From Bryobacteraceae bacterium (GTDB lineage: Bacteria; Acidobacteriota; Terriglobia; Bryobacterales; Bryobacteraceae): a DNA stretch of 64,000 bases. How positions within the stretch are numbered: the stretch's first letter is position 1; each line of letters opens with the position of its first letter. The notes beneath the pieces were generated by a model. It had not been told where the DNA came from. It worked only from the letters and a program-made list of their open reading frames with translations, and ran no database searches. The position numbers and the translations under genes were made by a program. Shown here one piece after another: positions 1-64,000 of this stretch. Location of the stretch: NCBI GenBank assembly GCA_026002875.1, contig BPGE01000001.1, positions 4,402,001 to 4,466,000 on the forward strand, written 5' to 3'.

Positions 1-181
1 CCCACGCTTCTTCTTCATCGAGCATTTCCAGATGCAGGGTCCACCGCATCCGCGCTTTGGTGGCGGGAAATCGCTGCTGCCGCCCGTCCAGAAACGTGAA
101 AACCCTTGCTTCCGCCAGGACCTCCCGGGTGAGCGGATATTGCCCTTTGACGCCGGTTTTCAACGCGGGAAATTCGAGCAC
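1..181 (-). CDS. Phage tail protein, partial (runs off left edge)
   Basis: Only the first 60 codons are visible. The gene begins with GTG at 181-179, three bases after the stop of the preceding gene, and is open to the window edge. The visible protein starts MLEFPALKTGVKGQYPL and continues with FLDGRQQRFPATKARMRW. This resembles small tail proteins that follow tape-measure genes in phages of this type. The call rests on position and general resemblance only. It belongs to the co-directional phage structural operon. Confidence 0.45.
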   Translation of the reverse strand, partial: MLEFPALKTGVKGQYPLTREVLAEARVFTFLDGRQQRFPATKARMRWTLHLEMLDEEEAW

Positions 182-184
182 GGC

Positions 185-853
185 CTATTCCCTCCAGTTG
201 GCCAGAAAATTCTGCATTCCCTCGGATTCCAGCAAAGCCCTCTTCAGCGCCTCCGCGATTTCCGGGGTTCTTTCCATGAAAGAACGGCTGTCCATCGCCT
301 CCACCTGCACCACGACGGTCGGAGCAACCGTCGGCCCAGCGGCCCGGGGAGCGCCGCTCGCGTCCCTGTCAATGAAAAAGTAGTTGCTCTCTCCGCCCCC
401 GATGCCGAGTTCATATCTCGCGGGACCAGGCCGCGGCGCCGCTGTCAGCTCCCGCGGCGCCTTTTCGCTCCCGCCGCCGAACAGCCGGAGAATCCCGCCA
501 AGTAGAGGATTCAGGTTGGACAGCAGCCCTCCGCGGCTCAGCCCGGCTGACCCGATTCCCGGCGTCAGCAGGCCGGACACCGCTTTCGGAATCATGTCGC
601 TCCAGCCTCCCGCCGTGCTCCGGCTCAGCGCCGTCTCCGGAGCGCCAGCCCCCGTCGAGCCTGGCATGCCCTGCAGGAGGGAGCTGAATGCTGCCGGAAT
701 CGTTGCCAAGCCCGCAGCCAGCGATCCCTCGCTGCGCCGTCCGCCAAGCGCGGCCTCGACGCCTCTGTCAGGGCTTCCGCCCGCCAGAAGGCCCGTAGCG
801 AGGCCGATCGCCTCCTCGAGCTTCCGCTCAATCTCCCGCTCGTCGCGCTTCAT
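185..853 (-). CDS. Short tape-measure-like phage tail protein
   Basis: The protein has 222 residues and sits directly after the tail chaperone genes, where phages normally carry the tape-measure gene. The N-terminus is charged and helical (MKRDEREIERKLEEAIGL). The middle is rich in Gly, Leu, Ala and Ser, with hydrophobic stretches around residues 90-130. The C-terminal part (VEAMDSRSFMERTPEIAEAL) looks like the end of tape-measure proteins. Tape measures usually exceed 500 residues, so this one would specify a very short tail, or it may be a related tail-tip component. Its ATG overlaps the end of the upstream reading frame by 26 bases, which suggests translational coupling. Function is inferred from gene order. 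Confidence 0.45.
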   Translation of the reverse strand: MKRDEREIERKLEEAIGLATGLLAGGSPDRGVEAALGGRRSEGSLAAGLATIPAAFSSLLQGMPGSTGAGAPETALSRSTAGGWSDMIPKAVSGLLTPGIGSAGLSRGGLLSNLNPLLGGILRLFGGGSEKAPRELTAAPRPGPARYELGIGGGESNYFFIDRDASGAPRAAGPTVAPTVVVQVEAMDSRSFMERTPEIAEALKRALLESEGMQNFLANWRE

Positions 854-1528
854 CGCTCATCCTTTCCCATTCCTGTTCGAGGAACGCCATCGCCTCCAGA
901 TCCTTTGCGCTCCAGTCGGACAGCGAGCCCCTCCCCGTAAGCCGCCACACCGCCCACTGATCCAGCCACGCCACGCTCTCGGCCGTGATCTCCGTCTTCG
1001 GACAGCGGTGCGCCACCGATCCGTGCCTGGCCCAGACCGCGCTCGCCCCCATCTGCGCCTTCCCGCTCCATCCGCACCGCCGGCTTTCCTCCAGGCCGCG
1101 CTTCCGGCAATCCTCGCACCTCCACCCGGCGGTGCCTCCGGCGAAGTAATGGAGGGCGAGTCTCAGTTTTTTCGTTCTTCCTCGGCCAGCCGGCATTCCC
1201 TGCGGATGGCTTCGGCGATTTCCTTCCCCAGCTCCTCCGGCCCGCGCTCGATCAGCGTCTGAACGTCGCAGTCCCTGCCGTCCACTGCCAGCCCTTCGAT
1301 GCGCTCCAGTCCCCACTCCAGGTACAGCCGGTCGATGCGGCTTTCCAGCTCTGCCGCCGCAAGCCGGTCTTCCAGGCTTTCGCCGGCCGCTCTGTACTCG
1401 AGCTCTGCCAGCAGGTCCCTCACGCGCCTTGTGATGTCGGCCCGCCGTTGCAGGGATGGCCTCCGGATGATGTATCGCACGCCGGGATGCCGGGCCGATT
1501 CCACCGTCTTTGTGCTCCAGTACTCCAT
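828..1528 (-). CDS. Tail assembly chaperone G-T fusion made by programmed -1 frameshift
   Basis: This is the extended product of the chaperone gene at 1528-1163. Reading the minus strand, the short frame ends CGA AAA AAC TGA, which places the slippery heptamer A AAA AAC (1172-1166) in correct phase immediately before the stop. A -1 slip continues as CTG AGA CTC through 112 further codons to the stop at 828, giving a 233-residue fusion. A stem of 11 pairs with one bulged base (arms 1160-1150 and 1124-1113) starts five bases after the heptamer, the normal layout of a frameshift stimulator. The extension carries CEDCRKRG and further cysteines, then a helical tail (SDWSAKDLEAMAFLEQEWER). In lambda-like phages the G and G-T proteins act with the tape measure in tail assembly and are absent from the virion. 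The recoding is inferred from sequence only. Confidence 0.75.
1113..1172 (-). promoter_or_regulatory. Programmed -1 ribosomal frameshift signal
   Basis: The minus strand reads heptamer AAAAAAC at 1172-1166, then a five-base spacer that contains the zero-frame stop and two more bases (1165-1161). Next comes CTCGCCCTCCA (1160-1150), which pairs with TGGAGGTGCGAG (1124-1113) apart from one bulged T. The loop is about 25 bases. Heptamer type, phase, spacing and stem length all match known -1 frameshift signals. Confidence 0.75.
1163..1528 (-). CDS. Phage tail assembly chaperone, short (G-like) form
   Basis: The 121-residue frame begins at the ATG at 1528-1526, preceded by a strong GAGGAGG site, and ends at TGA 1165-1163. 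The protein begins MEYWSTKTVESARHPGVRY and is mostly charged and helical. It ends LAEEERKN, a type of ending seen in tail assembly chaperones. It lies between the tail tube gene and the tape-measure-like gene, the standard chaperone position. Most ribosomes should terminate here and produce the short form, while a minority shift frame into the T extension. Confidence 0.7.
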   Translation of the reverse strand: MEYWSTKTVESARHPGVRYIIRRPSLQRRADITRRVRDLLAELEYRAAGESLEDRLAAAELESRIDRLYLEWGLERIEGLAVDGRDCDVQTLIERGPEELGKEIAEAIRRECRLAEEERKN

Positions 1529-1541
1529 CGCCGCAGCCTCC

Positions 1542-2708
1542 TCAGCCGAACGCGATGAACAGCTCGTCTTCGCCCGTTCCCTGGGCCATCGATCCGCGCA
1601 GCCTCCAGCGGAGACGTTCTTCTCCATCCAGAAATTCAGGAGGCGCCGGAATAAAATTCGGAATATAAATGGCGCACATTCCTCCCGGAACTGCACCCAT
1701 CTGAACCATGAGCGGAATCGGCTCGCGCCGGATTGCACTGGCATAGATCGCCTCGCACACTTCGGAAGAATTTCCGTAGATGTCCAGATCCACCGTGACT
1801 TCCCTGTCTCCGGGGACTGCGCATTTGGGCTCCGTCAGCCCGAAATCTCTCCATCGCAGTTCCGCGTTGTTCCTGACGCGGATCCTCGCCTCTGCAACCG
1901 TCTCCAGGGGCCACGGCCCCGTCCCGGCCCACGCCTGCCCCAGGTGCCCGGGCACGGGCATCTCGGCCAGAGGCTGCACCGCAGGCTCCGCCGGGAAAAT
2001 CGCCAGCCCTCCCTGTTGCGGTTCGAAGGTCCGGTTGTCGATCACGCCCGCCGCCGCGCCCCGGAACGTGAGCTCGTGAAAATCACCGTTCAGCTCCACG
2101 CTCATCTCGTCCACCACGCAGCCGTTCAGGAGCCTCTGCACAGCCTCCGCTGGCGTCCAGTACTCATACAGGCTGATGCTCGGCAGTTTCAGGGACAGCC
2201 CGTAGCTCGCAGCGCCTTCCGTTGCTGCGGGCGACGGTCCCCTCACAGGCGCGCTGATCCACGCCGTCGTTGCGTCCGGGCATGCCGTCACGATTCTCAG
2301 GTTGCCGCCCAGGCTGATTGCATCGCCCGGCTGCAGACCGTGCGCCGCGCTGAACACCACCGCCGCCCCCTGAATTTCAGCGACGGGCAGCCCCCCGTTG
2401 TGCACTCGCGGCGCCGCCCCGAGCGCGCCTTCCACCAGCGCTCCGCATCGGGGCCGGATGGACCCGGAGTCCCTCGCGTAGAGATAAGTGCTCAGTTCAA
2501 AAAACGTGCGTTTCCTCGGCTGCCCTGCGATCCCCAGGTGAGTCCGTGTCCCCGTCTTGTCCCGCCGCCGGATTTCTTCCCGCCTCTGCTGAACCCGGAA
2601 CTGCAATCCGCTGAATCGGTTCGCCGCCGTCACCGGAGCCGCCTGTCCGAAGGCCGTCTCAACCGCCGCGTAATACCGGCTGTTTCTCGTCGAAATGTAG
2701 CAACTCAT
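1542..2708 (-). CDS. Phage major tail (tube) protein
   Basis: The product has 388 residues and starts MSCYISTRNSRYYAAVETAF. It sits between small connector-type genes and the tail chaperone, which is the usual place of the tail tube subunit. The sequence is rich in beta-forming segments and glycine turns, with no signal peptide or membrane segment. A stretch around residue 330 (SEVCEAIYASAIRREPIPLMV) precedes a Pro-rich C-terminus. I cannot name a specific family; the role is inferred from gene order. A purine-rich ribosome site lies upstream of the ATG. Confidence 0.5.
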   Translation of the reverse strand: MSCYISTRNSRYYAAVETAFGQAAPVTAANRFSGLQFRVQQRREEIRRRDKTGTRTHLGIAGQPRKRTFFELSTYLYARDSGSIRPRCGALVEGALGAAPRVHNGGLPVAEIQGAAVVFSAAHGLQPGDAISLGGNLRIVTACPDATTAWISAPVRGPSPAATEGAASYGLSLKLPSISLYEYWTPAEAVQRLLNGCVVDEMSVELNGDFHELTFRGAAAGVIDNRTFEPQQGGLAIFPAEPAVQPLAEMPVPGHLGQAWAGTGPWPLETVAEARIRVRNNAELRWRDFGLTEPKCAVPGDREVTVDLDIYGNSSEVCEAIYASAIRREPIPLMVQMGAVPGGMCAIYIPNFIPAPPEFLDGEERLRWRLRGSMAQGTGEDELFIAFG

Positions 2709-2724
2709 TGTCTGTCTGCTCCGC

Positions 2725-3222
2725 TCATTCCCGGTTCACAATCACCGTGCACGTCACTCTGCTTGATTGCAGGTAGAAACTTCCGCCCTTCCTGACCGGG
2801 TCGATCTGCACGGCCGTCTCCTCGCTCAGGTACAGTCCGGACCCGATGCACCCGCGGTTTCTTTCCAGAACGTCCCGGACCGCGTCGCTGTAGTAATGCA
2901 GCTTCTCGGTGATTCCCTCCAGCCGGTCCTGCGACACCCGCACCTCCACCGAGACCTGCACCTCCCCCGAGAACCGCCTCAGCTTCTCCGTCGGCCGGCT
3001 CCGCACCCTTTCGCACGACAGGCTCACCGCCGGATACCGGCTGCCCAGCGCTTTGTCCACGTGTTCTGGCGCGGCTTTCAGGATCCTCACTCCCGCGGGC
3101 CACGCCTGCTCCGAACCCATTCCGTACATGCCTCGGATCTGTTCGAGACTGTCCCGCAGGCCGTTCTCTTCCTCCAGAATTCCGGCCACCCGCTCGAGCA
3201 CTTCCTGAATCGTGAACGTCAC
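2725..3222 (-). CDS. Phage head-tail connector or tail terminator-like protein
   Basis: This 165-residue protein (MTFTIQEVLERVAGILEEEN) lies between the 246-residue connector-type gene, two bases upstream, and the tail tube gene. The central part (RFSGEVQVSVEVRVSQDRLE) and following helices suggest a mixed alpha/beta fold like that of tail terminators and minor head-tail proteins. No diagnostic motif is visible, so the role rests on size and order. Confidence 0.4.
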   Translation of the reverse strand: MTFTIQEVLERVAGILEEENGLRDSLEQIRGMYGMGSEQAWPAGVRILKAAPEHVDKALGSRYPAVSLSCERVRSRPTEKLRRFSGEVQVSVEVRVSQDRLEGITEKLHYYSDAVRDVLERNRGCIGSGLYLSEETAVQIDPVRKGGSFYLQSSRVTCTVIVNRE

Positions 3223-3224
3223 GT

Positions 3225-3965
3225 CTACCCCCGCAACAGGATCGATCCGCCCGCCCTCACGACTTCGTCAGCGCCGGGTCCCTCGCCCGCCGGGCGCCCG
3301 TTCCGCACACCCGTCAGCGGCAGGATCCATTCTTCTTCCACGCCCAGCGGCGCCGCATTCTGCAGCCCCGGAGGCCCGTCGTTCGTGCTGACGAAGATGT
3401 TCCACCCTGCAGCTCCTTCGGGAGCGAACAACAGTCTGGCTGAGAGCGAGTGCGGCAGCGGCGAGCCCGCCACCTGCACCGGGCACGGCGCGCTCTCCCG
3501 TCCCAGGGAGTCCACGACGGTCGCCTGAATCCGGTAACTCGCCGGCGCCAGGGCGCCGTCCTCGATCCGCACCTCCACCCCGGGCGGCCGGCGCAACGGC
3601 GCCAGCGCAATCCCCACTCCAGCGGCGAAATAACGCTCCGCCTGCCGCTCCGCGAGTTCAAGGTAGTGCTTCCATTTGGCCCCGTACCGGTCGTTCAGCT
3701 GGTTGAAGTAGGCATCCCGGTACAGCGCTTCCAGCGTCTTCAGCGCATGCCAGTGCTTCAGCCCGCGGTCAATCACCACCTGCCCGAGCGCGCCTCTCTC
3801 CTGATCCCGCAGGAACCTCTCGATCTCTTCCTCGACTTCCGCCTGCGCCCGCCTCAGCTTCGTCTTCAGGTCGATCCCCTCGCCGTGCGCCACATCGAGG
3901 ACTCCGCTGTCCCACTCTTTCAGGTCGTCCAGGCTGTTGACGTCTCCATCCACCAGCAGCGCCAT
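3225..3965 (-). CDS. Phage structural protein, probable head-tail joining
   Basis: The product has 246 residues. The N-terminal half is alpha-helical and charged (LRRAQAEVEEEIERFLRDQE). The C-terminal half, from about residue 130, has short beta strands with a fibronectin-like rhythm (YRIQATVVDSLGRESAP). The position after the coat gene and before the tail genes suggests a connector or head-completion protein with an added beta domain. I do not recognise a specific family. Confidence 0.4.
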   Translation of the reverse strand: MALLVDGDVNSLDDLKEWDSGVLDVAHGEGIDLKTKLRRAQAEVEEEIERFLRDQERGALGQVVIDRGLKHWHALKTLEALYRDAYFNQLNDRYGAKWKHYLELAERQAERYFAAGVGIALAPLRRPPGVEVRIEDGALAPASYRIQATVVDSLGRESAPCPVQVAGSPLPHSLSARLLFAPEGAAGWNIFVSTNDGPPGLQNAAPLGVEEEWILPLTGVRNGRPAGEGPGADEVVRAGGSILLRG

Positions 3966-3974
3966 GTCGGCCTC

Positions 3975-4295
3975 CTAGCTCCTGCCCTCGCTCTTCCCGC
4001 TCCGCCCCGGCTTCGGTTCGGCCACCACCTGCACCTGAATCTTGCGTGCAAATTCCTGGCTCGCAATCTCCGCCCGTTTCCGTTCTTCTTCCTGCTCGTA
4101 TCTCTCCGCCTCTTCCGCCGTCGCCAGCCGCGCCTTCCCTTCCACAATCAGCCGGCATCCGATCGCTTTCGGCACGTGCGTGATGACTCCCGCCCTGCCG
4201 CCGTCGGCCGTGTCCAGGCTCACCACGTAAATGTCTTTCCCCTCGATCTCCGCTTCCTTCTTCCGGAGCTCCTGATAGTAACGCCTCAGATCCAT
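3975..4295 (-). CDS. Small phage protein between coat and connector genes
   Basis: The 106-residue product starts MDLRRYYQELRKKEAEIEGK. It has a short predicted beta region (DIYVVSLDTADGGRAGVITHV), then a charged helix rich in Glu, Arg and Ala and a basic, disordered-looking tail. Genes of this size after the coat gene often encode decoration or head-completion proteins. I cannot assign this one with certainty. Confidence 0.4.
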   Translation of the reverse strand: MDLRRYYQELRKKEAEIEGKDIYVVSLDTADGGRAGVITHVPKAIGCRLIVEGKARLATAEEAERYEQEEERKRAEIASQEFARKIQVQVVAEPKPGRSGKSEGRS

Positions 4296-4326
4296 TTCTC
4301 CCTCTCCCTTGACGCCTGCCTGTGTC

Positions 4327-4353
4327 TCGCGGGGGCGGCCCTGCGCCGCCCCC
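4327..4353 (-). terminator. Strong GC hairpin after the coat gene (attenuator-like)
   Basis: Reading the minus strand, GCGGGGGCGGC and GCCGCCCCCGC form a perfect 11-pair stem around the five-base loop GCAGG, 24 bases after the coat stop. No U-tract follows. It may slow transcription or protect the coat mRNA end, so that coat is made in excess over the connector and tail proteins, rather than act as a true terminator. Confidence 0.4.
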
Positions 4354-4376
4354 GCCTCTTGGTCCGCCTGCGCCTG

Positions 4377-5288
4377 CTAGCTGCGCACCTGCACGCCGTG
4401 GGTGTTCCGCAGCACCCCGACGCCGTACAGGATGTCCACCGTGAACTGCTGCGCCAGCGTGTTCGGCTGATAGCTCATCACCACGCGGATGCCGAAGTTG
4501 CCCACTTCGGCGTACTCCGCAATGGCGCCCGTGCCCGGCAGCGGCTTCGGCAGACGCCGGATCGCCAGACCGATCGCGTTCTTCGCGAACGCAATGTTGT
4601 GCGTCGTCACCGGCGACGAGCCCGTCTTCTTCACGAACTGCGACCGGAACACATAGAAGTCCTTCAGCCGCCCGATGCTGCCGTCCACAAGCGCCCTCAG
4701 CCCGGCCTCGCCCGCCGTCTGATACTCGCTGAACCGCGGAATCTGCCGCAGCTGCGAGTACGCCGTCCCGTCCACCACCAGATACTTCTGCTCGCTGGCC
4801 GGAACCTTGGCGTTGAAGAGCGCCGTCTCCGCGGCGTCCACCACCGCTTCCGTCAGGGCCGTCCCGCCCGTGCCCAGCGGCGTGTTCGCCGTGAACTGGC
4901 TGTACAGCCCCAGCAGGTCGCTCTCCACCTTCTCGGCCAGGGCGATCATCGCCGGCTCCATGTACAGCCGCAGCAGATCCGGCACCGCGATCACTTTCGT
5001 CACGTCCGGAATCTGGAACGTCGCCTCGGCGTGCGTGTTCAGCACGATCTGCGCCGTCTCCACGTTCGGATTCTGCGTCTGAACCGTCCCGCCTTCGGCG
5101 ATGTTGTTCGCCACCATCGTCGGCGGAATCGGGACATTCACCGTGTCGCCGGCCTGAGCCAGCTGCGGCTCGAAGTCCCGGTTCACCAGATTGCCCATCA
5201 CCAGGTGGCCCATCAGCGCGGGAAGCGCGTCCACCGCCACCAGTTTCACGATCGCATTGGCCAGGTTGGCCGATGTGATTGCTGCCAT
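4377..5288 (-). CDS. Phage major capsid protein, P22 coat-like
   Basis: The product has 303 residues and begins MAAITSANLANAIVKLVAVD. Typical P22-gp5-type features follow: an early LVNRDFEPQLAQAGDTVNVP segment, then VETAQIVLNTHAEATFQIPD with adjacent helices, and a C-terminal NFGIRVVMSYQ strand before the end. It would form the icosahedral shell after scaffold-guided assembly. It lies directly after the scaffold gene, as in many phages. It is somewhat shorter than P22 coat (430 residues), in line with coats that lack the insertion domain. Confidence 0.75.
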   Translation of the reverse strand: MAAITSANLANAIVKLVAVDALPALMGHLVMGNLVNRDFEPQLAQAGDTVNVPIPPTMVANNIAEGGTVQTQNPNVETAQIVLNTHAEATFQIPDVTKVIAVPDLLRLYMEPAMIALAEKVESDLLGLYSQFTANTPLGTGGTALTEAVVDAAETALFNAKVPASEQKYLVVDGTAYSQLRQIPRFSEYQTAGEAGLRALVDGSIGRLKDFYVFRSQFVKKTGSSPVTTHNIAFAKNAIGLAIRRLPKPLPGTGAIAEYAEVGNFGIRVVMSYQPNTLAQQFTVDILYGVGVLRNTHGVQVRS

Positions 5289-5349
5289 CCTCTTCTTCCT
5301 TTCTTGTTTCTTTCCTGACTTCGCCTCGCGGCGGCTGCCGCCTTCCGCG

Positions 5350-5940
5350 CTATTCGCCTCTCAGGCTTTGCAGCGCCACCCGGCTGATCTGCTCCCGGAT
5401 CCGCTGCAGCTCCTCCCGGCTCATGCCGGGCCGGATCTTGTCCAGATCCACGCTCGATGCCTGCGCGGGCCCGCGGCCCGGACTCACCACTCCGCTGCCG
5501 CCGGCGATACGCGCAGGCAAAAACTCGGGATTTTCCTGCACAAATTGCGACAGGTATTCCCGGAAATTCTTCTCCCCTTCCGGCGTCTTCGCGATCAGCG
5601 ACCCGTCCGTCCCGCGCACGATCTCGTCTTTCACGATCTTGAACGCCAGCTCCACCTTCGACACCCCCAGCCGCTGCAGTTCGCTCTTGATCTGCGCGTG
5701 CCGGTCGCTCTCCTCCGCCATCTGCCGGCTCCGTTTGTTCTCCTCCACCAGCTCGTTCAGCCGCCGTTCCAGCTGTTCCCGCTTCCTCCTCTCTTCCTGA
5801 AGCTCCGCCTTGTACGCCGGCTCGCTTTCCTGCTTCTGCAGATCGAGATATTCCTCGATCACGCTGCGGATCACCGTCCGGATTTCGTCCGGCTGCGCCC
5901 CTTTGGACGCACTCATTTCCTCGTGCTTTCCCTGCTCCAT
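5350..5940 (-). CDS. Phage scaffolding-like protein
   Basis: This 196-residue, highly charged protein is dominated by a coiled-coil-like middle (QEERRKREQLERRLNELVEE). A moderately structured C-terminal region ends EELQRIREQISRVALQSLRG. Scaffolds of tailed phages are small, helical and encoded just before the coat gene, exactly as here. The ATG at 5940 follows a GGAGCGAGGA ribosome site. No protease motif is visible, so the scaffold may be released intact. Confidence 0.6.
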   Translation of the reverse strand: MEQGKHEEMSASKGAQPDEIRTVIRSVIEEYLDLQKQESEPAYKAELQEERRKREQLERRLNELVEENKRSRQMAEESDRHAQIKSELQRLGVSKVELAFKIVKDEIVRGTDGSLIAKTPEGEKNFREYLSQFVQENPEFLPARIAGGSGVVSPGRGPAQASSVDLDKIRPGMSREELQRIREQISRVALQSLRGE

Positions 5941-5970
5941 CCGTGGTCCTCGCTCCTGGTTTTGCCGGTC

Positions 5971-7347
5971 TTACTGCCCGGCGTCGATCTCGCGCGCGAT
6001 CCGGTCTTTCATCTCCTGGCTCGCGTCGCAGAGGTACTTCATCGCGAGCTTCTTCTGGATCTCCGCCCGCAGCGTCGCCGATGGGATTCCCATCCGCAGC
6101 AGCCGCTCCGCGTCCTCCAGCTCGCTGGAAAACTCTCCGATGTCGAACTCGTCCATCCCCGCCACGCTGATCAGGATCTCGTCCCGCCTCGCGTCCGCCA
6201 GCGTCCTCAGCAGCCGCTTCATCATGTCTTTCACGCGGTCGCCCATCCCCCGCAGCACTTCCTGCGTCACCAGGTAGTCCCGCTGCTTGCTCACGCCTGT
6301 CAGCGCCGCGTTTTTCGACATCGCCCCGCCCGCCTGGTGCAGCATGTAGCACACCCGGTAGATCTCCTCTTTCAGCCGGTCGATGTTTTCAAGCGCAATC
6401 CGGTAAACATGGCCTTCCGGTTCCGTCCACCCGAACCGGTCTTCCTTGCCCAGCTTCACGTAGTAGCTCTCGCCCACCACCTGCTTGAACTCGCTGTCGC
6501 TGTAGATCACCGGCATCGCGAACAGCCCCATCGTCAGCGCCCACGCCAGCGCGTTCGACTTGTTGAAGTGCTCCAGCTGCAGCGACGCCGCCCGGTTCAT
6601 CAGCCACATCCCCTCGCCCAGCGTGAATTCGAACACCGGAACCTTCCCGAGCCCCGCCAGCCCGTGCAGCCCTTCTTCCACCATCTGCGGCGCCGCCGCC
6701 TTGCCGCGGCTCTCCACCTGCCGCCAGATCTCATAGCGGCAGCGGTCGTATCTCACCCACTCCCGCAGCGTCTGCTTGTCCCCGTTCTCCTCCTCCAGTT
6801 CCCGCTCGGTCCGCAGCACCACCCATTCGTACTCGCCCCGCTCGTCTTTCTGCCAGTGAATGACGCTCTCCGCCGGGTACTCGCTGAAATACCCCCGCGA
6901 CAAGCCCAGCGCGTCTTCCTCCGCGCGGCTCCCCGCCGGCCTCGGTCCTTTCGGAAAATCGATCGCGATGTAGCTCCGCCCGGTCACCATCGCCTCGATC
7001 ACCTGCCGGCGGAAAAAGTCGCTCAGCGTCGAGCCGCGCCGGTCGCAGTCCTCCGCCAGCTCGTTGTAGTACCGCCGCGCAGGCTCGTCCCGGCCGTCGA
7101 ACGTCAGAATCGGCTCCCGCCGGAACAGCGTCGCCGCATACCAGTCGATGATCGAGCCCGCGTAGTTCTCGTAAAACGCCCGCGCCACCCGCTCCCGGTA
7201 AACCGCCGCCGGCTCCTTCTGTCGCGGAATCAGATAACGGTCCGCATTCGCCGTAAACTGTTCCCCGCCTGCGTACAGGTCCCTGTACCTCGGCCACACG
7301 CTCTTCCACGCCGTGTATTCCGGATGTTCCCGGTTGATGTCTCGCAT
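5971..7347 (-). CDS. Phage portal protein (DUF4055-like)
   Basis: The product has 458 residues from the ATG at 7347, which follows a good GAGGAA site. A GTG at 7362 would overlap the terminase stop and add five residues. The portal ring forms the DNA entry vertex. Supporting features are the large size, the location after terminase, an N-terminal region typical of portals (YRERVARAFYENYAGSIIDW) and long helices around residues 280-370 (LENIDRLKEEIYRVCYMLHQ) as in the portal stem and crown. Co-transcribed with terminase and scaffold. Confidence 0.7.
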   Translation of the reverse strand: MRDINREHPEYTAWKSVWPRYRDLYAGGEQFTANADRYLIPRQKEPAAVYRERVARAFYENYAGSIIDWYAATLFRREPILTFDGRDEPARRYYNELAEDCDRRGSTLSDFFRRQVIEAMVTGRSYIAIDFPKGPRPAGSRAEEDALGLSRGYFSEYPAESVIHWQKDERGEYEWVVLRTERELEEENGDKQTLREWVRYDRCRYEIWRQVESRGKAAAPQMVEEGLHGLAGLGKVPVFEFTLGEGMWLMNRAASLQLEHFNKSNALAWALTMGLFAMPVIYSDSEFKQVVGESYYVKLGKEDRFGWTEPEGHVYRIALENIDRLKEEIYRVCYMLHQAGGAMSKNAALTGVSKQRDYLVTQEVLRGMGDRVKDMMKRLLRTLADARRDEILISVAGMDEFDIGEFSSELEDAERLLRMGIPSATLRAEIQKKLAMKYLCDASQEMKDRIAREIDAGQ

Positions 7348-7358
7348 CGTTCCTCGCC

Positions 7359-8642
7359 TCACCAGTACAGCCTTTGGTCCCGTTCACCGGCCGTCGGCGC
7401 AGCCTGCCGCCGCTCCCACAGCAGGTACCCCAGTGCGTCGCTCAGATGCGTCCGCCGCGGGTCTTTCGCCTTGTCGATCTCGCTGCTGTTCTCCGCCCAT
7501 TGCACCCGCTCGAAGTCCAGGATCAGCTCCTTGCACTTCGGGTCCACCAGCAGCCCCACCTCGCCCGCCGCATTCTTCAGCCGCGCGTTGACCAGTGCCG
7601 CCCGCTCCCGCACCGACGGGTTCTTGCGCGGAATCCGGTACGAAGGCTTCTCTCCCCGCTCGGCGAAGTAGCTCTCGATGATCTCCCGGTCCGTCGTCCC
7701 GCTCGTCTGCAGGCGGCTCGCGCACGCATCCCCGTAGATCACCAGCCCCGCTTCCCAGCCTCCGTACCGCCGCGTGAATTCCTCGCACGCGTCCCGCGTG
7801 CTCGCGCGCCGCAGCACGATCTCATCCACCACGTGGATCCGCCCCTCCACCTCCTGCACCACCACGCTCGACATCGGATCCACGTTGAAGTCCAGCGCCC
7901 ACAGCAGCTCCAGCCTCCGGTCCGCCTCCAGCTTCTGCACATGCACCTTCCGGTCGAACGCGTGGTACACCAGCCCCTGCGACGGATTCAGGTACTCGCC
8001 CAGCACCTCCTGCGCGTAAAACGCCTCGTCGTAGCTGTGCTTCAGCCGTTCGTAAAAATCAGGAACCCGCTCCAGCAGGTGCCGGTTCTCGAACGGCGCC
8101 GCCTGCACGCACTCGTACCCTTCCACCGGATCGTGGATGAACCGCTCCCACACCCAGTCGTAGCCCTTCGGCGTCCATACCCCGAACCCGCAAAGCCTGC
8201 TCGCCCGCGGGTCCCTCAGCCTGCCCTCGAGCCTCACCCAGGCTTCCTCGCTCGCGTAGGTCAGCTCGTCCACTCCGAACCACGCCAGATTCGTGCCCCT
8301 CAGCCGCTCGTATTCGTCCAGCGACCGGAACAGGATGCGCGATTCCGTGTCCAGCAGCAACGCCTGGTTCTCCGCCTTGTTGAACTCGAACGGAATCCCG
8401 CTCTCCCGCATCACCTCGAACAGCGCCGCCTGCGTCGCGTCGCGCAGCATTGGATACGTCGGCGCTCCGATCAGTCCCGTCCTCCCCGGATTCAGATAAG
8501 CCAGCTTCAGCGCCTCGTGGCACAGCGCCTGGCTCTTCCCGCTGCCGATTGGACCGGAAAACCCTTTGAACCGCGCCGTCGACTCGTGGAATCTGCGCTG
8601 CGAAGGCAGCGGCGAATACGGGATGGTCCTCCGGATCTTCAT
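7359..8642 (-). CDS. terL: Phage terminase, large subunit
   Basis: This 427-residue packaging motor couples ATP hydrolysis to DNA translocation and cuts concatemers. Walker A is GPIGSGKS near residue 31. Walker B is LAWFGVDEL near residue 120. The C-terminal nuclease carries acidic motifs LLWALDFNVDP, VIYGDACASR and HLSDALGYL. Both domains look intact, so the enzyme is probably functional. The ATG at 8642 shares bases with the TGA of the preceding gene (ATGA overlap), so this start is preferred over the upstream in-frame ATG at 8663. Confidence 0.85.
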   Translation of the reverse strand: MKIRRTIPYSPLPSQRRFHESTARFKGFSGPIGSGKSQALCHEALKLAYLNPGRTGLIGAPTYPMLRDATQAALFEVMRESGIPFEFNKAENQALLLDTESRILFRSLDEYERLRGTNLAWFGVDELTYASEEAWVRLEGRLRDPRASRLCGFGVWTPKGYDWVWERFIHDPVEGYECVQAAPFENRHLLERVPDFYERLKHSYDEAFYAQEVLGEYLNPSQGLVYHAFDRKVHVQKLEADRRLELLWALDFNVDPMSSVVVQEVEGRIHVVDEIVLRRASTRDACEEFTRRYGGWEAGLVIYGDACASRLQTSGTTDREIIESYFAERGEKPSYRIPRKNPSVRERAALVNARLKNAAGEVGLLVDPKCKELILDFERVQWAENSSEIDKAKDPRRTHLSDALGYLLWERRQAAPTAGERDQRLYW

Positions 8643-9001
8643 GCCGCCTTCGGCTCCACCCATTCCACTTTCACCGCGCTCGGCTTCTCCAGCCCCAGCG
8701 CCTCACGCAGCTGAATCAGCCGCACTCCCTCGCTCGTGGTGATCTTGCACTCCCCCTCCTCCACCTGCTCCGCAAGCTGCAGCAGCATCCGGTCCACCAT
8801 CTCGCCCAGCTTCTTCTTGTCCAGCTTGGGAGTCGGTTTCTTCGCCGCTGGCTTTTTCTTCGGTTCCGCAGTCTCTCCTGTGCCCGCTGCAGCCGCGGTC
8901 TTTTTCGCTGCCCGCGGATTCTTCCCTGTCTCTTTGCCCGGTGCCTTCGCCGGCCGCGTCGTCTTTCGCGTCGCTTTTTTCTTCGCCTGCTTCGTTGCCA
9001 T
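8639..9001 (-). CDS. Basic histone-tail-like protein in small-terminase position
   Basis: This is the first gene of the phage block. From the ATG at 9001 it gives 120 residues; an ATG at 9025 would add eight. The first 60 residues are almost only Lys, Ala, Thr, Pro and Arg (MATKQAKKKATRKTTRPAK), like histone H1 tails. The last 60 form a compact helical part (MVDRMLLQLAEQVEEGE) ending VKVEWVEPKAA. The position directly upstream of and overlapping terL is that of small terminase subunits, which bind DNA. That role is inference. Confidence 0.45.
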   Translation of the reverse strand: MATKQAKKKATRKTTRPAKAPGKETGKNPRAAKKTAAAAGTGETAEPKKKPAAKKPTPKLDKKKLGEMVDRMLLQLAEQVEEGECKITTSEGVRLIQLREALGLEKPSAVKVEWVEPKAA

Positions 9002-9173
9002 GCCCGTGCGTTCCCCCGCCGCCATGAAGCATCCCCGCCTCTCTGCATCGCCCTGCCCCGCTTCCGCTCCATCTCCTCGAAAACAAAAAAGAAATTTTTT
9101 GTCCTTCTCTTGTGACAGGCCCCCTTCCCTCCCCCCTTCTGCATCGGATACCGTAAAAGGGGATCAGCCCCGT

Positions 9174-10085
9174 ATGCTGAGAGCCGCGTTCCTCTTCCTC
9201 TCCCGCCGCCGCCTGCTCCGTCGCTGGATGGAAACCTCGCCCGTCGCGGCCGGGCTGACGCGCCGCTTCATCGCCGGCCAGCGCCTCGAAGACGTCATCG
9301 CCGTCGCCCGCCGTCTTCAGCAGGAGAACATCCTCTCCACCCTCGACCACCTCGGCGAAAACGTCACTTCAGCCGATGAAGCCGCTGCCGCCCGCGTCTG
9401 CATTGAAGAGGCCCTCGACGCCATTGCGGCCGCCGGACTCCCCGCCACCGTCTCCATCAAGCTCACTCAGTTCGGCCTCGACATCTCCGACTCGCTCTGC
9501 CGTTCCAATGTCGAAGCAGTGCTTCTGAAAGCCCGCTCCATCGGCTCCCGCGTGGAGATCGACATGGAATCCAGCGAGTACGTCACCCGCACCCTCCAGA
9601 TCGTCGAGGATCTCCACTCCGCGCACAACGGCCTCCGGGCCGTCCTGCAGGCCTACCTCTACCGCACTGCCGGCGACCTTCGCCGTCTCAACGCCCTGCG
9701 CGTCCCCGTGCGCCTCTGCAAAGGCGCCTACAACGAGCCCCCCTCCGTCGCCTGGCCCCGCAAGCACGAGGTCAACTCCAGCTACGCCCGCCTCGCCCGC
9801 ATCCTCCTCGACGAGGGCGAGGACCCCGCCTTCGCCACCCACGATCCCCGCATGATCGATCTCATCCTCGAGCACGCTGCCCGCAACAGCCGCCCAACTT
9901 CCTCCTTCGAGTTCCAGATGCTCTATGGCGTCCGCCGCGACCTCCAGCGCATGCTTGTCTCTCACGGCTACCGCCTCCGCCTTTACGTCCCCTACGGCGA
10001 CGCCTGGTATCCCTATTTCATGCGCCGCCTCGCCGAGCGCCCCGCCAACGCCATCTTCATCCTGAAAAACCTCTTCCGCCACTGA
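9174..10085 (+). CDS. Proline dehydrogenase
   Basis: The 303-residue product is a single-domain FAD enzyme that oxidises proline to pyrroline-5-carboxylate, the first step of proline catabolism. Family motifs are CKGAYNEPPS near residue 182 (the usual KGAY motif), FEFQMLYGVR near 246 and YVPYGDAWYPYFMRRLAE near 272, which holds the substrate-binding Arg pair. The size matches monofunctional enzymes; no P5C dehydrogenase domain is fused and none lies nearby. The ATG at 9174 lies close to a GGGG-CCCC inverted repeat that could shield the ribosome site. Confidence 0.9.
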   Translation: MLRAAFLFLSRRRLLRRWMETSPVAAGLTRRFIAGQRLEDVIAVARRLQQENILSTLDHLGENVTSADEAAAARVCIEEALDAIAAAGLPATVSIKLTQFGLDISDSLCRSNVEAVLLKARSIGSRVEIDMESSEYVTRTLQIVEDLHSAHNGLRAVLQAYLYRTAGDLRRLNALRVPVRLCKGAYNEPPSVAWPRKHEVNSSYARLARILLDEGEDPAFATHDPRMIDLILEHAARNSRPTSSFEFQMLYGVRRDLQRMLVSHGYRLRLYVPYGDAWYPYFMRRLAERPANAIFILKNLFRH

Positions 10086-10130
10086 CCGTAACTTCAGGAA
10101 CCCTCCCCTCTGCCGCAGCGTCTAAAACAG

Positions 10131-10586
10131 ATGAAGGCGCGGGCGATGAAATATTGGGGCTTCCTCCTCGCCAAGCTCCTCGCCGTTTTCGCGGTGCTGC
10201 GCCTCCTTTGGCTCCTCATCGAAACCCTCCTCCCCGAGCCGGAAATCTTCCTCTACACCCGTCTCCCGCGCTTCCCCAACGACCTGCCCTGGACCGCCGC
10301 CATTCTGCTCTTCTGGCTTCTGTCTCTCGGTCTCATCGCCCTCGTCATCTGGGATCAGCGCACCCGTTGCCGCACCTGCCTGCGCCGCCTCCGCATGCCC
10401 GTCGAAAGCGGAAGCTGGAGCCGCGCCACTCTGTTCGCCCCGCCCCGCAAGTCTCTCATCTGCCCCTATGGCCACGGCACTCTGGATGAACCCGTCGCGC
10501 ATGTCTCCGCTCAGCCTCCCACGGAGTGGCACGCCCACGGCGACATCTGGAAAGAACTCGAAGCCCTCGACAGGGACCGCCAATAG
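10131..10586 (+). CDS. Small membrane protein with zinc-ribbon-like cysteines
   Basis: The product has 151 residues. Two predicted membrane segments (about residues 10-30 and 55-75) are followed by a soluble C-terminal part. A CRTCLRR pair and a later CPYGHG could bind a metal. The protein is not recognised. It may start at the ATG at 10131 or at the ATG at 10146, which has a better-placed GAAGG. It lies between proline dehydrogenase and the penicillin-binding protein with short gaps on both sides, and its job is unknown. Confidence 0.6.
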   Translation: MKARAMKYWGFLLAKLLAVFAVLRLLWLLIETLLPEPEIFLYTRLPRFPNDLPWTAAILLFWLLSLGLIALVIWDQRTRCRTCLRRLRMPVESGSWSRATLFAPPRKSLICPYGHGTLDEPVAHVSAQPPTEWHAHGDIWKELEALDRDRQ

Positions 10587-10627
10587 CCTCATGCCACAAT
10601 AGAAAGTGACCCTTAAGGGAGACCTCT

Positions 10628-13114
10628 GTGTCCGCCAAGTCCGGCAAGAAACCCGAACGCCGCCTCTTCCGCAGCGCGTTCCTCAAAATCGGCGTCGCGA
10701 TTCTTTCCTTCTTCTTCGTTCTTCTCTCCGTCTCCTTCGCCGCCGTCTGGATCCACTACTCCCGCCTCGTCGACGAAAAGCTGCAGAAGGGACCTTTCAC
10801 GCAGACCGCCCAGCTCTATGCGGCGCCTGAGCCCGTCAGCGTCGGCGACTCGCTCTCCCAGGACGAACTCGTCGAGGCGCTCCGCCGCCGCGGCTACACC
10901 ACTGACCGCTCCAACCGCGTCGGCTGGTACCACCTGCGCTCCGGCGGAGTCGAAATCTTCCCCGGCGTCGACGCCTATCCCCATTCCGAACCCGGCGTCA
11001 TCTTTCTCGAGAACAACACCGTCGTCCGCATTGTCTCCAGCCGCGACCATACCGAACGCCCCCGCTACTTCCTCGACCCCGAACTCGTCACCAACCTCCA
11101 TGACCGCCGCCGCGAAAAGCGGCGCCTCGTCCGTTTCAACGACATCCCCAAAGTCCTCGTCCACGCCGTCATCTCCGCCGAAGACAAGCGCTTCTTCGAT
11201 CACGCCGGCTTCGATCCCATCCGCATCATCCGCACCGCCTGGGTCGACGTCACCCAGAACCGCCGCTACGGCGCTTCCACCATCTCCATGCAGCTCGCGC
11301 GCCTCCTCTGGCTCTCCCGCGACAAGACCTGGAAGCGCAAGGCGCTCGAAGCCCTCATCACTCTCCAGCTCGAGCAGAAGCTGACCAAGGAACAGATCTT
11401 CGAGTACTACGCCAACCAGGTCGACCTCGGCCAGCGCAAGAGCTTCGCCATCCACGGCTTCGGCGAAGCCGCCCAGGTCTACTTCGGCAAGGACATCCGG
11501 GACCTGCGCGTCGAGGAGGCCGCGCTCCTCGCCGGCCTCATCCAGCGCCCCAACTATCTCAACCCCTACCGCCACCCGGAACGCGCCATCCAGCGCCGCA
11601 ACGTCGTTCTCGGCCTCATGCGCGACAACGGCTTCATCACCGAACTCCAGTACCTTGAAGCCGTCAAGGCCCCGCTCAGGCTCGCCGAAGGCGGCGAAGA
11701 GTCCACCGACGCCCCCTACTTCGTCGACCTCGCCTACGACGAACTCCAGGAGAACTTCGCCGACCTCGACTTCCAGGCCAACTCCTACCGCATCTACACG
11801 ACCCTCGACATGAAGCTCCAGCGCGACGCCCTCGAGGCCGTCCGCATCGGCATCCAGGAGGTCGACGCCCAGTTGGCCAAAATGCGCCGCAAGTACCCCG
11901 AGCCCCAGGTCGCCCTCGTCTGCCTCGATCCTTACACCGCCGAGGTCAAGGCCCTCATCGGCGGCCGCAGCTACGCCGCCAGCCAGCTCAACCGCGCCCT
12001 CGCCCGCCGTCAGCCCGGCTCCGCCTTCAAGCCCTTTGTCTACGCCGCCGCCCTCAACACCGCCCTCGAAGGCCGCGAACCCGTCATCACCCCGGTCACG
12101 CACGTCGTCGACGAGCCCACGACGTTCTACTACGACGACAGGGAATACACTCCCAACAACTTCCGCCAGCAGTTCAACGGCCCCGTCACCCTGCGTTTCG
12201 CGCTCTCGAAATCCCTCAACATCCCCACCGTCAAGTTCGCTGAAATGGCCGGTTACCAGGCCGTCGCAGACCTCGCGGAAGCCGCTGGACTCAAAGGCGT
12301 CAAGCCCACTCCCGCCCTCGCTCTCGGCGCCTATGAGGTGACCCCGCTCGACATCGCCGGCGCCTACACCGTGTTTGCCAATCAGGGCACCTGGGTGCAG
12401 CGGAACCTCATCCGGGAGATCCGCTCCGCAGACGGCAACCTCATCCACCAGTACCAGCCTGTCACCCGCCAGGTTCTCGATCCCCGCATCGCGTACATGG
12501 TCGTCAACCTCATGGAAGAGGTTCTCCGCTCCGGCACCGGAGCCGGCGTCCGCTCCCGCGGCTTCCTCCTGCCCGCCGCCGGAAAGACCGGCACCTCCCA
12601 CGACGCCTGGTTTGCCGGCTTCACCTCCAAGCTCCTCTGCGTCGTCTGGGTCGGCTTCGATGACAACCAGGAGCTCCCCCTCGAAGGCGCGAAGGCTGCC
12701 CTGCCTGTTTGGGCTGAGTTCATGAAGCGCGCCCACCGTCACCGCGAATACCGCGGCGTCCAGCCTTTCTCTCCTCCCGATGGCATCGCCATCGTCGACG
12801 TCGATCCCCTCAGCGGCCAGCTCGCCACTGCCTCCTGCCCGAAGGCCATCCAGGAAGTCTTCCTCGCCGGCACCCAGCCCGTCGAACTCTGCCGCCTCCA
12901 CGGCGGCGGCCAGACCTGGATCAGCAGTTGGGACTCCGACTCCGCATCACCCTCTTCATCCTCTCCCGCCACGGCCCGCGTCCAGCCGCCTCCGCAGCGT
13001 CAGACCCCCGTCAGAACGGAATCTCCTCAGCCCACCGCGTCGCCTCAGCCGCCCGCCCCGGCCGGGGAACCAAAACGCGGTTTTTGGAACCGGATTCGGG
13101 CTATATTTAGGTAG
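10628..13114 (+). CDS. Bifunctional class A penicillin-binding protein (PBP1-type)
   Basis: This 828-residue inner-membrane enzyme polymerises and cross-links peptidoglycan. It starts at GTG 10628 after a GGGAG site. A membrane anchor lies at about residues 20-43. The glycosyltransferase (GT51) domain shows ISAEDKRFFDHAGFDP near residue 187 and GASTISMQLAR near 214. The transpeptidase domain shows the catalytic SAFK near 464, SKSLN near 527 and GKTGTS near 652. The C-terminus is Pro/Ser-rich and disordered. The layout, with an extra domain between the anchor and GT51, resembles PBP1B. The active-site motifs are intact. Confidence 0.92.
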   Translation: MSAKSGKKPERRLFRSAFLKIGVAILSFFFVLLSVSFAAVWIHYSRLVDEKLQKGPFTQTAQLYAAPEPVSVGDSLSQDELVEALRRRGYTTDRSNRVGWYHLRSGGVEIFPGVDAYPHSEPGVIFLENNTVVRIVSSRDHTERPRYFLDPELVTNLHDRRREKRRLVRFNDIPKVLVHAVISAEDKRFFDHAGFDPIRIIRTAWVDVTQNRRYGASTISMQLARLLWLSRDKTWKRKALEALITLQLEQKLTKEQIFEYYANQVDLGQRKSFAIHGFGEAAQVYFGKDIRDLRVEEAALLAGLIQRPNYLNPYRHPERAIQRRNVVLGLMRDNGFITELQYLEAVKAPLRLAEGGEESTDAPYFVDLAYDELQENFADLDFQANSYRIYTTLDMKLQRDALEAVRIGIQEVDAQLAKMRRKYPEPQVALVCLDPYTAEVKALIGGRSYAASQLNRALARRQPGSAFKPFVYAAALNTALEGREPVITPVTHVVDEPTTFYYDDREYTPNNFRQQFNGPVTLRFALSKSLNIPTVKFAEMAGYQAVADLAEAAGLKGVKPTPALALGAYEVTPLDIAGAYTVFANQGTWVQRNLIREIRSADGNLIHQYQPVTRQVLDPRIAYMVVNLMEEVLRSGTGAGVRSRGFLLPAAGKTGTSHDAWFAGFTSKLLCVVWVGFDDNQELPLEGAKAALPVWAEFMKRAHRHREYRGVQPFSPPDGIAIVDVDPLSGQLATASCPKAIQEVFLAGTQPVELCRLHGGGQTWISSWDSDSASPSSSSPATARVQPPPQRQTPVRTESPQPTASPQPPAPAGEPKRGFWNRIRAIFR

Positions 13115-13136
13115 GCCCCGGGGCCAGGAGGTTCTT

Positions 13137-13904
13137 ATGCGAACCTGGATTGCCATCCTTTTCTTCTCCGCCTCCCTGCCGGCTGCTCAGGCCCCCCAGC
13201 CGGCTTCTGCGGAATCAGTTCAGCCGCCTCAGGAAGCCGAGGCCCCCAAGCCTCAGATCACCCCGGAGATGCGCGGCGATATCTACATGGCCCGCCGCAT
13301 GTACCGCGAGGCCATCGATGTCTACCGCTCCATCCAGCCCCCCACCGCAGTCATCCTCAACAAAATCGGAATTGCCTACCAGCAGCTCGGCGATCTGGAA
13401 TCGGCAAGGAAAATGTACGAGCGCGCCATCAAGCTCAACCGGAAATACGCCGAGGCCATTAACAATCTCGGAACGGTTCACTACGCCCGCAAAAGCTACC
13501 GCAGGGCCATCTCCCAGTACAGAAAGGCCCTGTCCCTCAACCCGGACTCCGCTTCCATCTACTCCAACCTCGGCACCGCTTACTTCGCCCGGAAAGATTA
13601 TCGGCGCGCCATCGAATGCTACGAAAAAGCCCTCGCGATCGACCCCGACGTCTTCGAGCGCCGCGGCACGTCCGGCGTCCTCCTGCAGGAACGCAGCGTC
13701 GAGGAGCGCGCGAAATTCCACTATCATCTCGCCAAGGTCTACGCCAAGAACGGCCGCAATGATCTCGCCCTCTTCTACATCCGGAAATCCCTTGAAGAAG
13801 GATTCAAAGAGAAGCGGCGCTATCTGGAAGAAAGCGAGTTCGCCGAGCTGCGCAAGCTTCCGGAATTCGAAGAGCTGATGAAAATCGAACCCCGTGTCCT
13901 GTAA
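13137..13904 (+). CDS. Exported TPR protein
   Basis: The product has 255 residues and a signal peptide (MRTWIAILFFSASLPAAQ). It then has at least three consecutive tetratricopeptide units, for example AEAINNLGTVHYARKSYRRA and SIYSNLGTAYFARKDYRRA, at about residues 75-190. TPRs usually mediate protein-protein contacts; a periplasmic scaffold role is likely. An AGGAGG site six bases before the ATG fixes the start. The next TPR gene starts inside its last codons, so the two are probably co-translated. Confidence 0.8.
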   Translation: MRTWIAILFFSASLPAAQAPQPASAESVQPPQEAEAPKPQITPEMRGDIYMARRMYREAIDVYRSIQPPTAVILNKIGIAYQQLGDLESARKMYERAIKLNRKYAEAINNLGTVHYARKSYRRAISQYRKALSLNPDSASIYSNLGTAYFARKDYRRAIECYEKALAIDPDVFERRGTSGVLLQERSVEERAKFHYHLAKVYAKNGRNDLALFYIRKSLEEGFKEKRRYLEESEFAELRKLPEFEELMKIEPRVL

Positions 13905-15750
13905 ACCTGGTATTTTTCTCGCCGCCGCGCTCGCCTCGGCCCTCCTTCATCCCGCCTGTTCCCGCAGCGGACAGCCCTCTCCGCAACTCCGCCGCCTTGC
14001 CGTGCTCCCAGTCGACGATCAGTCGCCTTCCGGCTCTCACGCCTGGCTCGCCCGGCTTCTCTCCTTCGCCCTCGTCCGCCAGATCGAAGGCGCTCCGCGA
14101 CTGCTCGCCGCCGAAGTCCGCAACGCCGCCGACTTCTCCGGCGCCACGCATCAGCTTGCCGGCTTCCTCTCTCTCCGCGGCGGCAACCTCGAAGCCCACC
14201 TCTTCCTTTACGAACTCCCCTCTCACAAGCTCGTCCGGCACGAGGTGATCGCGCGCCCCTCGGCTGACTGGTTGTCCCTCCTCTCCGGCGCCGCGCGTTT
14301 CGTCGCCTCCGCGCTCGAGCCTTCCGCCTCTCTCCAGCCCATCTCCGTCAAAAAGGAATCCGCCGCCCGCAGCCTCGCCGAAGCCCTTTCCGCCTCCACG
14401 CCTGAGCAGTCCCAGGCTGCCTTCCGCGCCGCCGCCGAAGACGACCCCTCCTGCGGCTGGTGCTGGCTCGGCTGGGCTGAAACCGCCCTGCGCCGCGGGC
14501 TGCGCGAGGAGGCTCTCCAGGCGGTGGGCGCCTCCAGCCTCGATGGCAGGCAGATCGATCCCCTCTCCCGCAGCCGCCTGGATCTCATCGCCGCGCAACT
14601 TCGTTCCGACCCCCGTGCAATCGCCGCAGCCCAGCGGGCGATCGCCGCCGCTGCTCCCGGCGACCCCGTCGCGCAGGGGCGCCTCGCCGAAGTCCTCGTC
14701 GCCAGCCGCCAGTTCGATCAGGCTGCCGCCGCTCTCCAGCGCGCCATCTCCATCGATCCCCAGAACGGCCTCTACTGGAACTCTCTCGCCTACGCCCGCG
14801 CCTATTCTGGCCGCTTCGATGAAGCCCTCAAAGCCGCCGCCCGCTACGCCGAGCTCGACTCCTCCCCGAACCCCGCCGACAGCCGCGGCGAGATCCTCAT
14901 GATGGCCGGGCGCTTCACCGAAGCCTATCAGGCGTTCGAAGAAAGCTATCGCAGGGACCGCAACTTCAACAGCGGCGCCGCCATGGAAAAAGCCGCCCTC
15001 TGCTGGATGCTCCACGGAGACCCCCGCCGCGCCTCCGAAGCCATCGCCCGCTTCCTTCAGGACCGCGCCCAAACCGGCGACCGCCTCATCGAGCTCCGCC
15101 GGGCGCGCTGGGAGTTCCTCATTGGCCAGTCCGCCCTCGCCCGCCAGCGGTGGACCAGCCTCGCCGGAGACGCCACAAGCCCCATCCATCTCCTGGCCAT
15201 TTCCATGCTCGCCCTGCGCCAGGCGTTCGCCGATCCCGCCTCCGCCGCCTCCATCCTCCGTTCCCGTCCGCCCGCCCGCGACCCGATGAACGAACTCTTC
15301 CTCGCATACGCTGCCGCCGCTTCCGATCCCTCCTTCCCGGACCAGATCCGGGACGAGCGCCTGAAACTCGAGCTCCGCGCCCTCTCCCTCACCGCCCGCC
15401 GGGATTGGTCGCGCGCCGCCGATGCCTGGAAAACGGTCATCGACCGCTCCCCGGGAGGAACGGACAGCCCATACCGTGAACTCCGCGCTTTCTGCCTCGT
15501 CCAGACGGGCAACACCCGGCAGGCTTCCGAAGCCCTCGGCAACTCGTGGCCGCTCCTCAGCCAGGGCCAGTGGGAGTTCTACGATTTCCTCGTCTACCCG
15601 AACGCGCTCTTCACCCGCGCCGAAATCGCCCGCGCCGCAGGAAAGACCGATGAAGCCCGCCGCCTCTACGACATCTTCCTCCAGTTCGCGGGCGACCGCC
15701 CGGATCTCGCCCCGCAGATCGCCCGCGCCCGCTCCGCCGCCCGCCTCTGA
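13894..15750 (+). CDS. TPR-containing probable lipoprotein or exported protein
   Basis: The product has 618 residues. It starts with GTG 13894, which overlaps the previous gene by 11 bases. The N-terminus is signal-like (KPGIFLAAALASALLHPACS) with a Cys at the end of the hydrophobic stretch, an imperfect lipobox. Most of the rest is helical TPR-like repeats, clearest around residues 270-330 (RQFDQAAAALQRAISIDPQ). No catalytic domain is seen. It probably works with the preceding TPR protein in the envelope; the precise role is unknown. Confidence 0.7.
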   Translation: MSCKPGIFLAAALASALLHPACSRSGQPSPQLRRLAVLPVDDQSPSGSHAWLARLLSFALVRQIEGAPRLLAAEVRNAADFSGATHQLAGFLSLRGGNLEAHLFLYELPSHKLVRHEVIARPSADWLSLLSGAARFVASALEPSASLQPISVKKESAARSLAEALSASTPEQSQAAFRAAAEDDPSCGWCWLGWAETALRRGLREEALQAVGASSLDGRQIDPLSRSRLDLIAAQLRSDPRAIAAAQRAIAAAAPGDPVAQGRLAEVLVASRQFDQAAAALQRAISIDPQNGLYWNSLAYARAYSGRFDEALKAAARYAELDSSPNPADSRGEILMMAGRFTEAYQAFEESYRRDRNFNSGAAMEKAALCWMLHGDPRRASEAIARFLQDRAQTGDRLIELRRARWEFLIGQSALARQRWTSLAGDATSPIHLLAISMLALRQAFADPASAASILRSRPPARDPMNELFLAYAAAASDPSFPDQIRDERLKLELRALSLTARRDWSRAADAWKTVIDRSPGGTDSPYRELRAFCLVQTGNTRQASEALGNSWPLLSQGQWEFYDFLVYPNALFTRAEIARAAGKTDEARRLYDIFLQFAGDRPDLAPQIARARSAARL

Positions 15751-15879
15751 TCCCTTCCTGGAAGCCTCGCCACGGCCAGGCTTTGCATTCCAGCGGCACC
15801 CCCCGCCAGTCCTTGTGACAGGTTTCCCGCCGCGGCCCGCGCTTCCCCTGCCGTGCTATGTTCTCATCCAGGGGCCTGG

Positions 15880-16545
15880 GTGCGAGACAGCCTGCGGAAA
15901 CTCGAGCACGACATCGTTCACTGCCGGCGCTGCCCCCGTCTTCTCGCCTGGTGCGCCCAGGTCGCGCGTGAAAAGCGCCGTGCGTACAGGGACTGGGACT
16001 ACTGGGGCCGCCCCGTCCCCGGTTTCGGCGATCCTGAGGCCCGCGTCTACATCCTCGGTCTCGCCCCGGGCGCTCACGGCGCCAACCGCACCGGCCGCGT
16101 CTTCACCGGCGACAGTTCCGGCGACTGGCTCTACCGCGCCCTCTGGGAAACCGGCTTCGCCAATCAGCCCGAAAGCACCCGCCCCGGCGACGGCCTCGCT
16201 CTCTCCGGCGCATGGATCGGCGCCAGCGTCCGCTGCGCCCCGCCAGCTAACAAACCGCTCCCGGAAGAATTCGCCCGCTGCCGCGAATATGTCGCGCGCG
16301 AACTCGCCCTGCTGAAATCCGTCCGGGTCGTCGTCGCCCTCGGCCGCCTCGCCCACGACAACTTCGTCGCCCTGCAAGGCCTGCCCCGCAACGCCTTCCG
16401 CTTCTCCCACGGCGCCGTGCACGAGGCCGGGTCTCTCATCCTGCTCGACTCATACCACCCCAGCCGCCAGAACACCCAGACTGGAAAGCTCACCCGCGAG
16501 ATGTTGCGCGGCATCTTCCGCGATGCAAGGAGACTCTCCCGATGA
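15880..16545 (+). CDS. Uracil-DNA glycosylase, family 5 (UDGb-like)
   Basis: The enzyme removes uracil and related deaminated bases from DNA. The four Fe-S cysteines are visible: HCRRCPRL near the N-terminus and RCAPPANKPLPEEFARC in the middle. Other family motifs are YWGRPVPGFGD, LGLAPGAHGANRTGR (active-site loop) and SYHPSRQNTQTGKLT near the end. The UDGb-type AHG motif, where other families carry a polar catalytic residue, supports family 5. GTG 15880 is chosen as start; GTG 15853 is in frame and would add nine residues. It overlaps the TenA-like gene by four bases (ATGA). Confidence 0.85.
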   Translation: MRDSLRKLEHDIVHCRRCPRLLAWCAQVAREKRRAYRDWDYWGRPVPGFGDPEARVYILGLAPGAHGANRTGRVFTGDSSGDWLYRALWETGFANQPESTRPGDGLALSGAWIGASVRCAPPANKPLPEEFARCREYVARELALLKSVRVVVALGRLAHDNFVALQGLPRNAFRFSHGAVHEAGSLILLDSYHPSRQNTQTGKLTREMLRGIFRDARRLSR

Positions 16546-17267
16546 AACGCATTCTTCTTCTTCTGTTCCTGTCCGCCGTTTCCCTCGCCGCGCAGCCCGG
16601 CGGCTTTGCCGCCGAATGCCGCCGTCACGCCGATCCCGTCTGGCGGAAAACCGTGGACCATCCTTTCCTCAGAGCCCTGTCCGATGGCACTCTGCCCCGC
16701 GAGAAATTCCGTTTCTATCTCGAACAGGATCTCCTGTACCTGCGCGAGTTCTCCCGCCTCCTGCTCGAGCTCGCCGCCAAAGCTCCGCATCCCGATCAGG
16801 CGCGCACGCTCGCGCGCCATGCCTCCGAGGCCATCGCTGAAGAAGCAACCCTTCACGCCTCCATCCTCGGGCTGCAGGAGCAACACCGGCAGTCCGGCGA
16901 GTTTTCCTTCTCCATCGCCCCGTCCAATGCGGCTTACATCAACCATCTCCGCGCCGCTGTCGGACGCGGCTCGTTCCTCGAGGGCATGGCCGCCATGCTT
17001 CCCTGCTACTGGATCTACATGGACGCCGGAAAAGCCCTGGCCGGAAAAGGCTCCCCCGTCCCCGAATACCAGCAGTGGATTCGCCAGTATTCCAGCCCGG
17101 ATTACGAAAAAAGCGTGTCGGAAGCCATCGCCATCTTCAATGCCGCCGCCGCCGGCGCTTCTCCAGACATCCGCGCCCGCGCCCTCTCGGCCTTCGAGCG
17201 CAGCGCCCGCTACGAGTGGATGTTCTGGGACATGGCCTGGCGCATGGAGAAATGGCCCCCTGAGTGA
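16542..17267 (+). CDS. TenA/thiaminase II-like protein with signal peptide
   Basis: The product has 241 residues. The mature part shows the TenA fold: HPFLRALSDGTLPREKFRFY, then the conserved LPCYWIYMDAG segment with the presumed nucleophile Cys, and a C-terminal SARYEWMFWDMAWRME. TenA enzymes hydrolyse thiamin breakdown products or related pyrimidines and are normally cytosolic. Here an obvious export signal (MKRILLLLFLSAVSLAAQ) precedes the domain, which is unusual. The gene overlaps the glycosylase by ATGA and ends about 120 bases before the tandem repeat array. Confidence 0.75.
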   Translation: MKRILLLLFLSAVSLAAQPGGFAAECRRHADPVWRKTVDHPFLRALSDGTLPREKFRFYLEQDLLYLREFSRLLLELAAKAPHPDQARTLARHASEAIAEEATLHASILGLQEQHRQSGEFSFSIAPSNAAYINHLRAAVGRGSFLEGMAAMLPCYWIYMDAGKALAGKGSPVPEYQQWIRQYSSPDYEKSVSEAIAIFNAAAAGASPDIRARALSAFERSARYEWMFWDMAWRMEKWPPE

Positions 17268-17384
17268 CCATTGACAACGAAAATCCCCGCGCGTTCCATG
17301 CGGGTTCCGCGCCGCGAGCCAAGGGCGCGAAGCGCCCGGGAGCGAGCGGTCCCAGCTGTGCCCCGCGGCGCCCTCTCCTGCGGG

Positions 17385-18595
17385 TTTCCCCTCGCGCTTG
17401 CGCGAGGGCTGCATCCCAACCGTGCCCCACGCGCGGCCCCCCGGGTTTCCCCTCGCGCTTGCGCGAGGGCTGCATCCCAACCGTGCCCCACTCGCCCCCT
17501 CCCGGGTTTCCCCTCGCGCTTGCGCGAGGGCTGCATCCCAACCGTGCCCCACTCGCCCCCCCCGGGTTTCCCCTCGCGCTTGCGCGAGGGCTGCATCCCA
17601 ACTGTGCCCCACTCGCGGCCTCCCGGGTTTCCCCTCGCGCTTGCGCGAGGGCTGCATCCCAACTGTGCCCCACTCGCCCCCTCCCGGGTTTCCCCTCGGC
17701 CTTAGCCGAGGGCTGCATCCCAACCGTGCCCCACTCGCCCCCTCCCGGGTTTCCCCTCGGCCTTAGCCGAGGGCTGCATCCCAACTGTGCCCCCCTCGCG
17801 CTCTCCTGCGGGTTTCCCCTCGCGCTTGCGCGAGGGCTGCATCCCAACTGTGCCCCCCTCGCGCTCTCCTGCGGGTTTCCCCTCGCGCTTGCGCGAGGGC
17901 TGCATCCCAACTGTGCCCCCACTCGCGGCCCCCCCGGGGTTTCCACTCGCGCTTGCGCGAGGGCTGCATCCCAACTGTGCCCCACTCGCGGCCCCTCGGA
18001 TTTCCCCTCGGCCTTGGCCGAGGGCTGCATCCCAACCGTGCCCCACTCGCCCCCCCCGGGTTTCCCCTCGGCCTTGGCCGAGGGCTGCATCCCAACCGTG
18101 CCCCACTCGCCCCCTCCCGGGTTTCCCCTCGCGCTTGCGCGAGGGCTGCATCCCAACCGTGCCCCACTCGCCCCCCCGGGTTTCCCCTCGCGCTTGCGCG
18201 AGGGCTGCATCCCAACTGTGCCCCCACTCGCGGCCCCCCGGGTTTCCCCTCGCGCTTGCGCGAGGGCTGCATCCCAACCGTGCCCCACTCGTCCCCTCCC
18301 GGGTTTCCCCTCGCGCTTGCGCGAGGGCTGCATCCCAACTGTGCCCCCACTCGCGGCCCCCCCGGGGTTTCCCCTCGCGCTTGCGCGAGGGCTGCATCCC
18401 AACCGTGCCCCCACTCGCGGCCCCCCCGGGGTTTCCCCTCGCGCTTGCGCGAGGGCTGCATCCCAACTGTGCCCCCCTCGCGCTCTCCTGCGGGTTTCCA
18501 CTCGCGCTTGCGCGAGGGCTGCATCCCAACTGTGCCCCACTCGCGGCCCCTCGGATTTCCCCTCGGCCTTGGCCGAGGGCTGCATCCCAACCGTG
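17385..18595 (+). repeat. Array of about 20 tandem 60-bp units with palindromic cores
   Basis: Each unit contains a perfect inverted repeat, the conserved string GGGCTGCATCCCAAC, then YGTGCCCC and a variable C/G-rich stretch of about 12-16 bases ending in GGGTTTCC. Unit length is about 58-61 bp. I count 20 copies of the GCTGCATCCC core. Fifteen copies have the palindrome CTCGCGCTTGCGCGAG and five have CTCGGCCTTAGCCGAG or CTCGGCCTTGGCCGAG; both arms change together, so the stem is kept. A degenerate unit precedes the array at about 17350. The array lies between two plus-strand genes. Because the period is close to a multiple of three, all six frames stay open, so I do not treat it as coding. 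Confidence 0.9.
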
Positions 18596-18686
18596 TCGGA
18601 CAGAGCGCCACAGCGGACACCCCCTTTACTGCCCCCTGAGCGCGCGATTCCCGTGGCAGCAGACCGCAGCGTCTTAAAATGAAAGT

Positions 18687-18935
18687 ATGGCACGCGGCTG
18701 GGAAAGCAAGTCCGTGGAGTCGCAAATCGAAGATGCGGCTGCACGGCGCGCCAGAGCCGGGGCCGCTCCCCAGAAACAGGCCGACACTCTCCAGCAGGCC
18801 AGACGCCGCGCTCTCGAACTCGACCTCGTGCGCGTGCGCGGGGAGCTGAGCCGTTGCTCCAACGCGCGCTTTCGCGCCCTGCTGGAAGCCGAGCTCCGCC
18901 ACCTCGAGGCCGAGCTGCGCAAGTACTCCTGCTGA
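18687..18935 (+). CDS. Small charged coiled-coil protein
   Basis: The 82-residue product starts MARGWESKSVESQIEDAAAR. It is almost wholly alpha-helical and rich in Arg, Glu and Ala. The MARGWESKSVE start looks like a small conserved hypothetical protein family I associate with Acidobacteriota, though I cannot verify this here. A TAAAAT -10-like sequence lies about 12 bases upstream. It follows the tandem array by about 90 bases and precedes the permease gene. Function unknown. Confidence 0.6.
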   Translation: MARGWESKSVESQIEDAAARRARAGAAPQKQADTLQQARRRALELDLVRVRGELSRCSNARFRALLEAELRHLEAELRKYSC

Positions 18936-18990
18936 CGCGCCGCAGCCGGCCTGCCGCCCTTCAGGGGGGATTCTGTATCCTGTCAGGGAA

Positions 18991-20298
18991 ATGCGCGCCG
19001 CGCTCGAATCCTATTTCCAGTTCCGTGAGTTGGGCACAAACTGGCGCACCGAGGTGCTGGCCGGGTGCACGACGTTCGTCGCCATGGCCTACATCATCTT
19101 CGTCAATCCTTCCATCCTCGGCGAAGCCGGAATGCCCCAGCAGGCTGTCACCGCTGCCACCTGCCTCGCCTCCGCCATCGGCTGCTTCCTCATGGGCGCG
19201 CTCGCCCGCTATCCCATCGCCCTCGCCCCCGGCATGGGCCTCAACGCCTATTTCACCTACACCGTCTGCCTCGGCCTCGGCGTCCCCTGGCAGACGGCGC
19301 TCGGCGCGGTGTTCATCAGCGGGATCATCTTTCTTCTCCTCGTCGCCGCCGGCATCCGCCAGCTGATTCTCGAGTCCATCCCCCGCGAGCTCTACAGCGC
19401 CGTCGCCGTCGGCATCGGCCTCTTCATCGCCCTTATCGGCATGCGCAACGCCGGCATCATCCAGGCGAGCCCCGCCACCATGGTCAGCCTCGGCAACCTC
19501 CGCGATCCGAAAACCCTGCTCGCTCTTGGCGGCCTCCTGCTGATCTGCGCCCTGCTCGTGCGCGGCGTCCGCGCCGCCATGCTCATCGGCATTCTCGCTA
19601 CGGCAGGCGCCGGAGCGGCCCTTGGATTTTTCGACTGGACCCCTCAGGCCTATTCGCCGAAAGCCCTCGGCGCCACCTGGCTCGCCATGGACGTCCGCGG
19701 AGCTCTTCAGCTCGGCCTGCTTGAGATCATCTTCGTCTTCCTCTTCGTCGACGTGTTCGACAACGTCGGCACCCTCGTCGCCGTGGGCACCCGCGCCGGG
19801 CTCATCGGTCCGGATGGACGCATCCCGCGCGTCAACCGCATCCTCGCCTCCGCCGCCGCAGCCTCCTCCATCGGCGCCGCCTGCGGCACCTCCACCGTCG
19901 TCAGCTACATCGAAAGCGCCGCCGGCGTGGTCGCCGGAGGACGCACCGGCGTCGCCGCCATCGTGTGCGGCATTCTTTTCCTCGTCGCGCTCGTCATCGC
20001 CCCGCTGTTCGGCGCAGTCCCGGCCCAGGCCACCGCCCCCGCGCTCATCGTCGTCGGCGCGCTCATGCTCGTCCACACGGAGGAAATCGAGTGGACGAAG
20101 CCCGCCACCTCCATCCCCGCTTTCCTCACGCTCGCCGCCATCCCCATGACCTTCAGCATCGCCAACGGCCTCGCCTTCGGCTTCACCGCCCACACGATGC
20201 TGCGCGTGCTCTCGGGAGAGTGGCGCCGCGTCCACTGGCTCGTCTACCTCCTCACGGCCCTGTTCCTGTTACGCTTTTTCTATCTGGGCCAGGGCTGA
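18991..20298 (+). CDS. NCS2 family purine permease (AzgA-like)
   Basis: The product has 435 residues and 12 or more predicted membrane segments. The start, ELGTNWRTEVLAGCTTFVAM, then AYIIFVNPSILGEAGMP and FLMGALARYPIALAPGMGLN, is characteristic of the AzgA branch, which imports adenine, guanine or hypoxanthine with protons. The motif VFLFVDVFDNVGTLVAVG carries the substrate-site acidic residues, and ACGTSTVVSYIESAAGV is also conserved. It stands seven bases before a nucleosidase gene that would liberate adenine, which supports purine salvage. Confidence 0.88.
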   Translation: MRAALESYFQFRELGTNWRTEVLAGCTTFVAMAYIIFVNPSILGEAGMPQQAVTAATCLASAIGCFLMGALARYPIALAPGMGLNAYFTYTVCLGLGVPWQTALGAVFISGIIFLLLVAAGIRQLILESIPRELYSAVAVGIGLFIALIGMRNAGIIQASPATMVSLGNLRDPKTLLALGGLLLICALLVRGVRAAMLIGILATAGAGAALGFFDWTPQAYSPKALGATWLAMDVRGALQLGLLEIIFVFLFVDVFDNVGTLVAVGTRAGLIGPDGRIPRVNRILASAAAASSIGAACGTSTVVSYIESAAGVVAGGRTGVAAIVCGILFLVALVIAPLFGAVPAQATAPALIVVGALMLVHTEEIEWTKPATSIPAFLTLAAIPMTFSIANGLAFGFTAHTMLRVLSGEWRRVHWLVYLLTALFLLRFFYLGQG

Positions 20299-20304
20299 CC
20301 CGCC

Positions 20305-21090
20305 ATGCAGAGAAGAACATTTCTTGCCAGCTTTGTTTCTCTCGCCGCCCCGGCCCGCCCTTCTGGGCCGCTTCTCGTCCAGGGCGCCGTCGATGGCGAG
20401 CTCGGCCCCCTGCTTGACGCCCTGCGCCCGCGCGCCCGCGAGTCCCGCATTGGCGGCTGGAGCTTCTGGCGCGGCCGCATCGGCCGGCTCGACGTCGTCG
20501 TCAGCCGCACCGGCGTCGGTCCCGTCAACGCCGCCGCTTCCACCGCTCTCGCCATCCGCGAGTTCCGCCCGTGGGCTGTCATCAATCAGGGCACCGCCGG
20601 CGGCCACAACCGCATCCTCAAGCTCTGGGACATCGTCCTTGGCGAGAAAACCACCGACTACTCCGCCTTCGAGTCCCCCCACGGCGATGACGGCGCCGGC
20701 ATCGACGTCAGCGCGTGGAAGCCCAAGCCGCACGTCATCCGTCTGCCCGATGGCCAGCCCGTGACCTGCCCCTCATTTCCGGGCGACGCCGAACTTCTTC
20801 GCGCCGCCGAAAAAATCCCCAACCCCCGCGGCCGGGTCCTCCGCGGCAACATCGGCTCCGCCTTCCAGTACAACCGCCAGCTCGATTACATCTCGTGGCT
20901 CCACCGCGCCTACGGCACCGACACCGAGGACATGGAGAGCGCCTTCTCTCACGGCGCCGCCATCGGCCTCGGCGTCCGCTTCCTCGCCATCCGCATGGTC
21001 TCAGACACCGAGTGGGAGCACCCCACGTTCGAGCGCATCGCCGGCCGCTATTGCGCCGAGTTCGTCCTCGAGCTCGTCCGCAGCCTCTGA
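20305..21090 (+). CDS. Exported MTA/SAH nucleosidase-like protein
   Basis: The product has 261 residues of the purine nucleoside phosphorylase/MTA nucleosidase fold. The catalytic set is visible: Glu in VQGAVDGELG near the start, DTEDMESAF (binding Glu) and RMVSDTEW with the catalytic Asp near residue 235. The N-terminus MQRRTFLASFVSLAAPARP has a twin-arginine motif and hydrophobic stretch, so the protein is probably exported, unlike ordinary MTA nucleosidases. It may hydrolyse nucleosides outside the membrane to feed adenine to the adjacent permease. Export is inferred from the N-terminus. Confidence 0.75.
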   Translation: MQRRTFLASFVSLAAPARPSGPLLVQGAVDGELGPLLDALRPRARESRIGGWSFWRGRIGRLDVVVSRTGVGPVNAAASTALAIREFRPWAVINQGTAGGHNRILKLWDIVLGEKTTDYSAFESPHGDDGAGIDVSAWKPKPHVIRLPDGQPVTCPSFPGDAELLRAAEKIPNPRGRVLRGNIGSAFQYNRQLDYISWLHRAYGTDTEDMESAFSHGAAIGLGVRFLAIRMVSDTEWEHPTFERIAGRYCAEFVLELVRSL

Positions 21091-21100
21091 ACCGCCTCGG

Positions 21101-21646
21101 CTACGAGCGGTCGATCACCAGATTGTTCGTCACCGAAAACACGCCCTTCACGCCGTTGGCCCGGATGCCGGCGATGTTGCGGTCGCCCTCGTTGGCCACG
21201 TTGCCTTCCAGCGTCACATGCCCGTTCTTCACAATGATGTGAATCGGAGGCACGGCCCGCAGGGCGTACCGGTTCAGCGCCGGATGCCGGTAGATCGCGT
21301 TGAACACCGCCAGGCGGATCCGGTCGTCGTTGGGCGACAGGGGCAGCACTTCGATCTGGTTGGTCACGTTCTCCACGCCTTCGATCGCGCGGACCACGTT
21401 CTCCGCCTCCGACTTCAGGTTCGGACGCGTCACATACCCGGTCAGTGTGACGTTGTAGCCGTCCAGCCTGAACTGGAGCAGGTCGAAGACCCCGTACCAC
21501 GGCAGCGTGATCAGCTCGCGCCGGATCTCCCGTTCCAGCCGTTCGCGCGCTCGTTTGGGAATGGCCTGCTGGCCCTGTGCCATCGTCATGCCGCCTGCAC
21601 AGCATCCGGCGAGCAGCATGCCTCTGCGCGACCACTTGTCTTTCAT
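21101..21646 (-). CDS. BON-domain exported protein
   Basis: The product has 181 residues. The ATG at 21646 follows an AAAGGAGG site, which rules out the ATG further upstream. The twin-arginine-like signal DKWSRRGMLLAGCCAGG is followed by two BON domains (about residues 35-105 and 110-180). These show paired GYNVTLTGYVTRPNLKSEAE and GHVTLEGNVANEGDRN cores. BON domains bind membranes or act in osmotic-shock protection. It converges with the nucleosidase gene. Confidence 0.82.
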   Translation of the reverse strand: MKDKWSRRGMLLAGCCAGGMTMAQGQQAIPKRARERLEREIRRELITLPWYGVFDLLQFRLDGYNVTLTGYVTRPNLKSEAENVVRAIEGVENVTNQIEVLPLSPNDDRIRLAVFNAIYRHPALNRYALRAVPPIHIIVKNGHVTLEGNVANEGDRNIAGIRANGVKGVFSVTNNLVIDRS

Positions 21647-21704
21647 TTCCACCTCCTTTCCCTTGAGATGAAAGCCGCGCCTCCAGGCGACCAACAGTTG
21701 GCGG

Positions 21705-23810
21705 TCACTCGATTGCCGCCACCTCGTAATCCTTCACGGCGGGCACGGTGAATTCCACCACCCTTCCCCTTTGCGAAAACCGCAACGCCTGCCCGCTGCG
21801 CAGCGCGGTCACGCGCCGCACTTTCACTTCCCGAGGCAGCTCAAAGCGCACCCGCTGCGCACCCACCGGCGAATGCCGCAGGTACACGCCGCGGTGCGCC
21901 TGCGGGTTGTTGTAGTTCAGCAGGTGCAGCGCGAATCCCGCCTCCGTCTCCCACGCAAACAGCTCCAGCAGCCCCTCGCCTTCCACCCGCACGGCTCGCC
22001 GCCCGCCCAGCGCCCACTCGACAGTGTTGAGCATCAGCCGGAGCGGATCGGGATGAAACGAGCGCCAGAACGTCCGCCCGACGTCGCCCGCGAAATACGC
22101 GCAGCGCCCGCCGCCCGCCTCGCGCAGCGCCAGCGCCGCCTCGTCCGTCCGCGGCGTCTCCGTGAACACAGCCTCGGTCGGATATCCAGGGTACGGGGGC
22201 GCCACCGTCAGCACCGGCGCGGTCTCCGACCGCACCGGCACGCGCCACTCCGCGCCCGCCAGCCACCGCGTGTTCCGGAATCCGCGCAGCGCCTCATGGT
22301 CCGCGTTCTCGATGCGCGCGTAGAACGAGTTGTAGAAACCGCGCACCCCTGTCCTCTCGCCCGTCTTGCGGATCCCGAACAGCCTCGCGAGCCCGAAGTC
22401 CGCCCGCGCCCGCCCCCGCTCGTCGTACACGCTCGTCTCGAAGTCTGCAATCACCGCCCCGCCCTGCGCCGCAAACGCCTCCACCCTGCGGCACTGTTCA
22501 TCGCTCAGCCACGCCGCATTCGGAAGAATCAGCAGCCGGTAAGGCGCAAGCGTGTCGCCGCTCAGGCCGTCCTCGTGAACAAACCCGAACAGATGCCGCC
22601 CCTCGAGCAGCGCCGCATACCAGCCCTGCACGTGCTCGCCCGCGTCGCCCTCGCCAGGGTTCGCGTAAAACGTCTGCGTCCGCTGCGGCAGCAGCAGCGC
22701 AATCTCCGCCAGATGCCGCCGGTTCACGAAGTGGGCGTTGTGCTTCGCGTGCCACTGCAGAAAGCGCCGCCCGTGCTCCTGCCAGCGCCGGTCTTCGCCC
22801 AGCCCTGTCTGTGCGCCCAGCCAGTGGTACCACACGGCCATCCCGCTCGCCGCCGTCTGCGCCATCCAGATCTCGGCTTCAGCCGCGCTCTTGGCCGCGT
22901 TCCGCCACATCGGCGACCCCGTCGACCACGCGCCCGTGACGTTCGTCATCGTGCGCCCCTTCATCACCGCCAGCGCCACGCGCCCCTGCTGCGCCGCGCC
23001 CCACACCGGCGCCGCCCCCGTCCGCCCCTGATTGTCCGCGTTGAACCAGAAGCAGTGCGGCGCCAGCCGGTGCAGGTCCACGCCCGTCCGGAACCCGCCC
23101 CCCAGATTGCCAAAGAACAGATTCTCCGCGCTCTTCTCCTTCGCAATCCGGTCGTACAGCGTCCACAGCTCGATCACCCGGTCCATGAACGCCTCGCGGA
23201 ACTCCGGCGTCCCCCGCGGCGGCAGCCGCCGGCAGGCCTCGCACCAGCACTCCGGCAGGTTCCAGTTCGGCCAGCCGTTGGCGTAGAACGCGTCGACATC
23301 GTAGCGCGCGTTCACCTCCCGCAGAATCGCCGGCGTCTGCTCGCTGAAATACGTCGAAAACATGCACGTCTGGTACAGGCCGGGCGTGCGGCTGAACGGC
23401 GGCACAGGCCGGCCCTCCCGGTCGCGCACGAACCACTCCGGATGCGCCTCCAGCGCATCCTCCCACTGCAGGTCCGGACTCAGTCGCCCGATCACGCGCA
23501 TCCCGCGCTTCTTCGCCGCCCGGACGCATTCCCCGAAGAAGTCCCGCCCGCCCAGCCACCGGCTGCGCTTGTGAAACGGAACCTCGGTCGGATAGAACGC
23601 GATCATCCCGGTGACGTTGATCTGCACCGCGTCCACCCGGCACGAAGCCCAGTAGTCAGCCCACTCCTCGACATCGGCTTCCGCAACGTCCCTTTCACTG
23701 AAATTCACCTGCCCCACCCGCCGCACCCGCTGATGCCATTCCTCCGCCGCCTTCGATGCAGCAGCCGCCATCGATGCTGCCGCCAGAAACTCCCGCCGCG
23801 TCCATTCCAT
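21705..23810 (-). CDS. Exported glycoside hydrolase-like protein (GHL6 / beta-galactosidase-trimerisation type)
   Basis: The product has 701 residues with a twin-arginine signal (MEWTRREFLAAASMAAAAS). The first 350 residues form a TIM-barrel-like region. Motifs are DAVQINVTGMIAFYPTEVPF, RGMRVIGRLSPDLQW and VDAFYANGWPNWNLPECWCE, with acidic candidates for catalysis. The region around residues 400-560 looks like the trimerisation domain of GH42-type enzymes (LPNAAWLSDEQCRRVEAFA). A small beta domain ends the protein. Activity on a polysaccharide is likely; the substrate cannot be told from sequence. It stands alone, converging with nothing downstream except the BON gene. Confidence 0.65.
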   Translation of the reverse strand: MEWTRREFLAAASMAAAASKAAEEWHQRVRRVGQVNFSERDVAEADVEEWADYWASCRVDAVQINVTGMIAFYPTEVPFHKRSRWLGGRDFFGECVRAAKKRGMRVIGRLSPDLQWEDALEAHPEWFVRDREGRPVPPFSRTPGLYQTCMFSTYFSEQTPAILREVNARYDVDAFYANGWPNWNLPECWCEACRRLPPRGTPEFREAFMDRVIELWTLYDRIAKEKSAENLFFGNLGGGFRTGVDLHRLAPHCFWFNADNQGRTGAAPVWGAAQQGRVALAVMKGRTMTNVTGAWSTGSPMWRNAAKSAAEAEIWMAQTAASGMAVWYHWLGAQTGLGEDRRWQEHGRRFLQWHAKHNAHFVNRRHLAEIALLLPQRTQTFYANPGEGDAGEHVQGWYAALLEGRHLFGFVHEDGLSGDTLAPYRLLILPNAAWLSDEQCRRVEAFAAQGGAVIADFETSVYDERGRARADFGLARLFGIRKTGERTGVRGFYNSFYARIENADHEALRGFRNTRWLAGAEWRVPVRSETAPVLTVAPPYPGYPTEAVFTETPRTDEAALALREAGGGRCAYFAGDVGRTFWRSFHPDPLRLMLNTVEWALGGRRAVRVEGEGLLELFAWETEAGFALHLLNYNNPQAHRGVYLRHSPVGAQRVRFELPREVKVRRVTALRSGQALRFSQRGRVVEFTVPAVKDYEVAAIE

Positions 23811-24191
23811 CCGGTTCGCCTCCCGGTTCGCCCCTCATTCTAGAGCAAGTCTGCCCGCCATCCCCGCCCGCCAGGGCTCCCGCCGCCGCTCTCTCTGCCC
23901 GGGCGCATGCCGCGGGGCATCCAGACCGGCTTCCGGGTTCTGGTACCAGAAGCGGCCGATCATGCCCAGCTCCATCCGCTTGTGTTCAACGGAAGCCGGA
24001 TTCGGCCCTTTGTGTTCAATCTCTTGCTCTTGCCCCGCCGGTCAGTCCCGCCGCCCCCTCCGTTTCGGAACTGGAACTATCCGGCCCTGCGCCCCGCGGT
24101 TGTAGTACACGCCCGCAGAAACGGTTCATGGTTCCGATCAGGGGCCGGCGCGATTCTTGGGTCAGACGCAGTTTTTCACAAGGGAGGAGCA
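23811..24191. other. Intergenic region between divergent hydrolase and PEP-CTERM genes
   Basis: This stretch of 381 bases holds the divergent starts. I see a GTGTTCAA direct repeat at about 23980 and 24010 and a purine-rich leader before the PEP-CTERM gene. I find no RNA gene or convincing coding frame. It presumably carries promoters in both directions, but no clear -35/-10 pair stands out. Confidence 0.4.
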
Positions 24192-24905
24192 ATGTCGTCT
24201 CTCCGTCTTTGGGTCTTGACCCTTTCACTCTGTCTTGCCGCTGCAGCAGCGGCATCTGCCACGCCGGTGTATGGAACTCCCGTTCTCCCGGCCGACTGGA
24301 CCGGGCAACGCACGCTCCTGGCTGACAACAGCGGCGGCCTGAACTCCCTCGGCGAAGGCAACAATCCTTTCCAGCCCGGCACAGGCATCTCTTGGGTCAT
24401 CTCTTTCAACAACGTCACCAACCTGTACACCTACTCGTATTCGTTCTTCGAGCCCTCCGGAAAGGACGGCGAGAAGTCCTTGGCAATGTCCCACTTCATC
24501 CTCGAACTGAGCCCCGGCTGCATCATCGAAGGCCAGTCGGACTGCATCTCCGGATTCGGGGGGAAGACCGAATTCCGCCCGGACTGGGCGGATGACGATG
24601 ACTTCGGCAAGTCCAACCCCGGGCTGCCCGGCTCTATCTACGGAGTCAAGTTCGACGAGGGGCTCTCTACCTACACCTTCGTGTCCGACCGCAACCCCGT
24701 CTGGGGCAACTTCTATGCGAAAAAGGCCAATGACGGCCTCTGGAACCTCGGGCTTGAGACTGAGTTCAGCGGATCCAGCAACACCCTGTATTTCATCCCG
24801 CGCCCGGATACGGACTCCCCCGCCGGCCAGATCCCTGAGCCCGGCACTCTCTTTCTCCTTGGCGCCGGACTGGTCGCCCTCGGCCTCATCCGCCGCCGCG
24901 CCTGA
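24192..24905 (+). CDS. PEP-CTERM sorting-signal protein
   Basis: The product has 237 residues, starting at the ATG at 24192 after GGGAGGAG. It has a signal peptide (LRLWVLTLSLCLAAAAAASA), a beta-rich exported middle with no known enzymatic motif, and a C-terminal IPEPGTLFLLGAG motif, hydrophobic stretch and Arg cluster at about residues 212-237. Such tails are recognised by exosortase, linking surface proteins to exopolysaccharide production. No exosortase is in this window. A strong terminator follows at 24927. Confidence 0.88.
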   Translation: MSSLRLWVLTLSLCLAAAAAASATPVYGTPVLPADWTGQRTLLADNSGGLNSLGEGNNPFQPGTGISWVISFNNVTNLYTYSYSFFEPSGKDGEKSLAMSHFILELSPGCIIEGQSDCISGFGGKTEFRPDWADDDDFGKSNPGLPGSIYGVKFDEGLSTYTFVSDRNPVWGNFYAKKANDGLWNLGLETEFSGSSNTLYFIPRPDTDSPAGQIPEPGTLFLLGAGLVALGLIRRRA

Positions 24906-24926
24906 GCCAGGCTTCTCCACATGACC

Positions 24927-24960
24927 AACGGGCCGGCTGTCCGCCGGCCCGTTCTGTTTT
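24927..24960 (+). terminator. Rho-independent terminator after PEP-CTERM gene
   Basis: AACGGGCCGGC (24927-24937) and GCCGGCCCGTT (24943-24953) form an 11-pair stem with a five-base loop, followed by CTGTTTTCTC. The hairpin lies 22 bases after the stop. Confidence 0.85.
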
Positions 24961-24996
24961 CTCTGGCAACAGGCAGTCTCTCAGATCTGCAACGCG

Positions 24997-25542
24997 CTAT
25001 TTCTTAGGCTTTCCCGCCTCCCGGATCGCTTTCCCCATCTCGTCCGCCACGCGCTTCGCCGTCCGGTCCAGCTCGTCCGGCATGGTCCGCTTCGGGCGCT
25101 CGTAAATCGACCACACCACCGCCCGCGATCCGCGGTGCACCAGGAAAATCGTCCCCTTGCCCCGTCCGAACGAGCTCGCCCGGTCCATCGGCGTTACTTT
25201 CAGATCCATCAGCGTTGAAGCTGGCTTGTCCGCCTCTTCCTCTTCTTTCGCCGGCTTCTCCTCCACAGGCTTCGGATGAGGATACAGCTCCTCCAGCTTG
25301 TCCTCGAACGCCTTGCCGATGCGGTCCGTCAGGATCGCATCCGCCTTCGATGGGTCCGCCACCACCTGCACCAGCCCCTGCCGTGTCAGATGATTCGCCA
25401 GATACTGGTCGAACCCGTTGGCCATCGGCAGCAGATACACATGCCGGATCTGCAGCAGTTCGCTTCCCGCGGGCTGGCCAGGTCCCGCGTCCTGCGCGCC
25501 CGCCGCCGCCATCATCGCCATCATCAACAGGGCTTGCCTCAT
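24997..25542 (-). CDS. Exported hypothetical protein
   Basis: The product has 181 residues and a signal peptide (MRQALLMMAMMAAAGAQDAG). The next part (LLPMANGFDQYLANHLTRQG, then VADPSKADAILTDRIGKAFE) resembles lipoprotein-type domains that assemble on the outer membrane. A Lys/Glu-rich linker and a compact end (GTIFLVHRGSRAVVWSIYER) follow. Specific function unknown. It is transcribed away from the glycosyltransferase cluster. Confidence 0.55.
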   Translation of the reverse strand: MRQALLMMAMMAAAGAQDAGPGQPAGSELLQIRHVYLLPMANGFDQYLANHLTRQGLVQVVADPSKADAILTDRIGKAFEDKLEELYPHPKPVEEKPAKEEEEADKPASTLMDLKVTPMDRASSFGRGKGTIFLVHRGSRAVVWSIYERPKRTMPDELDRTAKRVADEMGKAIREAGKPKK

Positions 25543-25546
25543 CGCT

Positions 25547-25578
25547 TTGCTCGCTCCCGGGTTCTGCAACTATACAAT
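25547..25578 (+). promoter_or_regulatory. Possible promoter of the polysaccharide cluster
   Basis: TTGCTC at 25547-25552 lies 18 bases from TATACA at 25571-25576 (with an alternative TACAAT at 25573). It precedes the TTG start of the first glycosyltransferase by about 30 bases. The match is moderate. Confidence 0.4.
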
Positions 25579-25609
25579 AGACGGTTTCGGGAGCCGGAAA
25601 GACGGGCGC

Positions 25610-26287
25610 TTGTACAAAGACCACAAGATCACTGTCGTCATCCCCTGCCTGAACGAGGAACAGGGCATCGCCGAGGTGCTGCGCCGCATGCCCCCGTTCG
25701 TCGACGAGGTCATCGTCGTCGACAACGCCTCCACGGACCGCACCGCCGAGGTCGCCCGCAGCCTCGGCGCCATGGTCATCCGCGAGGATGTCCGCGGCTA
25801 CGGACGCAGCTACAAGAAAGGCTTCAGCATGGCCACCGGCGACATCATCGTCACCCTCGACGGCGACCACAGCTACCCGCCCGACGCCATCAGCTACCTG
25901 CTCGAAGCCTTCTTCCACCTGGAAGCCGACTTCCTCAACGCCAGCCGCTTCCCCGTCCGCGACCGCCGCGCCATGAGCTTCAAGCACAAGGTCGGCAACC
26001 TCATCCTCAGCCTCGCCATGTCCCTGCTCTTCTTCCGCTGGGTCCGCGACTCGCAGAGCGGCATGTGGGTCTTCCGCCGTTCCATCCTCCAGAACATGAA
26101 ACTCGAAAGCGACGGCATGGCGTTCTCCGAGGAAATCAAGATCGAAGCCCTTCTCCAGCCCGGTCTCCGCTTCGAGGAAATCTCCATCCTCTATTCCTCC
26201 CGCCTCGGCGAGATCAAGCTCAACCCCTGGCGCGACGGCTTCTACAATCTCTGGTTCCTCCTGAAAAAGCGCTTTGCCCGCCGCTGA
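25610..26287 (+). CDS. Glycosyltransferase family 2
   Basis: The protein has 225 residues from a probable TTG start at 25610 (MYKDHKITVVIPCLNEEQG). No ATG or GTG lies near the conserved fold, and an ATG at 25418 would put the promoter inside the gene. GT-A fold motifs are VIPCLNEE, EVIVVDNASTDRT and LDGDHSYPPD (the metal-binding DXD-like site). A basic membrane-proximal C-terminus follows. Closely related enzymes act on polyprenyl phosphate (dolichol-phosphate-mannose synthase branch), so it may make a lipid-linked sugar donor. First gene of the cluster. Confidence 0.78.
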   Translation: MYKDHKITVVIPCLNEEQGIAEVLRRMPPFVDEVIVVDNASTDRTAEVARSLGAMVIREDVRGYGRSYKKGFSMATGDIIVTLDGDHSYPPDAISYLLEAFFHLEADFLNASRFPVRDRRAMSFKHKVGNLILSLAMSLLFFRWVRDSQSGMWVFRRSILQNMKLESDGMAFSEEIKIEALLQPGLRFEEISILYSSRLGEIKLNPWRDGFYNLWFLLKKRFARR

Positions 26288-26350
26288 TCCGGTGCTAGAC
26301 TGAAATTTCCCGCCTCTGTTCCCTCTTTCCTCCAGGCTGCCGCGGCCATT

Positions 26351-27340
26351 TTGTCTGTGAACGTGGAGCAGGTCACCGCCATCATTCCGAACTGGAACCG
26401 CGCCGCTCTGCTCGGCCGCGCCCTGCAGTCCCTCCGGCGCCAGTCCGTCCCCTGCGCGCGCCTGCTCGTCGTCGACAACGGCAGCACGGACTCCAGCCGC
26501 GACGTCGCCGCAGCGGCGGAGGCCGACCTCCTGCCCCTGCCCTCCAACCTCGGCTTTGCCGCCGCCGTCAACCGCGGCGTCCGCGCCTCCTCCACCCGCT
26601 GGATCTGGATCGTCAACAACGATGTCGAGCTCCACCCCGGCTGCCTCGAGAGCCTTCTCGATGCAGTCCTCTCCGCCGGCGCCGCCTTCGCCGCTCCCCG
26701 CGTCCGCCAGCTCACGAACCCCTCCCGCCTGGACGCCTCCTACGATCTGCTCGCCCGCAGCGGCTGCGCCTGGCGCGCCGGCGCCGGTCTCCCCGACGGA
26801 CCCCTGTTTGCCCAGCCCCGCGCCATCCGCTTCGCCCCGATGACCGCCGTTCTCATCCGCCGCGATGTCTTCGACAGCGCCGGCCCCCTCGATGAGTTCT
26901 TCGGCTCCTATCTCGAAGACGTCGAGTTCTTCCTCCGCGCCTCGCTCCAGGGCTTCCAGGGCGTCTACGTTCCCTCCGCCATCGCCTACCACCACGGCAG
27001 CGCCACGCTGGGCTCCTGGAGCCCGGCGATGACGGAGCTCCTGGCCCGCAATCAGCTCCTTCTCGCCGCAAAGCACTTCCCCGCCGCCTGGTGGTGGCGC
27101 GTCCTCGCCGGACAGCTCCTCTGGGGGCTCCTCGCCGCGCGCCGTGGCCGCCTCCTGGCCTGGCTCCGCGGAAAATGGCGCGGACTCCGCGACGCGCCCC
27201 GCGCGCGCCGCTCCTCCCCCCGCGCCCCGCGCGCCTTGCTCGAGCCCATCCTCGCCGGGTGCGAAAACGAAATCCTCCGCCTCCAGCAGGCAACCCGTCC
27301 CGAGCCCTACTGGAAGCTCTACTTTGCGGTGGCGCGATGA
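26351..27340 (+). CDS. Glycosyltransferase family 2 (rhamnosyltransferase-like)
   Basis: The 329-residue product begins with TTG 26351 (MSVNVEQVTAIIPNWNRAAL); a GTG lies six bases further in. GT-A motifs are IIPNWNRAALLGRALQSL, LLVVDNGSTDSSRDV, WIWIVNNDVELHPG (DXD-like) and SYLEDVEFFLRASLQG with the acidic catalytic region. This pattern is common in rhamnosyl and related transferases of surface polysaccharides. It ends with a basic, amphipathic tail. It overlaps the next gene by ATGA. Confidence 0.78.
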   Translation: MSVNVEQVTAIIPNWNRAALLGRALQSLRRQSVPCARLLVVDNGSTDSSRDVAAAAEADLLPLPSNLGFAAAVNRGVRASSTRWIWIVNNDVELHPGCLESLLDAVLSAGAAFAAPRVRQLTNPSRLDASYDLLARSGCAWRAGAGLPDGPLFAQPRAIRFAPMTAVLIRRDVFDSAGPLDEFFGSYLEDVEFFLRASLQGFQGVYVPSAIAYHHGSATLGSWSPAMTELLARNQLLLAAKHFPAAWWWRVLAGQLLWGLLAARRGRLLAWLRGKWRGLRDAPRARRSSPRAPRALLEPILAGCENEILRLQQATRPEPYWKLYFAVAR

Positions 27341-28335
27341 ACCTGGCAGCCCTCGTCATCACCCACAACTCCGCCGGCTGCCTGGCCGCCTGCCTCGAGT
27401 CCTGCCTCCGCTTCGCGGATCAGTTTCCCTCCGGCATCCTCGTCATCGACAACGCCAGCACCGATGCGAGCCGCTCCATCGCCCGCCAGTTTCCGCAGGT
27501 CCGGCTCATCGCCAACGAGGACAACCGCGGCTTCGCCGGCGCGGTCAATCAGGGCTTCCGCGCTCTTCCGGATGCCGATGCCGTTCTCATCCTCAACCCC
27601 GACGTCGAGCTGCTCTCGCCTCCCGCCGCTCTCGCCGAAGCTCTCCTCTCTAGCCCGAGAGCCGGCGCCGCAGGCGGCCTGCTCCTCGGCCGCGGCGGGC
27701 AGCCCCAGCGCGGCTTCTTCGCCCGCCGCCTGCCCACCCCCGCCGCCCTCTGCTTCGAGATCCTCGGCCTCAACCGCCTCTGGCCCTCCAACCCCGTCAA
27801 CCGCCGCTACCGCGCCCTCGATCTGCCCCTGGACCGCCCCGCTTCGGGCCTTCAGCCCGCCGGCGCCTGCCTGCTCGTCCGCCGCGCCGCCTGGGCTGCG
27901 GTCGGCGGCTTCTGCGAGTCCTTCCACCCCGTCTGGTTCGAGGATGTCGATTTCATCGCCCGCCTCCTCGCCGCAGGCTGGCAGTCCGTCTTCTGGCCTT
28001 CCTTCCGCGCCGCCCACGCCGGCGGCCACTCGGTCTCCCGTCTGGATTGGGTTCCCAGACAGTGGAACTGGTATAGTAATCTACTAGAATACGTTTCAAG
28101 GCACTTCCAAACACTCGGCCGTGTCCTGGTTGGCTTGTCTCTCATCGTAGGAGTCGTGCCGAGAATCGTTGCGGGGATGATCTGGAAGCGATCTCTTGGC
28201 CCCCTTGGCTTGTATGCTAGATTGGTTCGGCTGGCGGTTCACGCGGCGGTCCGCTCCCACGCTCCGTCCGCGGCGCCCCGGCTGGAGGAGAACCTGCATG
28301 GTCCGGTGCGCGCACCGGGCCGACCCGGCATTTGA
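27337..28335 (+). CDS. Glycosyltransferase family 2
   Basis: The product has 332 residues from the ATG at 27337, which overlaps the stop of the previous gene. Motifs are LAALVITHNSAGCLAACLE, ILVIDNASTDASRSI, VLILNPDVELLSPP and PVWFEDVDFIARLLAAGW. The C-terminal 80 residues carry a hydrophobic, possibly membrane-associated segment (LVGLSLIVGVVPRIVAGMI). From about 28060 the DNA has visibly lower GC and rarer codons (ATA, AGT, CTA) than the rest of the gene, which suggests a mosaic or recently changed 3' end. Confidence 0.75.
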   Translation: MNLAALVITHNSAGCLAACLESCLRFADQFPSGILVIDNASTDASRSIARQFPQVRLIANEDNRGFAGAVNQGFRALPDADAVLILNPDVELLSPPAALAEALLSSPRAGAAGGLLLGRGGQPQRGFFARRLPTPAALCFEILGLNRLWPSNPVNRRYRALDLPLDRPASGLQPAGACLLVRRAAWAAVGGFCESFHPVWFEDVDFIARLLAAGWQSVFWPSFRAAHAGGHSVSRLDWVPRQWNWYSNLLEYVSRHFQTLGRVLVGLSLIVGVVPRIVAGMIWKRSLGPLGLYARLVRLAVHAAVRSHAPSAAPRLEENLHGPVRAPGRPGI

Positions 28336-28353
28336 TTCAGGCTGCTCTTTCCC

Positions 28354-29415
28354 ATGGCTTCACACGACTTCGTCTCGGTGACCATCGTCACCTACAACAG
28401 CGGGCGCTACATCAAACGCTGCCTCGAATCAGTGCTGGCCCAAAAGGGGCCCCAGTTTGAAGTCATCGTCGTCGACAACAACTCCACCGACGGCACCCGC
28501 GACATCCTCGAGCGCTACGAAGACCGCTGCACCATCATCTACAACGACCGCAACGTCGGCTTCGCCGCCGCCCAGAACCAGGCCATCCGCCGCGCCCGCG
28601 GCAACTGGGTCCTCACCCTCAATCCCGACGTCCTGCTCATGCCCTACTTCATCCAGGCGCTGCTCGAAGCCGGCAGGCTCGACAACCGCATCGGCACCGT
28701 CTGCGGCAAGCTCCTCGTCATGAGCCCCGACTTCAACATCGACGCCAAACCCCGCGTCGATTCCACCGGCATCTACTTCACCCCCTACCTCCGCCACCTC
28801 GACCGCGGCAGCCGCCAGATCGACAACGGCCACTACCTCAAGCGCGAGTACGTCTTCGGCGCCACCGCGGCAGCCGCCCTCTACCGCCGCGAGATGATCG
28901 ACGACATCTCCATCGACGGCGAGTTCTTCGACTCCGATTTCTTCGTCTACCGCGAAGACGCCGATGTCGCCTGGCGCGCCCAGCTGATGGGCTGGCGATG
29001 CCTCTACACGCCTTACGCCCGCGGCTACCACGTCCGCGCCGTGCTGCCCGGCAACCGCCGCGCCCTGCCCAAAGAGATCAACATGCACTCGGTGAAGAAC
29101 CGCTTCCTCATGCGGATCAAAAACATCACCGGCGATCTCTACCGGCGCTACTGGCTCCCCATCACCTTCCGCGATCTCGTCGTCATCGGCTGCTGCCTGC
29201 TCTACGAGCACTACTCCCTCAAAGCCTTCTGGCACATCCTCCGCTCCTGGCCCCGCCTCCTCGCCAAGCGCCGCTGGATCATGGCCCGCAAGCGCGTCAG
29301 CGACGACTACATGGCCGCCTGGTTCCACTACCACCCGGTCAGCCAGCCCGCGCCCAAAAAGGCCGTCAGCTCTCTCAGCCCCGCCCGTTCCCAGGCTCAG
29401 ACCGCCGGAGGCTGA
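28354..29415 (+). CDS. Glycosyltransferase family 2
   Basis: The product has 353 residues with motifs VSVTIVTYNSGRYIKRCLES, EVIVVDNNSTDGTRDILERY, WVLTLNPDVLLMPYF and DFFVYREDADVAWRAQLMGW. It is a probable rhamnosyl- or related transferase that adds sugars to a surface polysaccharide. Two hydrophobic stretches towards the C-terminus (LVVIGCCLLYEHYSLKAFW) may bind the membrane. Eighteen bases separate it from the preceding gene. Confidence 0.78.
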   Translation: MASHDFVSVTIVTYNSGRYIKRCLESVLAQKGPQFEVIVVDNNSTDGTRDILERYEDRCTIIYNDRNVGFAAAQNQAIRRARGNWVLTLNPDVLLMPYFIQALLEAGRLDNRIGTVCGKLLVMSPDFNIDAKPRVDSTGIYFTPYLRHLDRGSRQIDNGHYLKREYVFGATAAAALYRREMIDDISIDGEFFDSDFFVYREDADVAWRAQLMGWRCLYTPYARGYHVRAVLPGNRRALPKEINMHSVKNRFLMRIKNITGDLYRRYWLPITFRDLVVIGCCLLYEHYSLKAFWHILRSWPRLLAKRRWIMARKRVSDDYMAAWFHYHPVSQPAPKKAVSSLSPARSQAQTAGG

Positions 29416-29423
29416 ACCGCTCC

Positions 29424-32138
29424 ATGTGGCGCCCCAACCGCCGGGAACTGCTTCCCGCCGTGGGCGGAGCCCTCTCCCTCCGCGCCCGCACTCCTTCAGA
29501 CGATCTGCGCCTGCTCTGGACCCGCGCCCCTCAGGACAACCTCTACATGCCGCGCACCCGCTGGTGGTGGCCCGGCAGCCGCGTCACGCGCGAGGGCATC
29601 ACGCGCCAGCTTGAACAGATGCGCGCCTCGGGCATCGGCGGCGCCGAAATCGTTCACACCTTCCGCCTCCACCGCCACGGCAACCTCTCCTTCCTCTCTC
29701 CAGAGCGCATCGAGCTGCTCCGCCACGCCATCAGCGAGGCCGCCCGCCTCGACATGAAGATCGCCCTCACTCCCTCGCCCGGCTGGGATTTCGGCGGCCC
29801 CTGGGTTCCTCCAGAACACCGCAGCAAGTGCCTCGCCCCCGCCTGGCTCGACCTCCAGGGACCTTTCCAGTACGAAGGCCCCCTGCCCGTCTTCCGCGAC
29901 TTCGGCACCCCAACGACCGGCCTGTTCGAGTTCCTCTCGCCCGTGGAAGGCAACCCGCCCGATCATCTGCGCGTCCTCGCCGTCGTCGGCGCGCGCATGC
30001 TCTCCGAAACGCAGATCGACGGCAGCTCCCTTACGGATCTCACAGACGAATTCCGCGGCGAAGCCGGACGCTGGCGCGTGGAAGACGGCCGCTGGCGCCT
30101 GTTCGCCTTCCGCCTCGTCTACACCGGACAGCGAACCGCCGCCCAGAACGACGAAGAGCCGAGCTGGGTCGTCGATCACCTTGACCGCAACGCGTTCTCC
30201 CGGTGCGTGCGCCACATCACCCGCGCATATCAGCTCGCCTTCGGCCCCGCCCTCGGCCGCACGGTCGACTCCATCTTCGCTGACAGCTTCGAGGTCGTTC
30301 CTCTCGCCAACACGCTGCTGTGGAGCTCCGGCACGCTCGACGAATTCCGGCGCCGCAAAGGCTATGACCTCCGCCGCTGGCTCCCCGCGCTCTGGTTCGA
30401 CATCGGCCCCGACACGCCCCGCATCCGCTACGATGTCAACGAATTCCTCCACCAGATCGCCCTCGAATTCGTCTTCGAGCCCTTCCTCGAGGCTTGCCGC
30501 GCCATCGGCGTCCGCGCCCGCATGCAGCCCCACTACCGCTTCAACGCAGAGATCATCCAGGGCGCCGGCATGGCCCACGCACCGGAAACAGAAGTCACCC
30601 GGACTGTTTTCGACACCGTCGCCGATCCCCGCAAGGCCGCCGTCAGCGGCGCACGCTTCTACGGCCGCGAAGTCGTCTCCGCCGAGGCCTTCACCTTCAT
30701 CCACCGCCAGCGCTACCGCTCCACGCCCGAAGAACTCAAACGCGCCACCGACAGCTTCCTCCGCGACGGCGTCACCCGCTTCTACAACCACGGCTGGGTT
30801 TACTCGGAGGCGGGTCAGCTCGACCCCGCCCTCGACGTCATGTTCGCTGCCGAGCGCATCCAGCCCTGGGCCCCCTGGTGGCCTTTCTACAAAGACCTCG
30901 CCTCCTATACCGCCCGCTGCTGCGCCCTCCTCCGCCAGGGGCGCTTCGCCGCGGACGTGCTGCTCTACTCGCCGCAGGCGCAGGTCTGGCGCGAAACCGC
31001 CCTGTTCGGCGTCGCCCAGCGCGTCATGCGCTACGGCGATGTCCCCCGGACCCTCCTCGCCAACGGCTACGACTACGACCTCGTCAACGACCATCTCCTT
31101 CAGACCCGCGCCCGCATGGAAAACGGCGCGCTCGGCATCAACGGCTGCCGCTACCGCGCCATCATCCTCACGCCCCGCGATTTCGTCCCCGAACCCAGCC
31201 GCGCCGCGCTTGCGCGCTTCGCCGAATCCGGCGGCCATCTGATCGCTCTGGACCGCGCGCCCGCAGGGCTCCCTGCGCAGGTCATTGAATACGGCTTCGT
31301 TCCGGATCAGTTCTCGCCTCAGGAACGCCTCTACGAGAAAACCCCGCCGCTGCGCGAAGGCCAGCGGCGCCTGCTCGACGCCCTGCGCCGCGCCGCTCCG
31401 CCGCAATTCATCATCGCCGGGGGACGCCAGAGCGACGGCCTCACGTTCCACCAGCGAGAACTCGACGGCGGCATCACGCTCTTCTTCGTCACCAACCTCC
31501 AGCCGGAGCCGGAAAAAACAGCCGTTGCATTCCGCGTTTCAAACAAGTCGCCGGAAATCTGGGATCCCCTCACAGGCGCCATCCGCCCTGCTCCTGCCTG
31601 GCGCGAAACCCCCGCGGGTGTTCAGGTCGATCTGGAGCTCGAGCCCTGGCACTCCTGTTTCGTGCTCTTCCATCCCGGCCGCCGCAGGCCGCCCCGCCCG
31701 CCGAAGCCCCGCCCCGTGCGCCAGGTGATCCAGATCGGTCACGGCTGGTCCCGTCCCCTCGGCGACGCCCGCCAGGCGGGCGTGCTCGACTATGCGGTCG
31801 AATTCTCCTGCCCGCAGCGCGACGCCGTGCTCGATCTCGGCCAGGTCGGCTGCGCCTGCGAAGCCTGGCTCAACGGCCAGCCCCTCGGCCCTCGCTGGCT
31901 GCCGCCCTTCCGCTACCAGATCCCCGCGCGCCTGCTGCGCCGCGGCGCCAACCGCCTCGAGATCCGCGTCGCCACCACGCTGATGCCCGCCCTCCAGCAA
32001 TGGGACCAGTACCCGATGCGCCCGGAGCTGCTCGACCCGCCTCCGCGGCAGCTCACCGACGCCTTCGAGCGCGACCGCAAGTACAGTCCCTGGCCCTTCT
32101 CCGGACTTGGCGGCCCCGTGCGTCTTTCGCTTTACTGA
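29424..32138 (+). CDS. GH106-like exported glycoside hydrolase (alpha-L-rhamnosidase type)
   Basis: The product has 904 residues from the ATG at 29424. The signal-like N-terminus has adjacent Arg residues and a short hydrophobic run (RPNRRELLPAVGGALSLRA). The hallmark RWWWPGSRVTREGITRQLEQ, followed by GIGGAEIVHTF, is typical of GH106. A TIM-barrel-like core with SPGWDFGGPWVPPEHRSKC and a DSFEVVPL acidic motif follows. A beta-galactosidase-type C-terminal jelly roll ends near residue 900. The gene sits among glycosyltransferases, so it may trim or degrade the same rhamnose-containing polysaccharide. Activity and export are inferred. Confidence 0.65.
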   Translation: MWRPNRRELLPAVGGALSLRARTPSDDLRLLWTRAPQDNLYMPRTRWWWPGSRVTREGITRQLEQMRASGIGGAEIVHTFRLHRHGNLSFLSPERIELLRHAISEAARLDMKIALTPSPGWDFGGPWVPPEHRSKCLAPAWLDLQGPFQYEGPLPVFRDFGTPTTGLFEFLSPVEGNPPDHLRVLAVVGARMLSETQIDGSSLTDLTDEFRGEAGRWRVEDGRWRLFAFRLVYTGQRTAAQNDEEPSWVVDHLDRNAFSRCVRHITRAYQLAFGPALGRTVDSIFADSFEVVPLANTLLWSSGTLDEFRRRKGYDLRRWLPALWFDIGPDTPRIRYDVNEFLHQIALEFVFEPFLEACRAIGVRARMQPHYRFNAEIIQGAGMAHAPETEVTRTVFDTVADPRKAAVSGARFYGREVVSAEAFTFIHRQRYRSTPEELKRATDSFLRDGVTRFYNHGWVYSEAGQLDPALDVMFAAERIQPWAPWWPFYKDLASYTARCCALLRQGRFAADVLLYSPQAQVWRETALFGVAQRVMRYGDVPRTLLANGYDYDLVNDHLLQTRARMENGALGINGCRYRAIILTPRDFVPEPSRAALARFAESGGHLIALDRAPAGLPAQVIEYGFVPDQFSPQERLYEKTPPLREGQRRLLDALRRAAPPQFIIAGGRQSDGLTFHQRELDGGITLFFVTNLQPEPEKTAVAFRVSNKSPEIWDPLTGAIRPAPAWRETPAGVQVDLELEPWHSCFVLFHPGRRRPPRPPKPRPVRQVIQIGHGWSRPLGDARQAGVLDYAVEFSCPQRDAVLDLGQVGCACEAWLNGQPLGPRWLPPFRYQIPARLLRRGANRLEIRVATTLMPALQQWDQYPMRPELLDPPPRQLTDAFERDRKYSPWPFSGLGGPVRLSLY

Positions 32139-32150
32139 AATTCAGGCCTC

Positions 32151-33251
32151 ATGCGCATCGCCATTCTCGGCACCCGCGGCATCCCGGCCGCCTATGGCGG
32201 TTTCGAAACCTTCGCCGAAGAACTCTCCACCCGCCTCGCCCGCCGCGGACACGAAGTCACCGTCTACTGCCGCTCCCCCCATCCCGAGCCCGTCTGGCGC
32301 GGCGTCCGCCTCCGCTACATCCCCCCCGTCCGCCACAAGTATCTCGAAACCGTCGCCCACACCTTCTTCTCCACGCTCGACCTGATGCGCCATCCTCCCG
32401 ATGCCGCTCTCTACTGCAACGCCGCCAACGCCCTCTTCACCCCGCTCGCCCGCCGCGCCGGCGCCCGCGTCGCTCTCAACGTCGACGGTCTCGAGCGGAA
32501 ACGGAAAAAATGGAACGCGCTCGCCCGCCTCTGGTATCACGTCTCCGAAGGACTTTCCACGTTTTGTCCTGATGTCATCGTCACGGACGCGGCAGAAATT
32601 CAGCGCTATTACCGGGAAAATTACGGGGCCGATTCCGTCTTTATTCCCTACGGGGCCGAAACCGGCAAGGCGCCGTCGCAGGCCGCTCTCGACGAGCTTG
32701 GCCTCGAGCCCGGCCGCTACTTCCTCTACGTCACCCGCTTCGAGCCCGAAAACAACCCCCTCATGGTCCGCCGCGCCTTCGAGCGCGTCGAAACGGATCT
32801 CCGCCTCGTCCTCGTCGGCGATGCGCCCTACGCACAGGACTACATCCGGCAGGTGAAAGACACGCGCGATGCGCGCATCCTCTTCCCCGGCGCCATTTAC
32901 GGGCAGGGCTACCGCGAACTCCAGTCCCACTGCTTCGCTTACATCCACGCCACCGAAGTCGGCGGCACGCATCCCGCCCTCATCGAGGCCATGGGCCGCG
33001 GCGCCCTCGTCCTCTATCTCTCCACGCCGGAAAACGAGGAAGTCGCCGGCGGCGTCGCTCTGCCGTTTCATGACGAATCGTCCCTCGCCGCGCGTCTGCG
33101 CGAAGTCCTCGCCATGCCCGCGGCGGAACGCCACCGCCTCGGCCAGGCCGCGCAGCAGCGCGTCGAACAGCGATACAGTTGGGAGGCCGTCACCGGCGCC
33201 TATGAACAGCTCTTCGAACGATTGCTCTCCCGCGCTCCGCACCTGGGCTGA
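32151..33251 (+). CDS. Glycosyltransferase family 4 with DUF1972 N-terminus
   Basis: The product has 366 residues of the GT-B fold. It starts MRIAILGTRGIPAAYGGFE, the signature of DUF1972-type transferases often found in rhamnan or exopolysaccharide clusters. The C-terminal half shows YFLYVTRFEPENNPLMVRRA and HATEVGGTHPALIEAMGRG, the nucleotide-sugar binding E-x7-E motif region. It overlaps the alanine racemase gene by 50 bases. Confidence 0.82.
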   Translation: MRIAILGTRGIPAAYGGFETFAEELSTRLARRGHEVTVYCRSPHPEPVWRGVRLRYIPPVRHKYLETVAHTFFSTLDLMRHPPDAALYCNAANALFTPLARRAGARVALNVDGLERKRKKWNALARLWYHVSEGLSTFCPDVIVTDAAEIQRYYRENYGADSVFIPYGAETGKAPSQAALDELGLEPGRYFLYVTRFEPENNPLMVRRAFERVETDLRLVLVGDAPYAQDYIRQVKDTRDARILFPGAIYGQGYRELQSHCFAYIHATEVGGTHPALIEAMGRGALVLYLSTPENEEVAGGVALPFHDESSLAARLREVLAMPAAERHRLGQAAQQRVEQRYSWEAVTGAYEQLFERLLSRAPHLG

Positions 33252-34347
33252 AATCTCGCTCGAGCAGATCCGCGCCAACTGGCGCGAGCTTCGCCGCGCC
33301 GCCCGCGGCGCAGAGGTCTGCGCCGTCGTCAAGGCCAATGCCTACGGCCACGGCGCCGTCCCCGTCTCGCGCGCCCTCGAAAACGAGGGCGCCCGTTGGT
33401 TCGCCGTCAGCAACGCGGCCGAAGGCGCCGAACTCCGCCGCGCCGGCATCCAGGGCCGCATCCTCGTCATGGGCGGCTTCATTCCCCCGGAAATGGACGT
33501 CTTCTTCGAGCATTCCCTCACGCCCGCCGTCCACTCCATCGAGTCCCTCCTCGCGCTCGAACAGCGCGCCGCGGCGCTCGCCCGCCCGCTCGGCGTGCAC
33601 ATCAAGCTCGACTCCGGCATGGGCCGCCTCGGCTCCCGCGAGCCCGCCGCGGACATCGCCCGCGCCACCGCCGGCCTGCGCTTCCTCCAGATCGAAGGCC
33701 TCATGTCCCACCTCGCCTCCGCCTCGGACTTCGAATGCGGCCAGAACGAGGAACAGTTCGCCGCGTTCGAACAGGCGATCGAGGCTCTGAGCGCCGCAGG
33801 CCTCCGCCCCGCCATCATCCATCTGGCCAGCAGCGCCCCCGTCTGCTACGGTCTCGCCCGCGCCTTCCACCATCTGGTGCGTACCGGGCTCGCCCTCTAT
33901 GGATACGCGCCAGAGCCCCGCGGCGATGCGCCGCCCCTGCAGGCCGACCTCCGCCCCGCCCTCGCCTGGAAAGCCCGCATCGTCGAGGTGAAGGACATCC
34001 CCGCCGGCGCCCCGGTCGGCTACAACGCCCGATGGCGCGCCCCTCGCGATTCCCGCATCGCCGTCGTGGCTGCCGGCTATGCCGATGGCGTCCCCCACAC
34101 CCTCGCCGGACGCGGCCACGTTCTCGCCGCCGGACGCCTCGCCCCCATCGTCGGCGCCGTCTCCATGGACGTCATCACCGTCGATGTCACCGGATGCTCA
34201 TTCCTCCGCTGCGGCGACCCGGTCACCCTCATTGGAGAGGAGGGCCGCGCCCGCCACGACGCCGCCGACTTCGCCCGCGAAGCCGGCGTCATCCCCTATG
34301 TCATCCTCTGCGCCATCGGCAACCGCGTCGTCCGATGCTATCGATAG
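33202..34347 (+). CDS. alr: Alanine racemase
   Basis: The product has 381 residues and supplies D-alanine for peptidoglycan. The PLP lysine lies in CAVVKANAYGHGAVPVSRA. Other family motifs are HIKLDSGMGRLG, RTGLALYGYAPEPRG and VAAGYADGVPH, followed by SMDVITVDVTG. The catalytic Tyr region is GAPVGYNARWRAPR. The ATG at 33202 is the first start that includes the complete fold, and it lies inside the end of the glycosyltransferase gene. This coupling suggests co-expression with the polysaccharide cluster. Confidence 0.92.
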   Translation: MNSSSNDCSPALRTWAEISLEQIRANWRELRRAARGAEVCAVVKANAYGHGAVPVSRALENEGARWFAVSNAAEGAELRRAGIQGRILVMGGFIPPEMDVFFEHSLTPAVHSIESLLALEQRAAALARPLGVHIKLDSGMGRLGSREPAADIARATAGLRFLQIEGLMSHLASASDFECGQNEEQFAAFEQAIEALSAAGLRPAIIHLASSAPVCYGLARAFHHLVRTGLALYGYAPEPRGDAPPLQADLRPALAWKARIVEVKDIPAGAPVGYNARWRAPRDSRIAVVAAGYADGVPHTLAGRGHVLAAGRLAPIVGAVSMDVITVDVTGCSFLRCGDPVTLIGEEGRARHDAADFAREAGVIPYVILCAIGNRVVRCYR

Positions 34348-34572
34348 TTATTGTTTTCGCCCCGGACTGCATAGGATGTTGCTAACTTCGGTTATGTTTT
34401 TTTTGATTTAGTACGAAAATCGTTGTGCTGTCTACACTTTGTGGGTCCTTTCTAGGGAGAATTGAGGTATTCTGACACGGGAACTAAGTAAGATGCCCGG
34501 GTCCTTCGGGCAGGGAAATGCGCTATTCTGTGCCCGTGACTGAATGACCTCTCGCGAGGCTCGGAGGAAGAG
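34348..34572 (+). promoter_or_regulatory. Leader of the beta-propeller gene with a duplicated promoter-like element
   Basis: This is an AT-richer 225-base leader. Two copies of GTCCTT, 17 bases, TATTCT occur at 34445-34473 and 34501-34529, 56 bases apart. The surrounding bases are partly similar, as if an element had been duplicated. The arrangement resembles tandem promoters, but the -35 and -10 hexamers match the common consensus poorly. AAGAG-type purines precede the start. Confidence 0.35.
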
Positions 34573-37500
34573 ATGAGACTACGTACGCTCTTTTGGCTGC
34601 CGGTCGCCCTGGCCGTTCCGCTCATGGCCGGCACTGTCGGCAGGCTCGTTCCGATGCGCGGCGCCATCTCCGACATCGCCCTCGATGAACGCCGCCAGGT
34701 TCTCTATGCCGCCAACTTCACGGCCAACCGCATCGAGATCATGTCTCTTGCGGACCTGACCGTCAAAGGGTCGCTGCCGATGTCGGAAACCCCGTATGTG
34801 CTGGCGCTCTCCCAGGACCAGCGCTTCCTGGTGGCCGGCCACTTCCTCGGAGGACTCACCGTCTTCGACCTCGACGCCAACCAGCGCGCTGAGCAGACGC
34901 TGCAGCAGCAGGTGGTTTCCGTCGTCTTCGGAGCCGGCTCCGAAGCTCTTGTCGTGACCAAGAGCGGCTTCTACCTTTTGAACCCTCTCACCAACGTCCT
35001 CACGGCTTTGCCGATCACCGGCAGTGTCGGCTCCTGCAACATCAATGTGAATCCCGGCACGAAACCCATTGATATCGTCGGGGCTACGGCGGGCGTCTCT
35101 GGCGACGGCCAGACCGTCTACATTCTGGCCCGCGTGACGAATATCGAGCCTCCCGAGTGCAAGCCCGCAGAACCCGACGACTTTTATCTGCTCGAGTACC
35201 GCCCGCTCGCCACAAGCGTCGTCATCACTGGCGCCTCCTCGAAACCTCCCCTCGGGCCCCGCGTGGTCAGCGTCGACCGCGAGGGCAACAACCTCCTGGC
35301 TGGCTGGGCGCTCTACAGCAAGGATCCCGCCACCGGCTACCGCTTCCTCCGCGCCCAGTTCCCCAACATCCGCGGCGCTTGGGCGCTCGGCGGCCACGCC
35401 TACGACTTCCGCCGCAACGTCATCTATGCGCAGGTGCCCATCCTCAACAACACCGCCACCAGCGCGCCGCCGGTTCTCCACCTGCTTGATACCGACAACC
35501 TCACCGTCCGCAAGATCGTCAACCTGCCCAATCCCATTGCCGGCCGCAGCGTCTTCAGCGCGGATCTGAACTACCTCTTCGCCGTCGCCGAGAGCGGCGT
35601 CCTCGTGCTTCATCTGGAAGATCTCGATACCTCCCCGCAGATCGAAGCCGACCGCGAAGATCTGCTCTTCCAGTCCAACTCCTGCGACCGCACGATCCGC
35701 CGCCAGACCTTCCAGATCCTCGACCCCTCCGGCCGCGGGGCTGATTTCACCATCAAGGTTCCTGAGGGCGTGCGTGGCGTCCGCGTCTTCCCCGCTTCCG
35801 GCACCGCCCCCGCCACCGTCACCGTGGAAGTCGACCCTATCGCCTTCCAGAGCCAGCAGGGCACCGTCGCCGTCAACCTCTCCATCGCCACTTCGGCGGG
35901 GATCAATGTTCCCTGGCCCGTGCGCGTGCTCGTCAACACGCGCGACTTCGACCAGCGCGGCACCATCGTCAACGTGCCCGGCAAGATCGTCGACGTTGTC
36001 GCCGACCCCTACCGGCCCCGCGTCTACGTCCTGCGCCAGGACCGCAATCGCGTCATCGTGCTCGACGCCAACACCTACGAACAGCTGGCCTGGCTGCGCA
36101 CCGCCAACACCCCGGTGCAGATGGCCATTACTCTCGACGGCAAGTACCTGATCACGACGGCTGACAACAGCCAGATCCTGACCGTCCACGACCTCGATAC
36201 CTTCGAGCAGCTCCCGCCCGTCATTGCCGATCCCGGCCGGTACACGCGCTCGATCACGGTCACGCAGAACGAAATCTGGGCCACCGCCCGCCTCGCGTTC
36301 CAGAAGGAAGCCTGCAGCGGAGGCGGCTCGCATGAACTGCTGCGCGTGGACCTGTACAACCGCCGCGCCACCCCGCCGGCCCGCCTCGGCCTCTACGCCA
36401 ACTGCATCAGCGAGAACGCGATGCTCTCCGCCACGCCGTCGGCAGCCCTCGCGCTCCTCGCCCAGCCCAACGGCTCGGTCCTGCTTTATGAGTCCAGCGC
36501 CAATACGTGGGTCGTGGGACGCAAGGATTTCGATTCGCTCAGCGGCGCCGTCGGCGCCTTCAACGACAACGTCTTCGTCGTCCGCGACAACGTCCTCGAC
36601 ACGGCCCTCTTCCCCGTGGAGCGGAGACCTTTGCAGGGCACTCCGTCAGGCCTCGGCGCCGTGCCCGGCGCATTCTACCTCCGCACCGCCGCCACTCCCC
36701 AGGGCCCGGGCTTCATCGAGAAGATCGATGTCGTCCAGTATCCGGCCAGCCGCTTCTCCAGGCTGGTCGAGTCCCCGCTGGTCCCGGTCACGGCCCAGCC
36801 CGTCAACCTGATCGGCGAGACCATCCTGCCGTTCACCCGCACGCTCGCGATCGCCTTCAACCCGGGCAGGATCTTCTCCGCTTCCACCTCCGGCCTGACG
36901 GCCCTGGATTTCGCCTATGACGCGCCGGTTCCGATGCCGGCCATCTCTTCGGTGCTCAACGTTGCTGACAACACGCAGGCCGTCGGGCCCGGCAGCCTCG
37001 TCCTGATCCGCGGCACGGGCCTCGCCACCGCCGCAGAGACCGGCGGCACGCCGTGGCCCTCTTCGCTCGATCAGGCCTGCGTCCTGCTCAACGGCAATCC
37101 GCTGCCGCTCGGCCGGGTCAGCAGCACGGAAATCCTGGTCCACATCCCCTTCTCCGCCGCCAGCGGCCAGCTGGTCGTGCGCTCGGCTGGCGGTGTCAGC
37201 GCCGCCTTCCCGCTCACGGTCGAGCCCGCCGCCCCCGCCATCTTCCGCGACGGCGCCGCCGGGCCCCTGCGCGGCCTCGCCACGCTCGTCCGCCAGGCCA
37301 ACAACGAGCTGGTCACCTTCGCCAACCCGATTCAGCCCGGCGACCGCATCTCCATCTACCTTACCGGCATGGGCCGCGTCTTCCCGGATCCCGGCGCTGG
37401 CGTTCCCGCTCCGGCTGAGCCGGTCTCGTCCGTGGTCCTCAGACCCACGGTCACCATCGGCGACACGCCGCTCACCGTCGATTTCGCCGGCCTCGAGCCC

Positions 37501-37632
37501 GGCCGCATCGGCGTGTACCGCATCGATGCCACTGTGCCCTGGTGGGTCCGCAACGGACAGTCCCTGCCGCTCACCATCCGCCAGGGAACGTTCGAAACCA
37601 GCGTCGAAGTGCGCGTCGTGCCTAAACCTTAA
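34573..37632 (+). CDS. Exported beta-propeller protein with Solibacter-type C-terminal domain
   Basis: The product has 1019 residues and a signal peptide (MRLRTLFWLPVALAVPLMAG). Many YVTN/WD-type blades follow, for example SDIALDERRQVLYAANFTAN and YLLTTADN-like strands, probably forming one or two propellers up to about residue 770. The last 220 residues form an IPT/TIG-like region (VGPGSLVLIRGTGLATAAET, then PAAPAIFRDGAAGPLRGLAT and FANPIQPGDRISIYLTGMGR). This is the TIGR03437 C-terminal family found mainly in Solibacter relatives. A surface or periplasmic binding role is likely; the ligand is unknown. Confidence 0.8.
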   Translation: MRLRTLFWLPVALAVPLMAGTVGRLVPMRGAISDIALDERRQVLYAANFTANRIEIMSLADLTVKGSLPMSETPYVLALSQDQRFLVAGHFLGGLTVFDLDANQRAEQTLQQQVVSVVFGAGSEALVVTKSGFYLLNPLTNVLTALPITGSVGSCNINVNPGTKPIDIVGATAGVSGDGQTVYILARVTNIEPPECKPAEPDDFYLLEYRPLATSVVITGASSKPPLGPRVVSVDREGNNLLAGWALYSKDPATGYRFLRAQFPNIRGAWALGGHAYDFRRNVIYAQVPILNNTATSAPPVLHLLDTDNLTVRKIVNLPNPIAGRSVFSADLNYLFAVAESGVLVLHLEDLDTSPQIEADREDLLFQSNSCDRTIRRQTFQILDPSGRGADFTIKVPEGVRGVRVFPASGTAPATVTVEVDPIAFQSQQGTVAVNLSIATSAGINVPWPVRVLVNTRDFDQRGTIVNVPGKIVDVVADPYRPRVYVLRQDRNRVIVLDANTYEQLAWLRTANTPVQMAITLDGKYLITTADNSQILTVHDLDTFEQLPPVIADPGRYTRSITVTQNEIWATARLAFQKEACSGGGSHELLRVDLYNRRATPPARLGLYANCISENAMLSATPSAALALLAQPNGSVLLYESSANTWVVGRKDFDSLSGAVGAFNDNVFVVRDNVLDTALFPVERRPLQGTPSGLGAVPGAFYLRTAATPQGPGFIEKIDVVQYPASRFSRLVESPLVPVTAQPVNLIGETILPFTRTLAIAFNPGRIFSASTSGLTALDFAYDAPVPMPAISSVLNVADNTQAVGPGSLVLIRGTGLATAAETGGTPWPSSLDQACVLLNGNPLPLGRVSSTEILVHIPFSAASGQLVVRSAGGVSAAFPLTVEPAAPAIFRDGAAGPLRGLATLVRQANNELVTFANPIQPGDRISIYLTGMGRVFPDPGAGVPAPAEPVSSVVLRPTVTIGDTPLTVDFAGLEPGRIGVYRIDATVPWWVRNGQSLPLTIRQGTFETSVEVRVVPKP

Positions 37633-37669
37633 GCGCCTGACCGCCGATTCTACGTAGTAGGATCACATC

Positions 37670-38305
37670 ATGCGTACCAACATTCTGCCCAGCGCTCTCC
37701 TGCTCGCCCTGCCCTTCGCGGCATCGGCACAGCAGTGGGAAATCGGCGGCGTCGGCGGCTTCGCTGCCCAACGCGGCGTCTCCGTGGAATCCGGCAGCGT
37801 CTCTGGCAAGGTGGGCTTCAAGGACGCCCCGGTCGCCGGCGCCTACTTCGGTGAAACCCGCGGGCGCTGGGGCGGAGAGGTGCGCTACCTCTACCGCTGG
37901 GGCGACGCAAAGGTCGAGGTGGGAGGCGAGTCCGCCTCCCTCAAGGCCCGCCAGCAGATCGTCACCGGGGACCTCCTTTTCCACTTCTCCGGCGAAAAAG
38001 CCGCTGTCCGGCCCTTCATCGTCTTCGGCGGCGGCATCCGCTACATCGAGGGCACCGGCCAGCAGCGCGCGTTCCACCCGGGCAGCCAGTACGCCGCCCT
38101 GGCCCAGACCAGCGAAACCCTGCCGGTCGGCCACTTCGGCGCGGGCATCAAGGCCCAGGCTGGAAAGCATGCCCTCTTCCGCCTGGAGTTCCGCGATTAC
38201 CTTGGGCCCCGCACCGATAACGTGATCGCCGCCGCCCCTGGATCGAAGCTCAAGGGGCTCATGCACGATCTGGTCTTCACCGCCGGCATCGCCTGGGTCT
38301 TCTGA
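37670..38305 (+). CDS. Small outer-membrane-type beta-barrel protein
   Basis: The 211-residue product has a signal peptide (MRTNILPSALLLALPFAASA), then alternating beta strands with Gly and aromatic residues (WEIGGVGGFAAQRGV, YLYRWGDAKVEVGGESA). It ends ...FTAGIAWVF with a terminal Phe, typical of outer-membrane barrels recognised by BamA. Specific function unknown. It is co-directional with the propeller gene, 37 bases away. Confidence 0.65.
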   Translation: MRTNILPSALLLALPFAASAQQWEIGGVGGFAAQRGVSVESGSVSGKVGFKDAPVAGAYFGETRGRWGGEVRYLYRWGDAKVEVGGESASLKARQQIVTGDLLFHFSGEKAAVRPFIVFGGGIRYIEGTGQQRAFHPGSQYAALAQTSETLPVGHFGAGIKAQAGKHALFRLEFRDYLGPRTDNVIAAAPGSKLKGLMHDLVFTAGIAWVF

Positions 38306-38340
38306 CCCGGGCGGTCCGCTCCACCCCCGTCCCCAAAGAA

Positions 38341-38378
38341 AGGGCCGCCCGCGCTCCCCGGCACCGGCGGCCCTTCGT
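38341..38378. terminator. Bidirectional terminator between barrel gene and gyrB
   Basis: AGGGCCGCC (38341-38349) pairs with GGCGGCCCT (38366-38374) around a 16-base loop. T-rich sequence follows on the plus strand (TCGTTT) and A-rich AAAGAA precedes it, so both converging transcripts could end here. Confidence 0.65.
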
Positions 38379-38386
38379 TTCCCCGC

Positions 38387-41964
<3,578 letters not shown>

Positions 41965-42232
41965 ACGTCCAGTCCTCTCGTCCCAAACGCGCTTCAGGCG
42001 CGCTGCTTCCGGATACTGTCTGTTTTTCCCTTTCCTGATTCTGACTCTATCGGGTTCGTAGGGCCTGTGAGAATGTCAGTATCCATCCTAAATTATACAA
42101 AAATCTGACCGTTCCAGTTTCATCGTCCTGTGGTTTCCAGTGCGGCTGACTGTGGCTGCCGCCGGGAGCTCACCCCTGGCCCACAGCTTCCGCAGGTTCT
42201 ACAATGGCCCGGGTGTGGAAAACCACAGATCC
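41965..42232. other. dnaA-dnaN intergenic region with DnaA-box-like site
   Basis: This 268-base stretch is AT-richer than its surroundings. A perfect consensus DnaA box, TTTTCCACA (minus strand), lies at 42222-42214. An AT-rich run lies at about 42088-42110. A TATAAT -10 for dnaN on the minus strand is at 42097-42092. The region could hold part of the chromosomal origin or only the autoregulated dnaN promoter. Confidence 0.45.
42092..42097 (-). promoter_or_regulatory. TATAAT -10 element for dnaN
   Basis: The minus strand reads TTGTATAATTTAGG here, an exact -10 box. The -35 region about 17 bases upstream is weak. It lies about 128 bases from the dnaN start. Confidence 0.5.
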
Positions 42233-43576
42233 TCACTGAAATGAGTCGATTATACTGTGAATCAGCCTGTTGATCTCCGGATCGTGCTGCCGCAGCTCTT
42301 CCACTTTCCGGATGGCGTGCAGCACGGTTGTGTGATGCTTGCCTCCAAAGTGGCGCCCGATCTCGGGCAGCGAGGCGCCCGTGAGCTCGCGCGACAGGTA
42401 CATGGCGATCTGCCGGGGGCGGCTGATCTCGTGCGCGTTGGTCCGCTGCTTGAGCTGCGCCGGCTGAAGCCCGAAACGCTCGGCAACCGCGCGCACGACC
42501 GCCTCGATGGAGATGCGGCGCTCGTTCGTGTGAAGAAGGTGCCGCAGCGCCTGCTGCGCCATCGAGGCGCTGATCGGCGCTCCCGTGACGGAGGAATAGG
42601 CGAGCAGCTTCGTAAACGCTCCTTCCAGTTCGCGGACGCTTGAGCGGACCTTCGTCGCCAGCAGGATACGCACGTCTTCCGGCAGCCGGACGCCCTCCGC
42701 CTCGGCCTTCTTGTCCAGGATGGCCATCTTCGTCTCCAGGTCGGGCGGCTGCACGTCCACCATCAGACCCCACTCGAACCGCGTGCGGAGCCGCTCCACC
42801 AGACCCGGGATGTTCTTGGGCATCTCGTCGCTCGAGATCACAATCTGCTTCTGGTGGTCGTAAAGCGAGTTGAACGTGTGGAAAAACTCCTCCTGTGTTC
42901 GCTCTTTCCCGCCGAGAATGTGGATGTCGTCGATCAGCAGCGCGTCCGCGCTCCGGTAGTGCTGCTGGAACGCGGGCATGCGTCCGGCGCGCAGGCTCTG
43001 GATCATTTCGTTCATGAATTGTTCGCCCGTCGTGTACACCACGCGCATCCGCGGGTGCCTCTCCAGCAGCGCCCGCCCCGTCGCGTGCAGAAGGTGCGTC
43101 TTGCCCATGCCGCTGCCGCCGTAGATGAACAGCGGGTTGTAGCGCACCGCAGGCTGCCTGGCGACGGCAAAAGCCGCCGCATGGGCGAACTGGTTGCACG
43201 AGCCCACCACGAACGTCTCGAACGTGAAGCGCGGATTCAGCTGGCTTGCCGCATCCAGGAATGCCGGCGTCTCCCGCCCGCCCGCCGGGGAACTCTCCCG
43301 GGACAGCGGCGGCGCGGCGCTCTCGGTGGAGAGGGCGATGTAGCGGATCTGCAGGTGCGGAACCCCGGCGCCTCGCCGCGCCTGTTCCACCGCTGGCGCG
43401 AGCTGCTTCTCCAACCATGTCCTCGCGTGGTCGTCCGGAACCGCCACTCGCAGCTCGTCTCCCGACTCCTCAAGCAATTCCGTCCTCGAGACCCAGTTCT
43501 CGAACGCCTCCCCGGGAAGGATCTGTGCCAGCTGTTCCTTGATGCTGTCCCAACTGTTCTTCGCTGCTGTCAACAC
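42233..43576 (-). CDS. dnaA: Chromosomal replication initiator DnaA
   Basis: The product has 447 residues. Domain I begins SWDSIKEQLAQILPGEAFEN. The linker contains Ser and Pro residues. The AAA+ core has IYGGSGMGKTHLLHATGRAL (Walker A) and ALLIDDIHILGGKERTQEEF (Walker B). Domain IV carries the box-recognition helix-turn-helix with LPEIGRHFGGKHHTTVLHAI. It binds DnaA boxes and opens the origin. It is transcribed toward dnaN and gyrB. Confidence 0.97.
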   Translation of the reverse strand: MLTAAKNSWDSIKEQLAQILPGEAFENWVSRTELLEESGDELRVAVPDDHARTWLEKQLAPAVEQARRGAGVPHLQIRYIALSTESAAPPLSRESSPAGGRETPAFLDAASQLNPRFTFETFVVGSCNQFAHAAAFAVARQPAVRYNPLFIYGGSGMGKTHLLHATGRALLERHPRMRVVYTTGEQFMNEMIQSLRAGRMPAFQQHYRSADALLIDDIHILGGKERTQEEFFHTFNSLYDHQKQIVISSDEMPKNIPGLVERLRTRFEWGLMVDVQPPDLETKMAILDKKAEAEGVRLPEDVRILLATKVRSSVRELEGAFTKLLAYSSVTGAPISASMAQQALRHLLHTNERRISIEAVVRAVAERFGLQPAQLKQRTNAHEISRPRQIAMYLSRELTGASLPEIGRHFGGKHHTTVLHAIRKVEELRQHDPEINRLIHSIIDSFQ

Positions 43577-43969
43577 CGCTCAATCTCCACAAGTTACGCA
43601 CAAGATTTCCACAGCGCGGAAACCGGGAGTCGAATCCTGTGCCTGATCCGGCTGGACTCCTCACGAAGCGGGGCATGCCGAAGGGAAGCGCCCTTCCCGG
43701 CGCCCTGCAGTCCGTACCGGCGTTGTTCAGAATATCACACTTGATCCACAGCGGACGCGAAACCGAAATCATTTTGTAACAGACTGAAATACAATGAATT
43801 ACTACAAAAAACGTGCCTTACGGAAGCACTGTCATTTCGGCCAGGATTTGTTCTGGCCCGGGATGCAAAAGTCTGACTGGCAATGCTGTATCGGCGTCCG
43901 TCTGAGACTCGTTCCAGACCCCATTTGACATGCCGCCCGGCCTGCGCCAAAATGAAATTGAACTCCCGG
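43577..43969. other. Probable origin side of dnaA: DnaA-box-like sites and AT-rich stretch
   Basis: TTACGCACA (43594-43602), ATTTCCACA (43605-43613) and TGATCCACA (43742-43750) each match the DnaA box at eight of nine positions. They lie near an AT-rich run at about 43770-43815. Together with the change in strand composition around here, this is a good origin candidate. A promoter for the divergent tRNA-Gly lies at the far end. Confidence 0.5.
43925..43953 (+). promoter_or_regulatory. Promoter of tRNA-Gly
   Basis: TTGACA (43925-43930), a 17-base spacer and CAAAAT (43948-43953). The tRNA begins 16 bases after the -10 box. Confidence 0.75.
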
Positions 43970-44045
<76 letters not shown>

Positions 44046-44258
44046 TTCCCTTTCGTTCCCATTCCCCCCTCCGTTGACCAGACCGCACGTTCTGGGGCTT
44101 TGCATCCGGCTCTGAGACCATCGGCCAATGAATTCACGGCTGGGACTGCTTGTGCTCCTCCCGTGCCTGCTGCCGGGGGAGGAGATTGTGCAGGAAGCAA
44201 AACTCGTCTTTCGGGATGCCAGCCGGATCCGTGTCGCAGGCGGCCTCGGGCAGCCCGT

Positions 44259-44627
44259 TCAGCGCCGCCTCAGGCGGTTCAGCAGTCTGCGCCTTCTGGA
44301 TTCGGCAAGCCGCACCTGGCGCTCGTCCATTCCGAAGTAATGAGCCACTTCGTGCCAGATGGTCTCGCGCACCAGCCGTCGCAGGTCCTCTTCGTTGCGC
44401 GCCAGCCGCTCGTGCGGCCCCTGATAGATCACGATGCGGTCCGGCATCCGCACGGGTTCGGCCACGCTGCGCTCGGTCAGCGGCCGTCCCTCGTAGAGCC
44501 CGAGCAGCCCGGGGCGCGGCGGCTCCGCCTCGACCACGAACACCAGGTTGCGCAACAGCCTGCGGAAGCGCGCCGGGATGACGTCCATGCACTCTTCCAC
44601 CAGCAGGTCAAATTCCCTCGGCGACAT
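44259..44627 (-). CDS. Small zincin metallopeptidase-like protein (PF06262 type)
   Basis: The product has 122 residues and begins at the ATG at 44627. The conserved zinc motif HEVAH lies in RETIWHEVAHYFGMDERQVR near the end. Earlier parts (LLGLYEGRPLTERSVAEPVR and MPDRIVIYQGPHERLARNEE) match the minimal zincin-like family seen in Actinobacteria and Acidobacteria. The substrate is unknown. It is transcribed opposite to its neighbours. Confidence 0.8.
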   Translation of the reverse strand: MSPREFDLLVEECMDVIPARFRRLLRNLVFVVEAEPPRPGLLGLYEGRPLTERSVAEPVRMPDRIVIYQGPHERLARNEEDLRRLVRETIWHEVAHYFGMDERQVRLAESRRRRLLNRLRRR

Positions 44628-44662
44628 CGGCGCGCCCCTGTGTTCAGTTAACCTTGAAAGTG

Positions 44663-45037
44663 ATGGGTGACGCAAAGCTCGAGGCCAAAGCGGCCGCTCT
44701 CGGCATCGGCTCGCTGCGCCGCCATATCTTCCTGTGCGCAGACCAGAGCGAACCGAAGTGCTGCACGCGCGAAGAGGGACTGCGCGCCTGGGAGTATCTC
44801 AAGAAGCGGTTGCGCACCGAGCCGGGTATCTTCCGCACCAAGGCCAACTGCCTGCGGCTGTGCGAACAGGGGCCGATTGCAGTCGTCTATCCCGATGGCA
44901 TCTGGTACCGCGGCGCCACCGCGGAAGTGCTTGAGCGCATTGTCGAAGAGCACCTGATCGGCGGGCGCCCGGTGGAAGAGCACGTCCTTGCGCGCGACTC
45001 TCTGCAGGGCGCCGGAGAGCTTCCGGAGCCGCGCTAG
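44663..45037 (+). CDS. Thioredoxin-like [2Fe-2S] ferredoxin-type protein
   Basis: The product has 124 residues from the ATG at 44663; a TTG at 44654 is possible. The cluster-binding cysteines CADQSEPKCC and CLRLCEQG have the spacing of thioredoxin-like [2Fe-2S] proteins. The middle contains PIAVVYPDGIWYRG. It is probably an electron carrier, partner unknown. It precedes cmk by 18 bases on the same strand. Confidence 0.8.
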   Translation: MGDAKLEAKAAALGIGSLRRHIFLCADQSEPKCCTREEGLRAWEYLKKRLRTEPGIFRTKANCLRLCEQGPIAVVYPDGIWYRGATAEVLERIVEEHLIGGRPVEEHVLARDSLQGAGELPEPR

Positions 45038-45055
45038 ACTGAGAGAAACATCACG

Positions 45056-45742
45056 TTGGGCAAGACAATTACCATCGCCATCGACGGGCCTGCTGGCGCG
45101 GGCAAGAGCACTCTGGCCCGCCGGCTGGCGGCGCGTCTCGGCTTCCTCTACATCGACACGGGCGCCATGTACCGCGCCGTCGCTCTGTGGGCGCGCCGCC
45201 TTGGCGTCGAATGGGACGATGCGGCGCGCCTGGAGCAGCTGGCCCGCGAGTCCCGCATCGAGCTGGCGCCCGGCGGCGCCGTGCTGCTGAACGGCGAAGA
45301 CGTCAGTGAAGCCATCCGCGATCCGGAGATCTCCGAAGGCGCGTCGCGCGTCTCCGCGATTCCGGGCGTGCGCCGCGCGCTGGTGGAGAAGCAGCAGCAG
45401 ATGGGCCGCGAGGCTTCCGTCGTGATGGAGGGCCGAGACATCGGCACGGTGGTCTTCCCCGACGCGGAAGTGAAAATCTATCTCGACGCCACCCCGGAAG
45501 AACGCACCCGGCGGCGGCTCAAGGACCTTGCCGCACGCGGCATCCAGGCTGAATTCGGACAGGTGCTCAGCGAGATCCAGAGGCGCGACCAGCGGGATTC
45601 CACGCGCGCCGATTCGCCCCTGCGCCAGGCACCCGACGCCATCTACGTCGATTCCACTTCCATGTCGGAAGAGCAAGTCGAGGAAGCGCTTCTCAAGATC
45701 GTGCGCGACCGCACCAGCAACGGAAAGGAAGTCACCAGTTGA
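45056..45742 (+). CDS. cmk: Cytidylate kinase
   Basis: The 228-residue product phosphorylates CMP and dCMP. It starts at TTG 45056 ([20 protein letters not shown]). The P-loop is GPAGAGKST; the CMP-binding region is [20 protein letters not shown] lid segment with [19 protein letters not shown] and [20 protein letters not shown] follows. The gene overlaps the aspartokinase start by four bases. Confidence 0.93.
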
Positions 45743-47148
45743 AGGACCTGCTCGTGATGAAATTCGGCGGAACCAGCATGGGTTCCGCCGAGCGCATCCG
45801 CTCCGCCGCCTCGTTGTGCGAAGAGGCATGGCGGCAGCGCCCCGTCGTCGTGATCGTGTCGGCGATGGCCAAGGTCACCGACATGCTGCTGGAGGCCTTG
45901 CGCCACGCCGAAGGCGGCGATGAAGCCGGGCTCGACCGCCTGCTCAGGCTGCTCGACGACAAGCACCGGCAGTGCTGCACCGAGCTGCTCGAGGGAGCGA
46001 AGCGCGAAGAGACGCAGCGCATTCTGGACGGCATCCTGGAGGAGTTCGCCCGGATCGCCCGCGGCGTGCTGATGCTGGGCGAGCGTCCGCCGCGCTCCGT
46101 GGATGAGGCCGTCGCCGCCGGCGAGCGGCTGAGCGCTGCGCTGATGGCAGCCTGCCTGCAGAGCCGCGGCGTCGATGCGATGGCCGTCAACGGCTGGGAC
46201 GTGATCGTCACCGACGCCGTGTTCGGCAACGCCAGCCCCCTGCTGCCGCAGACCCGCGAGAAGGCCTCCGCCCTGCTTCTTCCCGCTCTCGAGCAGCGCC
46301 GCCTGCCCGTCGTCACCGGCTTCAACGGCGCCACGCTCGACGGCCGTCCGACCACGCTCGGGCGCGGCGGCAGCGACTTCTCCGCCTCGATCCTCGCTTC
46401 CGTGCTGGACGCTTCCGAACTCTGGATCTGGAGCGACGTCGACGGCATCCTTTCGGCCGACCCGCGCCTCGTTCCCGACGCGCGCGTGCTCGAAGAGATC
46501 ACCTACCGGGAAGCCGCCGAACTGGCCTACAACGGCGCCAAGGTGCTTCACCCGCGCACGCTCGCGCCGCTGATGGAGAAAGGCATCCCCGTCTGGAGCC
46601 GCAACAGCTTCAATCCGTCCTTCCCCGGGACCAAGATCGTCCCGGAGACCAAAGACGGCCCCATCGGACCGCGCGCCGTCACGTCGATGACCAACGTGGC
46701 TCTCGTGAGCGTGGATCCCGCCAGCGCCGTGCTGAGCGGCACCAAGATCATGGCCCGCAGCCTCGAAGCTCTGGCCGCCGCCAACGCCGAAGTTCTCGCC
46801 CTCACCAGCTCGAGCTACCGCCAGAACTTCTGCTTTCTGATCCGCACGGCTGAACTGCCCGCCGTGATCGAAAAGCTTGAGGAAGCCTTCTCGCTTGAAC
46901 TGGCCCACGGGTATCTGCACCCCATCGATGTCGATCTCGACGTCGGCTTGCTTGCAATCGTGGGCGAGGGAATGCGCGGCCATCCGGGTCTCGCAGGGCG
47001 GATTTTCACCGCGATTTCGCGCGAGATGGTCAACATCATCGCCATCGCCCAGGGTTCGAGCGAGCTGACCATCGCCATCGTCGTCCGCAAGGATGGCGTG
47101 GAGAAGGCGGTCCGCGCCGTCCACGCCGAGTGCGGCCTCGGCCGGTAA
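45739..47148 (+). CDS. Aspartate kinase
   Basis: The product has 469 residues and catalyses the first step from aspartate toward Lys, Thr and Met. It starts at TTG 45739 overlapping the cmk stop, or at the in-frame ATG at 45757 before [13 protein letters not shown]. The kinase domain has [27 protein letters not shown] and the [11 protein letters not shown] segment. Two C-terminal ACT domains follow ([13 protein letters not shown] and [18 protein letters not shown]), which should bind feedback inhibitors. Length and ACT arrangement match LysC-type enzymes. Confidence 0.92.
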
Positions 47149-47163
47149 GCGGCTCCCCGGCGC

Positions 47164-47169
47164 TATAAT
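47164..47169 (+). promoter_or_regulatory. TATAAT -10 element before the foldase gene
   Basis: An exact TATAAT lies 32 bases before the foldase ATG at 47202. No clear -35 box is visible, so an extended -10 is possible. Confidence 0.5.
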
Positions 47170-47201
47170 GGTGGTTTCGCCGATTTTCAGGAGTTCCCCC
47201 C

Positions 47202-49133
47202 ATGTTTGATCTCTTCCGCAGCCGGGAGCGGACTGTGCGCTATCTGCTGGGCGCCCTGCTCCTTCTTGTCGCCGCCTCGATGGTGATCACCCTCGTGCCC
47301 GGATACGGCACCGGTTGGGCGAGCGGCCCGGACCCGACGCTGCTGGCCGAAGTCGGCGACCACCGCATCACCGTTCAGGAAGTCCGCAGGGTGATCCAGC
47401 GGGAGATGAAGGGCAACATGCCGGAAGGCATGGCCTCCGTCTATGTGCCGACCGTCGTGCAGCAGCTGGTGGGGCTGCGCGCCAGCGCCCTTTACGCTGA
47501 ACAGCTCGGCTTCCGGGTGACGGATGAAGAGATGGCCCGGACCCTGCGCCAGCTGATTCCCCAGCTCTGGCCAGGCGGAACGTTCGCCGGCAAGGAAGCC
47601 TACTCGCAGTTCGTCGCCCAGCAGAACATGACCATCCCCGAGTTCGAGGCCTCCCTGCGCAGCCAGATCCTGCTGACGCGCCTGGAGACGCTGTCGCTGG
47701 AAGGCACCATCGTCACGCCGCAGGAGGTGGAAGAAGAATTCCGCCGTCGCAACGAGGCGGTCAAGGTGCAGACGCTGGCTGTCAGCCCTGCCAACGTCCG
47801 CCACCTGGTCAAGCTCTCTGACGACGAGCTGGCTGCCTATTTCGAGAAGAACAAGGCTGCCTACCGCGTTCCAGAGAAGCGCTCGTTCCTGATCTTCGCC
47901 TTGGACGAGGACGGAGTCGGAGCCACGGTCCAGGTGAGCGAGGATCAGCTCCGCCAGATGTACGACCAGCAGCTGGAACGCTTCCGCGTGCCCGAGCGGG
48001 CGCACGTGCGGCACATCCTGATCAAGACCGTGGATCGTCCCGCCTCCGAGGTTCCTTCGCTCCAGAAGAAAGCCGAAGAGCTGCTGGCGAAGCTCAAAGG
48101 CGGCGCCGATTTCGCCGAGCTGGCGAAGAAGAACTCGGAAGACCCCGGTTCCGCTGAAAAAGGCGGCGATCTGGGCTGGATCACCCGCGGCCAGACCGTG
48201 CCGGAGTTCGAGAAGGCGGCCTTCAGCCTGAACCTGAAGGAACTCAGCGGCCTCATCAAGACCGAGTACGGCTTCCACATCATCCAGGTGCTGGAGCGGG
48301 AGCAGGCGCGCGTGCGCCCGTTCTCCGAAGTCCGCTCCGAGCTGGCCTCCGAAGCCAAACGCGCCCAGGTGTATGACAAGATGCAGCGCGTGGCGGATCA
48401 GATCCGCGTGGCCCTCGTGCGTTCGCGGGAAGAGGCGGAAAAGATCGCCCGCGAGAACGGGGTCTCGGTCGTCCGCTCCGAGAATGTCGGCCCCGGCGAT
48501 CCGGTGCAGGAGATCGGCGTCAACGAGCAGTTCAACGGCGCCGTGCAGGGTCTGCCGGTCAACGGCGTGACGCCGGTGGTGCAGGTCTCGCCGTCAAAGC
48601 TGGTTGTCGCCCAGGTCACGGCCGTCACGCCCGCGCGCCAGGCCGAACTGAAGGAAGTCATCAACCAGGTCCGGGCCGCGGCCACCGCAGCCAGGGCGGG
48701 CGAACTCTCGCAGAAGATCAGCTCCGAACTCGAAGCGCGCGTGAAAGCCGGCGTGAAGGATCTGGCGCAGCTCGCCAAAGAATTCGGCCTGGAAGTCAAG
48801 ACCTCCGATTTCGTTACGCGCAACATGAGCGTTGAAGGGATCGGGCCCGCGGAACTGATCGAAGACGCTTTCCGCGCCGAGCCCGGCGCTTTCCTCGGGC
48901 CGATCAAAGCCTCCGGCGTCACCGTCTGCGTGAAGGTTCTCGAAAAACGGCCCGCCGACATGACGCAGCTTGCGGCGCAGCGGTCCTCCATCCTCGAGGA
49001 ACTGAAGAGCCAGCGCGCCCGCCTGCGCAGCGAACTGCTGCGCGCCGGCATCGTGGAAGAGCTCACGCGCAGGAAGAAGGTCAAGATCTACGAGGAAAAC
49101 GTCAAGCGCCTCGTGGCGGCCTACTCGAGCTGA
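47202..49133 (+). CDS. Membrane-anchored peptidyl-prolyl isomerase (SurA/PpiD type)
   Basis: The product has 643 residues. It has a single N-terminal membrane segment (LLGALLLLVAASMVITLV), then a SurA-N-like chaperone domain at about residues 40-250. The rotamase domain at about residues 255-360 contains ARVRHILIKT-type strands and GGDLGWITRGQTVPEFEKAA. A further long chaperone region follows. It should help fold proteins crossing the inner membrane or bound for the outer membrane, like PpiD. Confidence 0.85.
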   Translation: MFDLFRSRERTVRYLLGALLLLVAASMVITLVPGYGTGWASGPDPTLLAEVGDHRITVQEVRRVIQREMKGNMPEGMASVYVPTVVQQLVGLRASALYAEQLGFRVTDEEMARTLRQLIPQLWPGGTFAGKEAYSQFVAQQNMTIPEFEASLRSQILLTRLETLSLEGTIVTPQEVEEEFRRRNEAVKVQTLAVSPANVRHLVKLSDDELAAYFEKNKAAYRVPEKRSFLIFALDEDGVGATVQVSEDQLRQMYDQQLERFRVPERAHVRHILIKTVDRPASEVPSLQKKAEELLAKLKGGADFAELAKKNSEDPGSAEKGGDLGWITRGQTVPEFEKAAFSLNLKELSGLIKTEYGFHIIQVLEREQARVRPFSEVRSELASEAKRAQVYDKMQRVADQIRVALVRSREEAEKIARENGVSVVRSENVGPGDPVQEIGVNEQFNGAVQGLPVNGVTPVVQVSPSKLVVAQVTAVTPARQAELKEVINQVRAAATAARAGELSQKISSELEARVKAGVKDLAQLAKEFGLEVKTSDFVTRNMSVEGIGPAELIEDAFRAEPGAFLGPIKASGVTVCVKVLEKRPADMTQLAAQRSSILEELKSQRARLRSELLRAGIVEELTRRKKVKIYEENVKRLVAAYSS

Positions 49134-49162
49134 GCCGTTCCTGGCTGCCGCCCGCCCCCGGC

Positions 49163-49195
49163 GCAGGCTCGCCCGCGCCTGAGCCTGCCTTCTGT
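49163..49195 (+). terminator. Possible terminator after the foldase gene
   Basis: GCAGGCTC (49163-49170) and GAGCCTGC (49181-49188) form an eight-pair stem with a ten-base loop, then CTTCTGT. The U-tract is weak. Confidence 0.45.
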
Positions 49196-49217
49196 CCCGC
49201 GGCCTGGGATAGACTCC

Positions 49218-49949
49218 ATGGCGATGGAGTTGCGTGGCGCCGTGGTTGTCGCCGGCGGGGACGGGACGCTGTTCCATCTCCTCTGCCGCCTGCCGCCGCC
49301 CTGGCCTTCCGTCGTGCTCGTCCCCAACGGGCGGGGCAACGCCCTGGCGCGCGACATCGGACGGGGCCGCGAAGCCTGCATCGACGCCATGCGCGTCCGC
49401 GCCGCGCGCGCCGCAGGCGGCATGATGGAGTGTTTCGCCTTCTCCTCCGTCGGTCTCGGTTACCCGGCCGATGTGACCCGCCGCGCCATGCCGCTGCGAT
49501 GGATGCGGCGGCTGAGCTACGCTTGCGCCTCTGTCTTCACGCGGCCGCGGTGGAGCGAGTACGGGATCTCGCTCGACGGAGAGCCGCCCCGGCGCGTCCG
49601 GCTCCGCGGCGTGCTGGTGAACAATACGCGCTACACCGGCGGCTTCGAGGCGCTGCCCCGGGCTTCAAGCTCCGACGGCGAAGTGGAGTGCCTGGAACTG
49701 ACCGCCGGATACGTCCCTCAGATGGCGCACAATCTTTCGGCGATCAGCGGCCTGCACTGCTACGCGCCCGTGCGCGTGCGCCGGATCCGCCGCGCCCGCA
49801 TCCAGCCGGCTGCGCCCATGCAGCTGATGATCGATGGCGAGGTGCTCGAGGAGGTCGAGCGGCTCGAACTCGAGGTCGTGCCCCGCGCCCTGAAGATCCG
49901 GATCGCCGGAGCGCTGCGGGATGAAGGGCTATCTGCCGCGGTCCGCTGA
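49218..49949 (+). CDS. Diacylglycerol/lipid kinase-like protein, N-terminally short
   Basis: The 243-residue product carries the GGDGT nucleotide loop (VVVAGGDGTLFHLLCRL) near the very start. It also has VLVPNGRGNALARDIGRG, GFEALPRASSSDGEVE and the C-terminal beta sandwich ending MIDGEVLEEVERLE. These match the LCB5/YegS lipid-kinase family. Family members normally have about 50 residues before GGDGT, including the NPxSG strand; these are missing here. It overlaps the YkgJ-like gene tail-to-tail by 21 bases. Confidence 0.7.
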   Translation: MAMELRGAVVVAGGDGTLFHLLCRLPPPWPSVVLVPNGRGNALARDIGRGREACIDAMRVRAARAAGGMMECFAFSSVGLGYPADVTRRAMPLRWMRRLSYACASVFTRPRWSEYGISLDGEPPRRVRLRGVLVNNTRYTGGFEALPRASSSDGEVECLELTAGYVPQMAHNLSAISGLHCYAPVRVRRIRRARIQPAAPMQLMIDGEVLEEVERLELEVVPRALKIRIAGALRDEGLSAAVR

Positions 49950-50564
49950 CTCGAGCGCGAATGCCACGATCGTCTGTCCCGACACGCCGGTCGCGCGCTC
50001 CGCTTCCTCAAGGGCCAGAGCCTCGACGCCGTCCGGATCGAAGTCCACCTGGCAGGCCTCGATCTGCTCCGGCGTAGCGCCCTGATAGCAGAGCTCGCAG
50101 TGGCCAAGCACGTCGCCCGCAGCACGGACGGCGGGGCCGAACACGCGGCAGGTGATCGGGCGGGAGTCATAGAGGTCGCAGGCGCCTGTCTCCGGGTCGA
50201 GCGCGGGACACGGATCATCGCCGACGCGGTCGTGGAAGCGCTCTTCTGCGGCTTCGTCTCCCGAAAACAGGCCGCTGTCCGGATCGCCCGGGAAAACGGG
50301 GCGGTAACGCTCCGCCGCCTGGCGGGCGCGCTCCAGCACGCGCGCGGCGCGCTCCGGGTCGGATGCATTCAGGCGTTTCCAGCCCTCGCGGAGCCGGATC
50401 GCATCCAGCTGCGTGATGGAGAACGTGCCGATGCAGCACTGCGTGCAGCCGATCCGGCAGGCGAGCCAGGAGCCGCTGCGCCGCGCCGCCTCCGCCATCG
50501 CCTGATCGACGATGCGGACGAGCGTGCGGTCCGCGGCGCGGAGTCTCTCCAGTGCGTCCTTCAT
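49929..50564 (-). CDS. YkgJ-like cysteine-cluster protein
   Basis: The 211-residue product has the CxxCC cluster (LACRIGCTQCCIGTFSITQL) and a second set CPALDPETGACDLYDSRPIT, CRVFGPA and CELCYQ. These are typical of the YkgJ family, which is presumed to bind zinc or an iron-sulfur cluster. Function is unknown. It is the last gene of the minus-strand polysaccharide operon and overlaps the glycosyltransferase gene by four bases. Confidence 0.75.
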   Translation of the reverse strand: MKDALERLRAADRTLVRIVDQAMAEAARRSGSWLACRIGCTQCCIGTFSITQLDAIRLREGWKRLNASDPERAARVLERARQAAERYRPVFPGDPDSGLFSGDEAAEERFHDRVGDDPCPALDPETGACDLYDSRPITCRVFGPAVRAAGDVLGHCELCYQGATPEQIEACQVDFDPDGVEALALEEAERATGVSGQTIVAFALESADRGR

Positions 50565-52891
50565 TGCGCCGCCTTCCTGCGCAGGGCTTCGCGGTAGGCT
50601 TCGACGAGCCTCTCCGCCATCGCGCGCGCGTCGTGGTTCCGCTCGACGTGTTCGCGGGCGCGCCGGGCCATCGCCGCTGCATCTTCGGGACGCCGGAACA
50701 ATTCAACGATCTTCTGTGCGAACTCCTCCGGACGGTCCGCCAGCCGGCAGACCTGGCCGTCTTCGCTGGCGAGTCCCTCCGCGCCCAGGCGCGTCGAGAC
50801 GCAGGGAATGCCTGCCGCGAACGCCTCGAGCAGTTTCACGCGGACTCCCGATCCGCTGAGAATGGGGCAGGCGAAGACGGCGTAGCGCCCGAGCGGCTCG
50901 CGCACGTCCTCCACGAATCCGACCACGCGCACGGCCCCGCCCAGATCCGGCAGCGTGTGATCCTCCGGGGCTCCGGCGCCAACGACGTAGAGCCGCGCGC
51001 GGGGCTCTGCGCGGAGCACCGCCGGCATGACATGGCGGATCAGCCAGTCCAGCGCCTCCACGTTCGGACGGTGCCGGAAACTTCCGAGAAACAGGACGCT
51101 GAAAGGGTCGCGCCCGTCCGGGCGGAAATCGTAGGCGGAGGCGTCGATGCCGGCGCGCAGGTCATGCCGGATGCGCCCGTTCAGACCCGGCAGGAACGAA
51201 AGCAGATAACGGGTGTTCTCCTCCGTGCAGGTCTGGATCAGGTCCAGCTGCGGCAGCGCCTGGAGCTCCCAGCGCAGCGCGCGGAGATACTCGAATCCGG
51301 CTCTGGCGCGCCCGAACATGCCCATGCCCTTCATCGCGCGGGCGATGGACTGGAAATACACGTCATGCTCGAACAGCGCCCAGACCAGCCGACGGCACGG
51401 TCCGGCGTACTGCGCCATCTGCGTGTATTCCAGCTGCACGACGTCGATCGAGTGCAGGAGCACTTCGCGATGCAGGAGCCATTCGAGTTCGGGATCGGCG
51501 AACTCGCGCACGGCGAACGGCGTGATCGAACCCGCCCCGCGCGTCTTGCCCTGCCGGCGGACGAGGAATTCCAGCGATTCCACCTGTTCGCGCAGAGGCT
51601 CGTGCGCCGCCCGTTCGTGCTCGCCATCGAGCATGACAAGCAGATGCAGCGGCGCAAGGCGCCGGAGCTGCTCGACAGCCTGCTGCATGAACACGCCGCC
51701 GCCATGAATGGGCGGCAGGATCGCGTAAGGCGAGACCATCAGCACGCGCGGCGGATCATGCGGGGGGTTCTCGTCGAACCGGTCGCGGAACCACGCCCCC
51801 ATCGGGCGGCGGAAAGCCTCCGTGTCGCTCACTTCGGCTTCGCTCCGCGCCTGCCAGCGCGCGCGCATGGCGTCGGGCAGCCGCAGGAACGCGCCCCAGA
51901 GCGCGGGCAGGCTCGCCCGCTCGAGAGACTCGCCGCCGAACCAGCTTGCCAGAGCGCCTGTCCATGCGTGCAGGAAATGGCCGGCGAGGCGGCCGGGCTC
52001 GTGGATGTTCTTCCACGCGAAAAGGACGAAGTTCCGGCGGATGACGTTCTCGATATACGCGCGGCCGAAGGTCTTGCCGATGGTGCCGCGATGCTCGTGC
52101 CAGACATGGCTGGCGGGTTGATACAGAACGCGCCAGCCGCGCTTCCACGCGCGGTAGCCGAGGTCGGTGTCTTCCAGATAGAAGGGCTTCAGCAGCTCGT
52201 CGAAGCCGCCGAGCTCGAGAAACTTCCGCCGGTCGAAGGCGCAGGAGCCGCCGCCGCCGTAGAAACAGGGGAACAGGCGGTCCACTCTGCCGTCCTCCCG
52301 GTGGCGCACCCGGAGCATTCCATGCGACCACCAGCCCTGCGTGAGCCCGGTCTCCTCGCGGCGTTTGCCCGGATCGCTGAAAAAGATCTGGCAGCTGACG
52401 GCGAAGACATCCGGATGCGTGAAGCCCCGGAGCAGCGGCGCAAGGAAGTCCTCCGCCACGCGCATGTCGCTGTTCAGCAGGACGACGATGTCGTTCTTCG
52501 CCGCGCGGAAGCCCGCGTTGGAGCCGCCGCCGAAGCCGAGGTTCTGCGGCAGAGCCAGCAGGCGCACCTCCGGGAAGCGCTCGCGGACGAATTCGGCGCT
52601 GCCGTCGGTGGAGCCGTTGTCGACGACGATGATCTCGTTGTCCGGATGGCCCTGCATGGCGCGGATGAGCGGCGGCAGGTATTTTTCCAGCAGATCGCGG
52701 CCGTTCCAGTTGGGGATCACCACGCTCGCGCAGTCCGTGCGGGGCAGGGAATCGCGCCGCGGACGCGCGCGGCCGAACGCTTTCCAGGCGGCGTCCGTCA
52801 GCGCGAGCGCGAGCCAGGAGAGAGGCAGGAAAAGCGCGGAGAGCAGCGCGAGAGGGGCTTGCAGGATCAGGCGCGCGGCGGTGTTTCGCAT
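50561..52891 (-). CDS. GT2-GT4 fusion glycosyltransferase
   Basis: This 776-residue protein has two transferase domains. A short hydrophobic N-terminus precedes a GT-A (GT2) domain at about residues 50-280, with ASVVIPNWNGRDLLEKYLPP, EIIVVDNGSTDGSAEF and IVVLLNSDMRVAEDF. From about residue 390 a GT-B (GT4) domain contains VLMVSPYAILPPIHGGGVFM and SGVRVKLLEAFAAGIPCVST. It should add two successive sugars to a surface polysaccharide. It sits in the Wzt operon, three bases after the methyltransferase gene. Confidence 0.82.
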   Translation of the reverse strand: MRNTAARLILQAPLALLSALFLPLSWLALALTDAAWKAFGRARPRRDSLPRTDCASVVIPNWNGRDLLEKYLPPLIRAMQGHPDNEIIVVDNGSTDGSAEFVRERFPEVRLLALPQNLGFGGGSNAGFRAAKNDIVVLLNSDMRVAEDFLAPLLRGFTHPDVFAVSCQIFFSDPGKRREETGLTQGWWSHGMLRVRHREDGRVDRLFPCFYGGGGSCAFDRRKFLELGGFDELLKPFYLEDTDLGYRAWKRGWRVLYQPASHVWHEHRGTIGKTFGRAYIENVIRRNFVLFAWKNIHEPGRLAGHFLHAWTGALASWFGGESLERASLPALWGAFLRLPDAMRARWQARSEAEVSDTEAFRRPMGAWFRDRFDENPPHDPPRVLMVSPYAILPPIHGGGVFMQQAVEQLRRLAPLHLLVMLDGEHERAAHEPLREQVESLEFLVRRQGKTRGAGSITPFAVREFADPELEWLLHREVLLHSIDVVQLEYTQMAQYAGPCRRLVWALFEHDVYFQSIARAMKGMGMFGRARAGFEYLRALRWELQALPQLDLIQTCTEENTRYLLSFLPGLNGRIRHDLRAGIDASAYDFRPDGRDPFSVLFLGSFRHRPNVEALDWLIRHVMPAVLRAEPRARLYVVGAGAPEDHTLPDLGGAVRVVGFVEDVREPLGRYAVFACPILSGSGVRVKLLEAFAAGIPCVSTRLGAEGLASEDGQVCRLADRPEEFAQKIVELFRRPEDAAAMARRAREHVERNHDARAMAERLVEAYREALRRKAAQ

Positions 52892-52894
52892 GAA

Positions 52895-54208
52895 CTACTC
52901 AACGTGAGGGCCAACGCCCAGCTTGCGCCCAAGCCGCACCCACCGCGACGCCTGGAGCAGCGCCAGCCTGCGGTCGAGTTCCTGCAGGCGGGCGTCCAGC
53001 TCCTGCGCCCACTTCGTCCGCTCGATGACGCGGGCTTCGGCTTCGTCCAGAAGCTGCACGCAGCGGGCGAGCTCTTCGTTCCTGGAGGCGAGAGCGCGTT
53101 CAAGATCCTGCGCCCAGCGCGTGCGCTCGGCGACGCGCGCTTCCGCTTCGTCCAGCAGCTTCACGCAGCGCTCGAGTTCTTCAACGTTGGCCTGATGATT
53201 CGCCGCCAGCGTCTCCAGCGTGGACTGCAGTTCGTCGATCTGCCGCTGGGCGGTGCGGTGGAGGTCTTCGAGCTCGTTCTGCAGTTCGACGATGCGCTGC
53301 TGCGCCTGCCGGAGTTCGCCCTCCGTGCGCAGCGCCCATTCATTCTGGCGCCGCAGTTCGGAAAGGGTGGACTCGTGCTCCGCCTGCAGGCGGGCGTGAG
53401 CGTCCTTCAGCTCTTCGAGCCAGGCGTCTTTCTGGGCGAGCTCGCCTTCAAGCTTGCGGATGTGGCTCTCGCGCTCGCGCAGAACATTGGAAGACGACGG
53501 GATGTAAACGTAAAAGGGCGCGCCGGTCTGCGGAGCCGCGGCGCAGACGGCGACGAAGAAATGGCTCGAGTGCGGATCCGGAGCCCCCGCTCCCGGGGCG
53601 AGTTCGGCGGCGGCGGGCCCGGCGGCGGAGAGCGGCGAAAACGTAATCGCCCCGGAATGGTTTTGCAGGTAGATGGCCGTAGAGGGGAAGAACTCCTCGA
53701 GGGCGGCCCGGAATTCTTCGTAATCGAACTCGTGAGCGTGAAAGGGGTTGGGGCCGGCGGTGGCGCGCGTTTCGGCGTAGTAATGACGGTTGGGCGTGGA
53801 GACGATGAACTGGCCGCCGGGGGCGAGAAGCCGCCGGGCCTCGCCGAGGAGCGCGCGCCAGTCGTCGAGATGCTCGATGACTTCGAATGCGACGATGAGG
53901 TCGAAGGCCTCGTCGCGGAACGGCATCTGCTCGGCCCGGGAGACGAGGAACTCAAGGTTCGGCCGGGCGTAGCAGCGGCGGGCCGCTTCGATCGCCTCCA
54001 GGGAGATGTCGAGCGCGGCGACAAAACTGGCCTGCGCCGCCAGCGCCGCGCTGCCGTAGCCCGTCCCGCAGGCGGCGTCGAGCACCCGCTTGTGCCGCGC
54101 CAGCCGGCAGGCGAAGGCGTAGCGCGCCATGTGCTCGTGGAAGAGATCCGGCTCGACCTGGCCCGGAACGATGCGCTCGCCCGTGAACTCGAGCAGAGGA
54201 TCAGGCAC
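52895..54208 (-). CDS. SAM methyltransferase with long coiled-coil tail (WbdD-like layout)
   Basis: The product has 437 residues. Residues about 30-190 form a class I SAM methyltransferase: VLDAACGTGYGSAALAAQA, ALDISLEAIEAARRCYARPN and LIVAFEVIEHLDDWRALLGE. Residues about 245-425 form a long coiled coil. It contains a 35-residue internal duplication whose copies start ELERCVKLLDEAEARV and ELARCVQLLDEAEARV. The end (SRWVRLGRKLGVGP) is basic. No kinase domain is seen. Its place between a Wzt-type ATPase and a glycosyltransferase recalls WbdD, which caps and measures O-polysaccharide chains. That role is inference. Confidence 0.7.
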   Translation of the reverse strand: MPDPLLEFTGERIVPGQVEPDLFHEHMARYAFACRLARHKRVLDAACGTGYGSAALAAQASFVAALDISLEAIEAARRCYARPNLEFLVSRAEQMPFRDEAFDLIVAFEVIEHLDDWRALLGEARRLLAPGGQFIVSTPNRHYYAETRATAGPNPFHAHEFDYEEFRAALEEFFPSTAIYLQNHSGAITFSPLSAAGPAAAELAPGAGAPDPHSSHFFVAVCAAAPQTGAPFYVYIPSSSNVLRERESHIRKLEGELAQKDAWLEELKDAHARLQAEHESTLSELRRQNEWALRTEGELRQAQQRIVELQNELEDLHRTAQRQIDELQSTLETLAANHQANVEELERCVKLLDEAEARVAERTRWAQDLERALASRNEELARCVQLLDEAEARVIERTKWAQELDARLQELDRRLALLQASRWVRLGRKLGVGPHVE

Positions 54209-55508
54209 GTTGCGCCTCCTGGGGCGAGGGTTTCGTGAGGCGGCTGTTCAGTTCCACCTTGCACGGCAGATGGAGGTAGCCGTAGACGGGGCCCTCCGCA
54301 TGAGCCATCTGGAGAGTCACGGCGTTGTCGATCCAGTCGCACATGCGGTAGGAGATCAGGTCGCCGTCGGCGATGGCGGGCGAGAAAGAAAAGGATGCCG
54401 GGTAGAGAACCGGCAGCTGCCAGTGGAAATCGACCGTATAGATGTCGCCGGGCGCCATGGGCGGCAGAGCGAAACCCTCGCGCGTGGAGTTCGTGCCCGC
54501 GAAATCCATGCCCAGGTGGTTGCGGAACATGAATCCCACGTTCGGCTGCGCCAGATGATCATGGGCCTTGACGGAGATCCGCACGACGATCGGCTCGCCC
54601 GGCTGCAGCAGACCGAGCTTGCGGCCGTAAGGGTCGAGCACGGCGATGCCCAGCACTTCGGCGCGGCCGTCGCCGTAGCGGTGATCGATGTTGGGGATTT
54701 CGGTGACGATTTCCGGCGCGGTGACCGCGTAATCGCGCTTCGGCGCCTCCTGCTGGCGCAGGCGCAGATAGGCCGTGTCCTTCTCCACCATGGCAGCCAG
54801 ATACTGGGCGACGACGTGATCGGTTTCGCCGATGGCGCGGATGCGGCCCGCGTCCAGCCACATTGTGCGGTCGCCGAGGGCTTTGACGTCGCCGGCGGCG
54901 TGCGAAACGAACAGGATGGTGATGCCCCGCTGACGCAGCTCGTGCACCTTGCGCATGCACCGCTGGCGGAAGTAGATGTCGCCGACCGCGAGCGCTTCAT
55001 CCACGATCAGGATTTCCGGCTCCGTGTGGATGGCGACGGAAAAAGCAAGGCGCACCAGCATGCCGCTGGAATACGTCTTGACGGGCTGATCGATGAAGTG
55101 GCCGATCTCGGCGAATGCCTCGATCTGGGGGAAGATGCGGTCGATCTCGGGGGTCGAGAAGCCGAGAATGGCGGCGTTCAGGTAGACGTTGTCCCGCCCC
55201 GTGAACTCCGGGTTGAAGCCGGAACCGAGCTCGAGTAGCGCGGAGACGCGGCCGCGCACCTCCACCTGTCCCTGCGTGGGAGCGAGAATGCCCGCCACGA
55301 TCTGCAGCAGCGTGCTCTTGCCTGAACCGTTCTCGCCCACGATGCAGAAAGTCTCGCCGCGCTCGACGTCGAAAGTGATGTCTCGCAGCGCCCAGAAATC
55401 TTCATGGTAGCGGCGGCGGTGAAAAGTGAGCAGTTCCTTCAGGCGGTCGCGCGGCGAGGCGTAGATCGGGTAGCTCTTCGAAACGCCCTGAAAAGAGATG
55501 ATGCTCAC
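54201..55508 (-). CDS. ABC transporter ATPase for polysaccharide export with carbohydrate-binding tail (Wzt-like)
   Basis: The product has 435 residues from the GTG at 55508. The ATPase half shows Walker A GENGSGKSTLLQIVAGI, signature KTYSSGMLVRLAFSVA and Walker B LIVDEALAVGDIYFRQR, typical of the O-antigen/teichoic acid exporter subfamily. The C-terminal half, from about residue 270, is a beta sandwich (VRISVKAHDHLAQPNVGFMF) like the Wzt domain that recognises the capped end of the polysaccharide. The partner permease (Wzm) is not adjacent. It is the first gene of a four-gene minus-strand operon and overlaps the methyltransferase by eight bases. Confidence 0.85.
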   Translation of the reverse strand: MSIISFQGVSKSYPIYASPRDRLKELLTFHRRRYHEDFWALRDITFDVERGETFCIVGENGSGKSTLLQIVAGILAPTQGQVEVRGRVSALLELGSGFNPEFTGRDNVYLNAAILGFSTPEIDRIFPQIEAFAEIGHFIDQPVKTYSSGMLVRLAFSVAIHTEPEILIVDEALAVGDIYFRQRCMRKVHELRQRGITILFVSHAAGDVKALGDRTMWLDAGRIRAIGETDHVVAQYLAAMVEKDTAYLRLRQQEAPKRDYAVTAPEIVTEIPNIDHRYGDGRAEVLGIAVLDPYGRKLGLLQPGEPIVVRISVKAHDHLAQPNVGFMFRNHLGMDFAGTNSTREGFALPPMAPGDIYTVDFHWQLPVLYPASFSFSPAIADGDLISYRMCDWIDNAVTLQMAHAEGPVYGYLHLPCKVELNSRLTKPSPQEAQRA

Positions 55509-56161
55509 AGCCAAGTGGGGGCGCGCCGGCAGGAGGTGCGCACATCTCTGACTGTAACGCAAATCGCCGGCCGGGAGGGCGGAGAGTCGAAGGCTGGCCG
55601 CAGCCTCCAGGGCCGGGCGCCCCTTTGCCGGGTCGCAGCGTGTCAATCGACATGCGCGGGGTTGTGCAGTGCAGCTGCGCTCCCTGCCTCGTCCAATGCT
55701 GCGGCGCCGAATGAATCCGGTTTCTCCACGTTCATCCCGCCGGACCGCACAACATCCCCGCCGTCCTGCTGCCTTCAGAGCGGAGGCGCCCTGTCCTGCA
55801 GTCCGGTTTCCGCTGGAAACTCCGGTCAGAGACGCGTGTCCATGCCCGGAGAGGAGTACATGGGGAAGCAGGTGCGAACGGATCAGGGAAGAGATTCAGG
55901 GGAGACTCTGTGACGGGAGACCTTTTGCGGCCAGGAACCGGTGCTGACGGTGTTCGCTGCAGGGTAGGAGTTTCTGTAAGTTATTGTAAATAAAATGGAT
56001 AAGCAACAAAACGGAAGGCGTGTGCGGCGGAGGGGAAGGATCCGGAGAGCACAGAGAAACGAAGGGCGGCCGCCAGATCCTGTCCCGCCGGTCACCGGCC
56101 GTGCCGGATCAACCTCTCGGGTCGTGCGCGTTGAACCTCGTTCCTCAGCGGTGCAGGTACC
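55509..56161. other. Intergenic stretch without a convincing gene
   Basis: No frame here shows family resemblance, and short open frames are those expected of GC-rich DNA. An AT-rich patch lies at about 55973-56016 and contains TAAAAT at 55991-55996. GATCCTGTC at 56076-56084 is an inverted copy of GACAGGATC at 56387-56395, on the far side of the hairpin-rich region. Confidence 0.4.
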
Positions 56162-56369
56162 GCGCGCCTGAGCTCCATACTGCGAGCCCCATGGACGCTG
56201 GAGGCGCACGCACGGGCGGGTCAGCTACCTGGTAGCCGCCCTGTCCTGTGGTCTACTTCGATGATGGAACCTCCTCGGTGAACCCGGCCGCCAGGCCGGG
56301 CGAATTCCACAGGCCGCGAACCCGAAGGCTCGCGCCGGGCGAGTCCGGCTTCCGAAGAAGCCTTTCTCT
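56162..56369 (+). ncRNA. Candidate structured RNA with terminal hairpin
   Basis: Several nested hairpins follow one another. GGGCGG/CCGCCC (56214-56219, 56236-56241) encloses CTAC-CTG-GTAG. CCTGTGG/CCACAGG (56245-56251, 56307-56313) encloses CCCGGCC-GCCA-GGCCGGG (56283-56300). CTCGC/GCGAG follows. The last is GGCTTC-CGAA-GAAGCC with TTTCTCT (56347-56369), a terminator-like end. No coding frame or known RNA-family motif could be confirmed. The 5' end is uncertain. Folding was done by eye. Confidence 0.35.
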
Positions 56370-56445
56370 GCCTCAAATATGCACCTGACAGGATCCGGAG
56401 TCAAGCGTCTTTTTCAACCGCGTGACGGCGCAGGCCTGCCGCGCG

Positions 56446-56473
56446 TTGACAGAGTGCGAGGCGAGCCCATAAT
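56446..56473 (+). promoter_or_regulatory. Promoter of tRNA-Met
   Basis: TTGACA (56446-56451), a 16-base spacer and CATAAT (56468-56473). The tRNA starts 13 bases after the -10 box. Confidence 0.75.
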
Positions 56474-56486
56474 CTGAAAGAAGAGT

Positions 56487-56562
56487 GCCGGTGTAGCTCA
56501 GTGGTTAGAGCGACGGTCTCATAATCCGTAGGTCGTAGGTTCAAATCCTACCGCCGGCACCA
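56487..56562 (+). tRNA. tRNA with CAT anticodon: elongator tRNA-Met or tRNA-Ile2
   Basis: A 76-base cloverleaf. The acceptor GCCGGTG pairs with CGCCGGC, the anticodon loop is CTCATAA, and the T arm GTAGGTTCAAATCCTAC is intact. CCA is encoded. The G1-C72 pair excludes an initiator tRNA. The 31-39 pair is U-U. Similarity of the D and T arms to Ile2 tRNAs means a lysidine-modified isoleucine tRNA cannot be excluded. Confidence 0.9.
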
Positions 56563-56590
56563 CCCCCGCAAGGCCGCAACACAGCCCCGA

Positions 56591-57502
56591 TCATTCCCTG
56601 ACAATCAGATCGTAGATGCGGGCCAGGTCTTCCTGCGAATAGTATTCGATCTCGATGCGTCCCCGCTGATCGTCGCGCGGGACAATCCGGACCCGGGTTC
56701 CCAGCACCCGCTCAAGCTGATCGATCGCGGCGCGGACGTTGGGGTCGCGGTCCAGGGCAGGCGGTTCGGCGGGTCCGCCGGGCGGCGCCGAGAGGGTCTT
56801 CTGAACGGCGCGCTCCACCTGCCGGACGGACATCGCCCCATCTGCGGCTTTATTGGCCAGAGCCACCTGCTGCTCGGCGGACTCGAGGCTCAGGAGCGCG
56901 CGGGCGTGACCCATCGAGAGTCGCTGTTCGGCCACCAGCTGCTGCACTTCCAGCGGAAGCCGGAGCAGGCGCAGCATGTTCGTGATGGTCGAGCGGTCCT
57001 TGCCGGTGCGCTGCGCGATCTGCTCGTGCGAGAGGCGGAACTCGCGGTGGAGCCGCTCGAAGGCGTGCGCGACTTCGATCGGGTTCAGATCCTCCCGCTG
57101 GATGTTCTCAATCAGGGTGATCTCCATCAGCCGGTCGTCGGCGAACTCCTGCACGACGACGGGAACCTCGTGAAGGCCGGCAATGCGGGCGGCGCGCAGG
57201 CGGCGCTCGCCGGCGACGAGCTGGTAGCCGTCGCGGGTGCGGCGCACGACAAGAGGCTGGATGATGCCGTTCTCACGGATCGATTGAGCCAGTTCCTGCA
57301 GTCCCTCCGGCGAGAACGTCGACCGGGGTTGGAGCGGGTTGGGGTGGATCGATTCGATAGGGACGCGCAGGGGGCCCGGCGCCGGAGGCTCCTGCACGGC
57401 GGCGGGAGCGGCGGCGGGTGGAGCGGTCGTGCGGTTGGCCGGGATGAGCGAGGAGAGGCCCCGGCCGAGGGCCTTACGCGACGGTTCCTTGCTGTTGGTC
57501 AT
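56591..57502 (-). CDS. parB: Chromosome partitioning protein ParB
   Basis: The product has 303 residues and starts [20 protein letters not shown]. It binds parS and spreads as a CTP-dependent clamp. The conserved N-terminal motifs are [20 protein letters not shown] and [20 protein letters not shown] (GERRxRA box). The helix-turn-helix is [22 protein letters not shown]-terminal dimer domain follows. Its start lies 29 bases inside parA, as expected for a parAB operon. Two parS sites lie just beyond parA. Confidence 0.95.
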
Positions 57503-58256
57503 GGGCTAGGATTTCCTTGGCAAGCTTGATGTAGCTTTCGGCGCCGCGGGAGCGGACATCATAGGCGAGGATCGGCTTGCCGAAGCTGGGGGCTTCGGCA
57601 AGCCGGATGCTGCGCGGAATGACGGTCTCGAACACCTCGCCCTGGAAGAATTCCTTCAGGTCCGCCGCCACCTGGCGCGTGAGGTTCGTCCGGTCGTCGT
57701 ACATCGTGAGAAGCACGCCCTGGAGGCGGAGGGAGGGCTGGAACGAGTCGCGGATCCGGTCGATCGTGTCCATCAGCTGGCTGATCCCCTCCAGGGCAAA
57801 GAACTCGCACTGGATGGGAACCAGGACGGAGTCCGCGGCGACGAGGGCATTCAGAGTCAGCAGATCCAGCGCAGGGGGACAGTCGATCAGGATGTAGGCG
57901 AATTCGTTCCGGATGGGCTCGATGGCTTCGCGGAGGCGGAACTCGCGCCGCGGCAGGTCGACGAGCTCGAGGTTGGCGGCGACGAGGTTCCGATCCGAAG
58001 GCAGGATCGAGAGGCCGTCAAATTCTGTCGGACGGATAGCGGCATGGATTGGGGTCTCACCGAGAAGGACCGAATATGTCGTGGTCAGGTCGTCCGTCTT
58101 CGGAATTCCCACGCCAGTGGTGCAGTTGCCCTGCGGATCCATGTCGATGAGAAGCACACGGAGGTCGTTGGCGGCGAGGGAGGCGGCGAGATTGATGGCG
58201 GTTGTGGTCTTGCCCACACCGCCCTTCTGATTGGCGACGGCGATGACTTTGCCCAT
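57474..58256 (-). CDS. parA: Chromosome partitioning ATPase ParA
   Basis: The product has 260 residues. The deviant Walker A motif is [20 protein letters not shown]. Other motifs are [17 protein letters not shown] and [20 protein letters not shown]. It moves ParB-parS complexes over the nucleoid. It lies directly upstream of parB and downstream of rsmG and mnmG, a common origin-proximal arrangement. Confidence 0.95.
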
Positions 58257-58334
58257 GGGGCGTGTCCCTGATGTGTAGTGGGTGGGAAACGATTATCGTA
58301 TCACGGAAGGTTTTCAGGGAGCCTGAGTGCAGAG

Positions 58335-58348
58335 GTTTCACGTGGAAC
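58335..58348 (+). promoter_or_regulatory. parS site 1
   Basis: GTTTCACGTGGAAC differs from the universal parS (GTTTCACGTGAAAC) at one arm position, and one half equals the Pseudomonas variant. It lies between rsmG and parA. Confidence 0.85.
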
Positions 58349-58383
58349 GTGGATGACTGCAGGCTGCAAGGATCCGGAAAAAG

Positions 58384-58397
58384 GTTTCACGTGGAAC
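58384..58397 (+). promoter_or_regulatory. parS site 2
   Basis: An identical GTTTCACGTGGAAC lies 49 bases from site 1, within the rsmG-parA gap just before the rsmG stop. Confidence 0.85.
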
Positions 58398-58411
58398 GGG
58401 CCTGGTTCCGG

Positions 58412-59014
58412 TCAATCCCGAGATTCTGAAGGCACACCCGAAAGTCGCCTGATCCAGAGCTTCCCCCTGCCGTCCGGCAGGTCCGCCGAGTCCCATTCTT
58501 CCGAGCTTTCCTCCGCCGGCAGCTCCGTCCCCACCAGCATCACCCGGTCGGCGCTTCGCCGGGCGAACTCCAGCACGTCCTCCGCCCGGACAGCCCGGGA
58601 GACGGCCAGATCCCAGCGCCCCTCGACTTCGCTGCTCCTGCGGGCCAGGACGTGCACATTCGGGGCGAAATCGCTGGCCTCCCGCAGAAAGGCGGCCTTG
58701 CGCTGATCCGACTCCAGAAGCGTCACCTGCAGCTCAGGCCGGGCCACGGCCAGCACGAAGCCGGGGAACCCCGCGCCGCTTCCCACGTCCACGACACTCT
58801 GGACCTCCGGTGGAACCCGGGTCGCCACGAACAGGGACTCGGCATAGTGGAAGCGGACGGCCGCTTCAAGCTCGATCACCCGCGTGAGGTTGATACGGGC
58901 GTTCCAGCGCCGCAGCAGCTCGTAGTGTTGCCACAGAGCCCGGATCTGCGCTTCGCTGCACGCCGCAAAGGAGGCGAACTGCTGCAGGCGCCGTTCAAAG
59001 TCATCGCGGTTCAT
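58412..59014 (-). CDS. rsmG: 16S rRNA m7G527 methyltransferase RsmG (GidB)
   Basis: The product has 200 residues from the ATG at 59014, which overlaps the mnmG stop by four bases. The SAM-binding motif is [36 protein letters not shown] is the family start, and later [20 protein letters not shown] is visible. It methylates G527 in the 16S rRNA 530 loop. Confidence 0.93.
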
Positions 59015-60828
59015 GGCCGTCCCGCGCCCAGGCTCAGGTAACAATCCAGAACCGCAACGGCTGCCGGCGTCACCCCGGGGATGCGGGAAGCCTGCCCGAG
59101 AGTCTCCGGGCGGACACGCTCCAGCTTCTCCCGGATCTCCCGGCTCAGCCCGGGAACCGTCGCATAATCAAAGTCGCCAGGGATGCGGCGGCTCTCCGCC
59201 GCCCGCAGACGCTCGACCATCCGTTCCTGCTGCCGCAGATAGCCGTCATACTTCACTTCCGTCTCGACAGTCATCAGTATGGCTGCGGGAAGCGGTTCGC
59301 CGAGCTCGTTCTCCAGCTCGGCGCGGATGGCCTCGATCCGGGATTCGGGTTTGCGAAGCCACGCCTGGCGTTTGGGATTCAGAATCCTCAGCAGGCGCTC
59401 CTTCTGCGCGAGCTTTGTCTCAAGCAGCTCCCAGCGGCGGCCGCAGACCAGGCCAACACGCCTTCCGTGCGGCGTCAGCCTCTCGTCGGCATTGTCGATC
59501 CGCAGCTGCAGCCGGTACTCGGCGCGGGACGTGAACATGCGGTACGGCTCGTCGGCGCCTTTCGTCACCAGGTCGTCCACCATGATGCCGATGTAGCCGT
59601 CCGTGCGGGACAGCACCAGCGGCTCCTGCCCTTTCACCTTGCAGGCCGCATTGATCCCGGCAAGCAGCCCTTGCCCCGCCGCCTCTTCATACCCGGAGGT
59701 GCCGTTGATCTGCCCGGCAAGGAAGAGTCCATCGATGGACTTCACTTCCAGAGTGTGGCTCAGCTCCCGCGGATCGATGGCGTCGTACTCGATCGCATAT
59801 CCGGGACGGATCATCTCGGCGTTCTCGAGCCCGGGGATTGACGCGATCATCGCCTCCTGCACGTCGACGGGCATCGAGGTCGACATCTCGTTCACATACA
59901 CCTCGTAGGTGTCCAGACCCTCCGGCTCCAGAAAGATCTGGTGCCGCATCTTGTCCGGGAACTTGACGATCTTGTCTTCGATCGAGGGGCAGTAGCGGGG
60001 TCCGATGCCCTCGATCTGGCCGCTGTAGAGCGGCGAGCGCGGAATGGCCTCGCGGAGAATCCGGTGCGTCTCCTCGGTGGTATACGCAATGTAGCACGGC
60101 ACCTGATCGCGTTCGATCCGCGCTGTGAGAAAAGAGAACGGGGTCGGCTCCGGATCTCCGTCCTGGCGCTCGAACCGGCTCCAGTCGATGGTGCGTCCAT
60201 CCAGGCGGGGCGGCGTCCCCGTCTTCAATCGGGTCCATGCGAGACCGAGCGTCCGGAGGTGGTTGCCCAGCAGATTCGCGGGCGGCTCGCCGCTGCGCCC
60301 GCAGGCGTACTTCGACTCGCCCACATGGGCGATGCCGTTCAGAAAAGTGCCGGTCGTGACAACAACCGCCTCCGCCCCATACCTGCGCCCGTCGGACAGC
60401 AGAACCCCCCGCACGCGCCTCCGTCCATCGCCGAGCGGCTCGTATTCGAGTCCGGCGACCTCAGCCTGCAGGATGCGGAGGTTCTCGACCCCTTCCAGCG
60501 TCTGGCGCATCCGGACGCGGTACTGCTTCTTGTCCATCTGCGCACGGGGACTCCAGACCGCCGGCCCGCGGCTCGTATTCAGCAGCCGGAACTGAATCCC
60601 GACCGCATCCGCCACCAGCCCCATGATTCCGCCCAGAGCGTCGATCTCCCGCACAAGGTGTCCCTTGGCAATCCCGCCAATGGCGGGATTGCAGGACATC
60701 TGGGCGATCAGATCGAGGTTCATGGTGACCATGGCGGTCTTCAGCCCCATGCGGGCGCAGGCGTGAGCCGCCTCGCAGCCGGCATGCCCCGCCCCGATCA
60801 CAATCACGTCATAGTGGACTGTCCGCAT
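59011..60828 (-). CDS. mnmG: tRNA uridine 5-carboxymethylaminomethyl modification enzyme MnmG (GidA)
   Basis: The 605-residue FAD protein modifies the wobble uridine with MnmE. The Rossmann loop is [20 protein letters not shown]. Signature segments are [36 protein letters not shown] and [20 protein letters not shown]. The C-terminal helical domain is complete. It is followed by rsmG with an ATGA overlap. It faces purD divergently with 58 bases between. Confidence 0.95.
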
Positions 60829-60886
60829 TGCCAGAAGGGAAAGAAGCTCGATATGCTATTGATTCTACCCGGCAGGAGATCGAACC

Positions 60887-62176
60887 GTGAAAGTCCTGGT
60901 TCTCGGCGGCGGCGGACGGGAGCATGCCATGGCCTGGCGGCTGCGGCTGTCACCCTCTGTCTCGGACGTCTTTGTGGCCCCCGGCAACCCCGGCTGCGCC
61001 GAGGTCGCCACATGCCTCCCTTTACAAAGTACTACTCCTGTAGATTTTCTGGAAGCAGCCCGGCGCTGCGGTGCGGATCTCGTGCTCTCCGGCCCGGAGG
61101 CGCCGCTCGTGAACGGTGTGGCCGATCTTTTTGAAAAAGAAGGAATCGCGTTCTTTGGGCCGACCCAGGCAGCCGCCAGGCTCGAGGGGAGCAAGATCTT
61201 CGCCAAGCAGTTCATGGAGCGGGCTGGAATCCCCACGGCGCGGTTTGCGGCCACCGGGTCTCTCGCGGACGCTCTCCAGGCCCTCGATTCTTTTACGTAT
61301 CCTGTAGTAGTCAAGGCCGACGGGCTTGCAGCCGGAAAAGGCGTGGTGATCTGCGCGGACCGAACCGAAGCGGAACAGACGCTGCAAGCGATGTTTGCCG
61401 GGCAATTGGTCGGTTCCGCCGGATCCCGCGTGGTTCTGGAAGAATACCTGACCGGCGAAGAGGTCAGTTTCATCGGCGTGAGCGACGGAGAGCGGATCGT
61501 GTCGCTCGAGCCGTCGCAGGACCACAAGCGGATCTTCGACAATGACGAAGGTCCGAACACGGGCGGCATGGGCGCCTACTCGGACTCGCGCATCCTCATG
61601 GCGGAAGACCGGGCGCGGATTGAGAGGGACATCATGCAGCGCACCATCGACTGCATGCGGGAGGAAGGGACGGAGTTCCGCGGATTCCTCTATGCGGGTT
61701 TGATGATGACCGCGCGGGGACCGATGGTGCTGGAGTACAACGTCAGGCTGGGAGATCCGGAGACGCAGGCGCTGCTGCACCGGATGGAGGGCGACTTCGG
61801 AGCCCTGGTGCGGTCGGCGGCGGAAGGACGGGTGGACGCGGCTCACCTCCGCTTCCGCCCGGATCCGAGCGTCTGCGTCGTGCTGGCTGCGGCGGGCTAT
61901 CCGGGCAAGGTCCGCACCGGCGACGAAATCACCGGCCTCGACGAAGCCGGGCGGCGGGGCGCTGTCGTCTTTCACGCGGGCACGAAGATGGATGGCGGCC
62001 GCCTCGTGACGGCGGGGGGGCGCGTCCTCGGGGTGACGCACAGCGGCCCCACTCTGCAGGAGGCCATCCGGCGCGCCTATCAGGCGTGCGAAGCCATCCG
62101 TTTCGAAGGCATGCAATACCGGCGGGACATCGGCCGCAAAGGTCTGCGCCGGTGGGAATCGGAAGCTGCGCTCTGA
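60887..62176 (+). CDS. purD: Phosphoribosylamine-glycine ligase
   Basis: The 429-residue ATP-grasp enzyme makes glycinamide ribonucleotide in purine synthesis. It starts at GTG 60887 (MKVLVLGGGGREHAMAWRL). The ATP-grasp regions include VVKADGLAAGKGVVICADR and LEEYLTGEEVSFIGVSDGER. Family signatures NDEGPNTGGMGAYSDSRIL and MVLEYNVRLGDPETQALL are present. It is a stand-alone gene next to tRNA-Arg. Confidence 0.95.
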   Translation: MKVLVLGGGGREHAMAWRLRLSPSVSDVFVAPGNPGCAEVATCLPLQSTTPVDFLEAARRCGADLVLSGPEAPLVNGVADLFEKEGIAFFGPTQAAARLEGSKIFAKQFMERAGIPTARFAATGSLADALQALDSFTYPVVVKADGLAAGKGVVICADRTEAEQTLQAMFAGQLVGSAGSRVVLEEYLTGEEVSFIGVSDGERIVSLEPSQDHKRIFDNDEGPNTGGMGAYSDSRILMAEDRARIERDIMQRTIDCMREEGTEFRGFLYAGLMMTARGPMVLEYNVRLGDPETQALLHRMEGDFGALVRSAAEGRVDAAHLRFRPDPSVCVVLAAAGYPGKVRTGDEITGLDEAGRRGAVVFHAGTKMDGGRLVTAGGRVLGVTHSGPTLQEAIRRAYQACEAIRFEGMQYRRDIGRKGLRRWESEAAL

Positions 62177-62193
62177 ATCGCGCCCGCGGGGAG

Positions 62194-62199
62194 TACAAT
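62194..62199 (+). promoter_or_regulatory. -10 element for tRNA-Arg
   Basis: TACAAT lies 12 bases before the tRNA. No strong -35 box is visible 17 bases upstream. Confidence 0.5.
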
Positions 62200-62211
62200 A
62201 CGAAAAGGCGT

Positions 62212-62288
62212 GGGGAAGTAGCTCAGCAGGATAGAGCGTCCGCCTCCTAAGCGGAAGGTCGGCAGTTCGAATCTGCCCTTCCCTACCA
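62212..62288 (+). tRNA. tRNA-Arg (anticodon CCT)
   Basis: A 77-base cloverleaf. The acceptor GGGGAAG pairs with CTTCCCT (a G-U at 1-72). The anticodon loop is CTCCTAA and the T arm GGCAGTTCGAATCTGCC. CCA is encoded. It ends 11 bases before the GTG of dnaE. Confidence 0.92.
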
Positions 62289-62299
62289 CCCATCCTCCC

Positions 62300-64000
62300 G
62301 TGCCCGAAAAGCCGTTCGTCCATCTCCACTGTCATACCGACTACTCGCTGCTGGATGGCGCGTGCGAGATCTCGCGCCTCATGAAGCTGGTGCAGCGCCT
62401 CGGCCAGCCGGCGGTGGCGATCACCGATCATGGCAATCTCTTCGGAGCGGCGGAGTTCTTCTTCGCGGCGCAGGAGCACGGCGTCCATCCGGTGATCGGC
62501 TGCGAGGTCTACGTCGCGCGCCAGGACTGCCGGATCAAGGACGAGACCAACCGCGGCTACAACCACCTGACGCTGCTCGCGGAAACTCAGGAAGGCTACC
62601 GGAACCTCGTGAAGCTCGCGACGACGGCAAGCCTCGAGGGCTTCTATTACAAGCCGCGCATCGACAAAACGCTGCTCGCCCAGCACAGCAAAGGACTGAT
62701 CGCCCTCTCGGGCTGCCTCAAAGGCGACATCAGCGAGTCCCTCGAAGCCGACCATTACGAGGAAGCGCGCCGCCTCGCGTACGAATACGCGGACATCTTC
62801 GGACGGCAGAATTTCTTCCTTGAAATCCAGCATCACGACATGGACAAGGACCAGAAGGTGATGCCGCTTACGGTCCGGCTGGCTGCCGAAACAGGCATTC
62901 CGCTGGTGGCGACCAACGACGCGCATTACCTTGAGAAGTCCGACCACCGCGCGCAGGACATTCTCACCTGCATCAACTCCGGCGCGAAAGTCAGCGACTC
63001 GAACCGTCTCAGTTTCCCCACGCAGGAGTTCTATCTCAAGTCGCGGGACGAAATGCTGGCCATCTTCCGCGAGGTGGAAGACGCGCTCGACCGCACGTGG
63101 GAGATCGCCCGGCGCTGCCAGGTCAAGCTGGAAAAAGTCAGGGACAGCTTTCCGAAATTCGACGTGCCGCCGGAGCACTCGACGGACACGTACTTCGAGT
63201 ACGTGACGCGCCAGGGATGGGAGAGGCGGCGCGTCCGGCTCGAGCGGCTGGCGGCGGCGGGCAGGCTGCGGCATCCGATCCCGGAATACGAAGAGCGGCT
63301 TGAGCGCGAGATCCGCCTGATCCAGCAGATGAAGTTCTCCGGCTACTTCCTGATCGTCTGGGACTTCATCCGCTATGCGAAATCGAAAGGAATTCCCGTC
63401 GGTCCGGGGCGCGGTTCGGCTGCGGGTTCGCTGGCGGGCTACTGTCTCGGCATCACGGACATCGACCCCCTCGAGTACGGACTGCTGTTCGAGCGCTTCC
63501 TGAACCCGGAGCGCATCAGCATGCCGGACATCGACATCGACTTCTGCACGAACCGCCGCGGCGAAGTCATCCAGTACGTGACCGAGAAATACGGCCGCGA
63601 CCATGTCGCACAGATCATCACGTTCGGCTCGCTGGCTGCGAAGGCGGCCATCAAGGACGTCGGGCGGGTGCTCGATCTGAGCTTCGCCGAAACGGACCGC
63701 ATCTCGAAGCTCGTGCCGGCGGATCCGAAGATGACCATCGAAAAGGCGCTCGCCCAGGAGCCGGATCTCGCCGAAATGGCCCGCACGGATCCGCGCGTGG
63801 CCGACGTCCTCGACATCGCCAGGCGCATCGAGGGCATGGCGCGCAACGTCGGCGTGCATGCGGCCGGCGTGGTCATCTCGCCCGTCCCGCTGGTCGAGCT
63901 GGTGCCCCTGCACCGCACGGCGAAGAACGAAATCGTCACGCAGTTCGACATGGACCGCCTCGAGAAGCTCGGGCTTCTCAAGATGGACTTCCTCGGGCTG
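62300..64000 (+). CDS. dnaE: DNA polymerase III alpha subunit, N-terminal part
   Basis: The first 567 codons are present and open to the window edge. It starts at GTG 62300. The PHP domain begins FVHLHCHTDYSLLDG with further VAITDHGN and VATNDAHY metal motifs. The palm carries PVGPGRGSAAGSLAGYCLGI and the catalytic aspartates in ISMPDIDIDFCTNRRGEV. It is followed by IEGMARNVGVHAAGVVISP. This is the replicative polymerase (DnaE1-type, not PolC). The thumb-proximal C-terminal domains lie beyond the window. Confidence 0.95.
   Translation, partial: MPEKPFVHLHCHTDYSLLDGACEISRLMKLVQRLGQPAVAITDHGNLFGAAEFFFAAQEHGVHPVIGCEVYVARQDCRIKDETNRGYNHLTLLAETQEGYRNLVKLATTASLEGFYYKPRIDKTLLAQHSKGLIALSGCLKGDISESLEADHYEEARRLAYEYADIFGRQNFFLEIQHHDMDKDQKVMPLTVRLAAETGIPLVATNDAHYLEKSDHRAQDILTCINSGAKVSDSNRLSFPTQEFYLKSRDEMLAIFREVEDALDRTWEIARRCQVKLEKVRDSFPKFDVPPEHSTDTYFEYVTRQGWERRRVRLERLAAAGRLRHPIPEYEERLEREIRLIQQMKFSGYFLIVWDFIRYAKSKGIPVGPGRGSAAGSLAGYCLGITDIDPLEYGLLFERFLNPERISMPDIDIDFCTNRRGEVIQYVTEKYGRDHVAQIITFGSLAAKAAIKDVGRVLDLSFAETDRISKLVPADPKMTIEKALAQEPDLAEMARTDPRVADVLDIARRIEGMARNVGVHAAGVVISPVPLVELVPLHRTAKNEIVTQFDMDRLEKLGLLKMDFLGL

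Follow-up and report, generated by a model that had tools for sequence, protein, structure and literature searches.

What has placed 20 head-to-tail copies of a palindromic unit between two genes of an acidobacterium, and why do the two arms of the palindrome change together from copy to copy? The question arises in the window, by which we mean the whole 64,000-nucleotide stretch that was analysed (4402001-4466000 of a single-contig Bryobacteraceae genome of 4,863,736 bases). The comparisons described below suggest that the genome of this acidobacterium contains, by estimate, at least a hundred clusters of the same hairpin, of which the array is one, and that a rare single-strand transposase probably helps the hairpin to spread. 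The array can be described as a variant, amplified in tandem, of the hairpins known to accompany class 3 TnpA_Y1 genes.

A dispersed family of tandem hairpins

An initial annotation, made from the letters of the window alone, had described 20 tandem units of 60 bp. The number and the tandem arrangement are borne out by 20 exact copies of GAGGGCTGCATCCCAAC, which TRF resolves as one array (17381-18595). The period has to be corrected, as successive units lie 61, 61, 60, 61, 61, 61, 63, 63, 64, 61, 60, 61, 59, 62, 61, 64, 64, 63 and 61 bp apart (59-64, about 61 bp). Dinucleotide shuffles contain a mean of 0.23 and a maximum of 2 matches to GAGGGCTGCATCCCAAC, even with up to three mismatches allowed. 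The consensus unit reads CGGRTTTCCC-CTCGCGC-TT-GCGCGAG-GGCTGCATCCCAACYGTG and is completed by a short C-rich spacer. A different hairpin lies directly 5' of the array, and by eye several other arrays are also preceded by hairpins resembling it; a scan for the repeat found around the third class 3-like gene (see below) gave no match to it. Coordinates are collected in Table 1. Elsewhere in the window, the C-terminal end of the ORF at 23907-24905 looks like what we take to be a PEP-CTERM sorting tail.

Table 1. The hairpin array and the features around it, in window positions
Feature	Position	Strand	Basis
Array of 20 head-to-tail hairpin units	17385..18595	+	Sequence, TRF, core matches
Stem-loop of unit 1, CTCGCGC TT GCGCGAG	17391..17406	+	Sequence
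Conserved core of unit 1, GGCTGCATCCCAACCGTG	17407..17424	+	Sequence
Different hairpin, stem GGGCGC/GCGCCC, directly 5' of the array	17306..17353	+	By eye
Stretch without counterpart in four congeners	17268..18660 (limits approximate)	.	Orthologous-site comparison
Flanking gene, TENA/THI-4/PQQC family	16542..17267	+	Pfam
Small ORF, 82 aa, no Pfam match; start kept in four congeners	18687..18935	+	
Flanking gene, xanthine/uracil permease family	18991..20298	+	
Strand-asymmetric domain around the array	8001..36000	.	Third-position GC skew -0.35 to -0.58, 4-kb bins

The genome search for further copies of the core that the initial annotation had proposed uncovers a dispersed family: a 17-nt core with at most two mismatches matches 507 times in the genome, and the reversed-pattern control not once. 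The family was studied in 80 evenly spaced stretches of 20 kb (1.6 Mb, 33% of the genome), in which an 18-nt core with at most four mismatches delineates 68 clusters. Of these, 23 were dropped since their best stem had fewer than six of seven pairs; 18 of them sit at the full four mismatches and the other five are perhaps decayed units. The 45 clusters kept hold 280 units; scaled to the whole genome, this would be some 850 units in about 137 clusters. Fourteen are single units and 31 contain two or more, with a maximum of 23, and orientation is uniform inside every one of the 45. Unit-derived 14-mers top the list of 14-mers common to 40 sampled stretches. Only 3 of the 280 units lie inside predicted genes, compared with a coding fraction of 0.84, the predictions being those of a codon-usage script taken without comparison to an annotation. 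Outside this genome, matches to the unit pattern came from three genome records of two related genomes, all Bryobacteraceae, in a search from which records of the genome itself were possibly excluded.

Growth in place and replacement of stems

The array is absent from the orthologous site in all four congeners compared, where 32-33 bp separate the stop of the flanking gene from the start of the small ORF, as against 1419 bp here. The core has no match in three of these congeners and four in the fourth, G004 (one more by another scan). At two further loci G004 has some units, but fewer. At an RNase R-type gene (RNB domain) there are 20 units by strict count, or 23 by core scan, and 4 in G004; at an ABC-transporter locus there are 23 units here, one in G004 and none in G003, G002 or G001. 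Since 20-23 units stand against 4 and 23 against 1 at orthologous loci, the arrays grow in place, and a single unit can become an array where it stands. The suggestion of the initial annotation that the locus between the two genes is mutationally unstable is upheld by these two loci and by the 20 copies against none in the window.

The flanks of the array at the RNase R-type gene differ in their identity to G004: the left flank is 99.4% identical and the right flank 92.7% (L127:5717-14475 compared with L038), while the other G004 loci compared stand at about 77-87%. Judged from these alignments, the step may possibly mark a recent exchange between species that ended at the array.

The window contains 15 units with the stem CTCGCGC/GCGCGAG, three with CTCGGCC/GGCCGAG and two with CTCGGCC/AGCCGAG, in which one pair is lost. 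The two palindrome versions previously described thus hold for the window, with two of its five second-type stems imperfect; they do not hold for the genome, which has four perfect types, the other two being GCCGCCC/GGGCGGC and ATCGCGC/GCGCGAT. Among 261 units with at least five of seven pairs in the 80 stretches, intact arms are of type CTCGCGC in 164, CTCGGCC in 45, GCCGCCC in 15 and ATCGCGC in 5, and the loop is in the majority TT (192) or TC (56). When the consensus units of the four types are folded as single-stranded DNA, each forms eight pairs and a 4-nt loop (CTTG in the consensus unit).

Two-fold symmetry is well kept: of the 261 stems, 230 pair perfectly, and a single pair is missing in 24 and two pairs in 7. 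The covariation statistics that had been called for point the same way, as 88% of cells pair in an overlapping set of 31 distinct stems, whereas 1000 column shuffles average 72% and never exceed 78%. The covariation is nevertheless made up of four separate arm types. Among the 261 units, the commonest and the second type are never combined in one stem; two units join CTCGCGC to GCGCGAT, with a mismatch at the end. Spacers are similar inside one array and unlike between arrays, and 347 pairs of units from the same array carry an identical 20 nt of spacer. In 36 same-array pairs, an identical 20-nt downstream spacer accompanies different perfect stems; these come from four arrays (16, 11, 6 in the window and 3). 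Different perfect stems beside identical spacers, together with the lack of units that mix the two commonest arm types, indicate that hairpins are replaced as blocks. Block replacement through conversion, template switching or the arrival of new copies would explain the pattern as well as selection does. With stems that change as whole blocks, and with 31 of the 261 broken, the covariation does little to prove that a hairpin function is under selection. Of the earlier reading, the symmetry remains; selection for pairing does not follow from the pattern alone, and broken stems, a case that the initial annotation had named as refuting it, occur in those 31 units.

Transposase genes among the hairpins

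A gene for a Y1 HUH transposase of 149 aa lies between copies of the unit at genome positions 2167718-2168164, and also between two long units of 67 nt that differ from each other at a single base. The flanking units and long units form direct repeats on the two sides of the gene. The protein matches Pfam Y1_Tnp (PF01797) with 28.1 bits (cut-off 23), and in an NCBIfam scan the IS200 and REP-transposase models fall below their own cut-offs. Catalytic H69, H71 and Y129, the Y----Q signature and W108-A are present, and the H-x-H, W, Y and Q are invariant across seven homologues. Class 3 TnpA_Y1 proteins are characterized by the motifs NHVH, W[TA] and YV[VI][AENY]EQ (Quentin et al. 2018, PMC6006769); the protein here has THVH for NHVH and YVVEKQ for ..EQ, with T for N and K for E. 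By way of background, a unit is found within 500 bp on both sides in 3 of 953 sampled genes, and the hairpin of the second family described next in 1 of 953.

Two weaker class 3-like genes, 35% and 28% identical to the 149-aa protein (L098:2754-3128 and L099:2394-2753), lie between copies of two other repeats. The gene at 2182253 sits between copies of the GGGCTGCGACCAAGCGGTT hairpin (51 matches in the 80 stretches), and the gene at 800893 has three copies of a third, rare repeat to its left and one to its right (5 matches in the 80 stretches). One of the two reaches 19.7 bits for Y1_Tnp (cut-off 23) and the other has no match; neither was recovered by the Y1_Tnp search of the genome, and both rest on similarity to the 149-aa protein. 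A stronger Y1_Tnp gene, at 3427295, is nearest to the REP-transposase model and has no unit within about 4 kb. In a genus represented by five genomes only, Y1_Tnp genes occur in two, the same two that have units; the two Y1_Tnp genes of G004 show no unit in the 1.5-kb flanks fetched. In another member of the family, G118, homologous genes of about 40% identity lie inside a tandem hairpin family that has its own stem with matched changes in the arms (48 matches at up to three mismatches, against 2 for reversed controls). At one G118 locus (L101:2298-5280), three transposase-gene copies are contained in tandem units of 810 bp, which run into a 178-bp tandem hairpin array. The gene of class 3 type also has a DDE transposase gene (DDE_Tnp_1_6; L043:2899-4401) in its vicinity, and this one, too, is situated between units.

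The initial annotation knew of no named element that matches. The unit does resemble the hairpins known in high copy number from class 3 TnpA_Y1 genes, which are flanked by atypical secondary structures present in about 600 copies in Solibacter usitatus (PMC6006769). In both cases an acidobacterium has a Y1 HUH gene of class 3 type, and the hairpins on the flanks of that gene are abundant in the genome. The differences begin with the 5' tetranucleotide foot, reported for class 3 as CnGA (PMC6006769) and here mostly CGGG (180 of 261 units, CGGA in 53), four bases from the folded stem. They extend to the long tandem arrays of uniform direction, the four stem types that can replace one another and an orientation tied to local strand asymmetry, none of which is mentioned in the class 3 section of that paper. 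REP, BIME and REPIN elements with their RAYTs are likewise short intergenic palindromes in hundreds of copies, with a flanking Y1 transposase and some tandem clusters (PMC3733652, PMC3116915, PMC8266576), and tandem REP arrays can be forward in one part of a genome and reverse in another (PMC3116915). The unit shares their intergenic position, copy number, tandem clusters and enclosed Y1 gene; unlike the RAYTs, the transposase here has motifs close to those of class 3. In none of the 261 units do the 8 nt on each side of the 7-bp stem contain a GTAG or CGTC tag or its complement, and both orientations, as in the inverted pairs of BIMEs and REPINs, are found in none of the 45 clusters. The TIRYT/TIRtron genes of Acidobacteria are also of Y1 type and flanked by long repeats, some of them repeated in the genome (PMC3733652); those repeats are inverted, whereas the ones here are direct. 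With the IS200/IS605 family the system shares an HUH domain with a single tyrosine and hairpin ends. Transposition as a single strand into the lagging-strand template, as in IS608 (PMC6006769), would be a further likeness. Unlike these elements, the units here carry no gene and amplify in place, with a bias that tracks local strand asymmetry more closely than replichore.

These comparisons make it likely, in our judgement, that a non-autonomous, REP-like mobile hairpin has spread with a transposase of class 3 type and that the array is a cluster formed by its local amplification. Mobilization by the 149-aa protein, as the arrangement of gene and repeats suggests, would begin with recognition of the single-stranded unit through its stem and conserved flank, after which the transposase would paste the unit into exposed single-stranded DNA of one strand; under this proposal pasting into one exposed strand would fix the orientation. 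The inserted unit could then multiply through slippage or unequal exchange, and conversion between units would swap whole stems, so that both arms change together. No insertion ends or target of the unit were found. Few class 3 Y1 transposases are known, and the authors who defined the class have called for experimental work on how these proteins arose and behave (PMC6006769). The genome studied here combines a gene of class 3 type, enclosed by copies of its abundant hairpin, with two ancestral-state comparisons (from 1 and 4 units to 23 and 20-23) and an orientation rule. It thereby opens to testing the idea that short hairpins are dispersed through single-strand transposition and afterwards expand into tandem arrays.

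Growth in place and the confinement of similar spacers to single arrays are also what a purely local minisatellite would display, in which a chance palindrome expanded by replication slippage, never moved, and covaried through template switching at the hairpin. We consider this unlikely, as 45 clusters across 1.6 Mb have the unit in common, the search of three congeners yielded no copy of it, and it brackets a transposase gene. The stable stem, the intergenic position and the agreement in direction with the gene on the 5' side (29 of 44) would suit an RNA or transcription element, such as an mRNA 3'-end hairpin, terminator or regulator, with its pairing under selection. Agreement with the gene on the 3' side, however, is 20 of 42; units oppose co-directional neighbours in 9 of 23 cases; a consensus scan of 17200-18750 yielded no terminator-like site; Rfam returned two sub-threshold matches (20.5 and 19.6 bits, gathering score 50); and copy number varies from 0 to 23 at orthologous sites. 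Such a function is accordingly a shade harder still to credit. BIMEs of E. coli have been proposed as sites for proteins of the gyrase, nucleoid or segregation type. A site for such a dimeric chromosome protein would account for two-fold symmetry, high copy number and a conserved core, yet it is very improbable given four unlike stem sequences and a distribution in which three of four congeners yielded no copy and the other only 4-5. Two last readings can be dismissed almost outright: a coding repeat, for which long ORFs span the array on both strands, although spacings of 59-64 bp shift the frame between units, the frames are open on both strands at once and congeners lack the array; and a CRISPR or integron attC array, which would share the short palindromic repeats and regular period, but whose spacers would be unique where these recur within arrays, and no cas family was found by Pfam among the seven neighbouring proteins.

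Orientation and local strand asymmetry

The orientation of the hairpin units follows a property of their surroundings. Third-position GC skew of the top strand varies between stretches from about -0.43 to +0.47, and the skew of genes on the two strands of one stretch agrees (r = 0.87; 68 stretches with enough sites). It forms a mosaic of 43 sign runs over the 80 sampled stretches, regardless of gene strand. Units on the plus strand lie in stretches of negative skew, and units on the minus strand in stretches of positive skew, in 42 of 45 clusters, at a skew threshold of 0.03 chosen after the mean skew was seen. Counted by stretch, the rule holds in 29 of the 30 with one orientation (two mixed ones left out); with skew taken within 4 kb of the cluster, it holds in 36 of 45. 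Where both neighbouring genes are co-directional, it is obeyed whether units run along the genes (14/14) or against them (9/9). Orientation follows the sign of local skew better than it follows replichore or gene direction. Units are present in 17 of 28 strong-skew stretches, compared with 5 of 29 weak-skew ones. The rule also applies at both unit loci of G004 and at one locus in another Bryobacteraceae genome, and 22 of 31 clusters of the second hairpin family conform to it.

Several explanations of the rule were tried and set aside. With the origin at dnaA, 30 of 45 clusters run along the leading strand (p 0.04; some link is possible), and the best of all origins scanned gives 31 of 45. A composition artefact would be seen in scrambled cores, which conform in 356 of 629 matches (57%), compared with 281 of 292 units. 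Decay of wrongly oriented copies left no clear sign: among weaker copies, those of 10-20 bits conform in 19 of 23 clusters, those of 20-25 bits in 3 of 4 clusters but 3 of 8 matches, and those of 5-10 bits in 10 of 18 clusters.

The array of the window lies in one such asymmetric domain with a skew of about -0.5 (Table 1); from about 44 kb on, the skew of the window is between -0.09 and +0.13, and in the orthologous stretches of the domain fetched from four congeners it departs from zero by no more than about 0.25. Four genes of the window domain have orthologues in both G004 and G003; at their fourfold sites with the same base in these two congeners, G has become C here in 72 of 120 cases and C has become G in 16 of 241. 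Three other genes present a varied picture, one being strongly skewed here and in G003, one negative in all four genomes compared and one strong only in G002. Because genes of G002 and G003, where no unit was found, have strong local skew, units are not required for it, and units as the cause of skew were rejected on the strong skew of congeners without them. Inversion of a strongly skewed ancestral chromosome was likewise rejected: G002 has mostly weak skew (-0.10 to +0.13 in 19 of 20 stretches, +0.52 in one), and simple inversion would not give so many strong domains.

A possible, if doubtful, interpretation is that in patches of tens of kilobases in this genus one strand is persistently exposed or re-synthesised, independently of replichore and gene direction, that silent G to C changes accumulate on that strand, and that class 3 transposases both place and keep their hairpins there in one polarity. 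If this is true, the direction of the arrays would mark a process that acts locally on single strands and is not known from bacteria. What surprises most in the analysis is that orientation is linked to local strand asymmetry, which appears new to us; regional strand asymmetry would, if confirmed, be a separate fact about bacterial chromosomes. For the Solibacter usitatus genome, numerous short repeats and an absence of strand bias have been described (PMC3174227), and the excerpted text of that paper makes no mention of a skew-oriented repeat family. Among the literature matches listed, by titles and the beginnings of abstracts, none reports local skew domains with such repeats, and a literature search for Bryobacteraceae with tandem repeats found no paper. 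Two contigs of a viral collection (L041 and L042) carry the unit, and the skew of both is near zero.
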